From the NCBI GenBank assembly GCA_002813285.1, contig PHTZ01000001.1, positions 4,215,501 through 4,279,500 of the forward strand: a stretch of DNA of 64,000 nt, written 5' to 3'. Position 1 is the stretch's first letter. Each line of letters starts with the position of its first letter. The DNA is from Flavobacteriaceae bacterium MAR_2009_75 (GTDB lineage: Bacteria > Bacteroidota > Bacteroidia > Flavobacteriales > Flavobacteriaceae). The notes beneath the pieces were generated by a model. That model was given only the letters and a program-made list of their open reading frames with translations. It had not been told where the DNA came from and did no database searches. The translations under genes were made by a program, and so were the position numbers. Positions 1-64,000 of the stretch are shown here, piece after piece.

Positions 1-1722
1 CCCCATGCCACCCTCACTATTATTTTTAGGAGGGCTGTTCATTACCGAAGTGTCAAACCCCTTTCCATCGTCATCGATCAATACGCTCAGAATACCATCT
101 TTGTAATTTATAGTGACTAAAATATAATTGGCTTGAGCATATTTGATAGCATTATTGACCGCTTCTTGGGTTACCCTATAGATATTTGTTTCGGCAAGTG
201 AGTCAAAGCGTAAATGCCTGTCGGTTCTATTTTCGAAAAGTATATTTTTACCTGTTAATTTCGAGAGTTCAACGGTCATCTTTTGAAGAGCAGGAAAAAT
301 ACCATGGTCGCTCAACTCAGGTGGCGTTAAGTTAAAAGTTGCAGTTCGTACCCCCTTGATCAAATCAGAGGTTAATTCCTTGAGGTAATCAATTTTTTCT
401 ATCGTCTTTTCTTGATTCTTTACATCTATCGATTCAATATTGAACTTAAGAGCGGTAAGCATTTGGCCTATTCCGTCATGAATATCTTTGGCTATGCGCT
501 TACGTTCTTCCTCTTGCCCCTCGACAATTTGACTGGCCTGAATTCTTTTCTGAAGTATACGCTCTTCAAAATTTTGTTGGGTCAGCTGTTCGACTTTAAG
601 GGCATTTATTTTACGCTCGGTAATATCTGAACAGAGAATAAGTACGCTTTGCTGCTGGCTTGATTGGTGCATGGGCACTATAGACATATCTAGCCAATAA
701 TTTTCTTTGTTAATGGTAGTGATCAGAATTTCTTCTGTTCGAATTACATTTTTTCTATTGTTTTTTAAAACTTCTTTTAAATATTGTTGTTGACCTTCAT
801 CAACGGTAAGTACCTCGGACAATGGCTTATTAAGATCTTTAGATTTAAGGTTTAAAAGGTTAAGAAATTTTTTACTGATGAAAACTATACTACCATCTTG
901 TCTGGCACTTGCGAATAAGGCTGCATTATCAATGACGAAATTAAGTTCTTGAAGGTCTTTTAGTGATTTTTCTTTTTCTTCATAAAGCTTTTGTGTTTCT
1001 TTTGCTTGAATTTCTGATTGGCCCCTGCTTTGGATTAAATTGGCCACCGTTTTTCTTATTTGTAAGGAAAGCGGTCTGAAAATAAAGGCAATTTCAAGGA
1101 GTAATATAGAAAGGGAAATACCAAGTAATAAATATTCTTTTCGCTTTAAGCTTTCTAATTTCGCCTTACTACGTTTATCGTACTCGTTTACGATAGTATC
1201 CATCAACAGCAAAAACCTACTTTCATTTTGCAGCACATCATTTGTAGCGTGCTGGAGCTTATTTTCAGAAAGGCTGTTATTATTATAGGATGTTATAATA
1301 GTTTCTGCGGCTTGTACCATTAAATTGTGATGCGCTTCAAGTTGAAGAAACAGGTCTAGTATCTCCGGATGGCTTTCAATAGGAAGCCCAATAGCATCAT
1401 CACCCTTTTGTAAGGCTAGATGCGAGTTTTTCCAAACCGATAAAGTTTCGGTAAGTTCTGCAACGGTTGAACCAATTTGACGATTTTGAAAGGCATCTTT
1501 AATAAGTAAAACTTCTTTGGTCAGCTTCTGACTATAGGCTCGTTGGCGCCCAGCTATATTTATGACGCGAGAGTCGTTCAGTTGTGAATTGAGATGACTT
1601 TGAATAAGTATTTGTGCAATGATAATCGTCAAGGCGATGCCTGCCAGAGCCAAAAGATACCATTTGCGAATCCGTATAAAGGTCGCATTATCCAATGATC
1701 GATGGTACTTAGTTTTGGTCAC
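1..1722 (-). CDS. NarX-like nitrate-sensing sensor histidine kinase (3' end cut by window edge)
   Basis: Membrane histidine kinase of the HisKA_3 (NarX/LiaS) type. Residues about 20-42 are a membrane segment, followed by a periplasmic PilJ/NarX-type sensor whose GRQRAYSQK (residues 58-66) resembles the ligand-binding P-box of NarX and PilJ. A second membrane segment lies near 190-215, then a coiled coil, a PAS domain (about 245-350), the dimerisation helix with RIAKDIHDGIGQ (His about 410), and an ATPase domain with QEAVNNAIKYAQ and DDGKGFDT. The frame is open to base 1 and stops at the G2 box (GGMG), so only a short C-terminus is missing. No in-frame ATG exists after the upstream stop; GTG at 1722 is the best start, 23 bp after the DUF4202 gene, so the two are co-transcribed. 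The natural partner is the regulator at 9472-10143. Nitrate or nitrite as ligand is inferred from motif and context. Confidence 0.88.
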   Translation of the reverse strand, partial: MTKTKYHRSLDNATFIRIRKWYLLALAGIALTIIIAQILIQSHLNSQLNDSRVINIAGRQRAYSQKLTKEVLLIKDAFQNRQIGSTVAELTETLSVWKNSHLALQKGDDAIGLPIESHPEILDLFLQLEAHHNLMVQAAETIITSYNNNSLSENKLQHATNDVLQNESRFLLLMDTIVNEYDKRSKAKLESLKRKEYLLLGISLSILLLEIAFIFRPLSLQIRKTVANLIQSRGQSEIQAKETQKLYEEKEKSLKDLQELNFVIDNAALFASARQDGSIVFISKKFLNLLNLKSKDLNKPLSEVLTVDEGQQQYLKEVLKNNRKNVIRTEEILITTINKENYWLDMSIVPMHQSSQQQSVLILCSDITERKINALKVEQLTQQNFEERILQKRIQASQIVEGQEEERKRIAKDIHDGIGQMLTALKFNIESIDVKNQEKTIEKIDYLKELTSDLIKGVRTATFNLTPPELSDHGIFPALQKMTVELSKLTGKNILFENRTDRHLRFDSLAETNIYRVTQEAVNNAIKYAQANYILVTINYKDGILSVLIDDDGKGFDTSVMNSPPKNNSEGGMG

Positions 1723-1745
1723 GAACCGAATGTTTATTTTCTGGT

Positions 1746-2336
1746 TTAAGTACTAATTGCCTTGGTGACTAGGCGTACCGCATTTTCTGAAAGGGGAAGC
1801 TTCAATGCGGCTTCCTGGCCTTTTTCAGACATTTTCCGCCATGTTTTTTGCAGTATATCAATAAGTTTATCGTCTGGGTGTTCTTTTGAGAAGGGCTCAA
1901 AATAATGCTCCAAAAAGACCAAGCAAATAACGTCTTCGAGTGTTTGTGTCTCCTCATTCTTCTTTAGCTGCTTCTTTTCCAGCAAAAACGAAACTTTAGC
2001 TATGGTCTCTTGATCATAGCCCACGTCTTCTAAAATGGTAGCAGCGGTCTGGGCATGAAATTTTTTAAGCTCTTGGCGCCACTTAAGATAGCCGACCCTA
2101 TTCATTTCATATGACTCGCGAGGTATTTCCCAACGACAAATATGTTGGCAACGAGCGGTCAATTTTAAGGCTTCAGAGGCCTGCGGTGCAAAGTTGTTCA
2201 GTTGGTCAGACATCCTCATGGCATAAAGAACTTCTTTCGGATAGCTTTTTCCTTCGTACTCTTCAGTATTCGGATCTTTACTATTGGCCGCATCGAACCT
2301 TTTAAAGGCTTCGTCTAATTTATTGGATGTAGGCAT
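1746..2336 (-). CDS. DUF4202 family protein
   Basis: A soluble 196-residue protein of the DUF4202 family, which is often encoded beside assimilatory nitrite reductases in Bacteroidota and other bacteria; its biochemical role is unknown to me. It is almost all helical, with HICRWEIPR near residue 65, LEDVICLVFLEHYFEPF near 132-148 and a basic C-terminus. The spaced His, Glu and Asp residues resemble an HD-type metal site, but I cannot establish that. The length is normal for the family. It lies 84 bp after nirD and 23 bp before the sensor kinase, all leftward, so it is most likely the third gene of a nirBD-DUF4202-kinase operon. A role in nitrite reductase function or signalling is inferred from position only. 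Confidence 0.8.
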   Translation of the reverse strand: MPTSNKLDEAFKRFDAANSKDPNTEEYEGKSYPKEVLYAMRMSDQLNNFAPQASEALKLTARCQHICRWEIPRESYEMNRVGYLKWRQELKKFHAQTAATILEDVGYDQETIAKVSFLLEKKQLKKNEETQTLEDVICLVFLEHYFEPFSKEHPDDKLIDILQKTWRKMSEKGQEAALKLPLSENAVRLVTKAIST

Positions 2337-2420
2337 AAATTATATTTTCTGGAAAGATAATAATTTCCTTTCCCAATCATCGGCTTACTCCCTTATAAAC
2401 CTATAACCGAACACAATCTT

Positions 2421-2801
2421 TTATTCACTAAATCCGATGTAAACATAGCCATCAATAATACGAACCGGATAGGTGGCAATAGCACCCAAACTACCATTGA
2501 GATTCTCGCCTGTTTTTAAGGAAAAAGTATTTTTGTGAAGCGGACAGGCAATTTTTGGTTCTAAATTTTCTTCTCCGATCATACCTCGCGATAAAACCAT
2601 TTCCATCTTATGCGGACAAAGATTTTGGCATGCATACCAATTGCCCTCTCTGGTAAAATTGAATACCGCTATCTGCTTTTCTTTATACTTAATACATGCT
2701 CCGCCATTTTTCGGAAACTTGTTGACCAGGGCTGCTTTGTACCAAACCTTGACATCTTCAATCGCTACGGTCTGATATTTTTCTAATGTTGATGAAATCA
2801 T
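2421..2801 (-). CDS. nirD: Nitrite reductase (NADH) small subunit, Rieske type
   Basis: Small subunit of the cytoplasmic assimilatory nitrite reductase, partner of NirB. The 126-residue protein is one Rieske-like domain. Both ligand pairs of a [2Fe-2S] Rieske cluster are present: Cys62-Pro-His64 in NLCPHKMEM and Cys86-Pro-Leu-His89 in ACPLHKNTF. The Escherichia coli type of NirD has the fold without the cluster; this version looks cluster-competent, as in many other bacteria. It starts 51 bp after nirB in the same direction. The pair converts nitrite to ammonium with NADH; siroheme for NirB should come from the cobA gene on the other side of the divergent promoter. Confidence 0.93.
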   Translation of the reverse strand: MISSTLEKYQTVAIEDVKVWYKAALVNKFPKNGGACIKYKEKQIAVFNFTREGNWYACQNLCPHKMEMVLSRGMIGEENLEPKIACPLHKNTFSLKTGENLNGSLGAIATYPVRIIDGYVYIGFSE

Positions 2802-2852
2802 TTCTAAATGTTTTACTTTGTTGGTTTTTTATAGATGGTTTCGTTATTATAA

Positions 2853-5369
2853 CTACACCCACTCTTTGGGCATTTTTTGGTCTCGTAGCGATACAAATTC
2901 AATATTATCATCTTCATCTTCCGAATTTACGAAATGAGTGTACCGTGAGCGGATTTCAGGGTTTTCGACCGCCTCTTTCCATTCACACTTGTAGGTGTCT
3001 ACGTAAGCTTGCATTTCAGCGTCTAATTCAGTAACAATGCCCAAAGAATCGTTTATGACCACATTTTGTAAATAGGTGATGCCTCCTTCAAGCTTCTCTA
3101 ACCAAGCCGCTGTTCGTTGCAAGGGTTGTGCTGTTTTTATGTAAAACATAATGAACCTGTCTACATAGGTCATTGCAGTTTTTTTATCTACTTTTTCTAC
3201 AAGTAGTTCGGCGTGTCTTGGGTTGGCGCCACCGTTACCGCCTACATAAACATTCCACCCACCTTCAACGGCGATGAAGCCAAAATCTTTGCATCGGGCT
3301 TCGGCGCATTCTCTAATACAGCCAGATACACCGCCTTTTAATTTGTGGGGAGACCGAATACCCTTGTAGCGATTTTCAATTTCAATGGCAAAACTTACAC
3401 TTTCATCCATACCATAACGACACCAAGTTGAACCGACGCAGCTCTTTACGGTTCGAAGCGATTTTCCGTAAGCCTGCCCAGTTTCAAAACCTTCGGCTAT
3501 GAGTTCTTCCCAAATTAGAGGGAGTTTATGTAATTTTGCCCCGAAGAGGTCGATGCGCTGTCCTCCTGTAATTTTCGAATAGAGATCATATTTTTGCGCT
3601 ATTCTACCTAAGGCCATTAATTGCTTTGGAGTTATTTCTCCGCCAGCTACGCGGGGTACGACCGAGTATGTGCCGTTTCGTTGAATATTGGCTAGGTAAC
3701 GGTCGTTACTATCTTGTATCGTTTCTTGTTTGTTGGCCGTTTCGTTGTAAATACTTGCAAAAATTCCGGCTGACACCGGTTTACAAATTTCACAGCCATG
3801 ACCAGTACCGACAGTATCTAGCAATTCATCATAACCTTTGATTCCTCTGGTCTTTACAATATCATAGAGTTCTTGTCTTGAATAATTAAAATGTTCGCAA
3901 ATACTGTTTTTCACTGTTTTCCCTAACGATTTTAAGCTTTCGGTAACCAAATCGGTAAGCATGGGCTTACAGCCCCCACAGCCCGTTCCTGCTTTGGTAG
4001 CCTTCGATACCGATTTGACCGTTTCATTGCCGTCATCAAGAACCGAGCAGCATATAGCCCCTTTAGTAACTGCCTCGCATGAGCAAATTACGGCACTATC
4101 GGGTAGATCCATGGCACTGCCAAACGCAGAACCGCCTTCGCCCCGAGCGCCTACTATCAATTCTTCAGCATTGTCGGGCAGGGGCATATTGTTGAGATAC
4201 ATTTGGTGAAGTATGCTATAATCGCCCGCATCACCTACCATAATACCTCCTAGAAGGGTTTTACCGTCATGGCTGACATTTATTCTTTTATAGATACCCT
4301 TGGTTTTATTTTCATATATTATAGAAAGCCCTTTGTCGGCAGGCATATAGGGTACTCCAAAACTGGCTACATCGACACCGATCAATTTGAGTTTTGTAGA
4401 CATGTCGATTTCTTTTTGCATGGCCACGTTGTGATTTTCTAAAATCTGGTTGACCGCAACCTCTGCCATTTCATAACCGGGGGCGACCAGTCCGTATATC
4501 ATCTGGTTGTAAAGCGCAACTTCACCTATCGCAAATATTTTCGGGTCTGAGGTCTGCATTTTATTGTTAACTATGATACCGCCGCGAACTCCCATTTCAA
4601 GATCGCATGTTCTTGCAAGTTCATCTCGAGGCCGAATTCCGGCCGAAACCACGAGCATATCTACTTCTAAGGTATCGTCTTCACCAAAATCCATTCCGGT
4701 GATTACCCCATTGCCCAAGATACGGTTGGTAGCTTTGCCAGTGTGTATTTGAATGCCCATAGACTCTAAAGTCAGCTGAAGAACATTGCTGCTTCTAGCA
4801 TCAAGCTGTCTCGGCATGAGTTTAGGGGCGTATTCGACTACATGGGGTTCAAGACCCATATCCATTACAGCTTTTCCTGCTTCAAGACCTAAAAGACCAC
4901 CACCAAGTACGGCTGCTTTGCCATTCGATTTTGTGCTCTTGATTTTTTCGGCATAAGCAAGCATGCCTTCAAGGTCTTCAATAGTACGGTAGACAAATAC
5001 TCCCTCTTTCTCTACACCATTAATAGGTGGCACAAAGGGCGCAGAACCTGTAGCGAGAACTAAATAATCATATGAATATTCTTTATCGCTTGCCGTGGTA
5101 ACGGTTTGCTTATCTCGATGGATATCGGTTACCCGTTCTTTGATAATTAAATCAATATTGTTATCGGCATACCAATCTAAAGAAGCCAGTTCTAATGCTT
5201 TTGCATCACGATTGGCGAAAAATTCACTGAGGTGTACCCGGTCGTATGCGGCTCGGGGTTCTTCACCAAAAACAACGAGCTTAAAATTTTTACTGTTCTC
5301 GTGGGCTATGAACTTTTCGCAGAATTTATAGCCGACCATGCCGTTACCGACAACAATTATTGTTTTCAT
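2853..5369 (-). CDS. nirB: Nitrite reductase (NADH) large subunit
   Basis: Siroheme-containing large subunit that reduces nitrite to ammonium with NADH, 838 residues, full length. Order of domains: FAD-binding GNGMVG (8-13), NAD-binding LGGGLLGLEAG (about 155), NirB middle region, two BFD-like [2Fe-2S] segments (CSCEAVTKGAICC to GTGCGGCKP, about 430-475, and TGHGCEICKP near 530), the first ferredoxin-like half domain (NGTYSVVPRVAGGEITPKQL, about 575), and the [4Fe-4S]/siroheme ligands KSCVGSTWC (about 640) and GCIRECAEARC (about 683). It heads a leftward operon with nirD, DUF4202 and the sensor kinase. A Bacteroidota-type -7 element and two TACGTA boxes precede it, shared with the divergent cobA. 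Confidence 0.97.
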   Translation of the reverse strand: MKTIIVVGNGMVGYKFCEKFIAHENSKNFKLVVFGEEPRAAYDRVHLSEFFANRDAKALELASLDWYADNNIDLIIKERVTDIHRDKQTVTTASDKEYSYDYLVLATGSAPFVPPINGVEKEGVFVYRTIEDLEGMLAYAEKIKSTKSNGKAAVLGGGLLGLEAGKAVMDMGLEPHVVEYAPKLMPRQLDARSSNVLQLTLESMGIQIHTGKATNRILGNGVITGMDFGEDDTLEVDMLVVSAGIRPRDELARTCDLEMGVRGGIIVNNKMQTSDPKIFAIGEVALYNQMIYGLVAPGYEMAEVAVNQILENHNVAMQKEIDMSTKLKLIGVDVASFGVPYMPADKGLSIIYENKTKGIYKRINVSHDGKTLLGGIMVGDAGDYSILHQMYLNNMPLPDNAEELIVGARGEGGSAFGSAMDLPDSAVICSCEAVTKGAICCSVLDDGNETVKSVSKATKAGTGCGGCKPMLTDLVTESLKSLGKTVKNSICEHFNYSRQELYDIVKTRGIKGYDELLDTVGTGHGCEICKPVSAGIFASIYNETANKQETIQDSNDRYLANIQRNGTYSVVPRVAGGEITPKQLMALGRIAQKYDLYSKITGGQRIDLFGAKLHKLPLIWEELIAEGFETGQAYGKSLRTVKSCVGSTWCRYGMDESVSFAIEIENRYKGIRSPHKLKGGVSGCIRECAEARCKDFGFIAVEGGWNVYVGGNGGANPRHAELLVEKVDKKTAMTYVDRFIMFYIKTAQPLQRTAAWLEKLEGGITYLQNVVINDSLGIVTELDAEMQAYVDTYKCEWKEAVENPEIRSRYTHFVNSEDEDDNIEFVSLRDQKMPKEWV

Positions 5370-5396
5370 TTCACTTCGATTTTGGAATCAACAGAA

Positions 5397-5457
5397 CAAA
5401 AATAAGTATAAATACGTATTTTTTATCTAAATATATATGAATAATTACGTAGTTTTG
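5397..5457. promoter_or_regulatory. Divergent nirB/cobA promoter region with two TACGTA boxes
   Basis: Between the divergent starts of nirB and cobA are two TACGTA hexamers at 5413-5418 (inside the perfect palindrome AATACGTATT) and 5446-5451, 33 bp apart, about three helical turns. On the minus strand TATTTTTG (5404-5397) is an exact match to the Bacteroidota -7 consensus TAnnTTTG, 27 bp before the nirB ATG. On the plus strand TAGTTTTG (5450-5457) is an exact match 40 bp before the cobA ATG and overlaps the second box. No good -33 TTTG is visible for either, which fits an activator-dependent promoter. The NarL-like regulator as the ligand is inferred: TACGTAT agrees with six of seven positions of the NarL heptamer TACYYMT. 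Confidence 0.62.
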
Positions 5458-5497
5458 TTATGATATTCATAATTGCATAACCTTAAAGACAGATATT

Positions 5498-6271
5498 ATG
5501 ATAGAGAAAAATAAATCAATTATTACATTGGTAGGGGCGGGTCCGGGTAGTTCAGACCTTATAACTATTAGAGGTTTGAAAGCTTTGGAGAGCGCTGATA
5601 TTGTTTTTTATGATGCTTTAGTAGGAAAAGATATTTTATCATATATTGAAAAATCTGTACCTAAGGTATACGTAGGAAAAAGATGTGGAAAACATTCCTT
5701 TTCCCAAAATGATATAAATAAGTTGTTGGTTGATGCTGCTTTTGAATACGGGCATGTAGTGCGGTTGAAGGGAGGGGATCCTTTTGTGTTTGGAAGAGCA
5801 TTAGAAGAGATAAGTTATGTGGAGTCATTTGGTATTCCTGTTTCAGTTGTTCCAGGTGTTACGAGCGCGATAGCTGTTCCAAGCAGTCAAGGTATACCTA
5901 TGACTTCGAGAGGTATTAGTAGTAGTTTTTGGGTCATGACCGCAACGAAAAAAGATGGCTCTTTTTCTGAAGATTTAAAATTTGCGGCGCAGTCTTCAAC
6001 TACAATGGTTGTGCTTATGGGATTGTCAAAACTACTTGAAATCACAGATTAGGTAAGTAAATATAGGTGCTCTATGACACCTATAGCCGTTATTCAAAAC
6101 GGCACCCTACCTGATGAAACTTGTGAAGTGGCTACTTTAAAATGTGCTAGTGACTTACTTGTTCGTCTTAAACCGGGTATGCCGGGTATTATTATTATAG
6201 GTGATGTGGTGGCTGAGCATCCTTCCTTTTTTGAGGAAGAAGTGCAGCGTGTGCTTTACTCCAATTTTTAG
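5498..6271 (+). pseudogene. cobA: Uroporphyrinogen-III C-methyltransferase with in-frame TAG (siroheme synthesis)
   Basis: SUMT methylates uroporphyrinogen III at C2 and C7 to give precorrin-2, the precursor of the siroheme needed by NirB. Family motifs are intact: GAGPGSSDLITIRGLKAL at the N-terminus, GDPFVFGRALEE, PGVTSAIAVPSSQGIPMT and VVLMG. Codon 185 is TAG (6050-6052), but the same frame continues without any shift through VSKYRCSMTPIAVIQNGTLP and ends at 6271. The total of 257 codons is the usual SUMT length. One base change or one base-call error would therefore restore the gene. Translation stopping at TAG would lose the C-terminal third, including part of the active-site region. No precorrin-2 dehydrogenase/ferrochelatase domain is present. 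Read-through, a second copy elsewhere, or a sequencing error are all possible. Confidence 0.85.
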
Positions 6272-6324
6272 GGTTTACGGTATAGATACAAAGTATCAAT
6301 TATGGTAGAAAACTAATTGTTATG

Positions 6325-6369
6325 GCTTCTAAAATTGAAAATTATCAATTTTAGAAGCTTGTTTTTTTT
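6325..6369 (+). terminator. Rho-independent terminator after cobA
   Basis: A perfect 14-bp stem (6325-6338 with 6345-6358) closes a six-base loop and is followed by a run of eight T (6362-6369). It separates cobA from the narK promoter. Confidence 0.85.
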
Positions 6370-6421
6370 GAATTCATATTATCTGTAAGGTAAATTTTTC
6401 TACCTGATAAAAATTAGTAAT

Positions 6422-6471
6422 TACGTACTATTTTAAATCATTAACTACGTATAAGTACGTATTGATACGTA
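6422..6471 (+). promoter_or_regulatory. Four helically phased TACGTA boxes upstream of narK
   Basis: TACGTA occurs at 6422-6427, 6446-6451, 6456-6461 and 6466-6471. The last three are exactly 10 bp apart, one helical turn, and the first is 24 bp from the second. Chance would give this hexamer about once in 4 kb of random sequence. The array ends 48 bp before the narK ATG at 6519. It is the densest of the four box clusters that precede the nitrate genes here, and is a probable operator for the NarL-like regulator encoded at 9472 (inference). Confidence 0.65.
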
Positions 6472-6518
6472 ATATTGTACTGAACATTTTAGGGAACATC
6501 AATTTAAAAATCAGTATT

Positions 6519-7937
6519 ATGAAAACACAAGCCTCTAAAAAAGCAACAACTTTAAAGCTTACTGACATCAAAAGTGTGCCTATTCGTACTTTTTGGATTA
6601 CTTCGATCGCCTTCTTTATTTGTTTCTTCGCGTGGTTTGGTATAGTACCATTTATGCCAGATGTGGTGAAAGATTTAGGTCTAACCCCCGACCAGAAATG
6701 GAACTCTATAATATTAGCGGTGACAGGTACAGTTTTCGCCCGATTATTGATTGGTAAACTATGTGACCGATTTGGTCCGAGAATATGTTATACATATCTA
6801 CTTATCCTTGGTGCCATACCTGTAATTTTGATCGGTTTTGTACAGACTCCGCTACAGTTCTTGATCTGTCGGTTGTTCATTGGTTTCATCGGTGCTTCAT
6901 TTGTAATCACCCAATTTCATACTTCGATTATGTTTGCTCCTAATATTGTGGGCACCGCCAATGCTACTTCTGCCGGTTGGGGCAATTTGGGTGGGGGTGC
7001 CAACCGTTTAGGTATGCCTTTGATAGCAGCAGCTGTAGTTAGTTTTGGGGTGGCCGATGAGATCGCTTGGCGATATTCGATGGTAATTGCTGGTATTATA
7101 GCAATGTTGATGGGGCTTGTATATTATTTCTTTACCACCGATACACCTGAGGGTAACTTTTCTGATCTAAAGAAAGAAGGAAAAATGCCGGCGTTGAAAA
7201 AAGATGAAGAAAGTTTCATGAGCGTACTTAAAGACTACCGAGTGTGGATACTTTTCATAGTTTATGCAGCTTGTTTTGGTATGGAGCTTACTGTTTATGG
7301 TACTATGGATGACTACTTGCAGAATAATTTTGGTCTTACTCGTTCAACTGCCGGTAACTTAGTGCTTTCATTCGCTTTAATGAATATTTTCGCCCGAACC
7401 TTGGGGGGATTTTTCGGTGATCGATTCGGTAAATTAAAAGGTCTAAGGGGCAGAGTAATTTTCTTGACAATAATTCTAGCCGCTGAAGGCCTTATGCTTT
7501 CTACTTTCTCACTGGCAACAAGTCTCTCGGTCGGTCTTATATTCTTAATTGCGTTTAGCCTTACGGTTCAGATGGCCGAAGGAGCAACCTTTTCGGTTGT
7601 ACCTTTTATAAACAAAAAAGCTATAGGTTCCATTTCCGGTATTGTGGGCGCAGGGGGTAATGTGGGTGCATTTTTGGCAGCACTTTTCTTAAAGTCAAAA
7701 TCTGCCATTGCCGAAACCAATGCGTTGGCGGCAAATTCAGCTCTGGGGGAAGAAGCGATGAAGGCCGCACAATCTGCAGCTGCGGCAGCTGCGGTTTCAA
7801 GCGGCTATTTCGTGATAGGCATTTTCGTGGTCATAAGTGCCCTAACGACCTTGGCTATCAAATTTTCAATGGCAGATGAAAAAGCGATAGAGGAAGAGAT
7901 GAAAGGAGAATTGGCCATATCCGGTTCTGGCAATTAG
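6519..7937 (+). CDS. narK: Nitrate/nitrite MFS transporter, NNP family
   Basis: Inner-membrane transporter of the nitrate/nitrite porter family, 472 residues and about 12 membrane segments. The family signatures are present: GWGNLGGGANRLGMP in the first half and the repeat-related GIVGAGGNVGAFLAALF in the second, plus the MFS loop GKLCDRFGPR. I start it at ATG 6519; an in-frame TTG at 6462 would add 19 residues but would place the start inside the TACGTA array, so I reject it. A long Ala-rich stretch (AAQSAAAAAAVSSG) precedes the last membrane helix. It lies between cobA and an outer-membrane porin and very probably brings nitrate, and possibly nitrite, into the cytoplasm for the reductases encoded at 18825 and 2853. 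The symbol could equally be nasA; the direction and substrate preference cannot be read from sequence. Confidence 0.93.
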   Translation: MKTQASKKATTLKLTDIKSVPIRTFWITSIAFFICFFAWFGIVPFMPDVVKDLGLTPDQKWNSIILAVTGTVFARLLIGKLCDRFGPRICYTYLLILGAIPVILIGFVQTPLQFLICRLFIGFIGASFVITQFHTSIMFAPNIVGTANATSAGWGNLGGGANRLGMPLIAAAVVSFGVADEIAWRYSMVIAGIIAMLMGLVYYFFTTDTPEGNFSDLKKEGKMPALKKDEESFMSVLKDYRVWILFIVYAACFGMELTVYGTMDDYLQNNFGLTRSTAGNLVLSFALMNIFARTLGGFFGDRFGKLKGLRGRVIFLTIILAAEGLMLSTFSLATSLSVGLIFLIAFSLTVQMAEGATFSVVPFINKKAIGSISGIVGAGGNVGAFLAALFLKSKSAIAETNALAANSALGEEAMKAAQSAAAAAAVSSGYFVIGIFVVISALTTLAIKFSMADEKAIEEEMKGELAISGSGN

Positions 7938-8022
7938 AATTTTTAAATAGATATGTTCTTACTGATTATTGTCAGCTAGAGAAGCATACCGCTACTGTTA
8001 CCCAATTTATAAAACCTGATGT

Positions 8023-9315
8023 ATGAAAAACATTTATATTTTTCTGTGCCTTTTCTTGCTCTCATATCAAGATGCTTTGGCTCAATTTGCCCTAGATGGC
8101 GAGTTTAGGCCACGTACCGAATATCGACATGGATTTGGAAGTATTATTGCAGATGCAGCCGATCCAGGATATGCCATTTCAACACGTATTAGACTAAACA
8201 CGGGGTATAAGTTCGATTCTTATGAGTTTTATTTGAGCTTACAAGATGTTATGGTTTGGGGTGAGAACAGGCAGATATTACCTCATGATCAAAACAATTC
8301 TTTTGCGGTATTTCAAGCTTGGGCAAAACTAAGGTTGGGAGAACATTTATCAACAAAATTGGGCCGTCAAGTAATTGCATACGATGACCAACGTATTTTT
8401 GGCGGACTTGATTGGGCCCAGCAAGGGCGAAATCATGATGCCGCCCTGTTGAGTTACAAGAAAAATAGTTTTATGGCCGATTTGGGCTTGGCTTTCAGTC
8501 AAGATTTTAATAATCCGGCGGGTTTTCAATCGGTCGGAACGACGTACAATACGGCAGGTTTTTTCTCCTATAAATCAATGCAATACCTATACGTAAAGAA
8601 AAAATGGGATGAATTTTCGGGGAGTCTGTTATTACTGAACAATGGCTTTCAGAATTTTACGGGCGAAGGCGAGGAACGCGTTGCCAATGGGGTCAGCAAT
8701 TTACAGACCTTAGGTACTCATTTAAATTATAAGAAGGGCAAATTCGGGGCTGCTTTAAACGCCTTTTTTCAAACCGGTGAACGACAAAACAATGTAGAGG
8801 TAGCCGGAGCCTATTTACTGGGTCTTGACCTAACTTATAAGGCATCTCCTAAAATTGGTTTGGGCATCGGAACAGAGGTGATAAGTGGGAATAAGGCAGA
8901 TACGGCAGGTAAAACAGAAGCGTTTTTTCCCCTTTATGGTACCAACCATAAGTTTAATGGTTTTATGGATTATTTCTATGTGGGAAATCATGCCAATTCG
9001 GTCGGACTCTTTGATCTTCATGCCAGTGCTAATTTCAAATTAGGCGACAAATCAGGTCTGCTGCTTAAGGTTCTTAAATTTAACGGAGAACAAGAACTGC
9101 CCAGTCGTGAAAATTCTTTGGGTACTGAAATAGATATAGTATTCTCCCAGAATTTTAATGGTTACGGATTAAAATTTGGTTACTCCCATATGTTTGCTGC
9201 AAGTGGTATGTATCAATTAAAGGGCATAACTGAAGAAGCTGCAGCAAGTAACCAAAATTGGATTTGGGCCATGTTGGTCATTAAACCAAAATTCTTTGGC
9301 ACAGCTAAAAAATAA
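8023..9315 (+). CDS. Outer-membrane beta-barrel of the alginate-export type
   Basis: A 430-residue protein with a clear signal peptide (FLCLFLLSYQDALAQ then FALDGEFRP) and alternating hydrophobic/polar strands throughout, typical of a beta-barrel of the Alginate_exp fold. Signs include FRPRTEYRHGFG, the strand STRIRLNTGYKF and the conserved KLGRQVIAYDDQRIFGGLDW. The C-terminal strand ends IKPKFFGTAKK. It starts 85 bp after narK and ends at a strong terminator, so it is likely in the narK operon. Despite the family name nothing here points to alginate; location suggests a porin that lets nitrate or nitrite cross the outer membrane. That role is inferred from context only. Confidence 0.82.
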   Translation: MKNIYIFLCLFLLSYQDALAQFALDGEFRPRTEYRHGFGSIIADAADPGYAISTRIRLNTGYKFDSYEFYLSLQDVMVWGENRQILPHDQNNSFAVFQAWAKLRLGEHLSTKLGRQVIAYDDQRIFGGLDWAQQGRNHDAALLSYKKNSFMADLGLAFSQDFNNPAGFQSVGTTYNTAGFFSYKSMQYLYVKKKWDEFSGSLLLLNNGFQNFTGEGEERVANGVSNLQTLGTHLNYKKGKFGAALNAFFQTGERQNNVEVAGAYLLGLDLTYKASPKIGLGIGTEVISGNKADTAGKTEAFFPLYGTNHKFNGFMDYFYVGNHANSVGLFDLHASANFKLGDKSGLLLKVLKFNGEQELPSRENSLGTEIDIVFSQNFNGYGLKFGYSHMFAASGMYQLKGITEEAAASNQNWIWAMLVIKPKFFGTAKK

Positions 9316-9342
9316 GTATTCTTATTATACGATGCTTCGATG

Positions 9343-9382
9343 GAGCCGTTATGACCTCTTTGGTTGTGGCGGTTCTTTTTTT
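9343..9382 (+). terminator. Rho-independent terminator after the porin gene
   Basis: A long stem with loop TCTTT joins 9343-9356 to 9362-9375 and is followed by seven T (9376-9382). The stem uses about six G-U pairs, so it works well only in the plus-strand RNA. It marks the end of the narK-porin unit. Confidence 0.75.
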
Positions 9383-9447
9383 GAATTCTCTCCATAATCA
9401 TGACCTTGGTTACCATTGATTGTTACGCATTGTAAAATTCATCTATA

Positions 9448-9461
9448 TTTGTACGTACAAA
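9448..9461 (+). promoter_or_regulatory. TACGTA palindrome directly upstream of the NarL-like regulator
   Basis: TTTGTACGTACAAA is a perfect 14-bp palindrome centred on TACGTA (9452-9457). It ends only 10 bp before the TTG start at 9472, a position that would suit autorepression. TTACGCAT at 9423-9430 is a weaker relative 29 bp upstream. Confidence 0.5.
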
Positions 9462-9471
9462 TACTTACACT

Positions 9472-10143
9472 TTGAATCAAACTACAAGTATCGTTTTAGT
9501 GGATGACCATTCACTGGTACGTGACGGAATACGTGCATTATTAGAAAGTGAATCAGACCTCGAAGTTATCGGAGAAGGGTCAGATGGAAAGGAAGCTCTC
9601 GAGTTAGTAAAGAATAAACAACCTGATTTGTTGATTATAGATATTCGAATGCCGAAAATGACGGGTATCGAAGCTGTTCATGCATTAAATGCCGGTAAGT
9701 CTCCAGTAAAGTCTATAATTCTATCAATGCATGATTCTGAAGAGTATATTCTGCAGTCGGTAAGTGCCGGTGCCAATGGGTATCTGTTAAAAGATACCGG
9801 AAAAGGAGAATTTATAAAGGCGATACATACCGTTCGTGAAGGGGGAAAGTATTACAGTGGAGATATCTCCAATATTTTGGTCAACAATTTGTTGAACCCC
9901 AGTAAAGAAATCACAGATACCTCCAAAAAGGGAAATCAGAACGAAAATCCCTTTGACCTAACCAATAAAGAATTACAGGTTTTAGAATTGGTTTTATCCG
10001 GTTTGACCAATAAGCAGATTTCTGAAAAATTACAGAATAGTAAGCGTACGGTAGAAACACATCGCTTTAACTTAATGCGCAAGATGGATGTTAAAAACTT
10101 GATAGACCTTTCTAAAAAAGCTCAAGAGTACAATTTGGTTTAG
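9472..10143 (+). CDS. NarL/LuxR-type response regulator
   Basis: Two-component response regulator of the NarL/FixJ class, 223 residues. The receiver domain begins IVLVDDHSLVRDGI with the acidic pair Asp11-Asp12, has the phosphorylation site at Asp57 in LLIIDIRMPKMTG and Lys in YLLKDTGKGEF. The C-terminal LuxR helix-turn-helix is NKELQVLELVLSGLTNKQIS and RTVETHRFNLMRKM. TTG at 9472 is the best start because it gives the usual short lead before the first beta strand, and there is no nearby ATG. It sits between the narK unit and the carbohydrate block; its likely kinase is the NarX-like protein at the left edge, encoded separately at the far end of the cluster. The TACGTA boxes are the probable targets (inference). 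It is close to narL in type, but the name is not assigned. Confidence 0.9.
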   Translation: MNQTTSIVLVDDHSLVRDGIRALLESESDLEVIGEGSDGKEALELVKNKQPDLLIIDIRMPKMTGIEAVHALNAGKSPVKSIILSMHDSEEYILQSVSAGANGYLLKDTGKGEFIKAIHTVREGGKYYSGDISNILVNNLLNPSKEITDTSKKGNQNENPFDLTNKELQVLELVLSGLTNKQISEKLQNSKRTVETHRFNLMRKMDVKNLIDLSKKAQEYNLV

Positions 10144-10237
10144 TAACTGATTTTCAAATTTTCACTATTCATTTTTCCTATCTTTCGGGCTGTTTAATTG
10201 ATGAAAAATCTCTTTTTATCATTATCAGCTAACTATT

Positions 10238-11593
10238 ATGACCAAATACTTCATTTTTTTTGCCTTATTGATTTCCATTCAATGTACCACCAAAGAAACT
10301 AAAAATTCAACCCATAATGTTTACGATTACGGCGCGATAGGCGATGGGGTGACCAATGATCAGAGAGCTATTCAAAAGGCCATTGATGCGTGTAAAGGTA
10401 CGGGAAGCAAGGTCATTTTTCCTGAAGGAACATTCTTGACAGGGCAGTTAATGTTGGGCAGTAACATGACTTTGCAATTAGATTCTACAGCAACTATTTT
10501 GGGCATACAATCAGATGCCGAAGATGCATATCCACACCATAAAATAGAGACCCGTTTTCCTAATCGAATGCTAGAAGATTGCCAACGCCGGTTAATTTAT
10601 GGCAACCATGTAAAAAACGTAACTATTACCGGTAAAGGAAAAATAGATGGGCAGGGCGATTATGACCCATGGATGAATGTTAAAGAGCTCGGTACCGAAA
10701 AAGATAGACCATCGATATTAGCCTTCGTCGGTTCAAAGAATATTACCGTCTCTGATATTACTATGGTCGACCCGGCCTGTTGGACCCAAGTTTATATAGA
10801 ATCTGATAATATCACTATACGTAATATTAAAGTTCATACAGGTAATTTGACCCCCAATCGTGATGGAATCGATATTGTAGATTGTCATAAGGTCTTGATT
10901 GAAGATTGTGATATTAAATCTGAAGATGACGGCATCTGTTTCAAGAGTGGAAGTGAATATGGGTGTAAAGATGTGGTAGTGCGTAATTGCACTATTGACA
11001 AATTGAATGTAAATGCAGGTAATTGTTTTAAGTTAGGAACCGATGGTTTAGGAAGTTTTATGAATTTCGATGTTTCGAACCTTACTCTGAAAAATGCCTT
11101 TCAAAACTCGGCTATTGTTTTAGAATCTATGGACGGTGCGGTAATCGATAACATAAATATTAGTGATTGTGAGATTTCAAATTGCGGACAAGCAGTTTTT
11201 ATGCTTTTGGCCGATCGTAAACGCACGGTGCCGGGTCGTAAGCCTAGAATTGGCAGCATCTCGAACATCCACCTAAAGAATATTAAGGGTAAGGATTTCA
11301 CCAAGCAATACCCATCAATTATTACTGGCATAGAAGGGCATAACATTCAAAATGTGGTTCTAGAGAATTTGAATTTACAATTAAAAGGAGGTGTTCAGAA
11401 GACCGATCAAACTGTTATGGAGTATGATGGAAAATACCCTGAGGGTAGTAAATTCGGTAATACCAATGCCTATGCTTTTTATGTTAGGCACGCCGACAAG
11501 GTCGATTTTATTGACTGTAAAATCAGTGCGATAGAAGAAGATGCCCGTGAATGGTTGATTCAAGAGAACGTGGCGCAGTTAAATATTCAATAA
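10238..11593 (+). CDS. GH28-family protein (polygalacturonase-like lipoprotein), incomplete catalytic motifs
   Basis: Exported right-handed beta-helix protein of glycoside hydrolase family 28, 451 residues, with a lipoprotein signal (FFALLISIQC at Cys16). The N-terminus YDYGAIGDGVTNDQRAIQKA is the classic pectate-lyase-fold opening. Of the four GH28 motifs, the acid pair is present (NRDGIDI and SEDDGICFKSG), but the expected GHG is replaced by the region NAGNCFKLGTDG and no RIK-like motif follows (NSAIVLESMDG). Either this is a divergent subfamily with another substrate, or catalysis is weakened. The second GH28 protein at 14320 has all motifs. It starts 94 bp after the NarL-like gene and overlaps no neighbour; it begins a rightward carbohydrate block that continues to 15807. 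Confidence 0.85.
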   Translation: MTKYFIFFALLISIQCTTKETKNSTHNVYDYGAIGDGVTNDQRAIQKAIDACKGTGSKVIFPEGTFLTGQLMLGSNMTLQLDSTATILGIQSDAEDAYPHHKIETRFPNRMLEDCQRRLIYGNHVKNVTITGKGKIDGQGDYDPWMNVKELGTEKDRPSILAFVGSKNITVSDITMVDPACWTQVYIESDNITIRNIKVHTGNLTPNRDGIDIVDCHKVLIEDCDIKSEDDGICFKSGSEYGCKDVVVRNCTIDKLNVNAGNCFKLGTDGLGSFMNFDVSNLTLKNAFQNSAIVLESMDGAVIDNINISDCEISNCGQAVFMLLADRKRTVPGRKPRIGSISNIHLKNIKGKDFTKQYPSIITGIEGHNIQNVVLENLNLQLKGGVQKTDQTVMEYDGKYPEGSKFGNTNAYAFYVRHADKVDFIDCKISAIEEDAREWLIQENVAQLNIQ

Positions 11594-11634
11594 GATCTGA
11601 TTTAGAAATTTCACCAACGATTATAACCCAATTT

Positions 11635-12735
11635 ATGAACATGAGCGACTATCGATCAAATGCAGCTTTAAAAACAGTTATTCTATTTGTACTGTCATTC
11701 TTTAGTACAGGAGCAATATTTTCTCAAGAAATGAACCCCAACTTGGCGAAAAAGTTGGTATTGGTGTCTGAGCACGAAGGCCCGGTCATAGAACCCGACC
11801 ATCGTGATGTTCTGGGCACCAATAATCAAACAGGTTTTGAAACAGGGCAGGTGGTGAAAATTGAAGATACCTACCATATGTTCGTAAATGAAATGTTTTT
11901 CCGTTCTCATCGGGATCTTCGTATTTCGTATTGGACCAGTTCTGATGCCTTAAACTGGAAGCGGCAAAGCACTGTGGTAGAGAGTATACCAGGTCGCTCC
12001 CCATTCAATCCGAGATCGGAAGTATGGGTGACCGGTGTAGAGTTTAATACAAAAGAAAACGCTTGGAACATTTTTTATGTAGCCTATAGAGGTGGCGATA
12101 AGTCTAAAAGAGAACTACCGGGCAGTGACTATCAAGGGCGAATTTGGCGTGCCAAATCTGTCTTTCAAGGAGTCGAAGGCATCGCAGGCCCTTATGCAGA
12201 TATGGGTATTGTGCTACAACCCGATGAAGATTCTCAAGAGTGGGAGGGGCAACAAGCGGTGGCAACTTTTAATCCATATAGAGTGGGAGAAAATTGGTAT
12301 GCCTTCTATGACGGGCATAACTATATTCCTAAAGGCCCTTGGCCGGTGGGCTTGGCCAAAGCGCCCAGCCTAGAGGGACCATGGGAGAGATTACCCGAAG
12401 GGGTGAACCCTTTGCCAATTGCCAAAGAATTTATCGAAAACCCACAGGTCACCGAACTAAAAGACGGAGGATATTTGGCTGTATTCGATTCTTTAGGGGA
12501 TCAAGAAATTGCCTATAGTACTTCTGAAGATGGAGTAAAATGGACACCGGAACAACGGGTGAAAATTCAATCGAAAGGTAAAATGTGGGGTGTAAAAGGG
12601 GATCATGCCATGCGCACCCCTTTATGTGCGATAGAAGAAGATAACGGTACTTTTACCGTGATTTATACTTCATTGATGAATTTGAAAGGGAGTAAATTTT
12701 ATGCAGTAGGAAAATGTTCTTTAGCGTGGGAATAG
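11635..12735 (+). CDS. Five-bladed beta-propeller glycosidase-like exported protein
   Basis: About 366 residues with a signal peptide (TVILFVLSFFSTGAIFSQ). The frame extends back to 11551 inside the previous gene, but the ATG at 11635 (or 11641) gives a normal signal peptide, so I use it. Repeats of the kind YHMFVNEMFF, ISYWTSSDALNWKRQST, WNIFYVAYRGG, WYAFYDGHNYI, GYLAVFDSLGD and IAYSTSEDGVKWTPEQ are blade strands of the GH43/GH32/GH117-like fold. Candidate acids include Asp in the opening EPDHRDVLGT and Glu in FIENPQVTEL, but I cannot assign the family. It lies 41 bp after the first GH28 gene, so it probably shares its transcript and substrate. Confidence 0.72.
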   Translation: MNMSDYRSNAALKTVILFVLSFFSTGAIFSQEMNPNLAKKLVLVSEHEGPVIEPDHRDVLGTNNQTGFETGQVVKIEDTYHMFVNEMFFRSHRDLRISYWTSSDALNWKRQSTVVESIPGRSPFNPRSEVWVTGVEFNTKENAWNIFYVAYRGGDKSKRELPGSDYQGRIWRAKSVFQGVEGIAGPYADMGIVLQPDEDSQEWEGQQAVATFNPYRVGENWYAFYDGHNYIPKGPWPVGLAKAPSLEGPWERLPEGVNPLPIAKEFIENPQVTELKDGGYLAVFDSLGDQEIAYSTSEDGVKWTPEQRVKIQSKGKMWGVKGDHAMRTPLCAIEEDNGTFTVIYTSLMNLKGSKFYAVGKCSLAWE

Positions 12736-12864
12736 TTCACTCAGCGGAGTATGGTGGCTATTCATAAAAAATCGAAAATTTTAATAATATATCGTAACTT
12801 TTTTATTGCTGCCAAACATAAAGTTATATCTTGTAACTCTTTTTGAACCTTCAATTACTTTTTC

Positions 12865-14286
12865 ATGAGAACACTGGTTTTTATTATTCTTTTCCATTCA
12901 TTTAATCTTCTTTTTGCGCAATCGATTGCTAAAGACCGAGTTATTGTTTTAACTGATATAGAGGCCGATCCCGATGATACACAATCTTTGGTTCGTCTGT
13001 TTCTTTACGCCAATGAAATAGAGATAAAAGGCTTGGTAGCTACTACTTCATGTTGGTTACAATCATCGATACATCCAGAATCCATAGAGAAAATTATCGA
13101 AGCATATGGTAAAGTACAACCCAATTTAACGAAACATGCCGAGGGTTTTCCTTCTGAAAAAGACCTTATGGCATTGGTTAAGAGCGGTCTCCCAAAATAT
13201 GGTATGACCGGAGTTGGTAAGGGAATGGACTCAGAGGGTTCCGATTGGATAATCGCCGAGCTTGAAAAAGAAGATGATAAACCTTTGTGGATTTCTGTTT
13301 GGGGAGGAGTGAATACTCTTGCTCAGGCATTGCATACGATAAGGGCAACCAAATCGGCCCGAGAAGTCAAAAAAATGGTTTCTAAACTACGAGTCTATAC
13401 TATATCTGACCAAGATGATAGTGGAATATGGATCCGTGACAATTTTCCCGATCTTTTCTATATTGTGACCCCTGGTGATGATTATGGGTCTGCCACTTGG
13501 ACGGGTATAAACACTGTGGTCAAAGGCATAGACAATACCACCATAAGTAACCCTTGGCTTGCGGAACATATACAGCAAGGGCATGGTCCGCTTGGGGCTA
13601 TCTATCCTGACGTGGCTTGGGGAGTTGAGGGAGATACGCCAGCCTTCCTATCGCTTATACCTAATGGGCTCAATGTTTCTGAGCATCCCGAATGGGGTGG
13701 TTGGGGTGGTCGCTATGAGCTGTATAAGCCTGATTTCTCAAAAACAAAAGAAGGTGGCTCGATTGTAGAAATCGCACCGGAAACGCGTCCGATATGGACA
13801 AATGCCACCGATAGTCTAGTCCGATATCTACCCAAAATGTACGGTAGAACGGTTCAATACGACAGTATTTCTCATCAAAGTGATAAAGCTAGTTTATGGC
13901 GTTGGCGTGATGATATTCAGAATGATTTCGCTGCGCGGATGGATTGGTGTACCCAAACCTATGATGAGGCCAATCATCCACCGGTCGTTGCCCTGACCCA
14001 TGAGGATAGTATTACGGTCAAAGGGGGAAAAGGTTTTACTTTAGATGCCTTTGAGAGTACAGACCCGGATGGTGACAACCTGAGCTTTTTGTGGTACAAT
14101 TACCCAGAAGCAGGCACTTACAAAAAACTAATTAAGGTTAACGGTGCTGAAAATGCACATCAGGCTTATTTTACCGCACCTAAAGTAAAGAAGAAACAAA
14201 CGGCACATTTTATTGTAAAAGTTTCCGATAAAGGCACACCGCAATTGAGCCGATATAAAAGGGTAATTGTCACTGTAACTCCTTAA
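12865..14286 (+). CDS. Sde182-type protein with nucleoside-hydrolase-like domain (DUF1593)
   Basis: Exported 473-residue protein (signal peptide LVFIILFHSFNLLFAQS). Residues about 25-310 match the DUF1593 nucleoside-hydrolase-like domain: VIVLTDIEADPDDTQSLVRL carries the acidic metal-binding cluster, followed by GLVATTSCWLQ, PLWISVWGGVNTLAQAL and the Gly/Trp-rich segment PEWGGWGGRYEL. The last 90 residues (VVALTHEDSITVKGGKGFTL, STDPDGDNLSFLWYNYPEAG) form an Ig-like domain, the Sde182 C-terminal type. Such proteins are common beside pectin- or cellulose-related genes; a glycosidase or esterase role is suspected but unproved. It follows the propeller gene by 129 bp and precedes a complete GH28. 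Confidence 0.82.
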   Translation: MRTLVFIILFHSFNLLFAQSIAKDRVIVLTDIEADPDDTQSLVRLFLYANEIEIKGLVATTSCWLQSSIHPESIEKIIEAYGKVQPNLTKHAEGFPSEKDLMALVKSGLPKYGMTGVGKGMDSEGSDWIIAELEKEDDKPLWISVWGGVNTLAQALHTIRATKSAREVKKMVSKLRVYTISDQDDSGIWIRDNFPDLFYIVTPGDDYGSATWTGINTVVKGIDNTTISNPWLAEHIQQGHGPLGAIYPDVAWGVEGDTPAFLSLIPNGLNVSEHPEWGGWGGRYELYKPDFSKTKEGGSIVEIAPETRPIWTNATDSLVRYLPKMYGRTVQYDSISHQSDKASLWRWRDDIQNDFAARMDWCTQTYDEANHPPVVALTHEDSITVKGGKGFTLDAFESTDPDGDNLSFLWYNYPEAGTYKKLIKVNGAENAHQAYFTAPKVKKKQTAHFIVKVSDKGTPQLSRYKRVIVTVTP

Positions 14287-14319
14287 TTTTCTTAAATAAA
14301 ACCATTGTGCCAGAGCTTT

Positions 14320-15807
14320 ATGATTAGATTCAGAATATGTATTTTATTTGTTTTAGTGGCCCATTTGGGGTGGGGGCAGTTTAAAACCCCAGCATCCGAA
14401 GAGCCATTCTTGACTAAAGATCAAGTGGGCGCCCATGCTTTACCCACAGAAATAGCCCCAATTCAGGCTCCTTTTGATATGCCCGACTTAAAAAGGCCGA
14501 TGTTCGCTGCCTTCAGTATTGATATTAGTGAAGCTGGAGCACGATCTGGTCAAAAAGTGACCAAAATTATTCAAAAAGCTATAGATAAAGTGAGTCGAAA
14601 AGGTGGTGGTACCGTTGTAGTGCCTTCTGGTAAATGGCATACTTCTCGTATTGAACTGAAAAGCAATGTGAATTTAGAACTTCAAGAAGGTGCCGAGCTT
14701 TTAATCGGGGGGGCTATTGAAGATTATTTGCCTGCGGTATTCACTCGGGTAGAAGGTATCGAAATCATGTCTAGCGGTGGGTTCATTTATGCTCATAAGG
14801 CAGAAAATATCGCGATTACGGGAAAAGGTAAGATTATTGGCCCGGGAGAGGATGCTGCCGTGAGGTCGGCCCCAAGCCCCGAGGGAGTGGTCGAAAATGC
14901 CATTGACCAAAACGCTCCTGTTAAAGAAAGAATTTATGACGGACATAAGGGAAGGTTTTTCTACAAGCCAAAATCGGTATGCTTGGTCGAGTGCAAAAAT
15001 GTTTTAATTGAAGGCATTACAATTGAGAACAGTGTTACTTGGAATGTGACTCCGATTTATTGTGACGGTGTTATAATTAGAGGGATCACTGTCAACTCTG
15101 TGGGTATTCCAACAGGTGACGGAATAGACATCGAATCATCTAGAAACGTATTAATCGAATATGCTACGCTAAATAATGGAGATGATTGTTTTACTATGAA
15201 ATCGGGCCGCGATAAAGATGGTATTCGTGTCAACCGGCCTACCGAAAATATAGTAGTTAGATATTGTTTGTCAGAGGCAGGTCATGGTGCAATTACAACG
15301 GGAAGTGAAACTGCAGGGTGGATTCGGAACGTATATCTGCACGACTGTATTTTTGATGGTACCGATAGGGGTTTTCGTTTTAAAACCCGTCGCCCTAGAG
15401 GTGGTGGGGTAGAGAATATTTACTACGAAAGAGTAAAAATGAATATCAAGCGACATGCTTTGGAGTGGGATTTACTAGGAAGTAGAACTTATGTGGGAGA
15501 ATTGGCAGATCGCTTACCCAAACGTGAGATTACCGAACTTACACCCAGATATCGAAACTTATTTTTTCGCGATGTGGAGATACATACCGAAGAGAATTTT
15601 ATAAAAGCTAAAGGTATACCAGAAGTTCCGTTGACCAATGTTATTATGGAAAACCTAGATGTGACCTCAGGGCAAAATATCTATATGAGCGATGTAAAAG
15701 ACTTTGTAATCAAAAATTCAATAATCCGTAGCAAAGACCAAAACATTGAAATATTAGAAGGCCAAAACGTGAAGTTTGAGAATGTAAATATGATTTATCA
15801 AGAATAA
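14320..15807 (+). CDS. GH28 glycoside hydrolase (polygalacturonase-like), motifs complete
   Basis: Exported beta-helix enzyme of about 495 residues. ATG 14320 gives a clean signal peptide (FRICILFVLVAHLGWGQ); a TTG at 14305 would only add five residues. The GH28 catalytic set is complete: TGDGIDIE (about 265), NNGDDCFTMKSG (about 290), GHGAITTGSE (about 325) and RGFRFKTRR (about 350, the RIK-type motif). Family members hydrolyse polygalacturonate or rhamnogalacturonan, or other uronic acid-rich chains; an additional N-terminal segment with EEPFLTKDQVGAHALP is present. It lies 33 bp after the Sde182-type gene and is the last gene of the rightward block; it converges with the serine hydrolase gene 10 bp away. 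Confidence 0.9.
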   Translation: MIRFRICILFVLVAHLGWGQFKTPASEEPFLTKDQVGAHALPTEIAPIQAPFDMPDLKRPMFAAFSIDISEAGARSGQKVTKIIQKAIDKVSRKGGGTVVVPSGKWHTSRIELKSNVNLELQEGAELLIGGAIEDYLPAVFTRVEGIEIMSSGGFIYAHKAENIAITGKGKIIGPGEDAAVRSAPSPEGVVENAIDQNAPVKERIYDGHKGRFFYKPKSVCLVECKNVLIEGITIENSVTWNVTPIYCDGVIIRGITVNSVGIPTGDGIDIESSRNVLIEYATLNNGDDCFTMKSGRDKDGIRVNRPTENIVVRYCLSEAGHGAITTGSETAGWIRNVYLHDCIFDGTDRGFRFKTRRPRGGGVENIYYERVKMNIKRHALEWDLLGSRTYVGELADRLPKREITELTPRYRNLFFRDVEIHTEENFIKAKGIPEVPLTNVIMENLDVTSGQNIYMSDVKDFVIKNSIIRSKDQNIEILEGQNVKFENVNMIYQE

Positions 15808-15817
15808 CTGTCAGACC

Positions 15818-17125
15818 CTATAGGGTAGAATTGTTTTCTGATTTGTTGGCGGCTTGAGCAAGTTTTTCTGTAGTTGGTCCGTAAATACCTTTGTAAATTT
15901 CGTATAAGTCAGGAATTACCGTTCTGGCAATTCTCGAATTGCTGTTCAAAAGTACGCAAATACCCAAGTCTGCTTCTGGGTACATTGCAATTTCATTTCT
16001 ATAATTATTTACGCTTCCGCCATGGTGCCAAATAGTTTTCTCCAACGGGTTTCCATCTTCGGTGAACTTATGAATTCTCCAACCGAATCCGTAGAACGAC
16101 TTTTCATGACCTGGCCATTTGTGGTAATATTTATGACTTCCAGGAATTTCGATAAATGGGGTAAAGGCTTCCGATATTGCCTTTTCATCCAATACTTCCG
16201 AATTATGTCCTAATAAAAAACGCATCCATTTGCCCATATCGTGGGCGCTGGCATTGATGCCTCCGGCCGCGATAGCATTGTAATAGTTATCACTGAGTTT
16301 AAGGGTTTGCCAACCGTTACGTCTCTTAGAATGGGGTAGGGCCACGTTAATGGTCTCGTTCAAGGTTTTATAATCCATTGAAGTACTACACATGCCTAGA
16401 GGTTTGAAAAATCGATTGTTCAGTGATGCACTTATTTCACTACCGGTAGCTTTTTGCATAACTTCACTACAGAGTGCAAAAATTGCATTTTGATAACTGT
16501 ACATGGTGCCAGGTTTGCTGATTGGTACCACCTCTTTAAAACGAGATGCAATAGTTTCCATGGGCAGGCCAGCTTCAACGAGATTGGTAAAACTATGATA
16601 CGGGGTGCCCGAAGTATGTGAAAGAATATTGGCCAAGGTAATCTCAGAAGTATTTCGTGCGTCACCTAATTGAAACTGCGGCAAATAGTCAATAATGCGA
16701 TCTTTCCATTCCAAATACCCATCATTTTTCAAATCGGCAGCTAAGATACCCGCGAAACCTTTTGAGAGAGAACCTAATCTAAATACAGTCTCCCCATCCA
16801 CAGTATAATTGTTACTATAATTTCGTCTTCCGAAACCTTCGGCCAGAACAATACTATCAGATTGAACGATGCTTACACCGGCACCAACGATATCTCCTAA
16901 GGCTATTGCTCTTTTAAAATAGGTGGTTAAAGCCGACTTTAGCTTTTGCTTGTCAGACGAGTACTTTTTAGAATCAATTCTGTTTTCCGCGATTTGTTGA
17001 GGTGCTTTTAGAGCGACTTTTTCAACGGTAGGTGATGATGGTACCGAATTTTTGGTGCTAGAAGTTGCAATTATTAGGGTTAAGGTCAAAAGCGCAAATA
17101 CCGCTAGGAATTTAATTGTTCGCAT
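15818..17125 (-). CDS. Serine hydrolase of the beta-lactamase/class C type
   Basis: Exported 435-residue protein of the beta-lactamase/transpeptidase-like (PF00144) family. The N-terminus FLAVFALLTLTLIIATSS is a signal peptide or anchor. The catalytic SxxK is SLSK (Ser119-Lys122) in VFRLGSLSKGFAG, the Tyr motif is YSYQNAIF, and the third-box equivalent is HHGGSVNNYRNE. Family members act as D-amino-acid peptidases, esterases or beta-lactamases; nothing seen identifies the substrate. It is oriented against the carbohydrate genes on both sides, so an enzyme acting on esterified sugars is possible but speculative. Confidence 0.85.
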   Translation of the reverse strand: MRTIKFLAVFALLTLTLIIATSSTKNSVPSSPTVEKVALKAPQQIAENRIDSKKYSSDKQKLKSALTTYFKRAIALGDIVGAGVSIVQSDSIVLAEGFGRRNYSNNYTVDGETVFRLGSLSKGFAGILAADLKNDGYLEWKDRIIDYLPQFQLGDARNTSEITLANILSHTSGTPYHSFTNLVEAGLPMETIASRFKEVVPISKPGTMYSYQNAIFALCSEVMQKATGSEISASLNNRFFKPLGMCSTSMDYKTLNETINVALPHSKRRNGWQTLKLSDNYYNAIAAGGINASAHDMGKWMRFLLGHNSEVLDEKAISEAFTPFIEIPGSHKYYHKWPGHEKSFYGFGWRIHKFTEDGNPLEKTIWHHGGSVNNYRNEIAMYPEADLGICVLLNSNSRIARTVIPDLYEIYKGIYGPTTEKLAQAANKSENNSTL

Positions 17126-17332
17126 GTGAAAATTCAGAGATTAGCTTTTCGGTTAACAGGTATGAATATAGGATGAAATACTTAAATAACGGATGAATTA
17201 CATTATTTCTTATACAATTCGGTATTTTTTATTGTTAATTTATGGTACTGCCATTTTTTTATATGATTTCATGCCAACTTCTTAAAGTTAAATGGGATAT
17301 ATTTTAATAATTGAAATCTAATAACAGATCAT

Positions 17333-18682
17333 ATGCACGATCGGATATTTTATCATATCTATCCCCTTGGGCTGTTAGGTGCACCGCATATAAACAACTT
17401 TGATTCTGAGCCTAAAGAGCTACTCTGTGAATTAGATTATTGGTTGAACCATCTTTCAGAGCTAGGCTGCAACGCGCTTTACCTAGGTCCTGTTTTTGAA
17501 TCGACCTCACATGGTTATGATACTGCAGACTATTATAGTGTAGACCGGCGTTTGGGCACTAACGAGTCTTTGGTCGATATTATTGAAAAGGCCCATAAAC
17601 TTGGCGTCAAAGTCGTCTTTGATGCGGTTTTTAATCATGTGGGGCGAGATTTCTGGGCATTTAAAGATTTACAGCGAAATGGTAAAATATCACTCTATAA
17701 AAATTGGTTTTCTAATATTGACTTTACCAAGAAGAGCCCCTATGGCGATTCTTTTTCCTATAGTTCTTGGCGGGGGCATTATCAGTTAGTTGAACTGAAC
17801 CTAGAAAATGATGAGGTAAAAAACCACCTCTTCGGAGCCGTAAGGTTTTGGGTAGAAAAATTTAAAATTGATGGTCTAAGACTTGATACCGCTGATGTTT
17901 TAGATTTTAAATTTATGCGTGAATTATCGAAATATTGTAGGCAACTAAAACCGGATTTTTGGCTTATGGGTGAGGTGGTTCAGGGCGACTACCGCAAGTG
18001 GATAGGTAGAGATATGCTAGATTCGGTGACCAACTACGAGTGCCACGCACCGCTCTACCAGAGTTTGAATGATGAAGATTTTAATAGTATCAGTACCATA
18101 TTAAATCGACAATATGGCTTTGCTGGTAACTATAAAAAGCTTCAATTATATTCGTTTGTAGATAATCACGACGTCAATAGGGCGGCTAGTAATCTTTATA
18201 AACCAGAACACTTGTACCCTCTATATCTGTTACTATTTACGTTGCCCGGTATTCCTGCCCTATACTATGGTAGCGAGTGGGGTTTTGAAGGCGAAAAGAA
18301 AGAGGGTAGCGATACCGAGCTACGCCCACATGTTGTTTATGGCAATAGATTTTCCTGGGCTAAACACCCAGATCTATTTAATTCGTTAAAACGATTTATA
18401 GAACTACGGAAAACCATATATGCACTAGCGGAAGGTGATTTCGAAGAGGTTTTAGTCCAAAAAAAGATTTATGCCTTTTTACGATATCAAAAAGATGAAA
18501 TGGTTTTAGTGATTGTAAATTCTGACAAGTGCTTTAAAACGGTTCACCTGAAAGCCACTCAAATTAGAGTTGGTAATTATAGAGATGTATTGAACGATAT
18601 CAATTATTTATGCGCAGAAGAGAAAGGCATGAAATTGGTAGTATCATCAAATTGGGGCGCTATACTTCGATATTTAGGTTGA
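17333..18682 (+). CDS. GH13 alpha-amylase family glycosidase (cytoplasmic)
   Basis: TIM-barrel enzyme of GH13, 449 residues, no signal peptide, so probably cytoplasmic. Conserved regions are complete: VVFDAVFNHVG (region I), GLRLDTADVL with the nucleophile Asp (about residue 184), FWLMGEVVQG with the acid Glu (about 212), and FVDNHDVNR with the third acid (about 283). PALYYGSEWG precedes the C-terminal beta domain. The short length and lack of extra domains fit a maltodextrin glucosidase or neopullulanase-like enzyme handling imported oligosaccharides. It has its own 207-bp upstream region and is followed by the nitrate reductase promoter; it is not obviously connected to either neighbour. 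Confidence 0.88.
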   Translation: MHDRIFYHIYPLGLLGAPHINNFDSEPKELLCELDYWLNHLSELGCNALYLGPVFESTSHGYDTADYYSVDRRLGTNESLVDIIEKAHKLGVKVVFDAVFNHVGRDFWAFKDLQRNGKISLYKNWFSNIDFTKKSPYGDSFSYSSWRGHYQLVELNLENDEVKNHLFGAVRFWVEKFKIDGLRLDTADVLDFKFMRELSKYCRQLKPDFWLMGEVVQGDYRKWIGRDMLDSVTNYECHAPLYQSLNDEDFNSISTILNRQYGFAGNYKKLQLYSFVDNHDVNRAASNLYKPEHLYPLYLLLFTLPGIPALYYGSEWGFEGEKKEGSDTELRPHVVYGNRFSWAKHPDLFNSLKRFIELRKTIYALAEGDFEEVLVQKKIYAFLRYQKDEMVLVIVNSDKCFKTVHLKATQIRVGNYRDVLNDINYLCAEEKGMKLVVSSNWGAILRYLG

Positions 18683-18754
18683 ATTTTATGAAGTAAATAC
18701 CTCCTTTTTTTATTGTACTCTCAATTTTGCGCTCAACTTTTACGATATAATTAC

Positions 18755-18791
18755 TACGTATATATACGTATTTTTATAATTTGCATACGTA
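18755..18791 (+). promoter_or_regulatory. Three TACGTA boxes upstream of the nitrate reductase gene
   Basis: TACGTA at 18755-18760, 18765-18770 and 18786-18791, with start-to-start distances of 10 and 21 bp, one and two helical turns. The last box ends 33 bp before the ATG at 18825. The same hexamer and register precede narK, 12 kb away, which links this gene to that regulon. Confidence 0.65.
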
Positions 18792-18824
18792 AAATAGGTT
18801 GCTTCTAACCCCAAGTTTTTGAAC

Positions 18825-21800
18825 ATGCAAAAAAATAATGTACATAAAACCATTTGTTCGTATTGCGGAGTGGGTTGTGGTATTGACGTTTCGGTTGATA
18901 ATAAGGGCACTATTAAAGTCGAAGGTGATCAATCATACCCCGTTAATAAGGGAATGTTATGTTCGAAAGGTAAGAACCTAAACTATGTAGCACAAGATGT
19001 TTCTGACCGTATCTTATACCCTGAGATGCGTTGGAGCCGTAACCATCCCAAGCAACGGGTTTCATGGGACACCGCTTTTGAAAGGGCTTCGGCCGTTTTT
19101 CAGAGTATTATAGATAGGCATGGCCCAAATAGCGTGGGGTTTTACGTATCGGGTCAGTGTCTCACCGAAGAGTATTATTTGGTTAATAAGTTGGCAAAGG
19201 GCTTTATCGGCACGAATAACATTGATACCAATTCTAGGCTCTGTATGAGCTCGGCGGTTGTGGGTTATAAAAAAATGCTTGGTGAAGATTCGGTTCCTAT
19301 TTCGTATGAAGATATCGAGCTTTCCGACTGTTTTCTAATTGCTGGGGCGAATCCCGCCTGGTGTCATCCGATTCTTTTTCGTAGGATCGAAAAACACAAA
19401 GAAGAGAATCCTGATGTTAAAATCATTGTAGTAGATCCTCGAAAAACACAAACTTGTACAATAGCTGACCTTCATCTACAAATTTTACCGGGTACCGATG
19501 TGATTCTTTTCAATGCTATGGCCAGATGGTTGATAGAGAAGAAAAAGATCGATAAAAAATTTATAAAGAAATACACCAGTAATTTCGAGGCTTGTAAAGA
19601 GAGTGCTTTTCAGCTTACCCTTCAAAAGGCAGCTGATCTTTGCGGTATAACAGTTGAAGAAATTCGTAAAGCCGCGGCCTATATTGGTAATGCCAAAGCA
19701 TTTCTATCGATGTGGACCATGGGCCTTAACCAAAGCGTTATTGGCGTAAGCAAGAATTTGGCGCTTTTGAATCTTTCATTACTTACTGGCCAAATCGGAA
19801 AACCCGGTTCTGGCCCATTTTCGCTTACCGGACAACCAAATGCGATGGGCGGTCGTGAAGTAGGGGGTATGGCAAGTCTTTTAGCGGCACATAAAGACTT
19901 AGGTAACCCGAGACATCGTGAAGAAGTTGCTGATTTTTGGGGAGGCAAGGCTATTTCTGGTGAAGCGGGTTACACAGCCACGGAGATGTTCGATGCATTG
20001 GAAAGTGGCGAAATGAAGGCTGTTTGGATCATCTGTACCAACCCCATAGTGAGTTTGCCCAATGCAAATAAAGCTGAAAGAGCGCTTAAGAATGCCAGTT
20101 TCGTAGTCGTACAAGATATTTCGCATAATTCTGAAACGACCAAGTTCGCCGACTTACTTTTGCCTGCTGCAGGTTGGCTTGAAAAAGAAGGTACAATGAC
20201 CAATTCTGAGCGTAGAATAAGTTATCTCCCAAAGGTGATCGATGCCCCTGGGGAAGCACTTCCCGATGTTGAAATTTTATGGCGTTTTGCCCAAAAAATG
20301 AAATACACCGGCTTCGATTATAAAAATGCAAGTGAAGTTTATGATGAACATTGTTTATTGACCAAAGGGACCAATATCGATATTTCGGGCTTGTCTTACC
20401 ACCGCCTGCAGACCGAGGGCAGTTTTCAATGGCCTGTACCCAGTGTCGACCACAAGGGTACACCAAGGTTATTTACAGACTTACAGTTTTACACAAATGA
20501 TGAAAGATCACATTTTAATGCACCTCCGAAGCTATACAATCAATCGGAACAGATCTCTACAGATTATCCTCTGATATTGAATACCGGCCGAGTGCGAGAT
20601 CAATGGCACACCCGCACCAAGACCGGTAAGGTTAAGCGTTTACTTACACATATTCCTGAACCTTTTTTAGAAATGAATAAGGTCGATGCTTATTTAAGAG
20701 GGCTAAAAGAAGGTGATGTGGCCGTAATTAAAAGTAAAAGGGGGCAGGTTCAAGTTAAGGTCAAGGTAAATTTTGATATTCGTGAACGAGTGGTCTTTTT
20801 ACCGATGCATTGGGGCAAAGTACTTAATAATGATTTCGGTAGGGCGAATAATATTACCAATAATCTTATTGATCCCATATCAAAAGAACCTGATTTTAAA
20901 TACTGTGCGGTACAGGTAGAAAAATATGTGAAACCGAAACAAAAAGTATTGATTATTGGTGCCGGAGCGGCAGCCTATCGTTTCGTTCAGACCTATCGGG
21001 CAAAGAATAAAGTAGATGAACTTCATGTTTTTTCGAGGGAAAGCGACCCATTTTATAATCGTGTTCTTTTACCGGAATACGTTAGCGATGAATTGACTTG
21101 GGAAGACTTGGAGAAACTGAAAAAAGGAGAGGTAAAAAAGTTAGGCATCCATTTACATTCGGGTCTAGGTATAACTCAAATTGATAAAGTAAACCAGAAA
21201 GTTACCGATGATTCGGGTAATGACCACAAATATGATATTTTGGTAATGGCGACCGGTAGTCGGGCTTTTGTGCCAAGTGATGTTCAGATTAATCTACCCG
21301 GCAGGTTTACTATGCGTGAACGGGGTGATGCCGACAAGCTTAGAAAATATTTACAAGAAACAGGTTTGCCAGCTGAAGAACAGCATGTTGTAATTGTGGG
21401 GGGCGGACTTTTAGGTTTAGAGCTTGCCGCTGCCCTAAAGCGGAGAAATGTTAACATAAGTATTATACAGCGGGCCCCAAGACTTATGGAAAGGCAACTA
21501 GATCGAGTGGCGAGCCGCTTGTTGGCAGAAGATGTATCAGAAAGGGGCATCAAAATCTATTTCGATAATGAAGTGAGCACCGTTTTTGAAGAAAAAGGGC
21601 GTAAAAATATCCTATCAGTAACTCTTAAAACCGGTCGCAGCATAAAATGTAATGCTATTGTTTATGCCATTGGTACTCGACCAAATATCGAATTGGCCAA
21701 ATTCTCAGATATAAGGACCAGTAGGGGAGTAATCGTAAATGAATATTTGCAGACCAGTGAACCCAATATTTTTGCCCTAGGCGAGATTGCTGAATTCAAG

Positions 21801-22358
21801 AATTCGCTTTTTGGTATTACTTCTGCGGCCGAACAACAAGCAGATATCGCTGCCAAATATATAATGGGTGACTACGCAAGTATGTACAATGGTTCGGTTT
21901 TGATGAATATTCTGAAGTTTGAAGATTTGGATCTTTGTAGTTTGGGTATGGTCAATGCCCCGACGAACGATTCTAGTTATGAAGAGATTATTTTTATGGA
22001 TGTAAGCAAGCGTTACTATAAAAAGTGTATCGTTAAGGATGATACGTTGCTTGGGGCGATTCTAATGGGTGATAAAAATGAATTTGCCGAGTTCAAGAGA
22101 TTGATTGAAGAACGAATAGAGCTGTCTGAGAAGAGGGAAGAACTGCTACGCGGAAACAGCACGTCGGTACCGTTAAAAGGCAAATTGGTATGCTCTTGCA
22201 GCCAAGTGGGAGAGGGCAACATTATAGACGTAATCAATTCGGGATGCAAAGAGTTTTCTAAGCTCTGTGCACAGACCGGTGCTGGTCTCGGGTGCGGTAG
22301 TTGCAAACCTGAAGTACAAGAAATATTGAATACACAGTTACAAGCGGCCACGATATAG
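18825..22358 (+). CDS. Assimilatory nitrate reductase fused to a NirB-like FAD/NAD and BFD module
   Basis: A 1177-residue cytoplasmic molybdoenzyme predicted to reduce nitrate to nitrite. ATG 18825 is chosen; a TTG at 18819 adds two residues. The N-terminal [4Fe-4S] site is CSYCGVGC (Cys11, 14, 18) with the fourth Cys in GMLCSKGK. The molybdopterin domain follows (NSRLCMSSAVVGYKK, with a candidate Mo-ligand Cys; FLIAGANPAWCHPILF), then the dinucleotide-binding domain NTGRVRDQWHTRTKTG (about 580-690). Residues about 705-1020 are a NirB-type FAD/NAD oxidoreductase (VLIIGAGAAAYRF, VVIVGGGLLGLELAAAL), and the end is a BFD [2Fe-2S] domain (LVCSCSQVGEG, AGLGCGSCKPE). Fusion of catalytic and diaphorase parts should allow NAD(P)H use without a separate NasB subunit. 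The rubredoxin protein follows by 48 bp. The gene would be called narB or nasC by different authors. Confidence 0.93.
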   Translation: MQKNNVHKTICSYCGVGCGIDVSVDNKGTIKVEGDQSYPVNKGMLCSKGKNLNYVAQDVSDRILYPEMRWSRNHPKQRVSWDTAFERASAVFQSIIDRHGPNSVGFYVSGQCLTEEYYLVNKLAKGFIGTNNIDTNSRLCMSSAVVGYKKMLGEDSVPISYEDIELSDCFLIAGANPAWCHPILFRRIEKHKEENPDVKIIVVDPRKTQTCTIADLHLQILPGTDVILFNAMARWLIEKKKIDKKFIKKYTSNFEACKESAFQLTLQKAADLCGITVEEIRKAAAYIGNAKAFLSMWTMGLNQSVIGVSKNLALLNLSLLTGQIGKPGSGPFSLTGQPNAMGGREVGGMASLLAAHKDLGNPRHREEVADFWGGKAISGEAGYTATEMFDALESGEMKAVWIICTNPIVSLPNANKAERALKNASFVVVQDISHNSETTKFADLLLPAAGWLEKEGTMTNSERRISYLPKVIDAPGEALPDVEILWRFAQKMKYTGFDYKNASEVYDEHCLLTKGTNIDISGLSYHRLQTEGSFQWPVPSVDHKGTPRLFTDLQFYTNDERSHFNAPPKLYNQSEQISTDYPLILNTGRVRDQWHTRTKTGKVKRLLTHIPEPFLEMNKVDAYLRGLKEGDVAVIKSKRGQVQVKVKVNFDIRERVVFLPMHWGKVLNNDFGRANNITNNLIDPISKEPDFKYCAVQVEKYVKPKQKVLIIGAGAAAYRFVQTYRAKNKVDELHVFSRESDPFYNRVLLPEYVSDELTWEDLEKLKKGEVKKLGIHLHSGLGITQIDKVNQKVTDDSGNDHKYDILVMATGSRAFVPSDVQINLPGRFTMRERGDADKLRKYLQETGLPAEEQHVVIVGGGLLGLELAAALKRRNVNISIIQRAPRLMERQLDRVASRLLAEDVSERGIKIYFDNEVSTVFEEKGRKNILSVTLKTGRSIKCNAIVYAIGTRPNIELAKFSDIRTSRGVIVNEYLQTSEPNIFALGEIAEFKNSLFGITSAAEQQADIAAKYIMGDYASMYNGSVLMNILKFEDLDLCSLGMVNAPTNDSSYEEIIFMDVSKRYYKKCIVKDDTLLGAILMGDKNEFAEFKRLIEERIELSEKREELLRGNSTSVPLKGKLVCSCSQVGEGNIIDVINSGCKEFSKLCAQTGAGLGCGSCKPEVQEILNTQLQAATI

Positions 22359-22406
22359 GCTGCACTAGTCTATGGTCAGAGAAATTATGGTACAAACTAT
22401 CAAGCG

Positions 22407-23849
22407 ATGAATGACAACTTACATAGAATAATGCTTAAGGGTGGGGTTACCTCCCCAGGGGAGCTCAAAGATTGTATTGCCATGCTTGAAGCTGTTGGCC
22501 TCAAAGAAGTGTTTTTCGGCTCAAGACAAGATTTATTGTTTCCCTTGAAAGGTGAAGATGATAGGTTACTCGATAATATTTCTAAGTTCAATGTAGAAAT
22601 TGAATCGAACAGAAGCTTTCAAAATATAGTTTCATCTTATGTGTCGGCCGACATTTTTGAGATGACCCACTGGTTAAAAGGTTCGACCTATCTCTATATT
22701 CTAGAGGGCTTCGATTACAGTCCTAAACTAAAAATTAATATCACCGACCCAAAACAAAGATTGGTGCCTTTGTTTAATGGTAACTTGAATTTTATAGCTT
22801 CTGAAAATGAAGATTACTGGTACCTCAACCTAAAATTGCCGCATTGGGAAAATTCGGCCTATTATCCGGTTTTAATTTATAGTTGGGATATTAATACGTT
22901 CGCAAAAACTATTGAAGATATTTATGAGGATGTAGCGGATGTCGAAGAATTGGCGTTTATTTTGAATAAAAAGTTAGATGCCAATAGTCGAACGATGGAT
23001 AAGGAACTTGAAATACCTTACATAAAATTTCCTTATTACGAAGGCATGAACAGAATGGGCCTTGACCAATATTGGTTGGGCCTATATTGGCGAAACAATA
23101 ACTACGACCTTGAATTTTTGAAAGAGCTCTGTGGTTTTTGTCTTGATAATAGTATTGGCAAGATATGTATCACTCCGTGGAAATCATTTATCATCAAGGG
23201 CATAAAAAAGTCTGCCCGCCCCGAGCTTGAGCGTTTTCTCGGGCAGAGAGGTATTAATGTTCGGCATTCTCAGCTAGAAATGAATTGGCACTTACCGGTC
23301 GATGATAGCGAAGCTCTTGAGCTTAAGAAGTTCTTGGTTCGAAGTTTTGATCAAAATGATATAAGTACCTATGGTTTAACTTTCGGAATCAGCAACGATG
23401 TGGGCAAAAGATCACATTTCGCCTCTGTTTTGATAGAAAAGAACGCACCACCTGCGATTGTTAAAGATTTTGAGGTTAGGCCCACATACAACGTTCTACA
23501 CTTTGAAAATTTTGACCCTAATATTCAAAGGTATGAAGCCTTTGCCCATGACGTTGATAAAATTGAACTACCAGGTTTATTGATGGAGCTTAGTAAAAAA
23601 TATTTTAATCAATTGGGTTCTGAAAAAATTGCTTCGGCCTCTAAACCGATAGTCACTAAAGATGAACAGACGGTTCGTGCAATCTATCAATGCTCTTTGT
23701 GTCTCACTGTTTATGATGACCAATACGGCGATGCCGCCGCAAACATTTCGGCCGGAACCCCATTCGCCGAACTACCGGAAACATATACCTGCCCCGTGTG
23801 TGATGCGGTGAAATCAGAATTCAAAAAAACCGAATTGGTGATAGTGTAA
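22407..23849 (+). CDS. Rubredoxin-domain protein on a sulfite/nitrite-reductase-like fold lacking cluster ligands
   Basis: A 480-residue soluble protein. The N-terminus HRIMLKGGVTSPGELKDC is clearly related to the ferredoxin-like half domain of nitrite/sulfite reductases, and ICITPWKSFIIKGI (about 250) looks like the second half domain. However the C-x5-C and C-x3-C ligands for [4Fe-4S]-siroheme are absent, so this cannot be a normal siroheme reductase. The last 55 residues are a rubredoxin: YQCSLCLTVYDD and TYTCPVCDAVKSEF, with the spacer GDAAANISAGTPFAELP. Two usual Gly after the Cys pairs are replaced by Leu and Asp. Co-directional, 48 bp after the nitrate reductase. I infer electron delivery to, or assembly of, the nitrate or nitrite reductase; the reaction is not known to me. 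Confidence 0.83.
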   Translation: MNDNLHRIMLKGGVTSPGELKDCIAMLEAVGLKEVFFGSRQDLLFPLKGEDDRLLDNISKFNVEIESNRSFQNIVSSYVSADIFEMTHWLKGSTYLYILEGFDYSPKLKINITDPKQRLVPLFNGNLNFIASENEDYWYLNLKLPHWENSAYYPVLIYSWDINTFAKTIEDIYEDVADVEELAFILNKKLDANSRTMDKELEIPYIKFPYYEGMNRMGLDQYWLGLYWRNNNYDLEFLKELCGFCLDNSIGKICITPWKSFIIKGIKKSARPELERFLGQRGINVRHSQLEMNWHLPVDDSEALELKKFLVRSFDQNDISTYGLTFGISNDVGKRSHFASVLIEKNAPPAIVKDFEVRPTYNVLHFENFDPNIQRYEAFAHDVDKIELPGLLMELSKKYFNQLGSEKIASASKPIVTKDEQTVRAIYQCSLCLTVYDDQYGDAAANISAGTPFAELPETYTCPVCDAVKSEFKKTELVIV

Positions 23850-23851
23850 AC

Positions 23852-23884
23852 AAAAAAAACGGTTCCGTATTCGGAACCGCTTTT
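23852..23884. terminator. Bidirectional terminator between convergent genes
   Basis: Stem CGGTTCC (23860-23866) with GGAACCG (23873-23879), loop GTATTC, with a run of A before and TTTT after. It lies between the rubredoxin gene and the convergent MFS gene. Confidence 0.85.
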
Positions 23885-23910
23885 CATTTATTTTTAAAAT
23901 TTCTTCTGCC

Positions 23911-25179
23911 TTACATGGCGGTATTCTCTGCCTGAGAATTGGCTTGAGCAGTCGTATTAGCATTCATTTTGCGAACCCAGAAAAACAATATTGTAAACAA
24001 TACAATTAGTATAATAGGGAAAATTGTTAATGTTTGCATCGTTTGCTGGCCAGCGACCAATTCCAATTCATCTCCGGTAAGACCTCTGGCGGCAACTTCT
24101 TTTAAATCGTTATCGATCCATCTTCCCGTGATGGGTTGAAAAATTGTTTGCGAGAACATTCCGACACCACCCATGATAGATAGCCCCAACGCCCCACTTT
24201 TCGGGATTTTGTCTGCTATAAAGCCAAGCATATTAGGCCAGAAATAAGCAACTCCCAATGCAAAAAAGATAGCGGCAACATAGGCCATGGCACCAGTTTG
24301 TGTACTAAAAAGATAGATTCCTATCGCAGCTAATACGGCAGATCCCAATAAAACTCCTGTTTGGTCAAATTTGTGTACCATTTCACCACCAAAATAACGG
24401 GCAACCGCCATAATTCCGGTAACTAGGGCTAAAATTAGCATTGGTTGGGCCCCGCTTTTTGCTAAGATAATGCTAGACCATTGTTGAGGCACGAATTCTG
24501 AAGCGGCAGTAAGTGCCATACAAACTACCATGAACAGGAACAATGGAGAAAGCATAGCCTTGAAATTTCCAGAAAGGGTAGCACCATCTGCCACCTTTGC
24601 CTTTGGCCAAGCTTGGCCAAAATATAAATAAGCATAAATTAAGGTAGGAATCATAATAATCCATATTTGAGTTTCCCAACCCATTCCCCAATCGGTCATA
24701 AATTTAGAAATTAAACTACCGATTACGATTCCTCCAGGAAACCACATATGAAAACGGTTCATCATTTTGCTCATTCGGGTACCTTGGTAGGCATCTGCAA
24801 TCATGGGGTTACAAGCGGCTTCGGTACACCCGTTACCTAGTCCGATCAATAAGGTAGATATTAGAAGGCCGGTATAACTTCCGGAATAGATAGTAAGTAT
24901 AATACCAAGGGCATGTGCAAAAAAAGCAAATTGCATAATGGCTTTACCTCCTACTTTATGATAAATCAATCCACCGATTACCATCGATATGGGAAAGCCC
25001 AAAAACCACATTGAGTTAATGAAGCCTAATTGTTCTGCGTTTAAACTTAGTTCCTCTCCTAATTGAGGTAAAATACCAGCCCGTATACTAAAGGAAAAGG
25101 CCGTGGTAATCAATGCAAAGCAACTTGCATAAAAGAGTCTGTTGGCATTGGTTGCCGACACATTACTTGATGTTTCCAT
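23911..25179 (-). CDS. MFS transporter, sugar-type
   Basis: Inner-membrane major facilitator protein of 422 residues with about 12 membrane segments. Recognisable features are SFSIRAGILPQLGEELSL in helix 1 and loop, FLGFPISMVIGGLIYHKVGG, the conserved LLIGLGNGCTEAACNPMIAD in helix 4 and RFHMWFPGGIVIGSL. The pattern recalls sugar/fucose-permease-like MFS proteins of Bacteroidota. It is divergent from the Gfo/Idh/MocA-sulfatase-FGE-galK set across a 367-bp intergenic region, so it may import the sugar released by those enzymes. The substrate cannot be read from sequence. Confidence 0.85.
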   Translation of the reverse strand: METSSNVSATNANRLFYASCFALITTAFSFSIRAGILPQLGEELSLNAEQLGFINSMWFLGFPISMVIGGLIYHKVGGKAIMQFAFFAHALGIILTIYSGSYTGLLISTLLIGLGNGCTEAACNPMIADAYQGTRMSKMMNRFHMWFPGGIVIGSLISKFMTDWGMGWETQIWIIMIPTLIYAYLYFGQAWPKAKVADGATLSGNFKAMLSPLFLFMVVCMALTAASEFVPQQWSSIILAKSGAQPMLILALVTGIMAVARYFGGEMVHKFDQTGVLLGSAVLAAIGIYLFSTQTGAMAYVAAIFFALGVAYFWPNMLGFIADKIPKSGALGLSIMGGVGMFSQTIFQPITGRWIDNDLKEVAARGLTGDELELVAGQQTMQTLTIFPIILIVLFTILFFWVRKMNANTTAQANSQAENTAM

Positions 25180-25546
25180 AAGGTTTTATTTGGTTTATTG
25201 TTTTAAGTGTTCTCTTTCCGAATTGCATCCAATAGGCAGGATTTTTTGCGAAAATTGCAACGAAAGATAATTTAAAAATCCGTAATTGATAAAAAAAAAG
25301 GCATCTAACCGATAAAATAATTTAACTGAAATGTTAAAGTAATTATATGGAAAGCGGTTAAAATCATTTAAACATCTTCCTAAAATTCTCGTACTTAGAT
25401 ATTAAGCCGTGTTCTTACCAGGCTTAAATAATAGTCTAGCCAAAAACGATTAAAATCACAATAACGAAAACGTTAGAGTAAGATATTATTTATATATTCA
25501 CAACTTTGCTGAGAATAAACCAAATTCAACTAAATAACAATAAGAA
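25180..25546. promoter_or_regulatory. 367-bp intergenic region with a candidate operator TAACG-AAAA-CGTTA
   Basis: This stretch separates the divergent MFS and oxidoreductase genes and contains no plausible gene. It is AT-rich. An inverted repeat TAACG (25462-25466), AAAA, CGTTA (25471-25475) resembles LacI-type operators, and CAACTTTG at 25501-25508 is a weak -7 candidate for the oxidoreductase operon, 38 bp before its ATG. Nothing else convincing was seen. No regulator gene lies next to it. Confidence 0.35.
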
Positions 25547-26896
25547 ATGAAAAAATCAGAAAAGAAAAGCTCTGAAGCTTTTTCAACGAAAAACTCTAGA
25601 AGAGATTTTGTAAGAAACACCGCACTATTTACTGGTGGTTCTATGCTTTTGCCCAATTTGCAAATGAACGGAATGGTAAATGTTCTAGGTGACAAAAAAT
25701 TGAAGTTAGCCTTGGTAGGCTGTGGTGGTCGCGGAACCGGGGCCGCGGTACAGGCACTTAATGCAGACGAGAACGTAGAACTGGTTGCTATGGCCGATGC
25801 ATTTGAAGACCGCCTGAAAAGTAGTCTGATGAATATTTCTAAAGCCTTGGGAGAAACCAAAAAGGTGAATGTAAAGGAGAAAAACCAGTTCGTGGGCTTT
25901 GATGCCGCTCAAAAAGCAATTGATTTGGCCGATGTGGTTATTCTGGCAACTCCTCCAGGTTTTCGTCCTCAACATTTTGAGTATGCCATAAATAATGATA
26001 AGCATGTGTTTATGGAAAAACCTGTGGCCACAGATGTGCCAGGGGTTAGAAAGGTATTGGGCGCAGCAAAAATGGCAAAGGAGAAAAAATTGAATGTGGT
26101 GGTCGGTTTGCAGCGTCATTATCAAGATAGTTACTTGGCCGCTATGGATCACCTGAAAAAAGATGCCATTGGCTCTATCGTATCAGGTCAAGTGTATTGG
26201 AATAGCGGTGGCGTCTGGGTGCGTGAGCGTCAACCCACCCAAACAGAATTGGAGTATCAAATGCGCAATTGGTACTATTTCAACTGGCTGTGTGGCGACC
26301 ATATTCTCGAGCAGCATATACACAATATAGATGTTGCCAACTGGTTTATAGGTGAATATCCGATTTCAGCCCAGGGTATGGGTGGTAGACAGGTTCGAAC
26401 AGGTAAAGACCACGGTGAAATCTATGATCATCATTTTGTGGAGTTTACCTACCCAAGTGGAGCGGTGATTGCAAGTCAGTGCCGTCATCAGCCTGAAACC
26501 ATGAGTAGGGTATCTGAATTTTTTCAGGGAACAAAGGGAACGGTTTCTACTGAAGGGGATAATGCCACTTTGAAAGATTGGAGCGGACAAACGATTTTTG
26601 AACACCGAGGTAAAGACGACCCGAACCCATATCAAGTCGAACATGTGAAACTATTCGAGTCGATTCGCAACGGGGGAGTAATTGCCGATGCAGAAAATGG
26701 AGCTAAAAGTACTATGAGTGCTATAATCGGTCGAATGGCCACTTATTCCGGTAAAGTAATCAAATGGGATGAAGCCATGCAATCTAACCTCGCTTTGGCC
26801 CCTGAACATCTTACTTGGGATTCTCCTGCACCGGTTCAGCCCAATGCCGAGGGTATGTATGAAATTCCAACCCCTGGTAAAACAACTGTAATATAA
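25547..26896 (+). CDS. Gfo/Idh/MocA-family oxidoreductase with Tat-type leader
   Basis: NAD(P)-dependent sugar oxidoreductase family, 449 residues. The leader NSRRDFVRNTALFTGGSML carries twin Arg before a hydrophobic stretch, which suggests Tat export with bound cofactor. The Rossmann motif is LALVGCGGRGTGAAVQ, followed by ATPPGFRPQHFEYA and EKPVATDVPGVRKV (the Lys of the EKP motif). Later conserved parts include NWYYFNWLCGDHILEQHIHN and EIYDHHFVEF. Exported enzymes of this family act as dehydrogenases or as NAD-dependent glycosidases in polysaccharide loci. It is the first gene of a rightward set with sulfatase (13-bp gap), FGE and galK. The substrate is unknown; a sulfated galactose unit is a reasonable guess. 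Confidence 0.87.
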   Translation: MKKSEKKSSEAFSTKNSRRDFVRNTALFTGGSMLLPNLQMNGMVNVLGDKKLKLALVGCGGRGTGAAVQALNADENVELVAMADAFEDRLKSSLMNISKALGETKKVNVKEKNQFVGFDAAQKAIDLADVVILATPPGFRPQHFEYAINNDKHVFMEKPVATDVPGVRKVLGAAKMAKEKKLNVVVGLQRHYQDSYLAAMDHLKKDAIGSIVSGQVYWNSGGVWVRERQPTQTELEYQMRNWYYFNWLCGDHILEQHIHNIDVANWFIGEYPISAQGMGGRQVRTGKDHGEIYDHHFVEFTYPSGAVIASQCRHQPETMSRVSEFFQGTKGTVSTEGDNATLKDWSGQTIFEHRGKDDPNPYQVEHVKLFESIRNGGVIADAENGAKSTMSAIIGRMATYSGKVIKWDEAMQSNLALAPEHLTWDSPAPVQPNAEGMYEIPTPGKTTVI

Positions 26897-26909
26897 AATA
26901 ACGGTATTT

Positions 26910-28486
26910 ATGTTTTCGATAAAATCAATAACGTCCCTGCTTATGGCGGGGACACTTTTTTGGTCATGTAAAGAATCACCAAAAACTGAAAGTAACGTTC
27001 AATCGAACACTAAACCAAATATCATTTACATTCTTGCCGATGATTTGGGATACGCAGAAATCGGCGCCTTTGGACAAGAAAAAATAGAGACCCCGAACAT
27101 TGATGCTTTGGCCAAATCTGGAATGATGTTTACCCAGCACTATAGTAGCGCCCCGGTTTGCGCTCCGGCGAGATATATGTTGCTAACCGGAAAACATGCG
27201 GGTCATGCCTATATTAGAAGTAATTCGGAATGGAAAGAACGAGGTGAGGTATGGAATTATAAGGCCATGGCTAAAGACTCTACTTTAGAAGGTCAAGGCC
27301 CAATGCCGAAATCAACAGTTACCATGGCCCACCGTTTAAAAGAAGCAGGCTATACTACAGGAATGGTGGGTAAATGGGGCTTAGGTGCTCCACATACCCA
27401 TTCTTTACCAACTACCATGGGTTTTGATTTTTTCTATGGATTCAATTGTCAAAGACAGGCTCATACGTATTACCCATTGCATCTTTATAAAAATGAAAAT
27501 AGGGTGCCTTTGGCCAATGACACGATCGCGCCCAATACCAAGCTGCCTGAAGGGGCAGACCCTGACGATATTGAAAGTTACGCTGATTTTAATTTAACAG
27601 ATTATGCACCGGACTTAATGTTCGAAGAACTCACAAATTTTGTAGAAAGAAGTAATGAAAAACCCTTCTTTTTATATTGGGCGACACCGATACCGCATGT
27701 AGCGCTTCAAGCTCCGCAGCGATGGGTAGATTATTACATCGAGAAATTTGGCGCGGAAGAACCTTATCTAGGTGATAAAGGATATTTTCCTCATAAAAAT
27801 CCACATGCGGCCTATGCCGCCATGGTATCTTATTTTGATGAAAACATAGGTAAATTGGTTGAGCAGTTGAAAGACGAAGGTCTTTATGAGAACACGTTGA
27901 TTGTATTTACTTCAGACAATGGCCCAAGCTACGCAGGGGTGCAGACCCTGAATTTTTTGAGAGTGCCAAACCTTTTGAAGGCACCCATGGTAGGGGCAAG
28001 GGGTATTTATATGAAGGGGGTATTCGTGTGCCGATGATCGCTTCATGGCCAAAGCATATTCAGGCCGGTACCGAAAGTGATCTACCATCTGCTCATTACG
28101 ACATGCTTGCAACTTTTTCTGATGTAGCCGGTTACGAAATACCTGATGATACCGATGGCATAAGTATGCTGCCTACCATGATATCTGAGGGAGAGCAAGT
28201 TAAACATGATTTTATGTATTGGGAGTTTCCCAGTTATGGAGGTCAAATAGCGATTCGTTTAGGTGATTGGAAAGTGGTTCGGCAAAACCTAACCAATAAC
28301 AAACCGGCAACGCTAGAATTGTATGATTTGAAAAAGGACCCGACAGAACAGAACAATGTTGCTGGGCAACATCCTGAAATTATTGAGAAGGCAATTGAAA
28401 TTTTTAAAAAGGAAAGAGAAACGCCAGAATTAGAACATTTTAAAATGCCGGCTATAGAAGGTGGGTTAATTGCCAATAATAAGTAA
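26910..28486 (+). pseudogene. FGly sulfatase (lipoprotein) interrupted by a one-base frameshift
   Basis: Type I sulfatase that would remove sulfate esters from a glycan in the periplasm. Lipoprotein signal MAGTLFWSC (Cys20); metal-binding Asp44-Asp45 in IYILADDLGYAE; active-site CAPAR (Cys84) to be converted to formylglycine; LLTGKHAGH; FVGRWGLG-like VGKWGLGAPH. The reading frame derails after TSDNGPSYAG: one base is missing in the GGGG at 27936-27939. Adding one G restores PEFFESAKPFEGTHGRGKGY, then LYEGGIRVPMIASWPK in the second frame, which continues to 28486. The repaired protein has 525 residues, a normal sulfatase length. As read, the product would end at 28037. A homopolymer indel is typical of sequencing error, so the gene may be intact in the organism. 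Confidence 0.88.
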
Positions 28487-28516
28487 ATTTACCATTCCGA
28501 ATTTTTAAAAATTTAC

Positions 28517-29662
28517 ATGCATACTTACACTCGAATTCTTCTGGTCTACGGTATTGTTTCACTAACGATTTCCTGCAAAGATCAAAAAAAGAGCACCGTC
28601 AATACTGAGAGCCAATCTGAGGTTGTTGGTAAGAAAGAAGAAATAGTCATTGATACAACTGTAATTAAAAATATGCCCGACAGTTTAACAGCTCCAGATG
28701 GTATGGTCTGGGTGCCCGGGGCGGTATTTGAAAAGGGTGCGGTAGCTCAAGATAAGCAGGCTATGGGCCATGAGAAACCAGCCCATAGAGTAGCGGTAGA
28801 TGGTTTTTTTATCGATGCAACAGAAGTCACCAATGCAGAGTTCGAAAAGTTTGTCGAAGATTCAGGTTATATAACGGTTGCAGAAAGGGAAATCGATTGG
28901 GAAGAGATGAAAAAACAACTCCCGGGCGGTACCCCAAAGCCTCATGATTCAATTTTGCAACCCGGTTCTTTAACTTTTAAAAAAACGGAGAGTACCGTGC
29001 AAAATCTTTACGATTTTTCGCAATGGTGGAAATGGACTATTGGTGCGAATTGGAAGGAGCCGAATGGTCCTGGAAGTAGTATAAAGGGTAAAGATAACTA
29101 CCCAGTAGTTCATATTGCTTATGAAGATGCGCTTGCCTATTGCGAATGGGCAAATCGACGTTTGCCAACAGAGGCGGAATGGGAGTTGGCCGCAAGGGGT
29201 GAAAATACGAACGCTACTTATTTTTGGGGTGACGATGGTAGTGAATTAGAAAAAAAAGCCAATACTTGGGAAGGCGAGTTTCCTGTAACCAATACCAAAG
29301 AAGATGGTTACGAAGACCGGGCTCCCGTAAAATCATATCCTCCGAATAGTTTAGGACTTTATGATATGGCAGGAAATGTTTGGGAATGGACCTCAGATTG
29401 GTACGATACCAAATACTATAATGAAGTGAGTGCAGGTAATAATATATTGAAAAACCCACAAGGGGCAGGTTCGCCATATAATGAGCGAGACCCCTATGCT
29501 AGAGAAAAAGTAATGAAAGGCGGCTCTTTTTTGTGTAATGCTTCCTATTGTGCCAGTTATAGAGTTTCGGCCCGTATGGCCACCAGTTTAGACTCTTCTC
29601 TAGAGCATTTAGGTTTTAGAACAGTAGCGACGGTTGATATGATCAAGGAAACCCCCAATTAA
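28517..29662 (+). CDS. Formylglycine-generating enzyme family protein, lipoprotein, both active-site Cys present
   Basis: FGE-sulfatase domain protein of 381 residues that should oxidise the sulfatase Cys to formylglycine. A lipoprotein signal ends at Cys20 (VYGIVSLTISC), so the enzyme is exported. The domain begins MVWVPGAVFEKGA and continues VDGFFIDATEVTNAEFEKF, RRLPTEAEWELAARG and GLYDMAGNVWEWTSDWYD. The C-terminal part has MKGGSFLCNASYCASYRVSA: Cys340 and Cys345 match in spacing the two copper-binding Cys (336 and 341) of human FGE, so it has the residues of an active maturase rather than a mere C-type-lectin-like relative. It follows the sulfatase by 30 bp and precedes galK by 9 bp. Action in the periplasm on the neighbouring sulfatase is the simplest inference. 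Confidence 0.88.
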   Translation: MHTYTRILLVYGIVSLTISCKDQKKSTVNTESQSEVVGKKEEIVIDTTVIKNMPDSLTAPDGMVWVPGAVFEKGAVAQDKQAMGHEKPAHRVAVDGFFIDATEVTNAEFEKFVEDSGYITVAEREIDWEEMKKQLPGGTPKPHDSILQPGSLTFKKTESTVQNLYDFSQWWKWTIGANWKEPNGPGSSIKGKDNYPVVHIAYEDALAYCEWANRRLPTEAEWELAARGENTNATYFWGDDGSELEKKANTWEGEFPVTNTKEDGYEDRAPVKSYPPNSLGLYDMAGNVWEWTSDWYDTKYYNEVSAGNNILKNPQGAGSPYNERDPYAREKVMKGGSFLCNASYCASYRVSARMATSLDSSLEHLGFRTVATVDMIKETPN

Positions 29663-29671
29663 GTAGTTGTT

Positions 29672-30817
29672 ATGCAGTTTATTAAGGATTTTACATCCGA
29701 ATTAAAAGTCGTTTCCCCAGGTAGAATTAACCTTATAGGTGAGCATACCGATTACAATATGGGCTACGTGTTGCCCACGGCAATCGAAAAAAACATCACC
29801 TTCGAATTGCAAAAGAATGGTTCAAAAGATACTTGCAACGTATACAGTAAAACATTTGACACTGGGTTTGAGCTAAATTTAAATAGAATTGCAAGAAGTA
29901 ATGTTGAATGGCAGAATTATATATTAGGAGTTCTAAACGAGATTTTGAAGCGAAGTGATAAGCTTAAGGGTTTTGACTGCATATTAGAAAGTAATTTGCC
30001 CACAGGTTCTGGTTTAAGTTCTTCTGCTGCTTTAGAATGTGGCTTGGCATATGGATTGAACGAATTGTTTGATTTGGGCTTATCTAAATTGGATATTGTA
30101 CAACTGTCTCAAACTGCAGAACATACCTATGCCGGCACCCAATGCGGAATCATGGACCAATATGCTTCGGTAATGAGCCGTGCTGATCATGTAATTTTGT
30201 TGGATTGCTTAAGTTTGGAAAGTAATTACATTCCTATAGACCTAAATCCATATAAAATAATTTTGTTAAATACCAAGGTGTCGCATAATTTGGCGACCAG
30301 TGAGTATAATGTACGTAAACAGGAATGTGAACAAGGGGTGTCTATAATCAAAAATAAATATCCGAAAGTTGATTCTTTGAGAGAGGTTACTCAAGAAATG
30401 CTTGCCAATTGCAAGAACGAACTTTCACAAAAGGTCTATAATAGGTGTTCCTTTATAATTTCGGAAAACCAAAGGGTGCTTCAAATGGCAGATGCACTTA
30501 GGCTAAAAGAACATAAAAAAGTCGGAGACTTACTCTACGATGCACATGAAGGTATAAGTAAATTGTATGAAGTAAGTTGCCCCGAATCTGATTTTCTAGT
30601 GAATTTTTCCAGACCCTTCGACACCGTTCTAGGAGCTCGCCAAACAGGAGGAGGTTTTGGTGGCTGCACACTGAATATAGTTCATGCCGATGCTGTTTAC
30701 GATTTTGTCGAAAGCGCGGCCAAGGCCTATAAAGAAAAATTTAATATTGATTTAGAATCTTTTCAAGTAGAACCTAGCGGAGGAACGACGGCCATATCAT
30801 TAATTAGCTCAAACTAA
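29672..30817 (+). CDS. galK: Galactokinase
   Basis: GHMP-family kinase that phosphorylates galactose at C1 with ATP, the entry step of the Leloir pathway, 381 residues, cytoplasmic. Signatures: VSPGRINLIGEHTDYNMGYV (galactokinase motif), LPTGSGLSSSAALECGLAY (GHMP ATP-binding motif), QCGIMDQYASVMS with the catalytic Asp, and ARQTGGGFGGCTLN near the end. It is the last gene of the oxidoreductase-sulfatase-FGE-galK set and starts 9 bp after FGE, which ties the set to galactose released from a sulfated polymer such as an agar, porphyran or carrageenan. No galT or galM is present in the window. It converges with a LytTR regulator 2 bp downstream. Confidence 0.95.
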   Translation: MQFIKDFTSELKVVSPGRINLIGEHTDYNMGYVLPTAIEKNITFELQKNGSKDTCNVYSKTFDTGFELNLNRIARSNVEWQNYILGVLNEILKRSDKLKGFDCILESNLPTGSGLSSSAALECGLAYGLNELFDLGLSKLDIVQLSQTAEHTYAGTQCGIMDQYASVMSRADHVILLDCLSLESNYIPIDLNPYKIILLNTKVSHNLATSEYNVRKQECEQGVSIIKNKYPKVDSLREVTQEMLANCKNELSQKVYNRCSFIISENQRVLQMADALRLKEHKKVGDLLYDAHEGISKLYEVSCPESDFLVNFSRPFDTVLGARQTGGGFGGCTLNIVHADAVYDFVESAAKAYKEKFNIDLESFQVEPSGGTTAISLISSN

Positions 30818-30819
30818 CT

Positions 30820-31524
30820 TTAATTTACCGAAGCATTGAGCAAGGCTTCTTCAAGTGCAGCTTTTTTATGTCTACTTAAAGGTATTTGATTGCCACATAA
30901 CTCTACATGCTGACTATTATATCTTTCTACTCTATTTAAGTTTATGATATAAGATTTATGAATACGTAAAAATTCATCTTCAGGTAATTGATTCATAAAA
31001 CTTTTCATGGTACTTAATACGAGAAGAGTTTCGTTATCGGTGATAATTTTTAAATAATCTCCCAACCCTTCTATCCACTGAATATCTTTAGTAAAGACCT
31101 TTACCTTCTTCAATTTACTATTTACATAGATGTGGTCTTCCTCTTCATGAGTTATTCCCCTGCTTCTTAATAAAGCTTTCAATACCGATTTATTAAAGCG
31201 TTCAGAAGTTATGGGCTTCATGAGGTAGTCGGTAACATCGTAGTCAAAAGCCTGCATCGCATACTCAGGTTTAGAAGTAATAAGAATAACCTGAGGTCTA
31301 TCTTCAAGAGATTCCATAAATTGAAAGCCATTGATAACCGGCATTTCTATATCAAGAAATAATATATCTACTTGCTGGTTCAAAAGACCTTTTTGAGCCT
31401 TGATTCCATTTTCATAATCCGCCATTAAAGAAAGATCTTTATGGTCTTTTATGAGTTTAGACACAGCTGTTCGCTGCATTTTAGAATCGTCTATAACTAC
31501 ACATTTCAAAGTCGAGTGACTCAT
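30820..31524 (-). CDS. LytTR-family response regulator (copy 1 of two)
   Basis: Response regulator with receiver plus LytTR DNA-binding domain, 234 residues. Receiver marks: VVIDDSKMQRTAVSKL, phosphorylation Asp in ILFLDIEMPVINGF, Lys in DYLMKPITSERF. The LytTR domain includes KKVKVFTKDIQWIEGLGDYL and FLRIHKSYIINLNRVERY. It is homologous over its full length to the next gene (31772-32467). No histidine kinase is adjacent, so the partner must be elsewhere. It is convergent with galK and preceded by 247 bp that hold no gene. Confidence 0.88.
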   Translation of the reverse strand: MSHSTLKCVVIDDSKMQRTAVSKLIKDHKDLSLMADYENGIKAQKGLLNQQVDILFLDIEMPVINGFQFMESLEDRPQVILITSKPEYAMQAFDYDVTDYLMKPITSERFNKSVLKALLRSRGITHEEEDHIYVNSKLKKVKVFTKDIQWIEGLGDYLKIITDNETLLVLSTMKSFMNQLPEDEFLRIHKSYIINLNRVERYNSQHVELCGNQIPLSRHKKAALEEALLNASVN

Positions 31525-31771
31525 GTTAAATATTTATTTGGGGGAGTAAATGTCAAATTTTTCTATCTTGAAAGATAGAATGCGAAAAAATAGTTTTAAG
31601 TCGACCATTTCAACTTTATGTTCGCTATTCGAATAACAAATATAAAGGTTTAAAAACTTTTAAAATAATCTCCACGAATTACAACCGCGAATAAAATCTT
31701 CTGAATTTAGTATTAAATCATTTAATGATTATTAAGATCTATAATCTGCATTCAATACACAAACGACTTGG

Positions 31772-32467
31772 TTAAAGGCCTAGGGCATTCATTAAGTTCG
31801 TCTTTCTATTTCGGCTTATAGGCATACTCTTTCCATCTACTTCAACAATCGAATGGTTAAGTTTTTCTACTCTATTTAGATTAATAATATATGATTTATG
31901 AATTCTCACAAATTGTTCGGTAGGTAATTGTTTTTCAAAAGCTTTCATTGAACTCAATACGACATGGTTAGATTTTTTGGTTACTAGCCTAATATAGTCA
32001 CCAAGGGCCTCTATCCATTTTATATCGCAATAATTGATTTTCACTTTTCTAAAATTACTTTTTACAAAGAAATGATCATGAGCCTTTGATTCTACTTGTA
32101 ATTTTATATTATTCAACGACTTTTGTACCGCTATTTCAAAACGTCTCTTTTCGAGGGGTTTTAAAAGGTAATCGGTAACGTTATATTCGAAAGCTTTAAG
32201 AGCATAATCGGGTTTATCACTTAAAAGCACAACTTCCGGTCTTTCTTCAAAAGATTCTAAGAAATCGAATCCAGTAATCAACGGCATCTCAACATCTAAA
32301 AAAATAAGATTTGATTTTAATTCGACCTTCTCTTTCTTGGCCTGAATGGCATTTCGGTAACAACCAGCTAAAAGTAAATTAGAATTATTTTCTACCAAGT
32401 TGACAAGATTGCGCCTATGTCTATCAGAGGCATCGATAATCGACGTTCGTACTTTTTCAGTGTTCAT
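31772..32467 (-). CDS. LytTR-family response regulator (copy 2 of two)
   Basis: A 231-residue paralogue of the preceding regulator: receiver with LIFLDVEMPLITGFDF and DYLLKPLEKRRF, then LytTR with RKVKINYCDIKWIEALGDYI and FVRIHKSYIINLNRVEKL. The receiver start is atypical: TSIIDASDRHRRN has only one clear Asp where the usual acidic pair of a receiver is expected, which may affect metal-dependent phosphorylation. The tandem arrangement on the same strand, with a shared LytTR core, indicates a local duplication. No kinase gene is nearby. It is divergent from trxB, separated by 258 bp. Confidence 0.86.
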   Translation of the reverse strand: MNTEKVRTSIIDASDRHRRNLVNLVENNSNLLLAGCYRNAIQAKKEKVELKSNLIFLDVEMPLITGFDFLESFEERPEVVLLSDKPDYALKAFEYNVTDYLLKPLEKRRFEIAVQKSLNNIKLQVESKAHDHFFVKSNFRKVKINYCDIKWIEALGDYIRLVTKKSNHVVLSSMKAFEKQLPTEQFVRIHKSYIINLNRVEKLNHSIVEVDGKSMPISRNRKTNLMNALGL

Positions 32468-32686
32468 ATTTTAGTGTAATTGGTGGTTCATTAAGTACTT
32501 ACGCAAACATGTATTAAGGGTTTTGTTTTAACATTTTTTTATGACTTTTCGATGCTTATTAGGCTACCTGTGAGTTGCATAAATTTAGCTGAAATGGTAT
32601 TTTAAATGTTGTAAGTAAATGGTTTATATGTCGACAAAAGCCTATAACTTTTTATGATTTTTGACTGATGCTTTTTTCAAAAAAGT

Positions 32687-32694
32687 TACATTTG
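32687..32694 (+). promoter_or_regulatory. Candidate -7 element of trxB
   Basis: TACATTTG matches the Bacteroidota -7 consensus TAnnTTTG exactly, 31 bp before the trxB ATG. A TTTG lies at 32660-32663, 23 bp upstream, a little farther than the usual 19-20. Confidence 0.5.
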
Positions 32695-32725
32695 TTTTTT
32701 AATTATTTTAAATGAGAATTCGATT

Positions 32726-33691
32726 ATGGCAGAGAAGATAGAAAGAGTTAAAACGTTGATTGTAGGGTCAGGACCTGCAGGCTACACAGCGGCAATTTAT
32801 GCTTCACGAGCAGACTTGAAACCCTTGCTTTATACCGGAATGGAACCAGGGGGGCAGTTGACGACTACCACCGAGGTAGATAATTTTCCAGGTTATCCTG
32901 AGGGTATTGATGGGCCGACCATGATGGTTCAACTTCAGCAACAAGCTGAGCGTTTTGGCACAGAAGTGAGAATTGGTATGGTAACCTCTGCAGAACTTAG
33001 CGATGAGATTGGGGGTATTCATAAACTAACAATTGATGACAGTAAAGTTATTGAGGCGGAAACAGTAATTATTTCTACCGGGGCTTCGGCAAAATATTTG
33101 AATATACCAAGCGAGCAACGTTTAAGGGGGGGTGGAGTTTCGGCATGTGCGGTCTGTGACGGTTTCTTTTATAAAGGTCAAGATGTGGCTATAGTCGGAG
33201 CGGGAGATACCGCCGCCGAAGAAGCTTCGTACTTAGCTAATATTTGTAATAAAGTTACGATGCTGGTTCGTAAAGATTATATGAGGGCCTCTAAGGCTAT
33301 GCAACATCGAGTGAACAGTTTAGATAATATTGAAATTAAATACAATACAGAGGTAGATGAGGTTTTAGGTAATCAAGTGGTCGAAGGGCTTCGTATGGTG
33401 AATAATCAAACAGGTGAAAAAGAGGATATTGCTATCACCGGCCTTTTTATCGCCATTGGCCATAAACCGAATACCGACATTTTTAAGGGTCAATTAGATA
33501 TGGATGAGACCGGTTATATTATAACCAAGGGAAAATCTACCAAGACCAACAAACCAGGAGTTTTTGCTAGTGGAGATGCGCAAGACAAAGAGTACCGTCA
33601 AGCAGTGACCGCTGCCGGTACCGGCTGTATGGCAGCTTTAGATGCTGAGAGATATTTAGCTACCGTTGAAACCGAAAAGGCGGTAGTGTAA
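32726..33691 (+). CDS. trxB: Thioredoxin-disulfide reductase
   Basis: Cytoplasmic FAD enzyme that reduces thioredoxin with NADPH, 321 residues, the normal length. FAD site LIVGSGPAGYTAAIYASRA, redox-active SACAVCDGFF (CAVC), NADPH site VAIVGAGDTAAEEA, and the C-terminal FAD motif GVFASGDAQDKEYRQ. It is monocistronic: its own -7 element precedes it and a strong terminator follows it. No thioredoxin gene is present next to it. Confidence 0.97.
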   Translation: MAEKIERVKTLIVGSGPAGYTAAIYASRADLKPLLYTGMEPGGQLTTTTEVDNFPGYPEGIDGPTMMVQLQQQAERFGTEVRIGMVTSAELSDEIGGIHKLTIDDSKVIEAETVIISTGASAKYLNIPSEQRLRGGGVSACAVCDGFFYKGQDVAIVGAGDTAAEEASYLANICNKVTMLVRKDYMRASKAMQHRVNSLDNIEIKYNTEVDEVLGNQVVEGLRMVNNQTGEKEDIAITGLFIAIGHKPNTDIFKGQLDMDETGYIITKGKSTKTNKPGVFASGDAQDKEYRQAVTAAGTGCMAALDAERYLATVETEKAVV

Positions 33692-33715
33692 TTAAGTTAC
33701 ATTTGAAATTTAGAA

Positions 33716-33747
33716 AATCCGGTGATACTTGTATCACCGGATTTTTT
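33716..33747. terminator. Bidirectional terminator after trxB
   Basis: A perfect 13-bp stem AATCCGGTGATAC (33716-33728) with GTATCACCGGATT (33731-33743), a minimal loop, flanked by AA and six T (33742-33747). It serves trxB and the convergent small gene. Confidence 0.9.
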
Positions 33748-33755
33748 ATTTGCCT

Positions 33756-34205
33756 TTAGTCTATACGCTTGTAATTTTCTGAAAAAGTTCTATTGCCATC
33801 TTGGTCTACCGAGATTTGGCTATAGGTATTTTTGTCAAGCTGCAACTCGAACCTAAATACTTCAATGGTGTCTTGAATGCTCATCATAACCTTGGAGCCG
33901 TATTCTAAGCGCTCTTCTAAATGGTCGTCATCGGTAGTAGTATAAGAGCCATAGCCGAACCATTCGTTAGAATCGTCAGGGGAATACCGGGTCCACATGA
34001 CCTTACCCTTACTATAAATTTTCACTTGTTGATATCCGTTGGTGTTGGGTATGGTATCAGAGACATTGCCGTCTTCCCAATTGTAACGGTTCATAAGTTC
34101 CCAAGTGCCCTCAAGTGAAGCAGCCTTTTGAGGTTTTGAAGATGTATATATCGTGGCAGAGACCAAGAATAACATCAAGAAAACCAATCCGAATAGTTTT
34201 TTCAT
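33756..34205 (-). CDS. Exported lipocalin-like small protein, function unknown
   Basis: About 149 residues from ATG 34205 (MKKLFGLVFLMLFLVSATIY, a signal peptide). An ATG at 34235 would add ten residues before the signal and is less likely. After the leader, LEGTWELMNRYNWEDGNVSD and GYQQVKIYSKGKVMWTRYSP, then DIRVEL-like short strands RFELQLDKNTYSQI, suggest a single small beta-barrel of the lipocalin-like type common in Bacteroidota. I do not recognise a specific family. It is convergent with trxB across the shared terminator and probably monocistronic. Confidence 0.68.
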   Translation of the reverse strand: MKKLFGLVFLMLFLVSATIYTSSKPQKAASLEGTWELMNRYNWEDGNVSDTIPNTNGYQQVKIYSKGKVMWTRYSPDDSNEWFGYGSYTTTDDDHLEERLEYGSKVMMSIQDTIEVFRFELQLDKNTYSQISVDQDGNRTFSENYKRID

Positions 34206-34474
34206 AATCAAGTGTTTTAGAGGATTGATAATCAATTTACTTTAATAAGATACGATTATTTTTACAAATTTGTGAATATTTTCATGCATTAATTGTGATT
34301 TTATCTTTTCGAAAGAATACCTTGCTATTCATGATTTTTCAATTTGATTTTTCTGATTGTCATCATAATATAATTTGATGTATTCTATTTTGGGAATTCG
34401 CTATTTCTACAGATGAGGATATACCGTGTGTAAGTATTTGTTATTTTTATGTTAAACTAATTAACTTAAATAAT

Positions 34475-37400
34475 ATGAAGAAAATAACTTTCGTGTTACT
34501 AGTCTTATGCACTACGGTGTCATTCGGCCAGGCCATTTCAGGAAAAGTCTCAGATAACACCGGCGAGCCCTTACCCGGGGCATCGATTGTCGTTTCCGGA
34601 ACCAGTAGAGGCACAACGACTAACTTTGATGGCGATTATTCGATAGAAGCGAGTTCAGGTGATGTTTTGATATTTTCCTATTTAGGAATGTTATCACAGC
34701 AAATAACGGTAGGTAGTAGCAGTACCATCGATGTTCGTTTAGAAGAGGATTCGGCACAATTAGATGAGGTAATCGTAACGGCCTTTGGCATATCGCAAGA
34801 GAAAAAAGCGCTGGGTTATGCTGCTCAAAGTATTGACGCCGATGCTATTGCGAAAACTAAACAAACTAACTTGGTCAATGCTCTTCAAGGCCAAGTTGCC
34901 GGGGTACAGATTACAAATTCAGGAGGGGCACCGGGCCAAAGCGCGAGAATCATAATTAGGGGTATTAATTCATTAGACCCAAGCGCCGATAACCAACCCC
35001 TTTTTGTGGTCGATGGCGTACCCATAGATAACTCTACTGTTGAAGCCGGAATTAACCAAAACGGGAATACACCTAGAGGACTTTCAAACAGGGCATCAGA
35101 TATAAACCCCAATGATGTCGAATCGATGTCGGTATTAAAAGGAGCAGCCGCAACAGCTCTGTATGGCGTACGTGCGGCGAATGGCGCTGTAATTATTACT
35201 ACGAAAAAGGGGACTAAGGGGAAAATACAAATCAACCTAAACACCTCAGTTGGTTTTGAAGAGCTCAATAGACTACCTGAACTGCAAGACGAATATGGTC
35301 AGGGCTTCAGTGGAGAGTATGACTCTTCGAGTTTCTGGCCCTCATGGGGTGCCCCAATCGCCGAAATTGCTCAAACTGTACCAGGGCATAAATATCAAGA
35401 TAATTGGAACAGGGCTTTTGATACAGGCGTACAGACCGATCATAGTATCAGTATTTCAGGGGGTGGTGAAAATGCAACTTTTTATGGTTCGTTCGGTCGG
35501 TTTGACCAAGATGGTATAATCCCTTTTAGTGATTGGTCAAGAACATCTGCGAAACTATCGGGCTCGGTAAAAATTAATGACAAATTTGATTTTTCAGGAT
35601 CGGTAAACTATACGAACTCGGGCGGAAATAGGGTGCCCCACGACCGATTTATGGAACGTATGATGTATTGGGCAGAAACTCAAGATGTAAGAGATTATAT
35701 CAACCCAGATGGTACGATGAAAACCTATGGCAATACCAACCCAATTTATGATGCCCGCTTCAGTACCTATGAAGACAATGTGAATCGGGTAATTGGTAAT
35801 CTCAATTTAAACTATAGCCCTTTTGAATGGTTGACTCTGTCATACCGAATAGGTACTGATTTTTATAGTGACATGAGAACAGAAATTACATCAGGGCCGA
35901 AAGGCATTGATGAAGAAGTGCCTTTAAGCTCTACAGGCTTTATTGAGGAGACTCGAATCAACAGTAAAGATATTACTTCAAATTTTTATATCACTCTTAA
36001 AAAACAGTGGAACGACGACTTGAATACTACCCTCCGATTAGGTAATGATATTTTTCAAAGAAGATTCGATAGGGTTTTTCTTAGAGGAGAAGATTTCGTA
36101 ATACCTGAGTTTTACAACGTAAACAATACCAGGCAGGTATTTGCAGGTCAAGCGAAAAGTATAAGAAGGCTGGTGGGCTTCTACGGTGATTTAATGATCA
36201 ATTATCAAGATTTTCTATATCTTAATGTAACGGGACGAAATGATATTTCTTCTACTCTTCCAAAAGATAATAATTCATTTTTCTATCCTTCCGTTAACCT
36301 CGGCTACGTTTTCAGCGAGAATTTTGATTTACCGAATTGGTTCACCTTTGGTAAGTTGAGAGGGTCTTGGGCACAAGTGGGTAAAGATACCAATCCACAT
36401 ATTTTAGGTGCTACATTTGTCTCTCCAGATATATTCCCATTAGATGGTCAAGTTGGGTTCAGTCGCAACAGTACTTTCGGTGATCCAGCTCTTAAACCTG
36501 AACTTACCACCTCTGTTGAGTTCGGCGCACAACTTTCTTTTTTTGAAAGCAGATTAGATTTCGATGTAACTTACTATAAATCGAATTCCGAAGATCAAAT
36601 AATTCCCGTTCCTATTTCTGACGGCACAGGTTTTTCATCTTACATAACCAATGCCGGTGAAATCGAGAACAGCGGTTTCGAGTTTGTTCTGGGAGGTGAT
36701 ATCGTAAAAAACAAAGATTTTCAGTGGACGGCCACTGCAAACCTTTCTATAAATAATAACGAAATTAAATCGATAAGAGAGGGTATAGATGAAATTGTTG
36801 TTGGTAGTCAATTTGGTTACGCCGGTAGTACGGTGACCATGAAATTGATTGAAGGAGAAGCATTTGGTAATTTATACGGAACGAGCTACCAACGTTCTGG
36901 GGCTGATGAGGAAAATATCTTTTTGCAAAGAAATCTTCCGATGGTTATAGATGATGACGGATTTCCTGCTAGAAATGCCGAACAACTTATTCTTGGGAAT
37001 GCTGTACCCAAATGGTTCGGTGGTTTAAGAAATGTTTTTAATTACAAAAATTTTGAACTGAATTTCTTAGTAGATTTTAGGGCAGATGTAGAGCAGTATA
37101 ACCAGTTTGATAATTTTCTATCTGCTTTTGGTAAGAATGAATATACTTCGGCTAGAAACGATTTTAGAGTTTTTGATGGAGTATTGGCCGATGGTTCAAC
37201 AAATACTCAACAAGTGTGGTTGGGCCAAGGTGTAGGCCCTGATGGCAATGATTATGGTGCAGGCTTTTGGAGAAATGATTATCGAAGCGTTTCAGAAAAC
37301 TTTGTTCAAGATGCCAGTTATATAAAGCTTAGAAACATTTCCGTAGCTTATAATCTTGGCGAGAGAATTTTGGACAGAATTCCATTTAGTTCTTTAAGGG

Positions 37401-37558
37401 TATCTCTAGCGGCTAATAATATTATTCTCTATTCACCTTGGGATGGTTTCGATCCAGAATCTTTTTCCGCAGGAGCGGGAGGTAATGCAATTGGGTTTAC
37501 CGGTCTTGGTTTTCCGGGAACACAAAGTTATTTTTTGACATTCAATTTCGGCATCTAA
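34475..37558 (+). CDS. SusC/RagA-type TonB-dependent outer-membrane transporter
   Basis: Outer-membrane importer of 1027 residues. Signal peptide ITFVLLVLCTTVSFGQ, then a carboxypeptidase-regulatory-like domain (GKVSDNTGEPLPGASIVVSG, residues about 20-100), the TonB box region LDEVIVTAFG, the plug (VNALQGQVAGVQITN, PLFVVDGVPIDN, LKGAAATALYGVRAANG) and a C-terminal beta-barrel ending YFLTFNFGI. It forms a pair with the SusD protein 56 bp downstream. Such pairs import glycans, and some import peptides. No glycoside hydrolase or anti-sigma regulator is next to it, so its substrate is unclear. The upstream 269 bp contain no gene. Confidence 0.95.
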   Translation: MKKITFVLLVLCTTVSFGQAISGKVSDNTGEPLPGASIVVSGTSRGTTTNFDGDYSIEASSGDVLIFSYLGMLSQQITVGSSSTIDVRLEEDSAQLDEVIVTAFGISQEKKALGYAAQSIDADAIAKTKQTNLVNALQGQVAGVQITNSGGAPGQSARIIIRGINSLDPSADNQPLFVVDGVPIDNSTVEAGINQNGNTPRGLSNRASDINPNDVESMSVLKGAAATALYGVRAANGAVIITTKKGTKGKIQINLNTSVGFEELNRLPELQDEYGQGFSGEYDSSSFWPSWGAPIAEIAQTVPGHKYQDNWNRAFDTGVQTDHSISISGGGENATFYGSFGRFDQDGIIPFSDWSRTSAKLSGSVKINDKFDFSGSVNYTNSGGNRVPHDRFMERMMYWAETQDVRDYINPDGTMKTYGNTNPIYDARFSTYEDNVNRVIGNLNLNYSPFEWLTLSYRIGTDFYSDMRTEITSGPKGIDEEVPLSSTGFIEETRINSKDITSNFYITLKKQWNDDLNTTLRLGNDIFQRRFDRVFLRGEDFVIPEFYNVNNTRQVFAGQAKSIRRLVGFYGDLMINYQDFLYLNVTGRNDISSTLPKDNNSFFYPSVNLGYVFSENFDLPNWFTFGKLRGSWAQVGKDTNPHILGATFVSPDIFPLDGQVGFSRNSTFGDPALKPELTTSVEFGAQLSFFESRLDFDVTYYKSNSEDQIIPVPISDGTGFSSYITNAGEIENSGFEFVLGGDIVKNKDFQWTATANLSINNNEIKSIREGIDEIVVGSQFGYAGSTVTMKLIEGEAFGNLYGTSYQRSGADEENIFLQRNLPMVIDDDGFPARNAEQLILGNAVPKWFGGLRNVFNYKNFELNFLVDFRADVEQYNQFDNFLSAFGKNEYTSARNDFRVFDGVLADGSTNTQQVWLGQGVGPDGNDYGAGFWRNDYRSVSENFVQDASYIKLRNISVAYNLGERILDRIPFSSLRVSLAANNIILYSPWDGFDPESFSAGAGGNAIGFTGLGFPGTQSYFLTFNFGI

Positions 37559-37614
37559 CAATAGCAATGGGTGTGTATTAAAACTTCACTCTCAAGCTCA
37601 AATAAATATAAACT

Positions 37615-39030
37615 ATGAAAATTATAAATATAACCAAAAGAGCAATTGCCGTAGGCCTTGTGTTGATTTTGGCCGCATGCGATTCTTATTTAGACGTTAA
37701 TGAAAACCCCAATAACCCTGAAGATGCACCTATCTCAGGTTTGCTGATCAATAGTACGTATGAATCGGCTTATAATGTCTATAGGGTAGGAGATATTACT
37801 TCAAATTACGTTCAGTATTTGGCATCGCCGAACCCAGCAAGTGCATCCGATACTATGGATCCAATTAGCAATAATGTTACTTGGTTCAGACTTTACAATG
37901 TAATGACCGATTTAGTTGTTTTAATCGATAAGGCAGAAGAACAGGGTGCAGCGCACTATCAAGGTGCGGCTCAAATTCTAATGGCTTTAAATTTAGGAAT
38001 GGGAGTTGACATATTTGGTGATATGCCGTTTTCAGAAAGCTTTAATTTTGAGACGGTGACGCCGGCTTATGATTCTGACCAAGAACTTTACGGTATAGTT
38101 ATGAATTACTTAGATGAGGGGCTTGCCAATTTACAGTCAGCCACAACGGCCAGTATAGGAGATGATGATTTTATTTACAAGGGTGATATAGAAAAATGGA
38201 CAGCATTTGCGCACACCCTACGAGCTAGGTATATGATTCATTTAAAAGATTTGGATAGTTACAATGCAAATGAGCTATTGACTGCTGTTGATTCAGGTTT
38301 TGGTTCTAATGAAGCGAATGCTCAACTCAGCTTTTTTGAACAATCGATAAACCCTTGGGCCGATGTTGCACGCGATAATGCTGATCTGCTTTTAGGAGGG
38401 TGGATTTCGGAGCAATTTGTTGAAGCATTGGACGGAACTTCATATGACGTCGTTGACCCAAGGTTGGCCCTCATGATCGGGGCTACAGATGATGGTGAGT
38501 ATATAGGCACTGAAAATGGTGCGGGTAGGGGCAATGCCCCTGAACAAGGTGCAAGGTCAACATTAATTGAAGATCAGTATTATACGGGTATCACATCTCC
38601 CATTCTTATAGCCACCTTTAGCGAACTAAAATTTATTGAGGCCGAGGCAGCATTAGAGATAGATAGAAGTAGGGCCTACCAAGCATATTTAGACGGTATA
38701 ATTGCACATATGCAAATGCTAGATGTGCCTCAAGCAGAGATTGATACTTATCTTTCAGCACCTAGTGTCGGCGTCGGGGAAGGAGCATTGACAATTGACA
38801 ATATTCTAAAAGAGAAATGGGTTGCTTTGTTTCTTCATCCAGAAACTTGGAACGATGCCCGTAGATATGATTATCAATATAAAAACATGACGCTGCCCGC
38901 AAACTTGAATCCTGATTTGGGCGGTCAGTTTATTAGAAGATTACCTTACCCAGATAGCGAGACAAGTAGAAATGGAAGTAATGTGCCTTCGGTGACCCTG
39001 CTTGACCGAGTTTTTTGGGATGTAGAATAA
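37615..39030 (+). CDS. SusD/RagB-type outer-membrane lipoprotein
   Basis: Substrate-capturing lid protein for the SusC partner, 471 residues, here of the SusD-like (SusD/RagB family 2) type. Lipoprotein signal AVGLVLILAACDSYLDVNEN, followed by NPNNPEDAPISGLL, the TPR-like region (YNVMTDLVVLIDKAEEQGAA, ILMALNLGMGVDIFGDMPFS), and the late conserved KEKWVALFLHPETWNDARRY. The 3' end is 8 bp from a convergent gene. The same substrate uncertainty applies as for SusC. Confidence 0.94.
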   Translation: MKIINITKRAIAVGLVLILAACDSYLDVNENPNNPEDAPISGLLINSTYESAYNVYRVGDITSNYVQYLASPNPASASDTMDPISNNVTWFRLYNVMTDLVVLIDKAEEQGAAHYQGAAQILMALNLGMGVDIFGDMPFSESFNFETVTPAYDSDQELYGIVMNYLDEGLANLQSATTASIGDDDFIYKGDIEKWTAFAHTLRARYMIHLKDLDSYNANELLTAVDSGFGSNEANAQLSFFEQSINPWADVARDNADLLLGGWISEQFVEALDGTSYDVVDPRLALMIGATDDGEYIGTENGAGRGNAPEQGARSTLIEDQYYTGITSPILIATFSELKFIEAEAALEIDRSRAYQAYLDGIIAHMQMLDVPQAEIDTYLSAPSVGVGEGALTIDNILKEKWVALFLHPETWNDARRYDYQYKNMTLPANLNPDLGGQFIRRLPYPDSETSRNGSNVPSVTLLDRVFWDVE

Positions 39031-39038
39031 ATTATAAT

Positions 39039-40094
39039 TTAAATCTTAGGAAGGATATTGATACACTTTAACAGGTAGTCGATATCCTTTTTTTTATGCC
39101 CGGCACTCAAGATAATCCGGCTCATTATCTGCGCATCTTCATCGGGGTATGGAAAATTGGTTACAATAATTCTATTAGCTTCCAAGTATTCACTCAATTG
39201 CACATCTGAAAAGGTGAAAGCCGGGTGCGCTTCCATAAAATGGAACTTTTTTTTAAGCTCTAGCTTATCGGTAAAATGTTGAATATACTCATTAAGTAGA
39301 GCTCTTCTTTCTTTGTATAACGCTCTTGCATCAAGCAGAGTAGCCATTGCCGCTGGTGCAGCAGGGCTGGCGCCACCGAAAAACGCGGTATCCTTCAGTC
39401 GTTCTATTCTTTTATTGGTTCCGAAGATGGCCCCTGCCTGAATGGCAAAGCCTTTACCCAATGAGCAACAGACTAAAAGTTCTTTTATATTAAATTGGGC
39501 GAGACTCTTATAGACTCCACCACCGTCTTCACCCACAATACCAATACCATGTGAATCATCGACGACCAGAATAATTTCGTCGAGCGGTAAGGTACGCAAT
39601 GCATCAAAATGCGGATAGTTGCATCCGGAAAAATCAATGGCATCAACGAAAACGACCGGTGCTTTACTTTTCTCGTTCGAATTGAGGTGCTCTCTCACTG
39701 CTATGTTTAGGGCGGTAAAGGTGGTATAGGGTCTTATTTTCGCCTGATAAAGTGCTGCATGGGTATTCGGCGCATAGAACAGTTGATGGTGTTTGTCATG
39801 AAAAGATTGAGAGACAAATTGACCTGCTAAATAACCAGATGAAAGGGTCAAGGTCGATTCGCAGCCTACCATGTCGGTTAGATAATGTTCCGTTTCTTCA
39901 AATACAGCAATTTGAAGATTCGATTTTCTACTGGCTCCATAATTGGTGCCGTAGCGTTTAATATTATTTATGAATATACCTTGAAATTCATCATCGGTCT
40001 GTAGGCCCAAGTACGACGTGCCCCCAAAGTAGAGATGGGGCTCTCCTTTTACATTAACTTTTCTTCCCGGAAACGAATCAATTGTATAGGCCAT
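39039..40094 (-). CDS. PLP-dependent aminotransferase class I/II, KBL/BioF-like
   Basis: Fold-type I PLP enzyme of 351 residues related to 8-amino-7-oxononanoate synthase and 2-amino-3-ketobutyrate ligase. The start YTIDSFPGRKVNVKGEPHLY is short compared with typical BioF. Motifs: GTSYLGL, YGTNYGASRKSN, VVDDSHGIGIVGEDG (Asp and His of the PLP site) and the Schiff-base Lys in CSLGKGFAIQAGAIF. Its ATG overlaps the stop of the dipeptide epimerase by one base (TAATG), so the two are translationally coupled. Acyl acceptor and donor are unknown; a link to D-/L-amino-acid or peptide metabolism is suggested only by the coupling. Convergent with susD. Confidence 0.8.
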   Translation of the reverse strand: MAYTIDSFPGRKVNVKGEPHLYFGGTSYLGLQTDDEFQGIFINNIKRYGTNYGASRKSNLQIAVFEETEHYLTDMVGCESTLTLSSGYLAGQFVSQSFHDKHHQLFYAPNTHAALYQAKIRPYTTFTALNIAVREHLNSNEKSKAPVVFVDAIDFSGCNYPHFDALRTLPLDEIILVVDDSHGIGIVGEDGGGVYKSLAQFNIKELLVCCSLGKGFAIQAGAIFGTNKRIERLKDTAFFGGASPAAPAAMATLLDARALYKERRALLNEYIQHFTDKLELKKKFHFMEAHPAFTFSDVQLSEYLEANRIIVTNFPYPDEDAQIMSRIILSAGHKKKDIDYLLKCINILPKI

Positions 40095-41104
40095 TACCTC
40101 AAAGTTACACCAGATCCTCCTATTTCAGGGAAAATAAGCATACCATTCTTTAAAATTTGAACCCCTTTTGCTATATCTTCTTTAAGCAGTAGGGGGCCAT
40201 CCATATCAACATAATCCAATTGTGGCAATAGCTGGGCTATGGCAGAAATACCAACGGTAGATTCGGTCATACAGCCGACCATAACCTTCATTCCCATGCT
40301 TTTTCCCTTTTTAATCATACGTAGGGCAGGGGTCAAGCCCCCACATTTGGTCAGTTTAACATTGATGCCATTAAAATGAAGTCCGCATTTTTCCACATCC
40401 GCTTCAACAATACAACTTTCATCGGCCACTACGGGTAAGACACTAGCATGCATTACTTTCTCCATACCCTCCCAATCTTCAGCATGTAAGGGTTGTTCAA
40501 GAAATTCAACACCCAAATCTTTAAGTAAGGGGGCATTAAGTATGGTTTCTTCCGCCGACCAAGCGCAATTGGCATCGATGCGAAAAATGGCATCGGTGTG
40601 CCTTCTCAATTCTTTTACTATTGCAACATCGTCTTCAGTGCCCAATTTTATTTTATAAATGGGCCATGGCATCTCTTGCATCTTAGCGACCATTTTATCG
40701 ACCGGTGCAATACCAATGGTATAATTTGTAATCGGATAATTTTCTTTGGATGTTCCCCAAAGGTCATAGAGAGGCTTACCTTTTAATTTTCCATACAAAT
40801 CCCAAGCGGCAAGGTCTAAAGCGCATATGGCGAAATTGGATAAATTCTTTTCGACCAAAAATTTATGAAACTCCTCAGGCCTGTCAAAATCGAACGACTC
40901 GATGTCAGCACGAATAGCATTGATTTCTGCCATCATGCTTTCAATGGAAATTTTGTAATAAGGGTTCGAGGTGCTTTCTCCGTAACCGGTACTATCACCT
41001 AAAGAAAGGCCTACGATAAGGGTGTTTTGATAATCGTGCGATTCGCGTGAAATACTAAAGGTGTGTTTTAGCGCAAGCACATATTTTTTAAGGGTCAATC
41101 GCAT
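40094..41104 (-). CDS. Dipeptide epimerase (L-Ala-D/L-Glu epimerase type)
   Basis: Enolase-superfamily member of the muconate-lactonising subgroup, 336 residues. The acid-base Lys lies in YKIKLGTEDD (KxK), metal ligands in FRIDANCAWS, EFLEQPLHAED and VVADESCIVE, and the second Lys region in NGINVKLTKCGGL. Sequence and length match Ala-Glu and related dipeptide epimerases, which in Bacteroidota often help to recycle muropeptides or metabolise D-containing dipeptides. It is the first gene of a leftward two-gene unit with the KBL-like enzyme; a hairpin separates it from the GIN gene upstream. The exact dipeptide cannot be told from sequence. Confidence 0.88.
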   Translation of the reverse strand: MRLTLKKYVLALKHTFSISRESHDYQNTLIVGLSLGDSTGYGESTSNPYYKISIESMMAEINAIRADIESFDFDRPEEFHKFLVEKNLSNFAICALDLAAWDLYGKLKGKPLYDLWGTSKENYPITNYTIGIAPVDKMVAKMQEMPWPIYKIKLGTEDDVAIVKELRRHTDAIFRIDANCAWSAEETILNAPLLKDLGVEFLEQPLHAEDWEGMEKVMHASVLPVVADESCIVEADVEKCGLHFNGINVKLTKCGGLTPALRMIKKGKSMGMKVMVGCMTESTVGISAIAQLLPQLDYVDMDGPLLLKEDIAKGVQILKNGMLIFPEIGGSGVTLR

Positions 41105-41183
41105 ACTGAAGTTTAGTTTGTACGAAGATATAAAGACCGTTGCGACCGTGAGAATCTGAAATCAGCTTTTTTTTAAATATAAA

Positions 41184-41205
41184 GACCTGCTAAAGTTAGC
41201 AGGTC
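41184..41205 (-). terminator. Hairpin after the GIN-domain gene
   Basis: Stem GACCTGCTA (41184-41192) with TAGCAGGTC (41197-41205). In the minus-strand RNA it follows the GIN gene and is succeeded by TTTATATTT, a weak U tail. Confidence 0.5.
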
Positions 41206-41229
41206 AAATGATTTTAATGTGGGTTCGCA

Positions 41230-41961
41230 TTAATATTGATGAACACTTCCGGAAACTGATTTTTTCTTAGAAACATTGGGTTCACCAGAATATGAAATAT
41301 TGCCACCGCTACTTGCATCTGCCGTTAACGATTCTGAAACTTTAACTTTTACGTTGCCACCACTACTGGCATCGGCATCACAAGTTTTAGTTTGCAATTC
41401 TTTTGCATTGATGTTTCCACCCGAACTTACATCGATATCAGCGTGAACCGTTTGACCTGAAATATTTAGGTTAGCGCCGCTACTGGCGTCTATTTCTACC
41501 GATTTTGATTTCAAATCTACGTAAAGTTGCGCACCACTGCTTCCATCAATATCTAACGCATTACTTTTGATCTCGTTTTCGGTTTTAAGCTGTGAGCCGC
41601 TAGAACCTTTCAGCCTTGTGATTTCAGGAAGGGATACGTAGATATTTTTAGTTGCTCTACCGATATTCTCTTCAGCGTGAATACGAAGTTTACCATCTTT
41701 AATATCGGTTGCGATAAGGTCTATAATGTTCTCATCACCTTCAACTTCTATCTTATAGTTGTCATCCTGCGTTACAAATACGGCCAAGCCCTCAGATGCT
41801 GAGACTTCAGTAAAATCACCGGATACTTTTCGGCTTTCTTTTACAACGGTACCATTACCGGGTTTACCGGTGCCAAAATCTCCGATGTTAATATCAAAGC
41901 CGCATGAGGAAAGAAAAATTGCTACTATAAAAGCTATTGCTACTCTAACTAGTGTTGTCAT
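41230..41961 (-). CDS. GIN-domain (DUF2807) lipoprotein with DxSSG repeats
   Basis: Exported 243-residue protein with a lipoprotein signal (IVAIFLSSCGFDINIG). The core is the head-GIN domain: SEGLAVFVTQDDNYKIEVEG, LIATDIKDGKLRIHAEENIG. From residue about 125 the chain repeats short units such as KGSSGSQL, DGSSGAQL, DASSGANL, DVSSGGNI, DASSGGNV and DASSGGNI about every 20 residues, predicting a right-handed beta-helix. It is the third gene after padR and the PspC protein, a common envelope-stress cassette in flavobacteria. It ends GSVHQY. The function is unknown; a role in sensing or stabilising the envelope is inferred. Confidence 0.86.
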   Translation of the reverse strand: MTTLVRVAIAFIVAIFLSSCGFDINIGDFGTGKPGNGTVVKESRKVSGDFTEVSASEGLAVFVTQDDNYKIEVEGDENIIDLIATDIKDGKLRIHAEENIGRATKNIYVSLPEITRLKGSSGSQLKTENEIKSNALDIDGSSGAQLYVDLKSKSVEIDASSGANLNISGQTVHADIDVSSGGNINAKELQTKTCDADASSGGNVKVKVSESLTADASSGGNISYSGEPNVSKKKSVSGSVHQY

Positions 41962-42096
41962 GATTGTTCGTTTTTTGATTGATGATTGTTTTTGTTGATG
42001 CTGTTGTTTTGAATTACAATGTAAAAGTGTTCTATAACGACGAATTACTTTAATTTTTGTTACCGACCTGTACGATTTTATACCTGAATCGTAATT

Positions 42097-43917
42097 TTAG
42101 TCTTGAGTTATTGTTTTGGTCATTGTCTTGTCACCATCCTTCGCTTTTATTTTGACCGTGTTACTACTGCCATCGATATTAATATCAACGTTATCTTCTT
42201 CGTCATTGGCTTTGATACGAACTTGGTCATTGCCAATTTTCATTTCAAAAGACTCTCCGTTGTCATCTTTGATATTAATATCTATTCCATCTTCATTAAT
42301 TCGAATCCTGTTTTCGTCGTCATCATCTTCTTCAACCTCCTCCGGACAGTTTTGACATTTCAACTCCCCATCTAAACCCATTTTCCAGATGTAATTTTCA
42401 GGCTCATCGATATCTATATCTTTTTCAGAGCGTATCAACCAGTTACGTCGATTTGAAGGGTCGTATTTCAAAATTTTTCCTGCAGGTAAATAGATGTTTG
42501 CCCTGACCTCTTGATCATGAAATTTATTGCTATCGGAGGTCGTAAGGTAATTATTTAACATTAAGGTGTTACCTCTTAAACTGTATTCGTAACTTATAAT
42601 TTCAGCTGTATTTCGGGCTTCTTTAAAAGAGGGGCCGTTGGCTTCTTTGCGAATCGAGATACGGGCGATGGTGTCATTAGATTTCTTAATGTTAAAACGT
42701 ACGTCTTCAGATTGCATTATAGGGTCTCCATTGTCATCATATAACATAATCATGTCGTTCATTCGAACATGTTCTCCATCATCGTAAAATTCAGAAGAAA
42801 CCAATTGAATATTAAGTGTGTCTTGACTGTTTTCAAAGTAAATAGGGTTTTCTTCAGTAACACTTCCTGTAAAGGCGTGCGAGGCCGCCTCCCTAATGCC
42901 GAGCACGATTAGTGCTATCAAGGAGATTAACCACAGCCCTAGTAACGAGAACTTAGCTATGTTACCGATAGATTTAAGATTGTTCACCAATATCTTTAGC
43001 CCCAAATAGAGCAAAAAGAAGAAGGGAATACCTATGACAAAGAAAAATAGCATAGAGAGTAGCCAAACCGGTGCACCGGTTATACTATGAATTACCCCGT
43101 CTACTCCTGGTAAATTAATCCAATCTAAAGTACCAACGGTGAGCATGCCGATAAACATGCCGATGATAGTGGCGGCGCCTATAATCACGAGTATGATACC
43201 GATAAACTTTCCGAAAACCTTAAAGAGAAACATGATAATTTCACCAATAGTGTCGAAAAACGATTTACCACCATTTTTTACTTTATTGGTTACACCTTCA
43301 TAATCGACGTTCTTTATTTTTTGGGCAACATCATCAAAGCCTTCCTTGACCTTACGTTCTATATTGCTGATGTTGACATCCTCCCCCCGCATATCCAATT
43401 TTTGTGAGGTTGTTTTAGCTTCGGGAATCAATAACCACAGCAAGCCGTAAATTATGATGAAGGCACCGGTCGAACCAATAGTCAAAATAATCCAGAGTAA
43501 ACGAATCCACAACGGGTCAATATTGAAGTAATGACCAAGTCCTGAAGAAACACCGGCTACATACTTTTGTTCAGTATCGCGGTAGAATTTCTTAGCCTTT
43601 TTGGTTTGAGAATGTCCGCTGCCGGTGCTTGGCTCATCTTCAAAAATATCTTCATCGACCATATAGTCTTCTGGTTGCCCCATAATAGAGATAACCTCAT
43701 CTACTTCTTTTATGGTAATGACCTGACGTTCGTTTTCAAGTTTTTCGTGAAAGAGTTCGGCAACTCGAGCTTCTATATCGGCCAAAATCTCTTCACTGCC
43801 AGGAGTGTTGGCAAATGAACGCTTTACCGACTCTAGATAGCGCTGCATTTTGTTAAATGCCTCTTCATCGATATGAAAAAGCATATTGGCTAGATTAATA
43901 TTTACAGTTTTGTTCAT
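42097..43917 (-). CDS. PspC-domain membrane protein
   Basis: 606 residues. The N-terminal 95 residues (VNINLANMLFHIDEEAFNKM, IEARVAELFHEKL, EVDEVISIMGQPEDY) are a conserved cytoplasmic module. Residues about 105-165 are the PspC domain (GVSSGLGHYFNIDPLWIRLL, YGLLWLLIPEA). About four more membrane segments follow (IGIILVIIGAATIIGMFIGM, WLLSMLFFFVIGIPFFFLLY), then an extracytoplasmic C-terminal half ending in acidic repeats (EVEEDDDDENRIRINEDG, MKIGNDQVRIKAND). It lies between PadR and the GIN protein. PspC relates to the phage-shock envelope response; here no PspA is adjacent. The reading is confident for family, not for function. Confidence 0.88.
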   Translation of the reverse strand: MNKTVNINLANMLFHIDEEAFNKMQRYLESVKRSFANTPGSEEILADIEARVAELFHEKLENERQVITIKEVDEVISIMGQPEDYMVDEDIFEDEPSTGSGHSQTKKAKKFYRDTEQKYVAGVSSGLGHYFNIDPLWIRLLWIILTIGSTGAFIIIYGLLWLLIPEAKTTSQKLDMRGEDVNISNIERKVKEGFDDVAQKIKNVDYEGVTNKVKNGGKSFFDTIGEIIMFLFKVFGKFIGIILVIIGAATIIGMFIGMLTVGTLDWINLPGVDGVIHSITGAPVWLLSMLFFFVIGIPFFFLLYLGLKILVNNLKSIGNIAKFSLLGLWLISLIALIVLGIREAASHAFTGSVTEENPIYFENSQDTLNIQLVSSEFYDDGEHVRMNDMIMLYDDNGDPIMQSEDVRFNIKKSNDTIARISIRKEANGPSFKEARNTAEIISYEYSLRGNTLMLNNYLTTSDSNKFHDQEVRANIYLPAGKILKYDPSNRRNWLIRSEKDIDIDEPENYIWKMGLDGELKCQNCPEEVEEDDDDENRIRINEDGIDINIKDDNGESFEMKIGNDQVRIKANDEEDNVDINIDGSSNTVKIKAKDGDKTMTKTITQD

Positions 43918-43979
43918 TGTCTTATTTTTTAATCCTGAGCATCTAAGGTGGTTAGTAATTACAGGGGTGTTCTTTAGGT

Positions 43980-44309
43980 TTATTTATTATTGGTAACAAG
44001 ATTTGTTGCTGTTCTTAACTCATCCCAAGTGGCATTCAGTTCTTTTAGAAAAAGTTTACCGGTTTCCGTTAGGGCATAGTATTTTCTCGGTGGGCCAGAA
44101 GTTGATTCTTCCCAGCGGTAGCTTAAAAGACCCGCATTTTTTAGTCGTGTCAGAAGCGGGTAAATAGTACCTTCTACCACGAGCATCTTAGCGTCTTTTA
44201 AGGTCTCTAGAATCTCAGAGGCATACTTGTCCTTTCCGTTTAATATAGAGAGGATGCAGTATTCTAGAACACCTTTGCGCATTTGTGCTTTTGTATTTTC
44301 TACATTCAT
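43980..44309 (-). CDS. PadR-family transcriptional regulator
   Basis: Winged-helix repressor of about 109 residues. ATG 44309 (MNVENTKAQMRKGVLEYCIL) gives the usual PadR start; an in-frame ATG at 44381 would add 24 unusual residues rich in Lys. Features: CILSILNGKDKYASEIL, VVEGTIYPLLTRLKNAGLLS (recognition helix) and SGPPRKYYALTETGKLFLKEL (wing). It heads the leftward unit with the PspC and GIN genes (62-bp gap) and probably controls it. The inducer is unknown. Confidence 0.88.
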   Translation of the reverse strand: MNVENTKAQMRKGVLEYCILSILNGKDKYASEILETLKDAKMLVVEGTIYPLLTRLKNAGLLSYRWEESTSGPPRKYYALTETGKLFLKELNATWDELRTATNLVTNNK

Positions 44310-44481
44310 AATTTCTTTTTGCTTTTTATGCAGTTCCTTCTCGTGGGGGGAACGTGATTGTTTTAAAAATGTCGTCTGCATGGGGTGACTGTTCGTTTTT
44401 AGATCGATGAATAAACATTCTGATGAGATTGATTGATGAATAAACTCCTATGATTTCAGGTGTGATTAAGACCTGTTAATT

Positions 44482-44964
44482 TTACTTAATAAACTTTATG
44501 GTCAAAGGGTACTCAAAATACTGACCCTCGTTGGTTTTTATAGTTGCTAAAATGGTGTAAACCACGTTTACAATAAACAAAGCTGCTTTTATCAAACCCG
44601 CTAGGCTTAACGGGATCAGCCAAGTACCGAACTTGAAATTATCAGGGTCTATATTGATTGAAAAGTTGTTGTAATTAGATAGCTGGTCAAACCCGAAGAA
44701 ACCCAAATCGAATATGTCAGGAAAAAAACCTATTAAAAAAGGAATACTGATGGCTCCTAAAACTACGGAATAGAGTAGTAGGCTAATTTGAAAATTTAAC
44801 GCCTGTTTGCCATTATAGTCTACATAGCTGTATTCATTTTTATTGGCTGTCCATAAAACCAGGGGAATAATAAAATTACCGAACGGTATTACAAACTTCG
44901 AAAAGGTAGAAGCGTGTATCAAGGCCGATATATTTCTTTCGTGTTTGGTGAGTGTACTTTCCAT
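44482..44964 (-). CDS. DUF4870 membrane protein
   Basis: Small integral membrane protein of 160 residues of the DUF4870 (Tic20-like) family. It starts ERNISALIHASTFSKFVIPF, continues GNFIIPLVLWTANKNEYSYV and DYNGKQALNFQISLLLYSVV (the conserved GKQALNFQ motif) and has three to four hydrophobic segments. It lies 172 bp upstream of padR in the same direction, perhaps with its own transcript. The function is unknown. Confidence 0.85.
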   Translation of the reverse strand: MESTLTKHERNISALIHASTFSKFVIPFGNFIIPLVLWTANKNEYSYVDYNGKQALNFQISLLLYSVVLGAISIPFLIGFFPDIFDLGFFGFDQLSNYNNFSINIDPDNFKFGTWLIPLSLAGLIKAALFIVNVVYTILATIKTNEGQYFEYPLTIKFIK

Positions 44965-45096
44965 GACTTAGTAATTTCTTATGCAAATATATGGTTGAAA
45001 AAAGGTACTATGCAAAACAAAGTACTAAAATTTAAGAATTAATTAACATTATACACTTCGTTAATTTTATCTACTTTTACGCAAAACGATAGTATA

Positions 45097-45552
45097 ATGG
45101 CCGTTTTCGCAAGTAAATTCAATAAGTTCACTTTTTTCAAATTACCGGCTGCTTGGTGGACAGGTGTACGGGTAAAATCGATTTCTGACCAAAAATGTGT
45201 GGTAACCGTAAAGCACGGATGGCGAAATCAGAACCCTTTTAAATCTATGTTTTGGGCGGTACAAGGTATGGCCGCCGAGTTAAGTACTGGAGCCATGGTA
45301 ATAAATCAAATCCGACAAAGTGGAAAAAAAATAAGTATGTTGGTAGCCAATAACAACGCCAACTTTTCTAAGAAAGCAACGGGCAGAATTACGTTTACCT
45401 GTGAAGATGGGCATTTGATAAAGGAGGCTATCGAAAAAACAATAGCAACAGATGAGGGGCAAGCTTTTTGGATGAAGTCTGTTGGGGTCAACGAAGACGG
45501 GGTAGTGGTTTCTACGTTCAATTTTGAGTGGACGGTTCGAGTGAAAAAATAA
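45097..45552 (+). CDS. DUF4442 hotdog-fold protein
   Basis: Cytoplasmic 151-residue protein of the DUF4442 family, related to hotdog thioesterases (PaaI-like). It begins FASKFNKFTFFKLPAAWWTG and includes KSISDQKCVVTVKHGWRNQN, MFWAVQGMAAELSTGAMV and the late strands VSTFNFEWTVRVKK. No catalytic residues beyond the fold can be named with confidence. Divergent from the DUF4870 gene and 63 bp before the AIM24-like gene, which may share the transcript. Confidence 0.83.
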   Translation: MAVFASKFNKFTFFKLPAAWWTGVRVKSISDQKCVVTVKHGWRNQNPFKSMFWAVQGMAAELSTGAMVINQIRQSGKKISMLVANNNANFSKKATGRITFTCEDGHLIKEAIEKTIATDEGQAFWMKSVGVNEDGVVVSTFNFEWTVRVKK

Positions 45553-45615
45553 ATATATGTGTAACAAATTCGACTCCGTAGACAACTAATGAGCATCAAC
45601 AAAAAATAAATAGAT

Positions 45616-46413
45616 ATGAACGCACACGAAATAGACTATCAGATTTACGGGGAAGAAATGCAGTATGTAGAAATTGAGCTGGATCCTCAAGAAGCTGTGG
45701 TGGCCGAAGCTGGGAGTTTTATGATGATGGATTCCGACATTAAAATGGATACTATCTTTGGTGATGGCAGCAATCAAGACACAGGGGTTTTAGGTAAGAT
45801 TTTTTCCGCTGGAAAACGCATTCTAACCGGTGAGAGTCTTTTTATGACCGCTTTTTTGAATGTGGGCCAAGGTAAAAAGCAAGTAAGTTTTGCCTCACCA
45901 TACCCAGGTAAAATATTGCCTATCGACCTATCGGAGAAGCAAGGGAAGTTCATTTGCCAAAAAGATGCTTTTCTCTGTGCTGCCAAAGGGGTTTCCGTCG
46001 GTATTGAATTTTCTAAAAAGCTCGGTCGAGGTCTTTTTGGTGGAGAAGGTTTTATCATGCAGAAATTGGAAGGTGACGGAATGGCCTTCGTACATGCCGG
46101 AGGCACATTGGCAAAAAAAGTTTTGGCAGCCGGTGAAGTTCTAAAAGTTGATACCGGTTGTATCGTCGGTTTTTCGCAAACCGTAGATTATGATATAGAA
46201 TTTGTGGGGGGCATTAAAAACACCGTTTTCGGTGGCGAGGGACTCTTTTTTGCCACACTTCGTGGCCCCGGAACAGTGTATATTCAGTCATTGCCATTTA
46301 GTCGTTTGGCGGGTCGGGTTCTGGCTTCAATACCTCGTGGAGGAAAAGACAAAGGAGAAGGTAGTATTTTGGGTACACTAGGTGACATAGTAGGTGGCGA
46401 TAATAGGTTTTAA
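45616..46413 (+). CDS. AIM24/TIGR00266-family protein
   Basis: 265-residue protein of the conserved TIGR00266/AIM24 family, a compact beta-rich fold of unknown biochemical role. Typical segments: YVEIELDPQEAVVAEAGSF at the start, GKRILTGESLFMTAFLNVG, FICQKDAFLCAAKGVSVG, FIMQKLEGDGMAFVHAGGTL, VDTGCIVGFSQTVDYDIEFV and GPGTVYIQSLPFSRLAGRV. No signal peptide. Length is normal. Confidence 0.88.
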   Translation: MNAHEIDYQIYGEEMQYVEIELDPQEAVVAEAGSFMMMDSDIKMDTIFGDGSNQDTGVLGKIFSAGKRILTGESLFMTAFLNVGQGKKQVSFASPYPGKILPIDLSEKQGKFICQKDAFLCAAKGVSVGIEFSKKLGRGLFGGEGFIMQKLEGDGMAFVHAGGTLAKKVLAAGEVLKVDTGCIVGFSQTVDYDIEFVGGIKNTVFGGEGLFFATLRGPGTVYIQSLPFSRLAGRVLASIPRGGKDKGEGSILGTLGDIVGGDNRF

Positions 46414-46487
46414 CAGGGATAGAGGCAATTTAATAACAAAAAAAGTTTGGATTGTAATATGCTAATGGGCTAGATTTGACCAGATTA

Positions 46488-46495
46488 TACTTTTG
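46488..46495 (+). promoter_or_regulatory. Candidate -7 element before the CheY-like gene
   Basis: TACTTTTG is an exact TAnnTTTG match 23 bp before the ATG at 46519. No clear -33 element stands at the expected distance. Confidence 0.4.
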
Positions 46496-46518
46496 ATTTA
46501 GCACCCTAATTTGCCTGC

Positions 46519-46932
46519 ATGAAATCCGTAATGAATTCACAATTGGTCGTCTGGGTCATAGACGACGATTTTGTTTCCCTTTTTGCAACACGATATGGTA
46601 TTGAGCAATGGAATAAAAATTGCAAGGTAGTTGATTTTGATAGTGCTGAAACTGCCCTTAAAATTTTCTCCGATACGCTTGACAAAAGTGGCGAAAAGCC
46701 AGATATCATTCTTTTAGATTTGATAATGCCTATAATGGACGGATGGACTTTTCTATCTAAGTTCGAAAAAATGTACGGGAGCAAAACAAATACCGATATC
46801 TACATTCTTTCGGCCTTCACCAATTCTAAAGATAGAAAAAGAGCAAAAGAGCATCCTTCGGTCAAAGGTCATTTTGATAAACCACTTTCTAAAAATCTTT
46901 TAGAGGAGGTTTTTACAACTAACTATTCATAA
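46519..46932 (+). CDS. Single-domain response regulator (CheY-like)
   Basis: Receiver domain only, 137 residues: VVWVIDDDFVSLFATRYGIE (acidic cluster), ILLDLIMPIMDGWTFLSKFE (phosphorylated Asp), IYILSAFTNSKDRKRAKEH and HFDKPLSKNLL (Lys). There is no output domain, so it works by protein contact, as in many flavobacterial phosphorelays. No kinase is adjacent. A second ATG at codon 5 is a possible alternative start. Confidence 0.88.
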   Translation: MKSVMNSQLVVWVIDDDFVSLFATRYGIEQWNKNCKVVDFDSAETALKIFSDTLDKSGEKPDIILLDLIMPIMDGWTFLSKFEKMYGSKTNTDIYILSAFTNSKDRKRAKEHPSVKGHFDKPLSKNLLEEVFTTNYS

Positions 46933-47120
46933 TTTATAATACGTTGGCGGACCTCTGAGCTCGAGCACGATTAGTAAATTGTAATAACTCCGATACGAAA
47001 ATTTCTAGGGTCAATTTGATTACGTGTCTATACGCTCTTGTTAGTAGAAAATAATGAATTTCATGCTATGAATTAATTTCAAGTAGCCTACCTGAAAGGT
47101 TTTTGCCAAAATCTTATTTT

Positions 47121-47152
47121 TTTGTGGTCCGAGTGAATAATTCCTATCTTCG
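47121..47152 (+). promoter_or_regulatory. Bacteroidota-type promoter of the GMC oxidoreductase operon
   Basis: TTTG at 47121-47124 and TATCTTCG at 47145-47152, separated by 20 bp, close to the TTTG-N19-TAnnTTTG consensus. Transcription would start near 47159, just before the ATG at 47175, which supports that start over the in-frame TTG at 47103. Confidence 0.55.
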
Positions 47153-47174
47153 AGCGATAACAATTATAGTATTT

Positions 47175-48875
47175 ATGGCCAATTACAATATCGACGCAAA
47201 AAAAGAAACCACCTATGATGCCATTGTTATTGGCTCCGGCATAAGTGGGGGTTGGGCCGCAAAGGAACTGTGTGAAAAAGGACTCAAAACTTTGGTGCTT
47301 GAGCGAGGTAAGATAGTAGAGCATGTGGTAGATTACCCTACGATGAATTTGGATCCGTGGGATATGGATTATCGTGGTGGATTGACACCGGAACAAAAAA
47401 AGAAACACTACAAAAATATAAGGTCGGGCTGGGTCGGTCAAGACACCGAACATTTTTGGGCAGACGATGAAGCCAACCCTTATACAGAAGAGAAACCATT
47501 TCTTTGGCTTCGCGGTCATCAAATGGGTGGCAAGTCTTTATTATGGGGCAAACAAACCTACCGTTGGAGCGACCTAGATTTTGAGGCCAATGCTAAAGAT
47601 GGTCATGGGGTTGATTGGCCAATTCGGTATAAAGATATTGAGCCATGGTACACGTACGTAGAAAAATTTGCAGGTATTAGTGGAGAACCTTTGGGCTTGC
47701 CACAGCTTCCTGATAGTCACTTTTTACCTCCGATGGAGCTTAACTGCGTAGAGAAACATGTAAAAAGTAGAATCGAAAAGGACTTTCCGGGTAGAAATAT
47801 GATTATTGGCCGTGTAGCCCATCTAACGCAACCACACAATGGGCGAGGTCAGTGCCAGCATAGAAATAGATGTAGCCGCGGTTGCCCTTACGGAGCATAT
47901 TTTAGTAGTAATGCGGTGACCTTACCGGCGGCTAATGCTACGGGTAATCTTACGATTAGACCTCATTCTATTGTACAGTCTGTAATATATGATGATAAAA
48001 AAGGAAAGGCCACGGGAGTACGTATCATCGATGCGGAAACGAATGAAGATATCGAGTATTCAGCAAAAATTATTTTCGTAAACGCCTCTACACTTAGCAC
48101 CACTCAAATATTGATGAATTCGGTATCTGACCGATTTGAAAATGGGTTAGGTAACGATAGTGGTGAATTGGGTCATAATCTTATGGACCATACGTATCGC
48201 GTGGGTGCTACGGGTAAAGTAGATGGTTTTGATGATAAATATTATAAAGGAAGAAGACCTAACGGAATATACATTCCCCGATATGTAAATATCGACGAAA
48301 AGAGTAAATCGGATAAGTTCTTGAGAGGATTTGGTTATCAAGGAGGAGGCTATCGTGGCGGCAATGCTGCGAATATAGAATCTTTCGGTGCCGAGTATAA
48401 AGACAATATTCTTAAGCCCGGCCCATGGGAATTTTTCATAACCGGTTTTGCCGAATGTTTACCATACCACGATAACAAAATCTCATTGAACAAAGATGTT
48501 TTAGATAAATGGGGTCAGCCTACTTTATCGATCGATGCCGAATTCAAGGAAAACGAAAAGGCTTTGAACAAACAGATACAAGAAGATGCGGTACAAATGC
48601 TTGAAAAAGCCGGTCTAAAAGATATTCTTGGTTTCGACAACGAGCATCCCCCAGGTTATGGCGTTCACGAAATGGGTACAGCAAGAATGGGCCATGACCC
48701 AAAGACCTCGGTACTGAATAAATTTAATCAGGTACACGGCGCAGAAAATGTATTTGTGACCGATGGCGCTTCTATGACTTCGTCTTCATGTGTGAACCCT
48801 TCATTGACCTATATGGCGCTAACCGCTAGAGCAGTTGATCATGCAGTCTCAGAATCTAAGAAAAGAAACATTTAA
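47175..48875 (+). CDS. GMC-family FAD oxidoreductase
   Basis: About 566 residues from ATG 47175 (MANYNIDAKKETTYDAIVIG). The FAD site is VIGSGISGGWAAKELCEKG, followed by LKTLVLERGKIVEHV, WLRGHQMGGKSLLWGKQTYR, a Cys-rich RGQCQHRNRCSRGCPYGAYF, and the C-terminal HEMGTARMGHDPKTSVLN with FVTDGASMTSSSCVNPSLTY. These are hallmarks of the dehydrogenase-type GMC large subunits (gluconate 2-dehydrogenase-like). The small subunit follows after 3 bp. The Cys-rich loop could hold a cluster, as in some relatives. The electron acceptor and sugar or polyol substrate are unknown; no cytochrome subunit lies beside it. Confidence 0.92.
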   Translation: MANYNIDAKKETTYDAIVIGSGISGGWAAKELCEKGLKTLVLERGKIVEHVVDYPTMNLDPWDMDYRGGLTPEQKKKHYKNIRSGWVGQDTEHFWADDEANPYTEEKPFLWLRGHQMGGKSLLWGKQTYRWSDLDFEANAKDGHGVDWPIRYKDIEPWYTYVEKFAGISGEPLGLPQLPDSHFLPPMELNCVEKHVKSRIEKDFPGRNMIIGRVAHLTQPHNGRGQCQHRNRCSRGCPYGAYFSSNAVTLPAANATGNLTIRPHSIVQSVIYDDKKGKATGVRIIDAETNEDIEYSAKIIFVNASTLSTTQILMNSVSDRFENGLGNDSGELGHNLMDHTYRVGATGKVDGFDDKYYKGRRPNGIYIPRYVNIDEKSKSDKFLRGFGYQGGGYRGGNAANIESFGAEYKDNILKPGPWEFFITGFAECLPYHDNKISLNKDVLDKWGQPTLSIDAEFKENEKALNKQIQEDAVQMLEKAGLKDILGFDNEHPPGYGVHEMGTARMGHDPKTSVLNKFNQVHGAENVFVTDGASMTSSSCVNPSLTYMALTARAVDHAVSESKKRNI

Positions 48876-48878
48876 GTT

Positions 48879-49475
48879 ATGAACAGGAGAAAAGCATTAA
48901 AGCGCGCAGGATTGTTGGCTGGGGCTACAGTATTGACTCCATCTATATTTTCGTTATTACAATCATGTAAAAACGAACCAAGACTTGATTGGCAGCCCCA
49001 ATTTTTTACCGAAAAAGAGGCCACGACCGTTGCCGATCTGTTAGATATGATTCTGCCCAGAACAGAGACGCCAGGTGCACTAGACGTAAAAGCAGATATG
49101 TTCATAGATAAGGTTGTTGCCCATACCTACGATGAAAATGGGCAAGAGAACATTCGCAATCAAATCGCTGAATTCAATTCGAATTGCGTAGAAAATTTTG
49201 GAGGTGATTTTAGCAATCTTTCCGAAGAAAAAAAGATAGAGGTCTTAAAAGCGGCCGAAACCAGTTCAGGCAAATTTGGTCGAGGTGTTTGGGGCACCGG
49301 AGTGGGCCCGCAAGAACCAATCGGTTTTTATAGGTCTTTCAAATCGATGGCCATATGGGCCTATACCACATCTGAAGAAATTGGGGAAAAAGTATTGAGT
49401 TATGATCCTGTACCCGGCGGATACGAACCTTGTAAACCCGTTTCTGAAGTCGGAAACAAATGGAGCTTAGGCTGA
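48879..49475 (+). CDS. Gluconate 2-dehydrogenase subunit 3 family protein
   Basis: Small partner of the GMC oxidoreductase, 198 residues. It begins MNRRKALKRAGLLAGATVLT, a twin-Arg leader followed by a hydrophobic stretch and Cys in FSLLQSCKNEPR, so the pair may be exported folded by Tat or be lipid-anchored. The body has EKEATTVADLLDMILPRTET, ADMFIDKVVAHTYDENGQEN and the C-terminal YDPVPGGYEPCKPV typical of the family. Its start is 3 bp after the large subunit stop. Confidence 0.9.
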   Translation: MNRRKALKRAGLLAGATVLTPSIFSLLQSCKNEPRLDWQPQFFTEKEATTVADLLDMILPRTETPGALDVKADMFIDKVVAHTYDENGQENIRNQIAEFNSNCVENFGGDFSNLSEEKKIEVLKAAETSSGKFGRGVWGTGVGPQEPIGFYRSFKSMAIWAYTTSEEIGEKVLSYDPVPGGYEPCKPVSEVGNKWSLG

Positions 49476-49481
49476 TAGGAA

Positions 49482-51215
49482 CTATTTTTTTTTTGTATAA
49501 ACAACCTCACCATTAAAAATGGTCATGGCTATTTCAGTTTTTAAAAATTCATCTTCTGGAATAGTCATAATATCTTGATTGTATATGGTGAAGTCAGCAA
49601 GTTTCCCTGGGGTTATAGAACCCTTTATATGTTCTTCAAAAGCACCATAAGCTGCATCTATAGTGTATGACCGTAAGGCTTGTTCTCTGGTCATTTTTTG
49701 TGCTGGTTCGAAACCACCTTCAGGATAGCCCTTTAAAGTTTTTCGACTTATACTAGCGTACAAATTCGCTATGGGATTTAAAGGTTCTACCGGAACATCG
49801 GTACCGTTTACAATCGGAACACCACTTTTTAATAATGCTTGCCACATATAGGCTCCTTCTTTAATTCGTTTTTCTCCCAAACGGTCTATCGCCCAAGGTC
49901 GGTCTGAAGACATATGTATGGCTTGCATTGCAGGTATTACACCCAGTTCTGCAAAGCGTGGAATATCATCCGGATGTAAATGTTGCGCATGTTCTATACG
50001 GAAACGATGATCTTGAGATACTTCAGGTAGATCTTTAAATGCTGCTTCGTAACGATCAAGTATTTCGCGATTAGCGCGATCTCCAATAGCATGTGAACAA
50101 ACTTGAAAACCATTTTTCAATGCTTTTAATGCAGTTTTTTTTACCTCTGTCATAGGTAGTGTTTCATGACCAAAATGACCGTGTTGGTCAGAATATTCTT
50201 CTAATAGCCATGCACCTCGTGAACCCAAGGCCCCATCGCAATTTAATTTTATGGAACGTATTGTTAATAGATTGTCTGGATCTATCAAAGGACCTTTGTC
50301 ACCCCATTCATCTACAAGACCCATGTCTCTACCGGTTAACATAGCGTACATTCGAACATTCATTTTACCCTCAGATTTCATCTTTTCGTAAAAGGCAATG
50401 TTTTCTCTTCCGATACCTGCATCATGAAAACCAACGATTCCATTTTTATGGCATGCCGCTATGGCAAGCTCAAAAGCTTCAGTTATTTTTTCAGGGGTAT
50501 ACATGTCGTCGGGAATGTGCTTCCAAATTAAATCTGTAGCTGTCTCATTAAAAATGCCTGTAGGCCTTCCTAATTTATCTCGTATAATTTCACCGCCTTC
50601 TACTGCAGATTTGTCAATACCTTCTTTAGGTAAAACTTTGATATCGGCTATATCCATAGCCGCCTCGTTTGCAAAACCGGCATGGCCACTTACGTGACTT
50701 AAAAAGACGGGATTATCAGGTGAAACTGCACTTAATAAATCATGCGTTGGAAAACCTTTAACCATAATCTCTGGTTTTTCTGTCCATTTGCTTTGATGCC
50801 AACCGGCACCAATTATCCATTCTCCAGGTTTAACAGTTTTGACTTTTTCAGCTACAGCATCAATAATTTCTTGATAGCTGTTGGTATTCGTTAAATCGAG
50901 TTCTAGAGCACTAAAGCCTAATCCCATAAAGTGGCCATGACCTTCAATTAAACCAGGCGTCATGGTCTTGCCTTTTAAATCTAATACTTGTGTTTCTTCG
51001 TTTTTATACTTTTCGGCTTCTTGAAGACTGCCCGCAAACAGTATTGTACTGTCTTTTACAACTACGGCTTCTACTTTTGTTTGGGTTGAATCTACGGTAT
51101 ATATAGGGCCTCCGTGAATAAGAAGTGTTCCATTTTCTTGAGCTGAAGTAGAGCAAGAAATCAATGTAAATAAGATAAATAATAAACTTCTAAGAATAGC
51201 TTTTGGTTGGTTCAT
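49482..51215 (-). CDS. YtcJ-type amidohydrolase (lipoprotein)
   Basis: Exported metal-dependent amidohydrolase of 577 residues. Lipoprotein signal LFILFTLISCSTSAQ, N-terminal HGGPIYTVDSTQTKVEAVVV, metal-binding GLIEGHGHFMGLG, the middle VGFHDAGIGREN, SHAIGDRANREILDRYEAAF, and RIEHAQHLHPDDIPRFAE, and the Asp region VNGTDVPVEPLNP, typical of amidohydrolase family 3. Family members cleave amides, N-acyl amino acids or hydantoins. It converges with the gluconate dehydrogenase-like gene after 6 bp. Substrate unknown. Confidence 0.9.
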   Translation of the reverse strand: MNQPKAILRSLLFILFTLISCSTSAQENGTLLIHGGPIYTVDSTQTKVEAVVVKDSTILFAGSLQEAEKYKNEETQVLDLKGKTMTPGLIEGHGHFMGLGFSALELDLTNTNSYQEIIDAVAEKVKTVKPGEWIIGAGWHQSKWTEKPEIMVKGFPTHDLLSAVSPDNPVFLSHVSGHAGFANEAAMDIADIKVLPKEGIDKSAVEGGEIIRDKLGRPTGIFNETATDLIWKHIPDDMYTPEKITEAFELAIAACHKNGIVGFHDAGIGRENIAFYEKMKSEGKMNVRMYAMLTGRDMGLVDEWGDKGPLIDPDNLLTIRSIKLNCDGALGSRGAWLLEEYSDQHGHFGHETLPMTEVKKTALKALKNGFQVCSHAIGDRANREILDRYEAAFKDLPEVSQDHRFRIEHAQHLHPDDIPRFAELGVIPAMQAIHMSSDRPWAIDRLGEKRIKEGAYMWQALLKSGVPIVNGTDVPVEPLNPIANLYASISRKTLKGYPEGGFEPAQKMTREQALRSYTIDAAYGAFEEHIKGSITPGKLADFTIYNQDIMTIPEDEFLKTEIAMTIFNGEVVYTKKK

Positions 51216-51349
51216 TTGGCTGGTTTTAAGCGCTATAAGTTACACTATTTACTTTGTAATTGTGCGTGTTAAATTTTAATAAATAATTTAATATAAATAC
51301 GTGACAATTACTTATTGAATTCTATAGATGCAGTTTGTACCTTGGCTAT

Positions 51350-51934
51350 ATGAAGAATAATAGAATACGAAATATAAAAAAGAAGTTACTTTCTGACAAT
51401 TGGTATACACTTCATAAATTTTCGTTTGAATACCAAAAAGATGATGGCTCATGGGAAGAACAGCATCGAGAGGCATATGATCGTGGGAATGGAGCTGCAA
51501 TATTACTCTACAATAAGAAAAAGGGAACGGTGGTTCTTACCAAGCAATTTCGTATGCCAACCTATGTAAATGGCAACGATAACGGAATGATGATCGAGGT
51601 ATGCGCAGGGCTCTTAGATGGCTTGAACCCTGAAGAGTGCATTAAAAAAGAGGTGGAGGAAGAAACTGGTTATCAAATAGATAAGGTGCGAAAGGTTTTT
51701 GAGAGTTATATGTCGCCTGGTTCGGTAACTGAAATTCTCCATTTTTTCGTGGGAGAGTATGAGGAAAAAATGAAAGTGAACGATGGCGGAGGTGCAGAGG
51801 ATGAAACCGAAAACATTGAGGTTTTGGAACTAGATTTTCATACCGCTTTTGATATGATTCATACGGGTCAAATAAAAGATGCCAAATCAATTATGTTGTT
51901 GCAGCATGCCAAAGTAAATCGTCTCTTGGGTTGA
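51350..51934 (+). CDS. nudK: NUDIX hydrolase, GDP-mannose/ADP-sugar pyrophosphatase-like
   Basis: Cytoplasmic NUDIX enzyme of about 194 residues. ATG 51350 is chosen over TTG 51335, which adds five residues. The NUDIX box is CAGLLDGLNPEECIKKEVEE followed by ETGYQI, with all acidic ligands. The upstream EEQHREAYDRGNGAAILLYN and KQFRMPTYVNGNDNGMMIEV and the later SPGSVTEILHFFVGEYEEKM match NudK (GDP-mannose pyrophosphatase) closely. It has a Lys-rich N-terminus and converges with the D-Ala carboxypeptidase gene 17 bp away. Annotation as NudK is probable; ADP-ribose as substrate is an alternative. Confidence 0.8.
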   Translation: MKNNRIRNIKKKLLSDNWYTLHKFSFEYQKDDGSWEEQHREAYDRGNGAAILLYNKKKGTVVLTKQFRMPTYVNGNDNGMMIEVCAGLLDGLNPEECIKKEVEEETGYQIDKVRKVFESYMSPGSVTEILHFFVGEYEEKMKVNDGGGAEDETENIEVLELDFHTAFDMIHTGQIKDAKSIMLLQHAKVNRLLG

Positions 51935-51951
51935 ACATAGTTACACCTTAA

Positions 51952-53220
51952 CTAATACGTATCACGTACATTCTCTAAAATTTGTTGCATTCTTCTTTTT
52001 ACTTCGGAAGAAGAATCTCGAAAATGGTTGTTCATAAAGCTGAAAATCAGTGTTTTTCCAGATTTTGTGATTAGGTAACCACTCAGGCAATGGTTGTTGC
52101 TTAGACTGCCAGTTTTTGCATAAATATAGGGTTCCGGGTCTCCCGGGTACCATTTTTTCAGGGTACCGCTTACTCCACCCGCAGGGAAGAAGCTGAGCAA
52201 TCGTTCGCGGGAGATTTCGGTATACAGTTTGTCTAATACATGAACCAATCCTTCAGGAGTAATCAGATTATATCTAGAAAGACCTGATCCGTCTACCCAC
52301 CTAGGCGTTTGTTTTAACTCCTTTAAATAATTGTCTAAAATATGTTTTCGGGCTTTTTGACTGTTCAAGGTATCTGAGAGGGTTGAAGAGGCTAAAATCA
52401 GTAATTGCTCAGCTAAAAAATTATCACTTTTATGCATCATTCTTCTGAACACCGTATCGCTATTAATTCCATAGAAAGTATTTAACCTTCCCGAAGGCAT
52501 TTTATCGGTCAAAGCCATTTCCTTTTTTAATTCCTCTTCCAAAATATATTTTACGAGCTTTCGGCTGGTTCTAAAAGGTACCTCGAGCGTATCTTTTCGT
52601 GAAGTATCAAAATAGAAAATATTTTTTTCAGGCTCTCTGTTCTTTGAGGCATTGATGGGCACCACACTATCATTAAATATATGGGGAAGTATTTTTGTAG
52701 AGGGAGTTCTCTGTAAAGTTACTACGTTTCCGAAAATGGGCATCGCACTTCTTTCCGCTTGGTAATAGTACTGATAGTCGCCCCAAGACCAGCCAGGGCC
52801 TAATCTATCATCATCAAAATTGTTCAGGTACAATGTTATATTCGATTGAGCTTTGAGAAAATTCAAAGTCTTGGTATTATCGAACTGGGTGTGAAAAAGT
52901 GTGGGGTCTCCAGTACCTTGAATAAAGGTTTGATCACCTTGAAAAAGGTAGCGAAAAGCCGGAATACTGTCAGGTAGCATTTTGAGTGCTGTATATAGTG
53001 TAAGAATCTTGGTATTACTTGCGGGAGTGAAGTATTTGGAACTGTTGTGCGTGTATAAAGTGTCTTTAGTTGTCGGGTCATAGAGAAAAAATCCTGTAAA
53101 CTGGTTTTCGTAAAACTCTGATTTCAAGACAGAATCAGTAGATTTGATTAAAATTTTACTACTACTGGCACACCCAAATATAACAGAGGCCAACACTGCT
53201 AACAAGTAAATTTTTCTCAT
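51952..53220 (-). CDS. dacB: D-alanyl-D-alanine carboxypeptidase/endopeptidase, PBP4 type
   Basis: Periplasmic S13-family peptidase of 422 residues that trims or cuts peptidoglycan peptides. Lipoprotein signal LLAVLASVIFGCASSSKIL. Catalytic boxes: SNTK in YFTPASNTKILTLY, SDN in HKSDNFLAEQLL, and KTG in YIYAKTGSLSNNHC. An extra segment DFFFVTPASNTKI-like hydrophobic patch does not occur beyond these. The order and spacing are normal for the family. It converges with the NUDIX gene. A transpeptidase role is unlikely because of the S13 motif set. Confidence 0.92.
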   Translation of the reverse strand: MRKIYLLAVLASVIFGCASSSKILIKSTDSVLKSEFYENQFTGFFLYDPTTKDTLYTHNSSKYFTPASNTKILTLYTALKMLPDSIPAFRYLFQGDQTFIQGTGDPTLFHTQFDNTKTLNFLKAQSNITLYLNNFDDDRLGPGWSWGDYQYYYQAERSAMPIFGNVVTLQRTPSTKILPHIFNDSVVPINASKNREPEKNIFYFDTSRKDTLEVPFRTSRKLVKYILEEELKKEMALTDKMPSGRLNTFYGINSDTVFRRMMHKSDNFLAEQLLILASSTLSDTLNSQKARKHILDNYLKELKQTPRWVDGSGLSRYNLITPEGLVHVLDKLYTEISRERLLSFFPAGGVSGTLKKWYPGDPEPYIYAKTGSLSNNHCLSGYLITKSGKTLIFSFMNNHFRDSSSEVKRRMQQILENVRDTY

Positions 53221-53368
53221 TTTTTCGACGGATTACGCCCCTAAAATAGGGTATTTAACAGGAATTTAGCTAACTTTTAACAACGAACTAGCAATATAAA
53301 GAACGCAATCAGGTTAACTTTATGCTGAGTGAATAACGCTCATAGAACAATTAACTAAATATTGAAAT

Positions 53369-53566
53369 ATGGCAAAAGCTATGCTTGAGTACACTAAAAC
53401 TGTACTAAAAAAAGTTAGTTTCGATTCTAGACTGTTTTTGAAAGAACTTAAAAAAGCAGTGAACAATTTACTCCCCGATGAAATCGAAGAACTTAAACTC
53501 TGGTTACAACAATTTATAACAGATAAACCAGAGCTAAAACAAAGTTTGATTTATTTAAAGGCATAA
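53369..53566 (+). CDS. Small helical protein of 65 residues, function unknown
   Basis: Very short gene with ATG 53369 and a strong terminator right after its stop. The product is mainly amphipathic helix: MLEYTKTVLKKVSFDSRLFL and LLPDEIEELKLWLQQFI. The pattern AKAMLEYTKTVLKKVSFD is one I recall in many flavobacterial genomes, so I think the gene is real, but I know no function. The 5' region (53221-53368) holds no other gene. Confidence 0.7.
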   Translation: MAKAMLEYTKTVLKKVSFDSRLFLKELKKAVNNLLPDEIEELKLWLQQFITDKPELKQSLIYLKA

Positions 53567-53593
53567 AAAAAAGCCCTCTCCGGAGGGCTTTTT
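53565..53593. terminator. Bidirectional terminator between the 65-aa gene and oxyR
   Basis: Stem AAGCCCTC (53571-53578) with GAGGGCTT (53583-53590), loop TCCG, a run of A before and five T after. Confidence 0.9.
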
Positions 53594-53612
53594 CTTGCAT
53601 AGGTTTTTGATT

Positions 53613-54551
53613 TTATTTGTTTAACGGACTCACTATATTAACGTCTTGAAAAGCAATAGCTCCTCTTACGATACCCAAAATAACGTCTCTTAAAGCTTCT
53701 GTTATTTGAATCTTCAGTTCACTTTTATGATAGATAAGACTTACTTCTCGAGCTGGTGATGGACTTTCGAAAAATTTAAGTTTTTTCTTTTTTGTTTCAT
53801 CAAGTTCTAGAGTGTTCAAATAGGGTAACAATGTCATACCCAAATCTTCGTCAGCTAGATTGATCAAAGTTTCAAAACTTCCACTCTGTAGACTAAAATG
53901 CTCATCTTCAAAATTACGTGAAGCCTTGCAAAGATTGATAACACCATCACGAAAGCAGTGACCGTCTTGAAGAAGCAGCACATCAGTAATACTCAAATCT
54001 TCTGGCTTTAGCTTTTCTTGACTATCAAGCCTATGACTCTTGGGCACATATCCAACGAAGGGTTCGTAATAAAGCGGCCTTTCTTTAATGTATTCGATTT
54101 CTAAGGGGGTGGCGGCAATACCGGCATCAAGGTGACCATCTTGAAGGTTTCTAATCAGGTGTTCTGTGCTTTGCTCCTTTATAATAAGATTGACCTTGGG
54201 GTAACGTTTTATAAAAGTCTTTAGAAACATGGGTAGCAGTGTGGGCATCACGGTGGGTATAATTCCCAGTACATAATCTCCGCCAATAAAACCTTTCTCT
54301 TGATCTACTATATCTTGAATACGATTGGCCTCATTGACTATATTCTTTGCCTGTTCGACTATTTTCTTACCGACTTCAGTTATGGTAATCGGCTTTTTAC
54401 TGCGGTCAAAAATTAAAATATCGAGCTCGTCTTCCAATTTTTGAACTTGCATGCTCAAAGTAGGTTGGGTCACAAAGCTTTTTTGTGCGGCCAAGGTAAA
54501 ATTTTGATGTTCTGCGACCGCCAAAACATATTGTAATTGCGTTATTGTCAT
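53613..54551 (-). CDS. oxyR: OxyR, LysR-family peroxide sensor
   Basis: Transcription factor of 312 residues that activates peroxide-defence genes after disulfide formation. N-terminal helix-turn-helix: MTITQLQYVLAVAEHQNFTL and AAQKSFVTQPTLSMQVQKLE. The sensing Cys pair is visible in LLLQDGHCFRDGVINLCKAS, with the peroxidatic Cys in GHCFRD and the resolving Cys in INLCKAS, the spacing of E. coli Cys199/Cys208. It is divergent from dps with a shared 107-bp region carrying a 10-bp inverted repeat. Annotation as OxyR is strong because both Cys are kept. Confidence 0.94.
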   Translation of the reverse strand: MTITQLQYVLAVAEHQNFTLAAQKSFVTQPTLSMQVQKLEDELDILIFDRSKKPITITEVGKKIVEQAKNIVNEANRIQDIVDQEKGFIGGDYVLGIIPTVMPTLLPMFLKTFIKRYPKVNLIIKEQSTEHLIRNLQDGHLDAGIAATPLEIEYIKERPLYYEPFVGYVPKSHRLDSQEKLKPEDLSITDVLLLQDGHCFRDGVINLCKASRNFEDEHFSLQSGSFETLINLADEDLGMTLLPYLNTLELDETKKKKLKFFESPSPAREVSLIYHKSELKIQITEALRDVILGIVRGAIAFQDVNIVSPLNK

Positions 54552-54563
54552 CTCAAATAAATT

Positions 54564-54637
54564 AAAACGATAAAATTATAAAAACTATCAATAAACCTTA
54601 TCGTTTTTTGAAATAATATTTTATAATTTTATAGTTC
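54564..54637. promoter_or_regulatory. oxyR-dps intergenic operator and promoter
   Basis: An inverted repeat AAAACGATAA (54564-54573) and TTATCGTTTT (54598-54607), separated by 24 bp, with CTATC in the middle (54585-54589), is a good candidate OxyR site. For dps, TTTG at 54607-54610 and TATAGTTC at 54630-54637 are 19 bp apart, a reasonable Bacteroidota promoter whose -33 overlaps the operator, which suits activation. Confidence 0.55.
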
Positions 54638-54658
54638 AAAACTTAAAACAGAACATTT

Positions 54659-55138
54659 ATGAAACTAAATAGCATAGGGTTAAGTGAAAAAGATTCTAAA
54701 TCTTTAAGCGAAGATTTAAACCAGCTTTTAGCCAATTTTCAACGGTATTACCAAAATTTAAGAGGTATTCACTGGAATATCAAGGGAAAGCGATTTTTTG
54801 ACCTTCACCCCAAGTTTGAAGAACTTTACGACGACGCCAACTTGAAAGTAGATGAAGTGGCAGAACGTATACTTACTTTGGGCGGAGTGCCACTACATAC
54901 TTTCGAAGACTATATTGAAACCTCAAAAGTGCCTGTAGGTAAAAATGTATCTAAAGATGAGGATGCAATTCGTTTGATAGTTGATTCATTGACCGAGTTG
55001 TTGATAATCGAAAGACGTATTTTAGATGCTTCCGATAAATCGGGTGATGAAGGTACTAATGCCATGATGAGCGATTTTATTACCGAACAAGAGAAAACTG
55101 TTTGGATGATGAAAGCCTGGTTGGCCGAAGAAATTTAA
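54659..55138 (+). CDS. dps: Dps, DNA-binding ferritin-like protein
   Basis: Mini-ferritin of 159 residues that stores iron and removes peroxide in a dodecamer. The ferroxidase residues stand in GIHWNIKGKRFFDLHPKFEE and LYDDANLKVDEVAERILTLG (the HW...H and D...DE sets), and the length is typical. The N-terminus (KLNSIGLSEKDSKSLSEDLN) lacks the Lys-rich tail used for DNA binding in E. coli Dps. Divergent from oxyR and ended by a strong terminator; OxyR control is likely. Confidence 0.96.
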   Translation: MKLNSIGLSEKDSKSLSEDLNQLLANFQRYYQNLRGIHWNIKGKRFFDLHPKFEELYDDANLKVDEVAERILTLGGVPLHTFEDYIETSKVPVGKNVSKDEDAIRLIVDSLTELLIIERRILDASDKSGDEGTNAMMSDFITEQEKTVWMMKAWLAEEI

Positions 55139-55157
55139 AATTTAAGTTTAGAAAATG

Positions 55158-55184
55158 AAAGCCCCGCCAATCTGGCGGGGCTTT
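55158..55184. terminator. Bidirectional terminator after dps
   Basis: A 12-bp stem AAAGCCCCGCCA (55158-55169) with TGGCGGGGCTTT (55173-55184), loop ATC. It stands between dps and the convergent DUF2141 gene. Confidence 0.88.
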
Positions 55185-55191
55185 CTCGTTT

Positions 55192-55611
55192 TTAAAATCT
55201 TATATTAAATTCTTGGTCTTCGCCGGTCATCTCAAATTTTGAATCGGCAAACACTGGCGGCCCATAAAGATTGATATCCCCTGTCTGCCCATAGCTCTCT
55301 GTAGGCATGCCCGAAGCATCAAAATCCATTTGCTTATTATCATTACGATCGTGAATAACTAAAATCGCATAAGTGCCGGGGTCTACATTCTCAAATTCTA
55401 AAGTTACAGTCCCTTCTTCAGCAGTAGCTTCCGTTGAAGCAACTCCAGGTGTCTTTAGAAAGGTGTCTTCGGTATGCAATGAAGCCAAAATCGTACCCTC
55501 TCCTGACGATACGTTTTCAATGGTTATCTTTAAAGTTGCGGTTTTATCCTCTTGGGCATTGATTACATTCAAAGTAAAGAGAAATGCCAAAATAAATAGA
55601 TGTGTTTTCAT
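55192..55611 (-). CDS. DUF2141 exported protein
   Basis: 139 residues with signal peptide LFILAFLFTLNVINAQ. The mature part ATLKITIENVSSGEGTILAS, LEFENVDPGTYAILVIHDRN and NKQMDFDASGMPTESYG (the DxNxNxxxD-like acidic loop and the PxEGYG-type motif) is the DUF2141 beta-sandwich, common in Bacteroidota. Function unknown; it may be carbohydrate- or calcium-binding. Convergent with dps and divergent from the moxR cluster. Confidence 0.9.
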   Translation of the reverse strand: MKTHLFILAFLFTLNVINAQEDKTATLKITIENVSSGEGTILASLHTEDTFLKTPGVASTEATAEEGTVTLEFENVDPGTYAILVIHDRNDNKQMDFDASGMPTESYGQTGDINLYGPPVFADSKFEMTGEDQEFNIRF

Positions 55612-55773
55612 TCTTGATGTTTTAAGGTTATGAAGTAAAACTAATTTAGAATGAAGAAGTTACCCAATTGATGATACCCAATTGTATAAAAAAGGGGGCG
55701 AACTGTAGTTTTAAACATAAAATCAATATTTGTCTTTAATAATTAACTTTACCATACACTGTATTCTACTTCT

Positions 55774-56667
55774 ATGAAAAATTTTGAGCTTGGTCAAATA
55801 GAAAATATGTTAGAAAAACAGGGCTATATAGGTAGTGGCTCTATAGCGATGTCCATTTTTTTGGTCATGCAGCTTGAAAAACCTCTGTTGATCGAGGGGC
55901 CGGCCGGTGTCGGAAAAACGGAGATTGCCAAGGTTATGGCAAAAGCCTTGGAAACCAATTTGATCAGACTTCAATGTTATGAAGGGCTTGATAGTACTCA
56001 TGCGCTGTACGAATGGAACTACCAGCACCAATTGCTTTTTCTTAAAATGCAAGAGTCTAGGGGGGAGGACGTGAAAAAATTAGAGGAAACTATTTTCTCA
56101 GATCGGTTTCTGTTAAAAAGACCTGTGCTTCAGGCCATTTCTCAAGAAAAGAGACCAGTCTTGTTAATCGATGAAATAGATCGGGCAGATGAAGAGTTTG
56201 AGAGTTTCTTACTCGAGGTTTTATCTGATTGGCAAGTAACTATTCCAGAGGTGGGAACGATAAAGGCGAGCCAAAAGCCACAGATAATACTTACTGGAAA
56301 TCGAACTAGAGAGTTATCTGAAGCACTTCGTAGACGTTGTCTTTATCTATGGATAGATTATCCTGATTTTGAAAAAGAGTTAGCCATCGTAAAAACGAAG
56401 GTACCCGAAATAGATGCTAATTTGGGAGAGCATATTTGCAGGTTTATGACCGAATTACGTCAATTGAAACTAGAAAAAACCCCAGGAATATCTGAAACAA
56501 TTGACTGGGCAAGGGCCTTGGCAACTATGCACTTGACCCACTTAGATAAAAAAGTGGTAGAAGATACCCTTGGGGTGGTGCTTAAAGATTGGCAAGATAT
56601 GCGACATACCCAAGATGCACTTTCAGAACTTTTAGAGAAAACCGGAGTAACCTCTCGCATTGGTTAA
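55774..56667 (+). CDS. MoxR/CoxD-type AAA+ ATPase
   Basis: 297-residue AAA+ chaperone. Walker A GPAGVGKTEIAKVMAKAL (about residues 38-55), Walker B VLLIDEIDRADEEFESFLLE, sensor ILTGNRTRELSEALRRRC (with Arg finger). The length and order match CoxD, the MoxR-type ATPase that inserts sulfur and copper into the active site of carbon monoxide dehydrogenase and helps maturation of related molybdenum hydroxylases. The VWA partner follows after 13 bp and coxG-S-L-M are downstream. Here it probably serves maturation of the hydroxylase. It starts a rightward unit. Confidence 0.9.
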   Translation: MKNFELGQIENMLEKQGYIGSGSIAMSIFLVMQLEKPLLIEGPAGVGKTEIAKVMAKALETNLIRLQCYEGLDSTHALYEWNYQHQLLFLKMQESRGEDVKKLEETIFSDRFLLKRPVLQAISQEKRPVLLIDEIDRADEEFESFLLEVLSDWQVTIPEVGTIKASQKPQIILTGNRTRELSEALRRRCLYLWIDYPDFEKELAIVKTKVPEIDANLGEHICRFMTELRQLKLEKTPGISETIDWARALATMHLTHLDKKVVEDTLGVVLKDWQDMRHTQDALSELLEKTGVTSRIG

Positions 56668-56680
56668 AACTTACTAGAAA

Positions 56681-57853
56681 ATGGACTCTCCATTGATACG
56701 ACATCAAACTGAGATATCAGCTCACGTGGTCTTGCTTTGCCGTTATTTGAGAAATAAAGGCTACACCGTAAGCGCGAGCGAAGAGGCTGAAGCATTACAG
56801 GCTATTGACAAGCTTCCTATTGACAGAGAGCGCAATTTTATACTGTCGCTCAAGGCGATTTTGGCCAAAAACAGGTATCAATATTTGAATTTCATTGAAC
56901 ATTATGAAGAGTTTAGGTTTCACCTAGCCCAGGCCGCCGATTCTAAAATAAAAAATGAGCCCCAAAAAGAGAAAAAGAAATCAAAGGCAGAAGAAGAACA
57001 GGCACGGTTCGATGCCTTGAAAAGTTGGCTAAATCTGACTCCATCCGTAGAAGAAAAAAATATTGCCGCTTTTAGCGATATAGAGGTGCTGGGTAAAAAA
57101 CATTTTTCAAATCTAAGTGAAGATGAGATTAAATTGATGATGCGCCTACTTCAAAAGTTGGCTAAAAAAGTAGCTCATCGAAAAAGTCGCCTGCGTAAAG
57201 TTTCGAAAAGTGCTCGTAAAATCGACTTAAAACATACCATTCGTAATAGTATGCGTAATGGGGGTAATGTACAAAAATTGATTTATAGTAAACCAAAAAA
57301 TAAGAAGCTTAAACTGATTCTACTCTGCGATGTAAGTAAATCAATGGACCTTTACAGTAGGTTTTTTGTGCATTTGATTTATGCCTTTCAAAATGCCTAT
57401 GATAAAATAGAGACCTTTGTTTTTAGTACTGCCTTACACAGGGTGAGTTCAATTTTGGACAATAATGATTTCGCAAAAGCATTTGATATTGTTTCCGATA
57501 GAGTGCCCGATTGGTCTGGTGGAACCAGTATTGGTAGCTCTTTACAAGATTTTGTGAACGATTATGGCTATGGTATGCTCGATAAAAAAACCATAGTGTT
57601 TATTCTGAGTGATGGATGGGATACGGGCGAACCTGAAATTATTCAAACTGCTATGAAATCTATTTACAAAAAGTCTAGAAAAGTTATTTGGCTTAATCCC
57701 TTAGCGGGCAGTCCCGACTTTTCTCCGGAGGCCATAGGTATGAAGGCCGCCTTACCTTATATCGATGCTTTAGTTTCCGCACATAATCTAGAAAGTTTAA
57801 AATTCGTATTGAACCATCTAAGATATCGTAGAAACCTGACAAAAACTACGTAA
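56681..57853 (+). CDS. CoxE-like VWA-domain protein
   Basis: 390 residues. N-terminal half mostly helical, with a Lys/Glu-rich stretch (NEPQKEKKKSKAEEEQARFD, about 95-112). The VWA domain carries a MIDAS: LLCDVSKSMDLYSRF (DxSxS), the Thr in WSGGTSIGSSL and the Asp in FILSDGWDTGEPE. This is the CoxE partner of MoxR/CoxD-type ATPases, which together assemble the active site. No signal peptide, so cytoplasmic. It starts 13 bp after moxR; coxG is 124 bp downstream and may have a separate promoter. Confidence 0.9.
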   Translation: MDSPLIRHQTEISAHVVLLCRYLRNKGYTVSASEEAEALQAIDKLPIDRERNFILSLKAILAKNRYQYLNFIEHYEEFRFHLAQAADSKIKNEPQKEKKKSKAEEEQARFDALKSWLNLTPSVEEKNIAAFSDIEVLGKKHFSNLSEDEIKLMMRLLQKLAKKVAHRKSRLRKVSKSARKIDLKHTIRNSMRNGGNVQKLIYSKPKNKKLKLILLCDVSKSMDLYSRFFVHLIYAFQNAYDKIETFVFSTALHRVSSILDNNDFAKAFDIVSDRVPDWSGGTSIGSSLQDFVNDYGYGMLDKKTIVFILSDGWDTGEPEIIQTAMKSIYKKSRKVIWLNPLAGSPDFSPEAIGMKAALPYIDALVSAHNLESLKFVLNHLRYRRNLTKTT

Positions 57854-57977
57854 TCGCTCCGTATTTTAATTATATGTTATCAGTGTGTAATTTTTAATGA
57901 GGATATGTTAAAATAATTCCTAAAAAATTCACGATTTCAAACTTGATTTTTTATATTCATAGACTCAAGAAGGATAT

Positions 57978-58427
57978 ATGAAAATCAACGGAAATTATAC
58001 ACTTAATGTTACGCCTAAAAATTTTTGGCAAATGGTCATGGATCCTGAAGTTCTTGAAAAAGTGACTCCAGGTATTAAAGAATTAAAAGAACAGTCTCCC
58101 GATAATTACGAAGCAATTTCAGAGGTGAAAGTGGGCCCTGTCAGGGGTAATTTCAAAGGCAACCTTTCCATAAAGGATAAGGTTGAAGAAGAGCGTTGCA
58201 CCTTAGTGGTAGATCAGAAGAGCAAGATGGGCAATGTGGTGGCAGAAATTGTTATGACCCTAGCCCCCACAGGCGATTCACAGACCGAAGTAAAGTATAC
58301 CGGTGAAGCTAAAATGTCAGGTACTTTGGCGAGCATGGGGCAGCGGATTATGAGCGGCGTGGTTAGCACCCTATCAAAACAGTTCTTTAAATCTATGGAA
58401 GCTGAAATTGCTGAGCGACAAGCATAA
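57978..58427 (+). CDS. CoxG-like SRPBCC protein
   Basis: 149-residue SRPBCC (START-like) protein of the CoxG family: INGNYTLNVTPKNFWQMVMD, PEVLEKVTPGIKELKEQSPD, EVKVGPVRGNFKGNLSIKDK and GEAKMSGTLASMGQRIMSGV match the family pattern, which includes KVGPV and the C-terminal helix. In Oligotropha CoxG takes part in anchoring the dehydrogenase to the membrane; here this is only by analogy. It leads the coxG-S-L-M run with 22 bp to coxS. Confidence 0.88.
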   Translation: MKINGNYTLNVTPKNFWQMVMDPEVLEKVTPGIKELKEQSPDNYEAISEVKVGPVRGNFKGNLSIKDKVEEERCTLVVDQKSKMGNVVAEIVMTLAPTGDSQTEVKYTGEAKMSGTLASMGQRIMSGVVSTLSKQFFKSMEAEIAERQA

Positions 58428-58449
58428 ATTATAACCTAAATACACTATT

Positions 58450-58915
58450 ATGAATGTAACCATTACGGTCAATGGGAAGGCGCACACCCATGACATAGAG
58501 CCGCGTACGAGCCTTGTTCAATATTTGCGGGAAACTTTAGATTTAACCGGTACTCATATAGGTTGTGATACCAGCGGATGTGGTGCTTGTACCGTAACCT
58601 TGAACGGTGAGGCCATAAAATCGTGTACCATGCTTGCCGTGCAGGCAGATGGCAGTGAAGTTACCACAATTGAAGGTATGGCCCAAAATGGAGAAATGCA
58701 TCCTATTCAAGCAGCTTTTAAAGAAAAACATGGCCTTCAATGTGGTTTTTGTACCCCGGGCATGGTAATGGTCGCTGCTGATATTTTAAAAAAACTATCC
58801 AAAACCATCTGAAGATGATATTAGACACGGTCTCAAAGGTAATTTCTGCAGATGTACCGGGTATCACAATATCGTAAAATCCATTCAGCTTGCCGCTGAA
58901 ACCATAAACGAATAG
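58450..58915 (+). pseudogene. CoxS-type [2Fe-2S] subunit with a +1 frameshift near its end
   Basis: Small subunit of a molybdenum hydroxylase. The plant-type [2Fe-2S] cluster Cys are in [19 protein letters not shown] and ESCTML-like KSCTML; the second cluster begins [14 protein letters not shown]. The frame as read ends ILKKLSKTI at 58812. Removing one base from AAAAAAAC (58788-58795) restores [19 protein letters not shown] (or KKYPKP) and then [15 protein letters not shown] with the other cluster Cys, up to the TAG at 58915. The repaired protein has 154 residues, the normal length. Without the repair the second [2Fe-2S] cluster would lack two ligands. A seven-A run is a classic error site, so the gene may be intact. 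The gap to coxL is 3 bp. Confidence 0.87.
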
Positions 58916-58918
58916 AAC

Positions 58919-61279
58919 ATGGGAAATTTTATAGGAAAAGCAGTTAAAAGACGTGAAGACGCAAGATTTCTAAAAGGAGCCGGTAAGTATACCGATGATA
59001 TTAAACTTCCTAAAATGACCCAGTCGGCATTTGTGCGAAGCCCGTATGCTCATGCAAAAGTTCTTAGTGTTGATATTTCCGAAGCGGAAAAAGCAGATGG
59101 CGTTGTAGCCATTTTTACAGGTAGTGATGGTTGTGGTGAATATGGTGTTCCGTGCGGATGGCAAGTCGATTTTAAGAATGGGGAAACTATGAGAGAGCCA
59201 AAACATCCGCTTTTGGTAAAAGATAAAATTAAACACGTAGGCGAGGCTGTTGCATTTGTAATTGCCGAAACATTGGAGCAAGCTCGTGATGCCGCCGAAT
59301 TGGTAGAGGTCGACTACGAAGAGTTACCGGCCGTGACCGATCCCCAAAAGGCTATGGATAAAGATGCGCCTTTGGTTCATGGTGAGTGGAAGGATAATGC
59401 GGCTTTTGATTGGTGTATTGGTAACGATAGGGCAGATGTAGAGGCGGCACTTGAAAAGGCCCATCATGTGACCGAAATGGAATATCGCAATCAGCGGTTG
59501 GCTCCGAACGCTATGGAACCCAGAAGCTATATAGCCGATTACGATGTAAATGCTGATAAGTACACTTTATATACAAGTACCCAGAATCCGCATTTGATTC
59601 GTCTGTTGATGTGTGCTTTCGTTTTGGGTATTCCCGAGCATAAAGTGCGTATCGTTTCGAAAGATGTAGGTGGTGGTTTCGGTAGTAAAATTTATCACTA
59701 TACTGAAGAAGCACTATTGACATGGGCTTCAAAACAAATTGGAAGACCAGTAAAATGGACAAGCGATCGCAGTGAGGCGTTTTTAACAGATGCCCATGGC
59801 CGTGATCATGTGGTGAAATCAAAAATGGGTTTTGATAAAGAGGGCAAAATTGTTGCCCATCTTACCGATGAATATTGTGCGATGGGGGCCTATCTTTCGA
59901 CTTTTGCCCCGGCGGTACCAACCTATTTACATGGCACTTTGTTTCAAGGGGTATATACTACGCCTTTGATTCACTTAAATGTAGTAGGCCCGTTCACACA
60001 CACCGTTCCCGTAGATGCCTATAGAGGGGCCGGAAGACCGGAAGCTACCTATCTGTTGGAGCGTATTATTTCAAAAGGAGCCCAAGAAATGGGTATGGAT
60101 GCGGCAGAAATTCGAATGAAAAACTTTATACCACCCTTTGATGGTGTTAAAGAGGAAGGGTATCAGACCCAAGTGGCGTTACAATATGATAGTGGCAATT
60201 ACCAACAGGCACTCAAAAAGGGATTGGAGAAATTGGGCTATGAGAATTTTAGAAAAGAACAGGAAGAAGCGCGTAAAAACGGAAAACTCTTGGGGGTGGG
60301 CCTATCTACCTACATTGAGGGTTGCGGTATAGCACCTTCAGCGGTCGTTGGTGCCTTGGGCGCTAGGGCCGGTCTCTACGAAGTTGGGCAAGTAAGGGTA
60401 CAGCCCACAGGTAAGGTATCTGTATTTACAGGGGCACATTCCCACGGTCAGGGCCATGAAACTGTTTTTGCGCAATTCGTAGCCGATAAGTTGGGTATAG
60501 ATATGGCCGATGTCGAAATCGAACATGGTGACACCGACCAAGTGGCCTTCGGAATGGGAACCTATGGTTCGAGAAGTTTGGCCGTTGGTGGTAGCGCTAT
60601 TATAAAAAGTATTGAAAAAATTCTTGATAAAGGTGCAAAAATCGCCGCCCATAAACTGGAGGCTGCTGAAGGAGATTTAGAATACGCCAGCGGAAAATGG
60701 ACCGTAAAGGGTACCGATAAATCAGTATCGTTCGGTGATGTCGCCTTAACGGCTTATGTGCCACACGACTATCCTGAAGGTTTAGAACCTGGCCTCGATT
60801 TCTCAAGTTTCTATGATCCGAGTAATTTCACGTATCCCTTTGGTACGCATATCGCAGTGGTCGAGGTAGATAAAGATACCGGTGCGGTCGACTTACAAAG
60901 ATTTATAGCCGTTGACGATGTGGGTAATATTATGAACCCAATGATAGTAGATGGACAGATTCACGGGGGTGTTGCCCAAGGGGTCGGACAAGCGTTACTG
61001 GAAGAGGTGGTATACGATGAGAGCGGTCAGATGATTACCGGTTCTTATATGGATTATGCCATGCCAAGGGCCGATGACCTACCGATGATTGAAACCGATA
61101 ATACGGTTACACCATGCCCACACAACCCCTTGGGAGTTAAGGGTGCTGGTGAAGCGGGGGCCATAGGGTCAACTCCGGCAGTGGTCAATGCTGTGGTAGA
61201 TGCATTGGCACATTTGGGAGTAACGGATATTCAAATGCCTTTAAAACCTCAAACGGTTTGGAAAGCGATGCAGAATTAA
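58919..61279 (+). CDS. CoxL-type large subunit of a form II molybdenum hydroxylase
   Basis: 786-residue molybdopterin catalytic subunit of the xanthine dehydrogenase/CODH family. Domain a/b hammerhead at the start (AVKRREDARFLKGAGKYTDD), then the molybdenum-binding parts: DVGGGFGSKIYHYTEEALLT, AYRGAGRPEATYLLERI (about residue 367) and VKGAGEAGAIGSTPAVVNAV with the catalytic Glu. The loop is AYRGAGR, the form II signature; true aerobic CO dehydrogenase (form I) has AYXCSFR with the Cys that binds copper. So the enzyme probably hydroxylates an aldehyde, purine or N-heterocycle, and should not be called a CO dehydrogenase without evidence. It is coupled to coxS and coxM. Confidence 0.93.
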   Translation: MGNFIGKAVKRREDARFLKGAGKYTDDIKLPKMTQSAFVRSPYAHAKVLSVDISEAEKADGVVAIFTGSDGCGEYGVPCGWQVDFKNGETMREPKHPLLVKDKIKHVGEAVAFVIAETLEQARDAAELVEVDYEELPAVTDPQKAMDKDAPLVHGEWKDNAAFDWCIGNDRADVEAALEKAHHVTEMEYRNQRLAPNAMEPRSYIADYDVNADKYTLYTSTQNPHLIRLLMCAFVLGIPEHKVRIVSKDVGGGFGSKIYHYTEEALLTWASKQIGRPVKWTSDRSEAFLTDAHGRDHVVKSKMGFDKEGKIVAHLTDEYCAMGAYLSTFAPAVPTYLHGTLFQGVYTTPLIHLNVVGPFTHTVPVDAYRGAGRPEATYLLERIISKGAQEMGMDAAEIRMKNFIPPFDGVKEEGYQTQVALQYDSGNYQQALKKGLEKLGYENFRKEQEEARKNGKLLGVGLSTYIEGCGIAPSAVVGALGARAGLYEVGQVRVQPTGKVSVFTGAHSHGQGHETVFAQFVADKLGIDMADVEIEHGDTDQVAFGMGTYGSRSLAVGGSAIIKSIEKILDKGAKIAAHKLEAAEGDLEYASGKWTVKGTDKSVSFGDVALTAYVPHDYPEGLEPGLDFSSFYDPSNFTYPFGTHIAVVEVDKDTGAVDLQRFIAVDDVGNIMNPMIVDGQIHGGVAQGVGQALLEEVVYDESGQMITGSYMDYAMPRADDLPMIETDNTVTPCPHNPLGVKGAGEAGAIGSTPAVVNAVVDALAHLGVTDIQMPLKPQTVWKAMQN

Positions 61280-61295
61280 TAAATACCTGAACAAG

Positions 61296-62096
61296 ATGAT
61301 ACCAGCAAAATTTGATTATATAAAAGCGTCTTCAGTAAGTGAGGCCGTCAATTTACTAGACAAGCACGGTTTTGATGCCAAAATTCTTTCAGGTGGGCAA
61401 AGTCTGCTGCCTGCAATGAAGTTAAGATTGAACAGGCCTGAGGTGGTTATTGATATTAATGGCATAGCCGGTATGAATACTATTGAAGAAACCGGTGATG
61501 GGGTTATTATAGGTGCCAACTGTACGCATACACAAATATTGAACTCTGAAGTGGTGTATAAGAACCTGAATATTTTACATCAGACCGTACAGACCCTTGG
61601 AGATGTTCAGGTAAGAAACCGAGGAACTATTGGCGGGAGTTTGGCGCACGCCGACCCTTCGGCAGATTACCCTGCCGTGGTTCTTGCCTGTGAAGCCAAT
61701 ATTGAAGTAGAAGGTAAAAACGGAAAACGAACGATTGCGGCAACAGATTTTTTTGAGGGCATTTTCACAACCGCCTTGGCCGATGATGAGATTATTATTG
61801 CAGTCCATTTTCCGAAAGTTGCACATGGCAATTATCAAAAATTTTATCAATCAGCCTCTAGGTTCGCTATTGTAGGGGTTGCCGTTGTTCATGATGGTAA
61901 TGCCGTTAGAGTAGGTATTACCGGAGTTTCAGATACCCCGTATAGGGCTACCGAAGTAGAAAAGGTCTATAGCGGTAATGGTGATGCTGCCGAACACGCT
62001 GTCGATGGGGTAGAGGTAATGAGTGACCATTTCGCCGATACTGAATACCGTTCTCATCTGGCAAAAGTCATGGTGAAAAGAGCGTTGGAAGCTTAG
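61296..62096 (+). CDS. CoxM-type FAD subunit
   Basis: 266-residue FAD-binding medium subunit. Characteristic FAD motifs are LSGGQSLLPAMKLRLNRPEV, GDGVIIGANCTHTQIL, and the second RNRGTIGGSLAHADPSADYP. It starts 16 bp after coxL. It passes electrons from the [2Fe-2S] clusters of the small subunit to an acceptor. A terminator follows after 22 bp, so it ends the operon. Confidence 0.93.
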   Translation: MIPAKFDYIKASSVSEAVNLLDKHGFDAKILSGGQSLLPAMKLRLNRPEVVIDINGIAGMNTIEETGDGVIIGANCTHTQILNSEVVYKNLNILHQTVQTLGDVQVRNRGTIGGSLAHADPSADYPAVVLACEANIEVEGKNGKRTIAATDFFEGIFTTALADDEIIIAVHFPKVAHGNYQKFYQSASRFAIVGVAVVHDGNAVRVGITGVSDTPYRATEVEKVYSGNGDAAEHAVDGVEVMSDHFADTEYRSHLAKVMVKRALEA

Positions 62097-62118
62097 TAGT
62101 TGACATTTTATTATTTAT

Positions 62119-62146
62119 AACCCCAACTTCATAGGTTGGGGTTTTT
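62119..62146 (+). terminator. Rho-independent terminator after coxM
   Basis: Stem AACCCCAAC (62119-62127) with GTTGGGGTT (62135-62143), loop TTCATAG, followed by more T. Confidence 0.85.
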
Positions 62147-62231
62147 GTATTTATCCTCATTAATTAAAAATTTCGAGTATAACGGTGCAAAAATCATTCT
62201 GATTGCACTAAATCCTCATCAAGGTTATTTC

Positions 62232-62239
62232 TAGTTTTG
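62232..62239 (+). promoter_or_regulatory. Candidate -7 element of the alcohol dehydrogenase gene
   Basis: TAGTTTTG is an exact TAnnTTTG match 19 bp before the ATG at 62259, which would give a very short leader. No good -33 is seen. Confidence 0.4.
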
Positions 62240-62258
62240 CGGCAAATTAAATTTGAAT

Positions 62259-63311
62259 ATGAAAGAAGTGAAAGCATATGCAGCGTCCTCCAAAGAGGCA
62301 GATTTAGAACCTTTTGATATTGAGAGAAGAAAACCTACTGCTGACGATGTAAAAATAGAGATTCATTATTGCGGTGTTTGCCATAGCGATTTACATCAAG
62401 TACGAAACGATTGGAAAAATTCAGTTTATCCTGTAGTTCCCGGTCACGAAATTATCGGTGAGGTCACAGAGATTGGTGATAACGTAAAAAATTTCAAGGT
62501 AGGTGATATGGTCGGTGTGGGCTGTTTGGTCGATTCTTGTCAAGAATGTAGTGCCTGTAAAGACGATTTGGAACAATTTTGTGAGAACGGAGCAACTTTT
62601 ACTTACAATGGTGAAGACAAACATTTAGGGGGTCATACTTTCGGTGGATATTCTGAAAGCATTGTTGTCGATAAAGAATTCGTGTTGAAAGTGCCAAGTA
62701 ATCTTGATGCCAAAGCAGCAGCACCATTATTGTGTGCAGGTATCACCACCTGGTCTCCTTTGTCACATTGGGGAGTTAAAAAAGGAGATAAAGTCGGAGT
62801 TATCGGTCTTGGCGGCTTGGGGCACATGGGTGTAAAATTTGCACACGCTATGGGCGCTCATACCGTTATGATCACAACTTCACCGAACAAAAGTGAAGAT
62901 GCCAAAGACTTAGGTGCCGATGAGGTTTTGATTTCTAAGGATGAAGAGCAAATGAAGAAGCATGCCAATTCATTCGATTTTCTTTTGAATACTATTCCCG
63001 TAGGTCACGATATGAACCCTTATGTGGGGTTGTTAAAGAGAGATTCGACTATGGTATTGGTAGGTGCTGTTGAACCTTTGGATTCCCTTCACGGTGGAGG
63101 TATTATAACAGGCAGAAAGCGTATCGCAGGCTCGTTGATCGGAGGTATTAAAGAAACTCAAGAAATGCTTGATTTTTGTGGGGAACATAATGTGGTTTCC
63201 GATATTGAAATGATTAATATTCAAGACATCAACGACGCGTATGATAGGTTACAAAAATCGGATGTTAAATACCGTTTTGTAATTGATATGAAGTCTTTGA
63301 AAGAAAGTTAA
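62259..63311 (+). CDS. Zinc-dependent NAD(P) alcohol dehydrogenase (YahK/CAD-like)
   Basis: About 350 residues; ATG 62259 is preferred to TTG 62253. Catalytic zinc ligands: CGVCHSDLHQVRNDW and PGHEIIGEV (His-Glu); structural zinc Cys in VDSCQECSACKDDLEQFC. The NADP site is VGVIGLGGLGHMGVKFAHAM. Typical of the cinnamyl/YahK aldehyde reductase group that reduces many aldehydes with NADPH. It is monocistronic, between two terminators. Its position beside a molybdenum hydroxylase that may act on aldehydes could be a functional link, but only a guess. Confidence 0.93.
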   Translation: MKEVKAYAASSKEADLEPFDIERRKPTADDVKIEIHYCGVCHSDLHQVRNDWKNSVYPVVPGHEIIGEVTEIGDNVKNFKVGDMVGVGCLVDSCQECSACKDDLEQFCENGATFTYNGEDKHLGGHTFGGYSESIVVDKEFVLKVPSNLDAKAAAPLLCAGITTWSPLSHWGVKKGDKVGVIGLGGLGHMGVKFAHAMGAHTVMITTSPNKSEDAKDLGADEVLISKDEEQMKKHANSFDFLLNTIPVGHDMNPYVGLLKRDSTMVLVGAVEPLDSLHGGGIITGRKRIAGSLIGGIKETQEMLDFCGEHNVVSDIEMINIQDINDAYDRLQKSDVKYRFVIDMKSLKES

Positions 63312-63335
63312 TATAGAAATATAAACTGTTGAAGA

Positions 63336-63364
63336 ACCATCCGTTTTTACCGGATGGTTTTTTT
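63336..63364. terminator. Bidirectional terminator after the alcohol dehydrogenase gene
   Basis: Stem AACCATCCG (63336-63344) with CGGATGGTT (63352-63360), loop TTTTTAC, then six T (63359-63364). The downstream gene is convergent. Confidence 0.85.
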
Positions 63365-63370
63365 ATGCAT

Positions 63371-63736
63371 TTATTTTTTCTTTTTCTTACTGCGTGTGGC
63401 TTGAGGGTTGTAATCGAGGCATAACTGAATCCAATACGCTATATCCGTATCAGTGTCAAAGCCTTCTGCATCTACAAAAACAAAACCATTCATTGTTCGC
63501 CCGGTAAAGTTCATTTTTGAACAGTGAGGTCTGGATAAGGCCTTTTCATAGTTTTGTGGTCCAACACGACACATTAACTTTCCATCACCCGTCAACTTAT
63601 CTGATAGTAGGCCAAAACACATTTTATCATCCACCATAAAACAAAGTCCGCCCATCATCTTTTTCTCTTCGAAGTAGACCGATTTTTGTTTTAAGACCTG
63701 TCTTGACCTATCGGCCAAATATTCATCGTAAGCCAT
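63371..63736 (-). CDS. TfoX N-terminal domain protein
   Basis: 121-residue protein with the TfoX_N domain: YLADRSRQVLKQKSVYFEEK, KMMGGLCFMVDDKMCFGLLS, LMCRVGPQNYEKALSRPHC and TMNGFVFVDAEGFDTDTDI. It ends in a poly-basic tail (RSKKKKK). Such stand-alone proteins are common and not shown to be competence regulators. It is 17 bp after the PaiB-like gene in the same direction, so likely co-transcribed. Confidence 0.88.
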   Translation of the reverse strand: MAYDEYLADRSRQVLKQKSVYFEEKKMMGGLCFMVDDKMCFGLLSDKLTGDGKLMCRVGPQNYEKALSRPHCSKMNFTGRTMNGFVFVDAEGFDTDTDIAYWIQLCLDYNPQATRSKKKKK

Positions 63737-63753
63737 ACATGATAGTTAAATGA

Positions 63754-64000
63754 TTAGCGCGATTTCTTCATTTCCTTTGCAATTGCCCTGCTTCCTTTGT
63801 CATCAAGCTCTTCTAGCTCGCTAATAATCTTGGTGTGATCTTGTTCTCTGTTCTGAGAAAGTTTGTACCGAGCCTGAATATCGGTTATTTCAATTTGAAA
63901 ACCTACAACACCCTTAACTTGCTTCAAGGTTCGTTCCGACATGTTTTTTAATGATACAGGCTGTTTTGATGATACTTCATAAGTGTCTACCAATCTATGC
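63754..64000 (-). CDS. PaiB-type FMN-binding protein, 3' part only
   Basis: The C-terminal part of a gene whose start lies beyond the right edge; the frame is open to base 64000. The remaining protein reads HRLVDTYEVSSKQPVSLKNM, LKQVKGVVGFQIEITDIQAR and YKLSQNREQDHTKIISELEE, which match the end of the FMN-binding negative transcriptional regulator PaiB family. About 80 of an expected 200 residues are visible. A TTG at 63993 is not a true start. Confidence 0.75.
   Translation of the reverse strand, partial: HRLVDTYEVSSKQPVSLKNMSERTLKQVKGVVGFQIEITDIQARYKLSQNREQDHTKIISELEELDDKGSRAIAKEMKKSR

Follow-up and report, generated by a model that had tools for sequence, protein, structure and literature searches.

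The gene at 22407..23849 (+ strand) of the window, the 64,000-nucleotide stretch of DNA from the marine Flavobacteriaceae bacterium MAR_2009_75 that was analysed, encodes a siroheme-reductase fold that has lost its metal ligands and ends in an intact rubredoxin. Because the ligands are lost, the protein carries the sole rubredoxin found in the genome, and the gene lies right behind nasC, the protein is probably an electron-handling partner of nitrate reductase and would itself transfer electrons. A more specific role is predicted here with about even confidence for and against: as a pseudoenzyme, the protein would form a subunit of NasC, the fused NADH nitrate reductase, and relay electrons through its rubredoxin. 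Bacteria differ in the route by which they deliver electrons to assimilatory nitrate reductases. The present case would be a siroheme-reductase-fold protein kept without a metal centre as the partner of a nitrate reductase and equipped with a dedicated rubredoxin, in genomes that yielded no second rubredoxin. Its parts belong to known families; their combination seems not to be visible in open-access titles and the first part of abstracts, a search of which found nothing on this protein or its domain combination.

A siroheme-reductase fold without metal ligands

The protein consists of 480 amino acids, and its frame is open from an ATG start (ORF list). All positions within the gene given below are on the + strand. 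Pfam places a rubredoxin domain (PF00301, E 1.5e-17) at residues 427-472 (23685..23822). Its C-x2-C ... C-x2-C iron site is complete (Cys429/432/462/465), as a first-pass annotation of the sequence had proposed. A flavorubredoxin model (NF003954) matched residues 415-475 only, Pfam matched no FAD or BFD domain in the protein, and a PHROGs search of it returned no match. The part preceding the rubredoxin is called the body here. The first-pass annotation had described two half-domains of the nitrite/sulfite reductase type in it, and both hold up by different routes. The second, residues 233-278 (23103..23240), is a Pfam match to NIR_SIR_ferr (PF03460, E 3e-6, 27.3 bits against a curated cut-off of 24). 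The first, ferredoxin-like, covers residues ~5-66 (GGVTSPGELKDC; 22419..22604) and gave no match in the Pfam scan of the window protein; a profile-profile comparison pairs it with the N-terminal half-domain of siroheme reductases, and the fold matches of both predicted models include it. Fold and alignment also delimit a first NIR_SIR-like half at residues ~70-200 (22614..23006), and alignment together with a marginal IspG fold match delimits a second at residues ~290-405 (23274..23621). Relatives of the protein were found down to 31% identity. Among 28 diverse members, PF03460 was matched in all 28 (E<=0.1) and the rubredoxin in 25, and NIR_SIR PF01077 was listed for none at E<=0.1.

The AlphaFold2 models from which the fold was read have moderate confidence, with a mean pLDDT of 67.8 (whole protein) and 63.8 (body alone). 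At E<=0.001, all 31 Foldseek matches of the body model were siroheme sulfite or nitrite reductases, the best being NirA 1zj8 (E 1.9e-11). VIA-align superposed the body model on 1zj8 over 257 residues (Z 14.4, rmsd 4.8) and gave Z 15.1 over 266 residues (rmsd 5.3) for the whole-protein model. Thus, within the confidence of the models, the siroheme-reductase fold named in the first-pass annotation is borne out. The aligned ranges of the VIA-align rows mostly stop at residues 284-317. The last part of the body was matched marginally to the C-terminal domain of IspG (Z 8.1, 94 residues, rmsd 3.5). Membership of the body in the siroheme-reductase superfamily is supported by the fold and the half-domain matches. 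A search of the sequence profile of the body against solved structures returned no siroheme reductase, only two unrelated matches (E 0.16 and 0.52).

Which siroheme reductase does the body resemble most? In hhalign comparisons, the body profile aligned over 396 columns with a mixed set of five SiR hemoprotein and NirA sequences (Prob 94.5, E 8e-8), over 265 columns with eight SiR-type rows (Prob 90.8), over 74 columns with seven NirA rows in which two genes are entered twice (Prob 23.6), over 40 columns with ten CysI sequences of ~700 aa (Prob 15.9), and over 35 columns with NirB (Prob 9.8). By sequence profile, then, the body is closer to NirA and SiR hemoprotein than to NirB, with an outcome that depends on the reference set. 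As the aligned length varies with that set, the body can be assigned to the superfamily and not to one exact ancestor within it. Descent from NirB was considered and rejected on the 35 columns versus 396, and the same comparison weighs against the earlier suggestion that the protein mimics NirB; both judgements carry the same dependence on the reference set. The body and NirB have the half-domain family in common, and the neighbouring NasC bears a NirB-like FAD/BFD half, but the body fails to align along the siroheme unit of NirB. NirB combines FAD, BFD and a single siroheme module in one chain, a layout that the protein lacks, and a full NirB is encoded separately. With NirA (1zj8) and the SiR hemoprotein CysI (1aop, 6c3m) the body shares the fold, the half-domains and the R-Q of the T-x-R-Q motif, but it lacks the cluster cysteines, has the loop deleted, has lost three of the four substrate-binding basic positions and has gained a rubredoxin. 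Weak NCBIfam matches among the 28 members were to CobG (15), NirA (9) and SiR hemoprotein (7). The weak matches to CobG (precorrin-3B synthase) come from its NCBIfam equivalog model and reach E 8.3e-6 at best, and the window protein itself has no CobG match at E<=1. A likeness in layout is to flavorubredoxin NorV with its NorW-type reductase, where a C-terminal rubredoxin also adjoins a reductase with a Rubredoxin_C domain; however, the present protein has no match to a flavodiiron core, and its partner is a nitrate reductase.

The fate of the metal ligands was read from an alignment of the window protein with a siroheme reductase that a related genome (L200) encodes. The window protein has a deletion where the C-x5-C pair would lie and has L324 and I328 at the two cysteine positions of C-x3-C, both changes lying in the second NIR_SIR-like half. 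The absence of both cysteine pairs, as the first-pass annotation had it, is therefore confirmed, and as the ligand test for a siroheme reductase failed, the protein should not be called one. Other siroheme-site motifs are partly kept. The R-Q of T-x-R-Q remains as R40-Q41 (22524..22529), the Arg of N-R-N has become Q72, the Arg of P-R-K has become P106, and the Lys-containing segment is without a counterpart. If the substrate-binding Arg and Lys residues sit in the motifs in which we take them to sit, one Arg is kept (R40), one is replaced (P106) and the Lys stretch has no counterpart. A literature search on siroheme-site residue names found nothing. In siroheme nitrite and sulfite reductases, two Arg and two Lys bind the substrate (PMC10229431).

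A second set of residues is conserved in the body. C242 and C245 (C242-x2-C245, 23130..23141) are invariant in all 27 distinct diverse sequences (in set A2, L106 and L162 are the same gene) and in 60 rows of alignment A1, and they are the sole columns with Cys in all 27 bodies. They sit in a helix of the second half-domain in the predicted model. Together with R40, Q41, K259 and E291, they are invariant in 28/28 bodies. In total, 35 positions are invariant over these 28 bodies, whose identity goes down to 30% and which include two orphans without a rubredoxin. Neither C242-x2-C245 nor R40-Q41 figured in the first-pass annotation.

Gene order and co-inheritance with NasC and NirB

The gene just upstream, nasC (18819..22358, + strand), encodes 1179 aa, in which a NasC-type Mo enzyme (residues ~1-700) is fused to a NirB-like half made up of FAD, a rubredoxin-reductase-type C-terminal domain (Rubredoxin_C, PF18267; 21903..22115, + strand) and a BFD-like [2Fe-2S] domain (22185..22331, + strand). 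The loci of relatives were surveyed in the best 80 of 200 relatives found, with flanks of at most 8 kb on each side, some of them ended by contig ends. In all 80, the FAD half of NasC is encoded directly upstream of the gene, in the same orientation. The gap between the two has a median of 11 nt and is at most 60 nt in 78 of these 80 loci, five of which overlap. The NasA-FAD frame is unbroken in 79 of them, the contig of the remaining one (L024) beginning inside the gene. A consensus scan of the window reported no terminator-like hairpin between nasC and the ORF and one just 3' of the ORF (23854..23885, reported on both strands); the region has 6 such sites against a mean of 5.2 in shuffles. 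Full-length NirB (2853..5369, - strand) and NirD (2421..2801, - strand) are encoded ~17 kb from the gene.

Co-occurrence was counted in 395 Bacteroidota genomes, with the siroheme part of NirB counted at E<=1e-25. The protein matched 123 genomes, 94 of which were left out of the body count; among the matches listed, down to an E of about 4e-6, theirs begin at residue 399 or later, in the rubredoxin. The body was thus found in 29 genomes, fused NasC in 33, and both in 28. The co-occurrence with narB (NasC) proposed in the first-pass annotation is accordingly present in 28/29 body genomes as well as in 80/80 loci (best 80 of 200). The siroheme unit of NirB occurs in the same 28 genomes and, at this threshold, in no other of the 395. 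In 23 further genomes with only weaker NasA-like matches, the body is absent. The five genomes with fused NasC and no body (G389, G203, G241, G333, G355) also gave no NirB match. Four of them carry a NirA-sized siroheme reductase a few kb from nasC (PF01077 check), and the fifth, G241, carries one in its nasC cluster. In a quick tree, these five form one clade, clade A, which is sister to the 28 (SH-aLRT 95 and 93; G355 is on a long branch). The presence and absence of the body therefore reflect a single gain or loss followed by inheritance, and a single event means that the pattern alone cannot separate a role with NasC from a role with NirB. The four Cys columns of BFD are kept in all five body-less NasC proteins, so the internal chain of NasC may be able to do without a partner.

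One clade A cluster (L150, 17-8772) contains a NarK-like gene, a NirA-type reductase, a 206-aa frame, an FAD/NAD flavoprotein, a globin and fused NasC, an arrangement similar to narK-bjgb-flp-nasC of Bradyrhizobium (PMC4724949).

On plasmids, the body is found in 4 of 72,556 records, all from Bacteroidota, and these are the four with a close fused NasC. One more record, actinobacterial, matches the greater part of the NasC fusion (31% identity) and lacks the body. Among three plasmid records examined, the gene carries an annotation in two, each time only 'rubredoxin'. As two annotated relatives bear no other name, this label may conceal a conserved component of nitrate assimilation across many Bacteroidota.

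Retention of the rubredoxin follows that of NasC. Of 118 body-containing locus rows, among which some genomes occur more than once (twice each), 115 have all four rubredoxin cysteines, including L244, which was missed by the four-Cys motif scan; L099 has a rubredoxin match alone, without a body. The remaining three rows belong to the two NasC-less orphans, one of which is entered twice. PF00301 gave one match in each of 6 of the 13 genomes searched, always inside the body-rubredoxin protein, and no match in the other 7. In G365 and G549 the rubredoxin is shortened with its four Cys kept, and no PF00301 match reached the threshold. Two loci (L160 10468-11847 and L165 9992-11440) have a rubredoxin that is strongly shortened between the two C-x2-C motifs and keeps all four Cys.

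The two orphan bodies (G308 and G567; L154 273-1553 and L243 12469-13740) are 74% identical to each other and are under purifying selection. Neither the NasC fusion nor NirB was found in either genome, and their PF01077 matches fall within one SiR-type gene each (in G567, both in one 583-codon frame). The G308 body starts ~270 bases from a contig end, where nasC may have been lost; in G567, 12 kb of upstream sequence is without nasC. Synteny around the two showed nothing in common beyond the gene itself and short repeats. G568, a genus-mate, has the body, the rubredoxin, NasC and a NirB-sized gene. In this genus, therefore, the species without the nitrate reductase also lack the rubredoxin and yet keep the body.

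Evolutionary distances give a hint that the protein follows NasC more than NirB in most, not all, subsets; they are only a hint because genome pairs are not independent. Over 28 genomes, the distances of the protein correlate with those of the NasC FAD half at 0.905, NasA at 0.894 and NirB at 0.745, and the partial correlations are 0.39, 0.27 and -0.33, respectively. The NasC halves stay ahead of NirB in 1000/1000 subsamples of 20 genomes and in 14 hand-picked genomes (FAD half 0.714, NasA 0.658, NirB 0.434). Without family f1 (13 genomes), the advantage of NasC is gone (NasA 0.736, FAD half 0.710, NirB 0.727).

The Rubredoxin_C scores also differ between groups. They are 77.7 (window), 75.6, 84.4, 75.9 and 82.8 bits in five of the 28 NasC proteins with the partner, 51.6, 58.3, 60.5 and 71.9 bits in four of the five without it, and 32.4, 41.0 and 38.8 bits in three of the 28 NirB proteins, window NirB having 32.4 versus 77.7 for window NasC. 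This separation is suggestive, although confounded by clade. C121 of NasC is kept in 26/28 with the partner and absent in 5/5 without it.

Proposed electron handling and alternative roles

How might the protein handle electrons? In the predicted mechanism, the siroheme-reductase fold, having lost its siroheme and [4Fe-4S] ligands, would be kept as a docking scaffold on NasC. NADH would be the donor, and the C-terminal rubredoxin would take electrons from the FAD half of NasC with its rubredoxin-reductase-type C-terminal domain. Their simplest destination would be the Mo/[4Fe-4S] half of NasC, NirB being a less likely one, and the protein would be needed for growth on nitrate. Suggestive of electron carriage are the higher Rubredoxin_C score of NasC than of NirB, the finding of no other rubredoxin in the genome, and the distances nearer NasC. 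In Bradyrhizobium japonicum, a separate redox protein of the nas operon, Flp, is needed for growth on nitrate and not on nitrite (PMC4724949). The likeness lies in being such a separate redox protein; Flp is an FAD/NAD(P)H protein, whereas here that kind of module is fused to NasC. The strongest objection to a NasC subunit comes from clade A, whose NasC presumably functions with no partner. Moreover, NasC already has a BFD [2Fe-2S] relay, the presence of the protein tracks NirB (28/28) at least as well as NasC, and the two orphan bodies persist in the absence of both NasC and rubredoxin. A plain scaffold is also questioned, in that the invariant C242-x2-C245 and the other invariant polar residues exceed what a scaffold needs.

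The strongest alternative, although an unlikely one, is an adaptor between NasC and NirBD that shares electrons or passes nitrite between the enzymes. It would explain why NirB occurs in exactly the genomes with body and fused NasC and in none of the five without the body, which carry the NirA-sized reductase near nasC, but this pattern amounts to one evolutionary event. NirB is, besides, in none of the 80 loci (best 80 of 200; flanks of at most 8 kb, some shortened by contig ends), and in the full set the distances follow it less than NasC. The pairing of the gene with nasC would equally suit a maturation factor that binds apo-NasC and aids insertion of the Mo cofactor or a cluster, with the rubredoxin giving electrons or iron. 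Such a factor would fit the divergence of the protein, which is faster than that of NasC (mean distance 0.97; NasA 0.44, FAD half 0.57), and the 35 invariant residues, three of which (R40, Q41 and N73) match siroheme-site motifs in the alignment. It is nevertheless improbable: chaperone families were unmatched except for one weak TorD match in 1/28 members, and clade A has NasC without the protein.

The same conserved residues have been read in two further ways. C242-x2-C245 and its companions may form a new rubredoxin-fed enzyme site, acting for example on NO or hydroxylamine from NasC. The invariance of C242, C245, R40, Q41, K259 and E291 even in the orphans favours such a redox enzyme, as do the globin gene in the clade A cluster L150 (the only genome in which globins were looked for) and the capacity of Bradyrhizobium NasC to generate NO (PMC4724949). 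However, the body is without a known cofactor site and has just two invariant Cys, and the orphans have lost the rubredoxin, so that an enzyme of this kind is quite unlikely. More broadly, the siroheme site may have been rebuilt from these six residues into a new redox or ligand site, working with the rubredoxin beside NasC and without it in the orphans; this is a doubtful reading but, if true, would mean that a dead siroheme reductase had given rise to a new kind of redox protein. The loss of all cluster ligands and most substrate-binding basic residues could be taken to mark the relic of a nitrite or sulfite reductase in decay. That is very improbable, as purifying selection contradicts it (dN/dS ~0.06 between the window protein and its nearest relative, L004, and ~0.09 between the orphans, for which dS is saturated), and the body frame is open across 118 locus rows.

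Other genes of the window

Several further features of the window were observed. Polysaccharide genes, including those for two GH28 proteins, occupy 10238-18682, separating nasC from a narK/regulator block, and look like an insertion into the nitrate cluster. A DUF4202 protein (1746-2336, - strand), encoded beside nirD and present too in a Hymenobacter plasmid cluster, adds a second uncharacterised gene to the nitrate cluster. The siroheme biosynthesis gene cobA (5498 to ~6270, + strand) has a single in-frame stop after codon 184, beyond which CobA-like sequence continues in frame. Two overlapping ORFs at 26910-28486 (+ strand) resemble, by eye, one sulfatase split by a frameshift.
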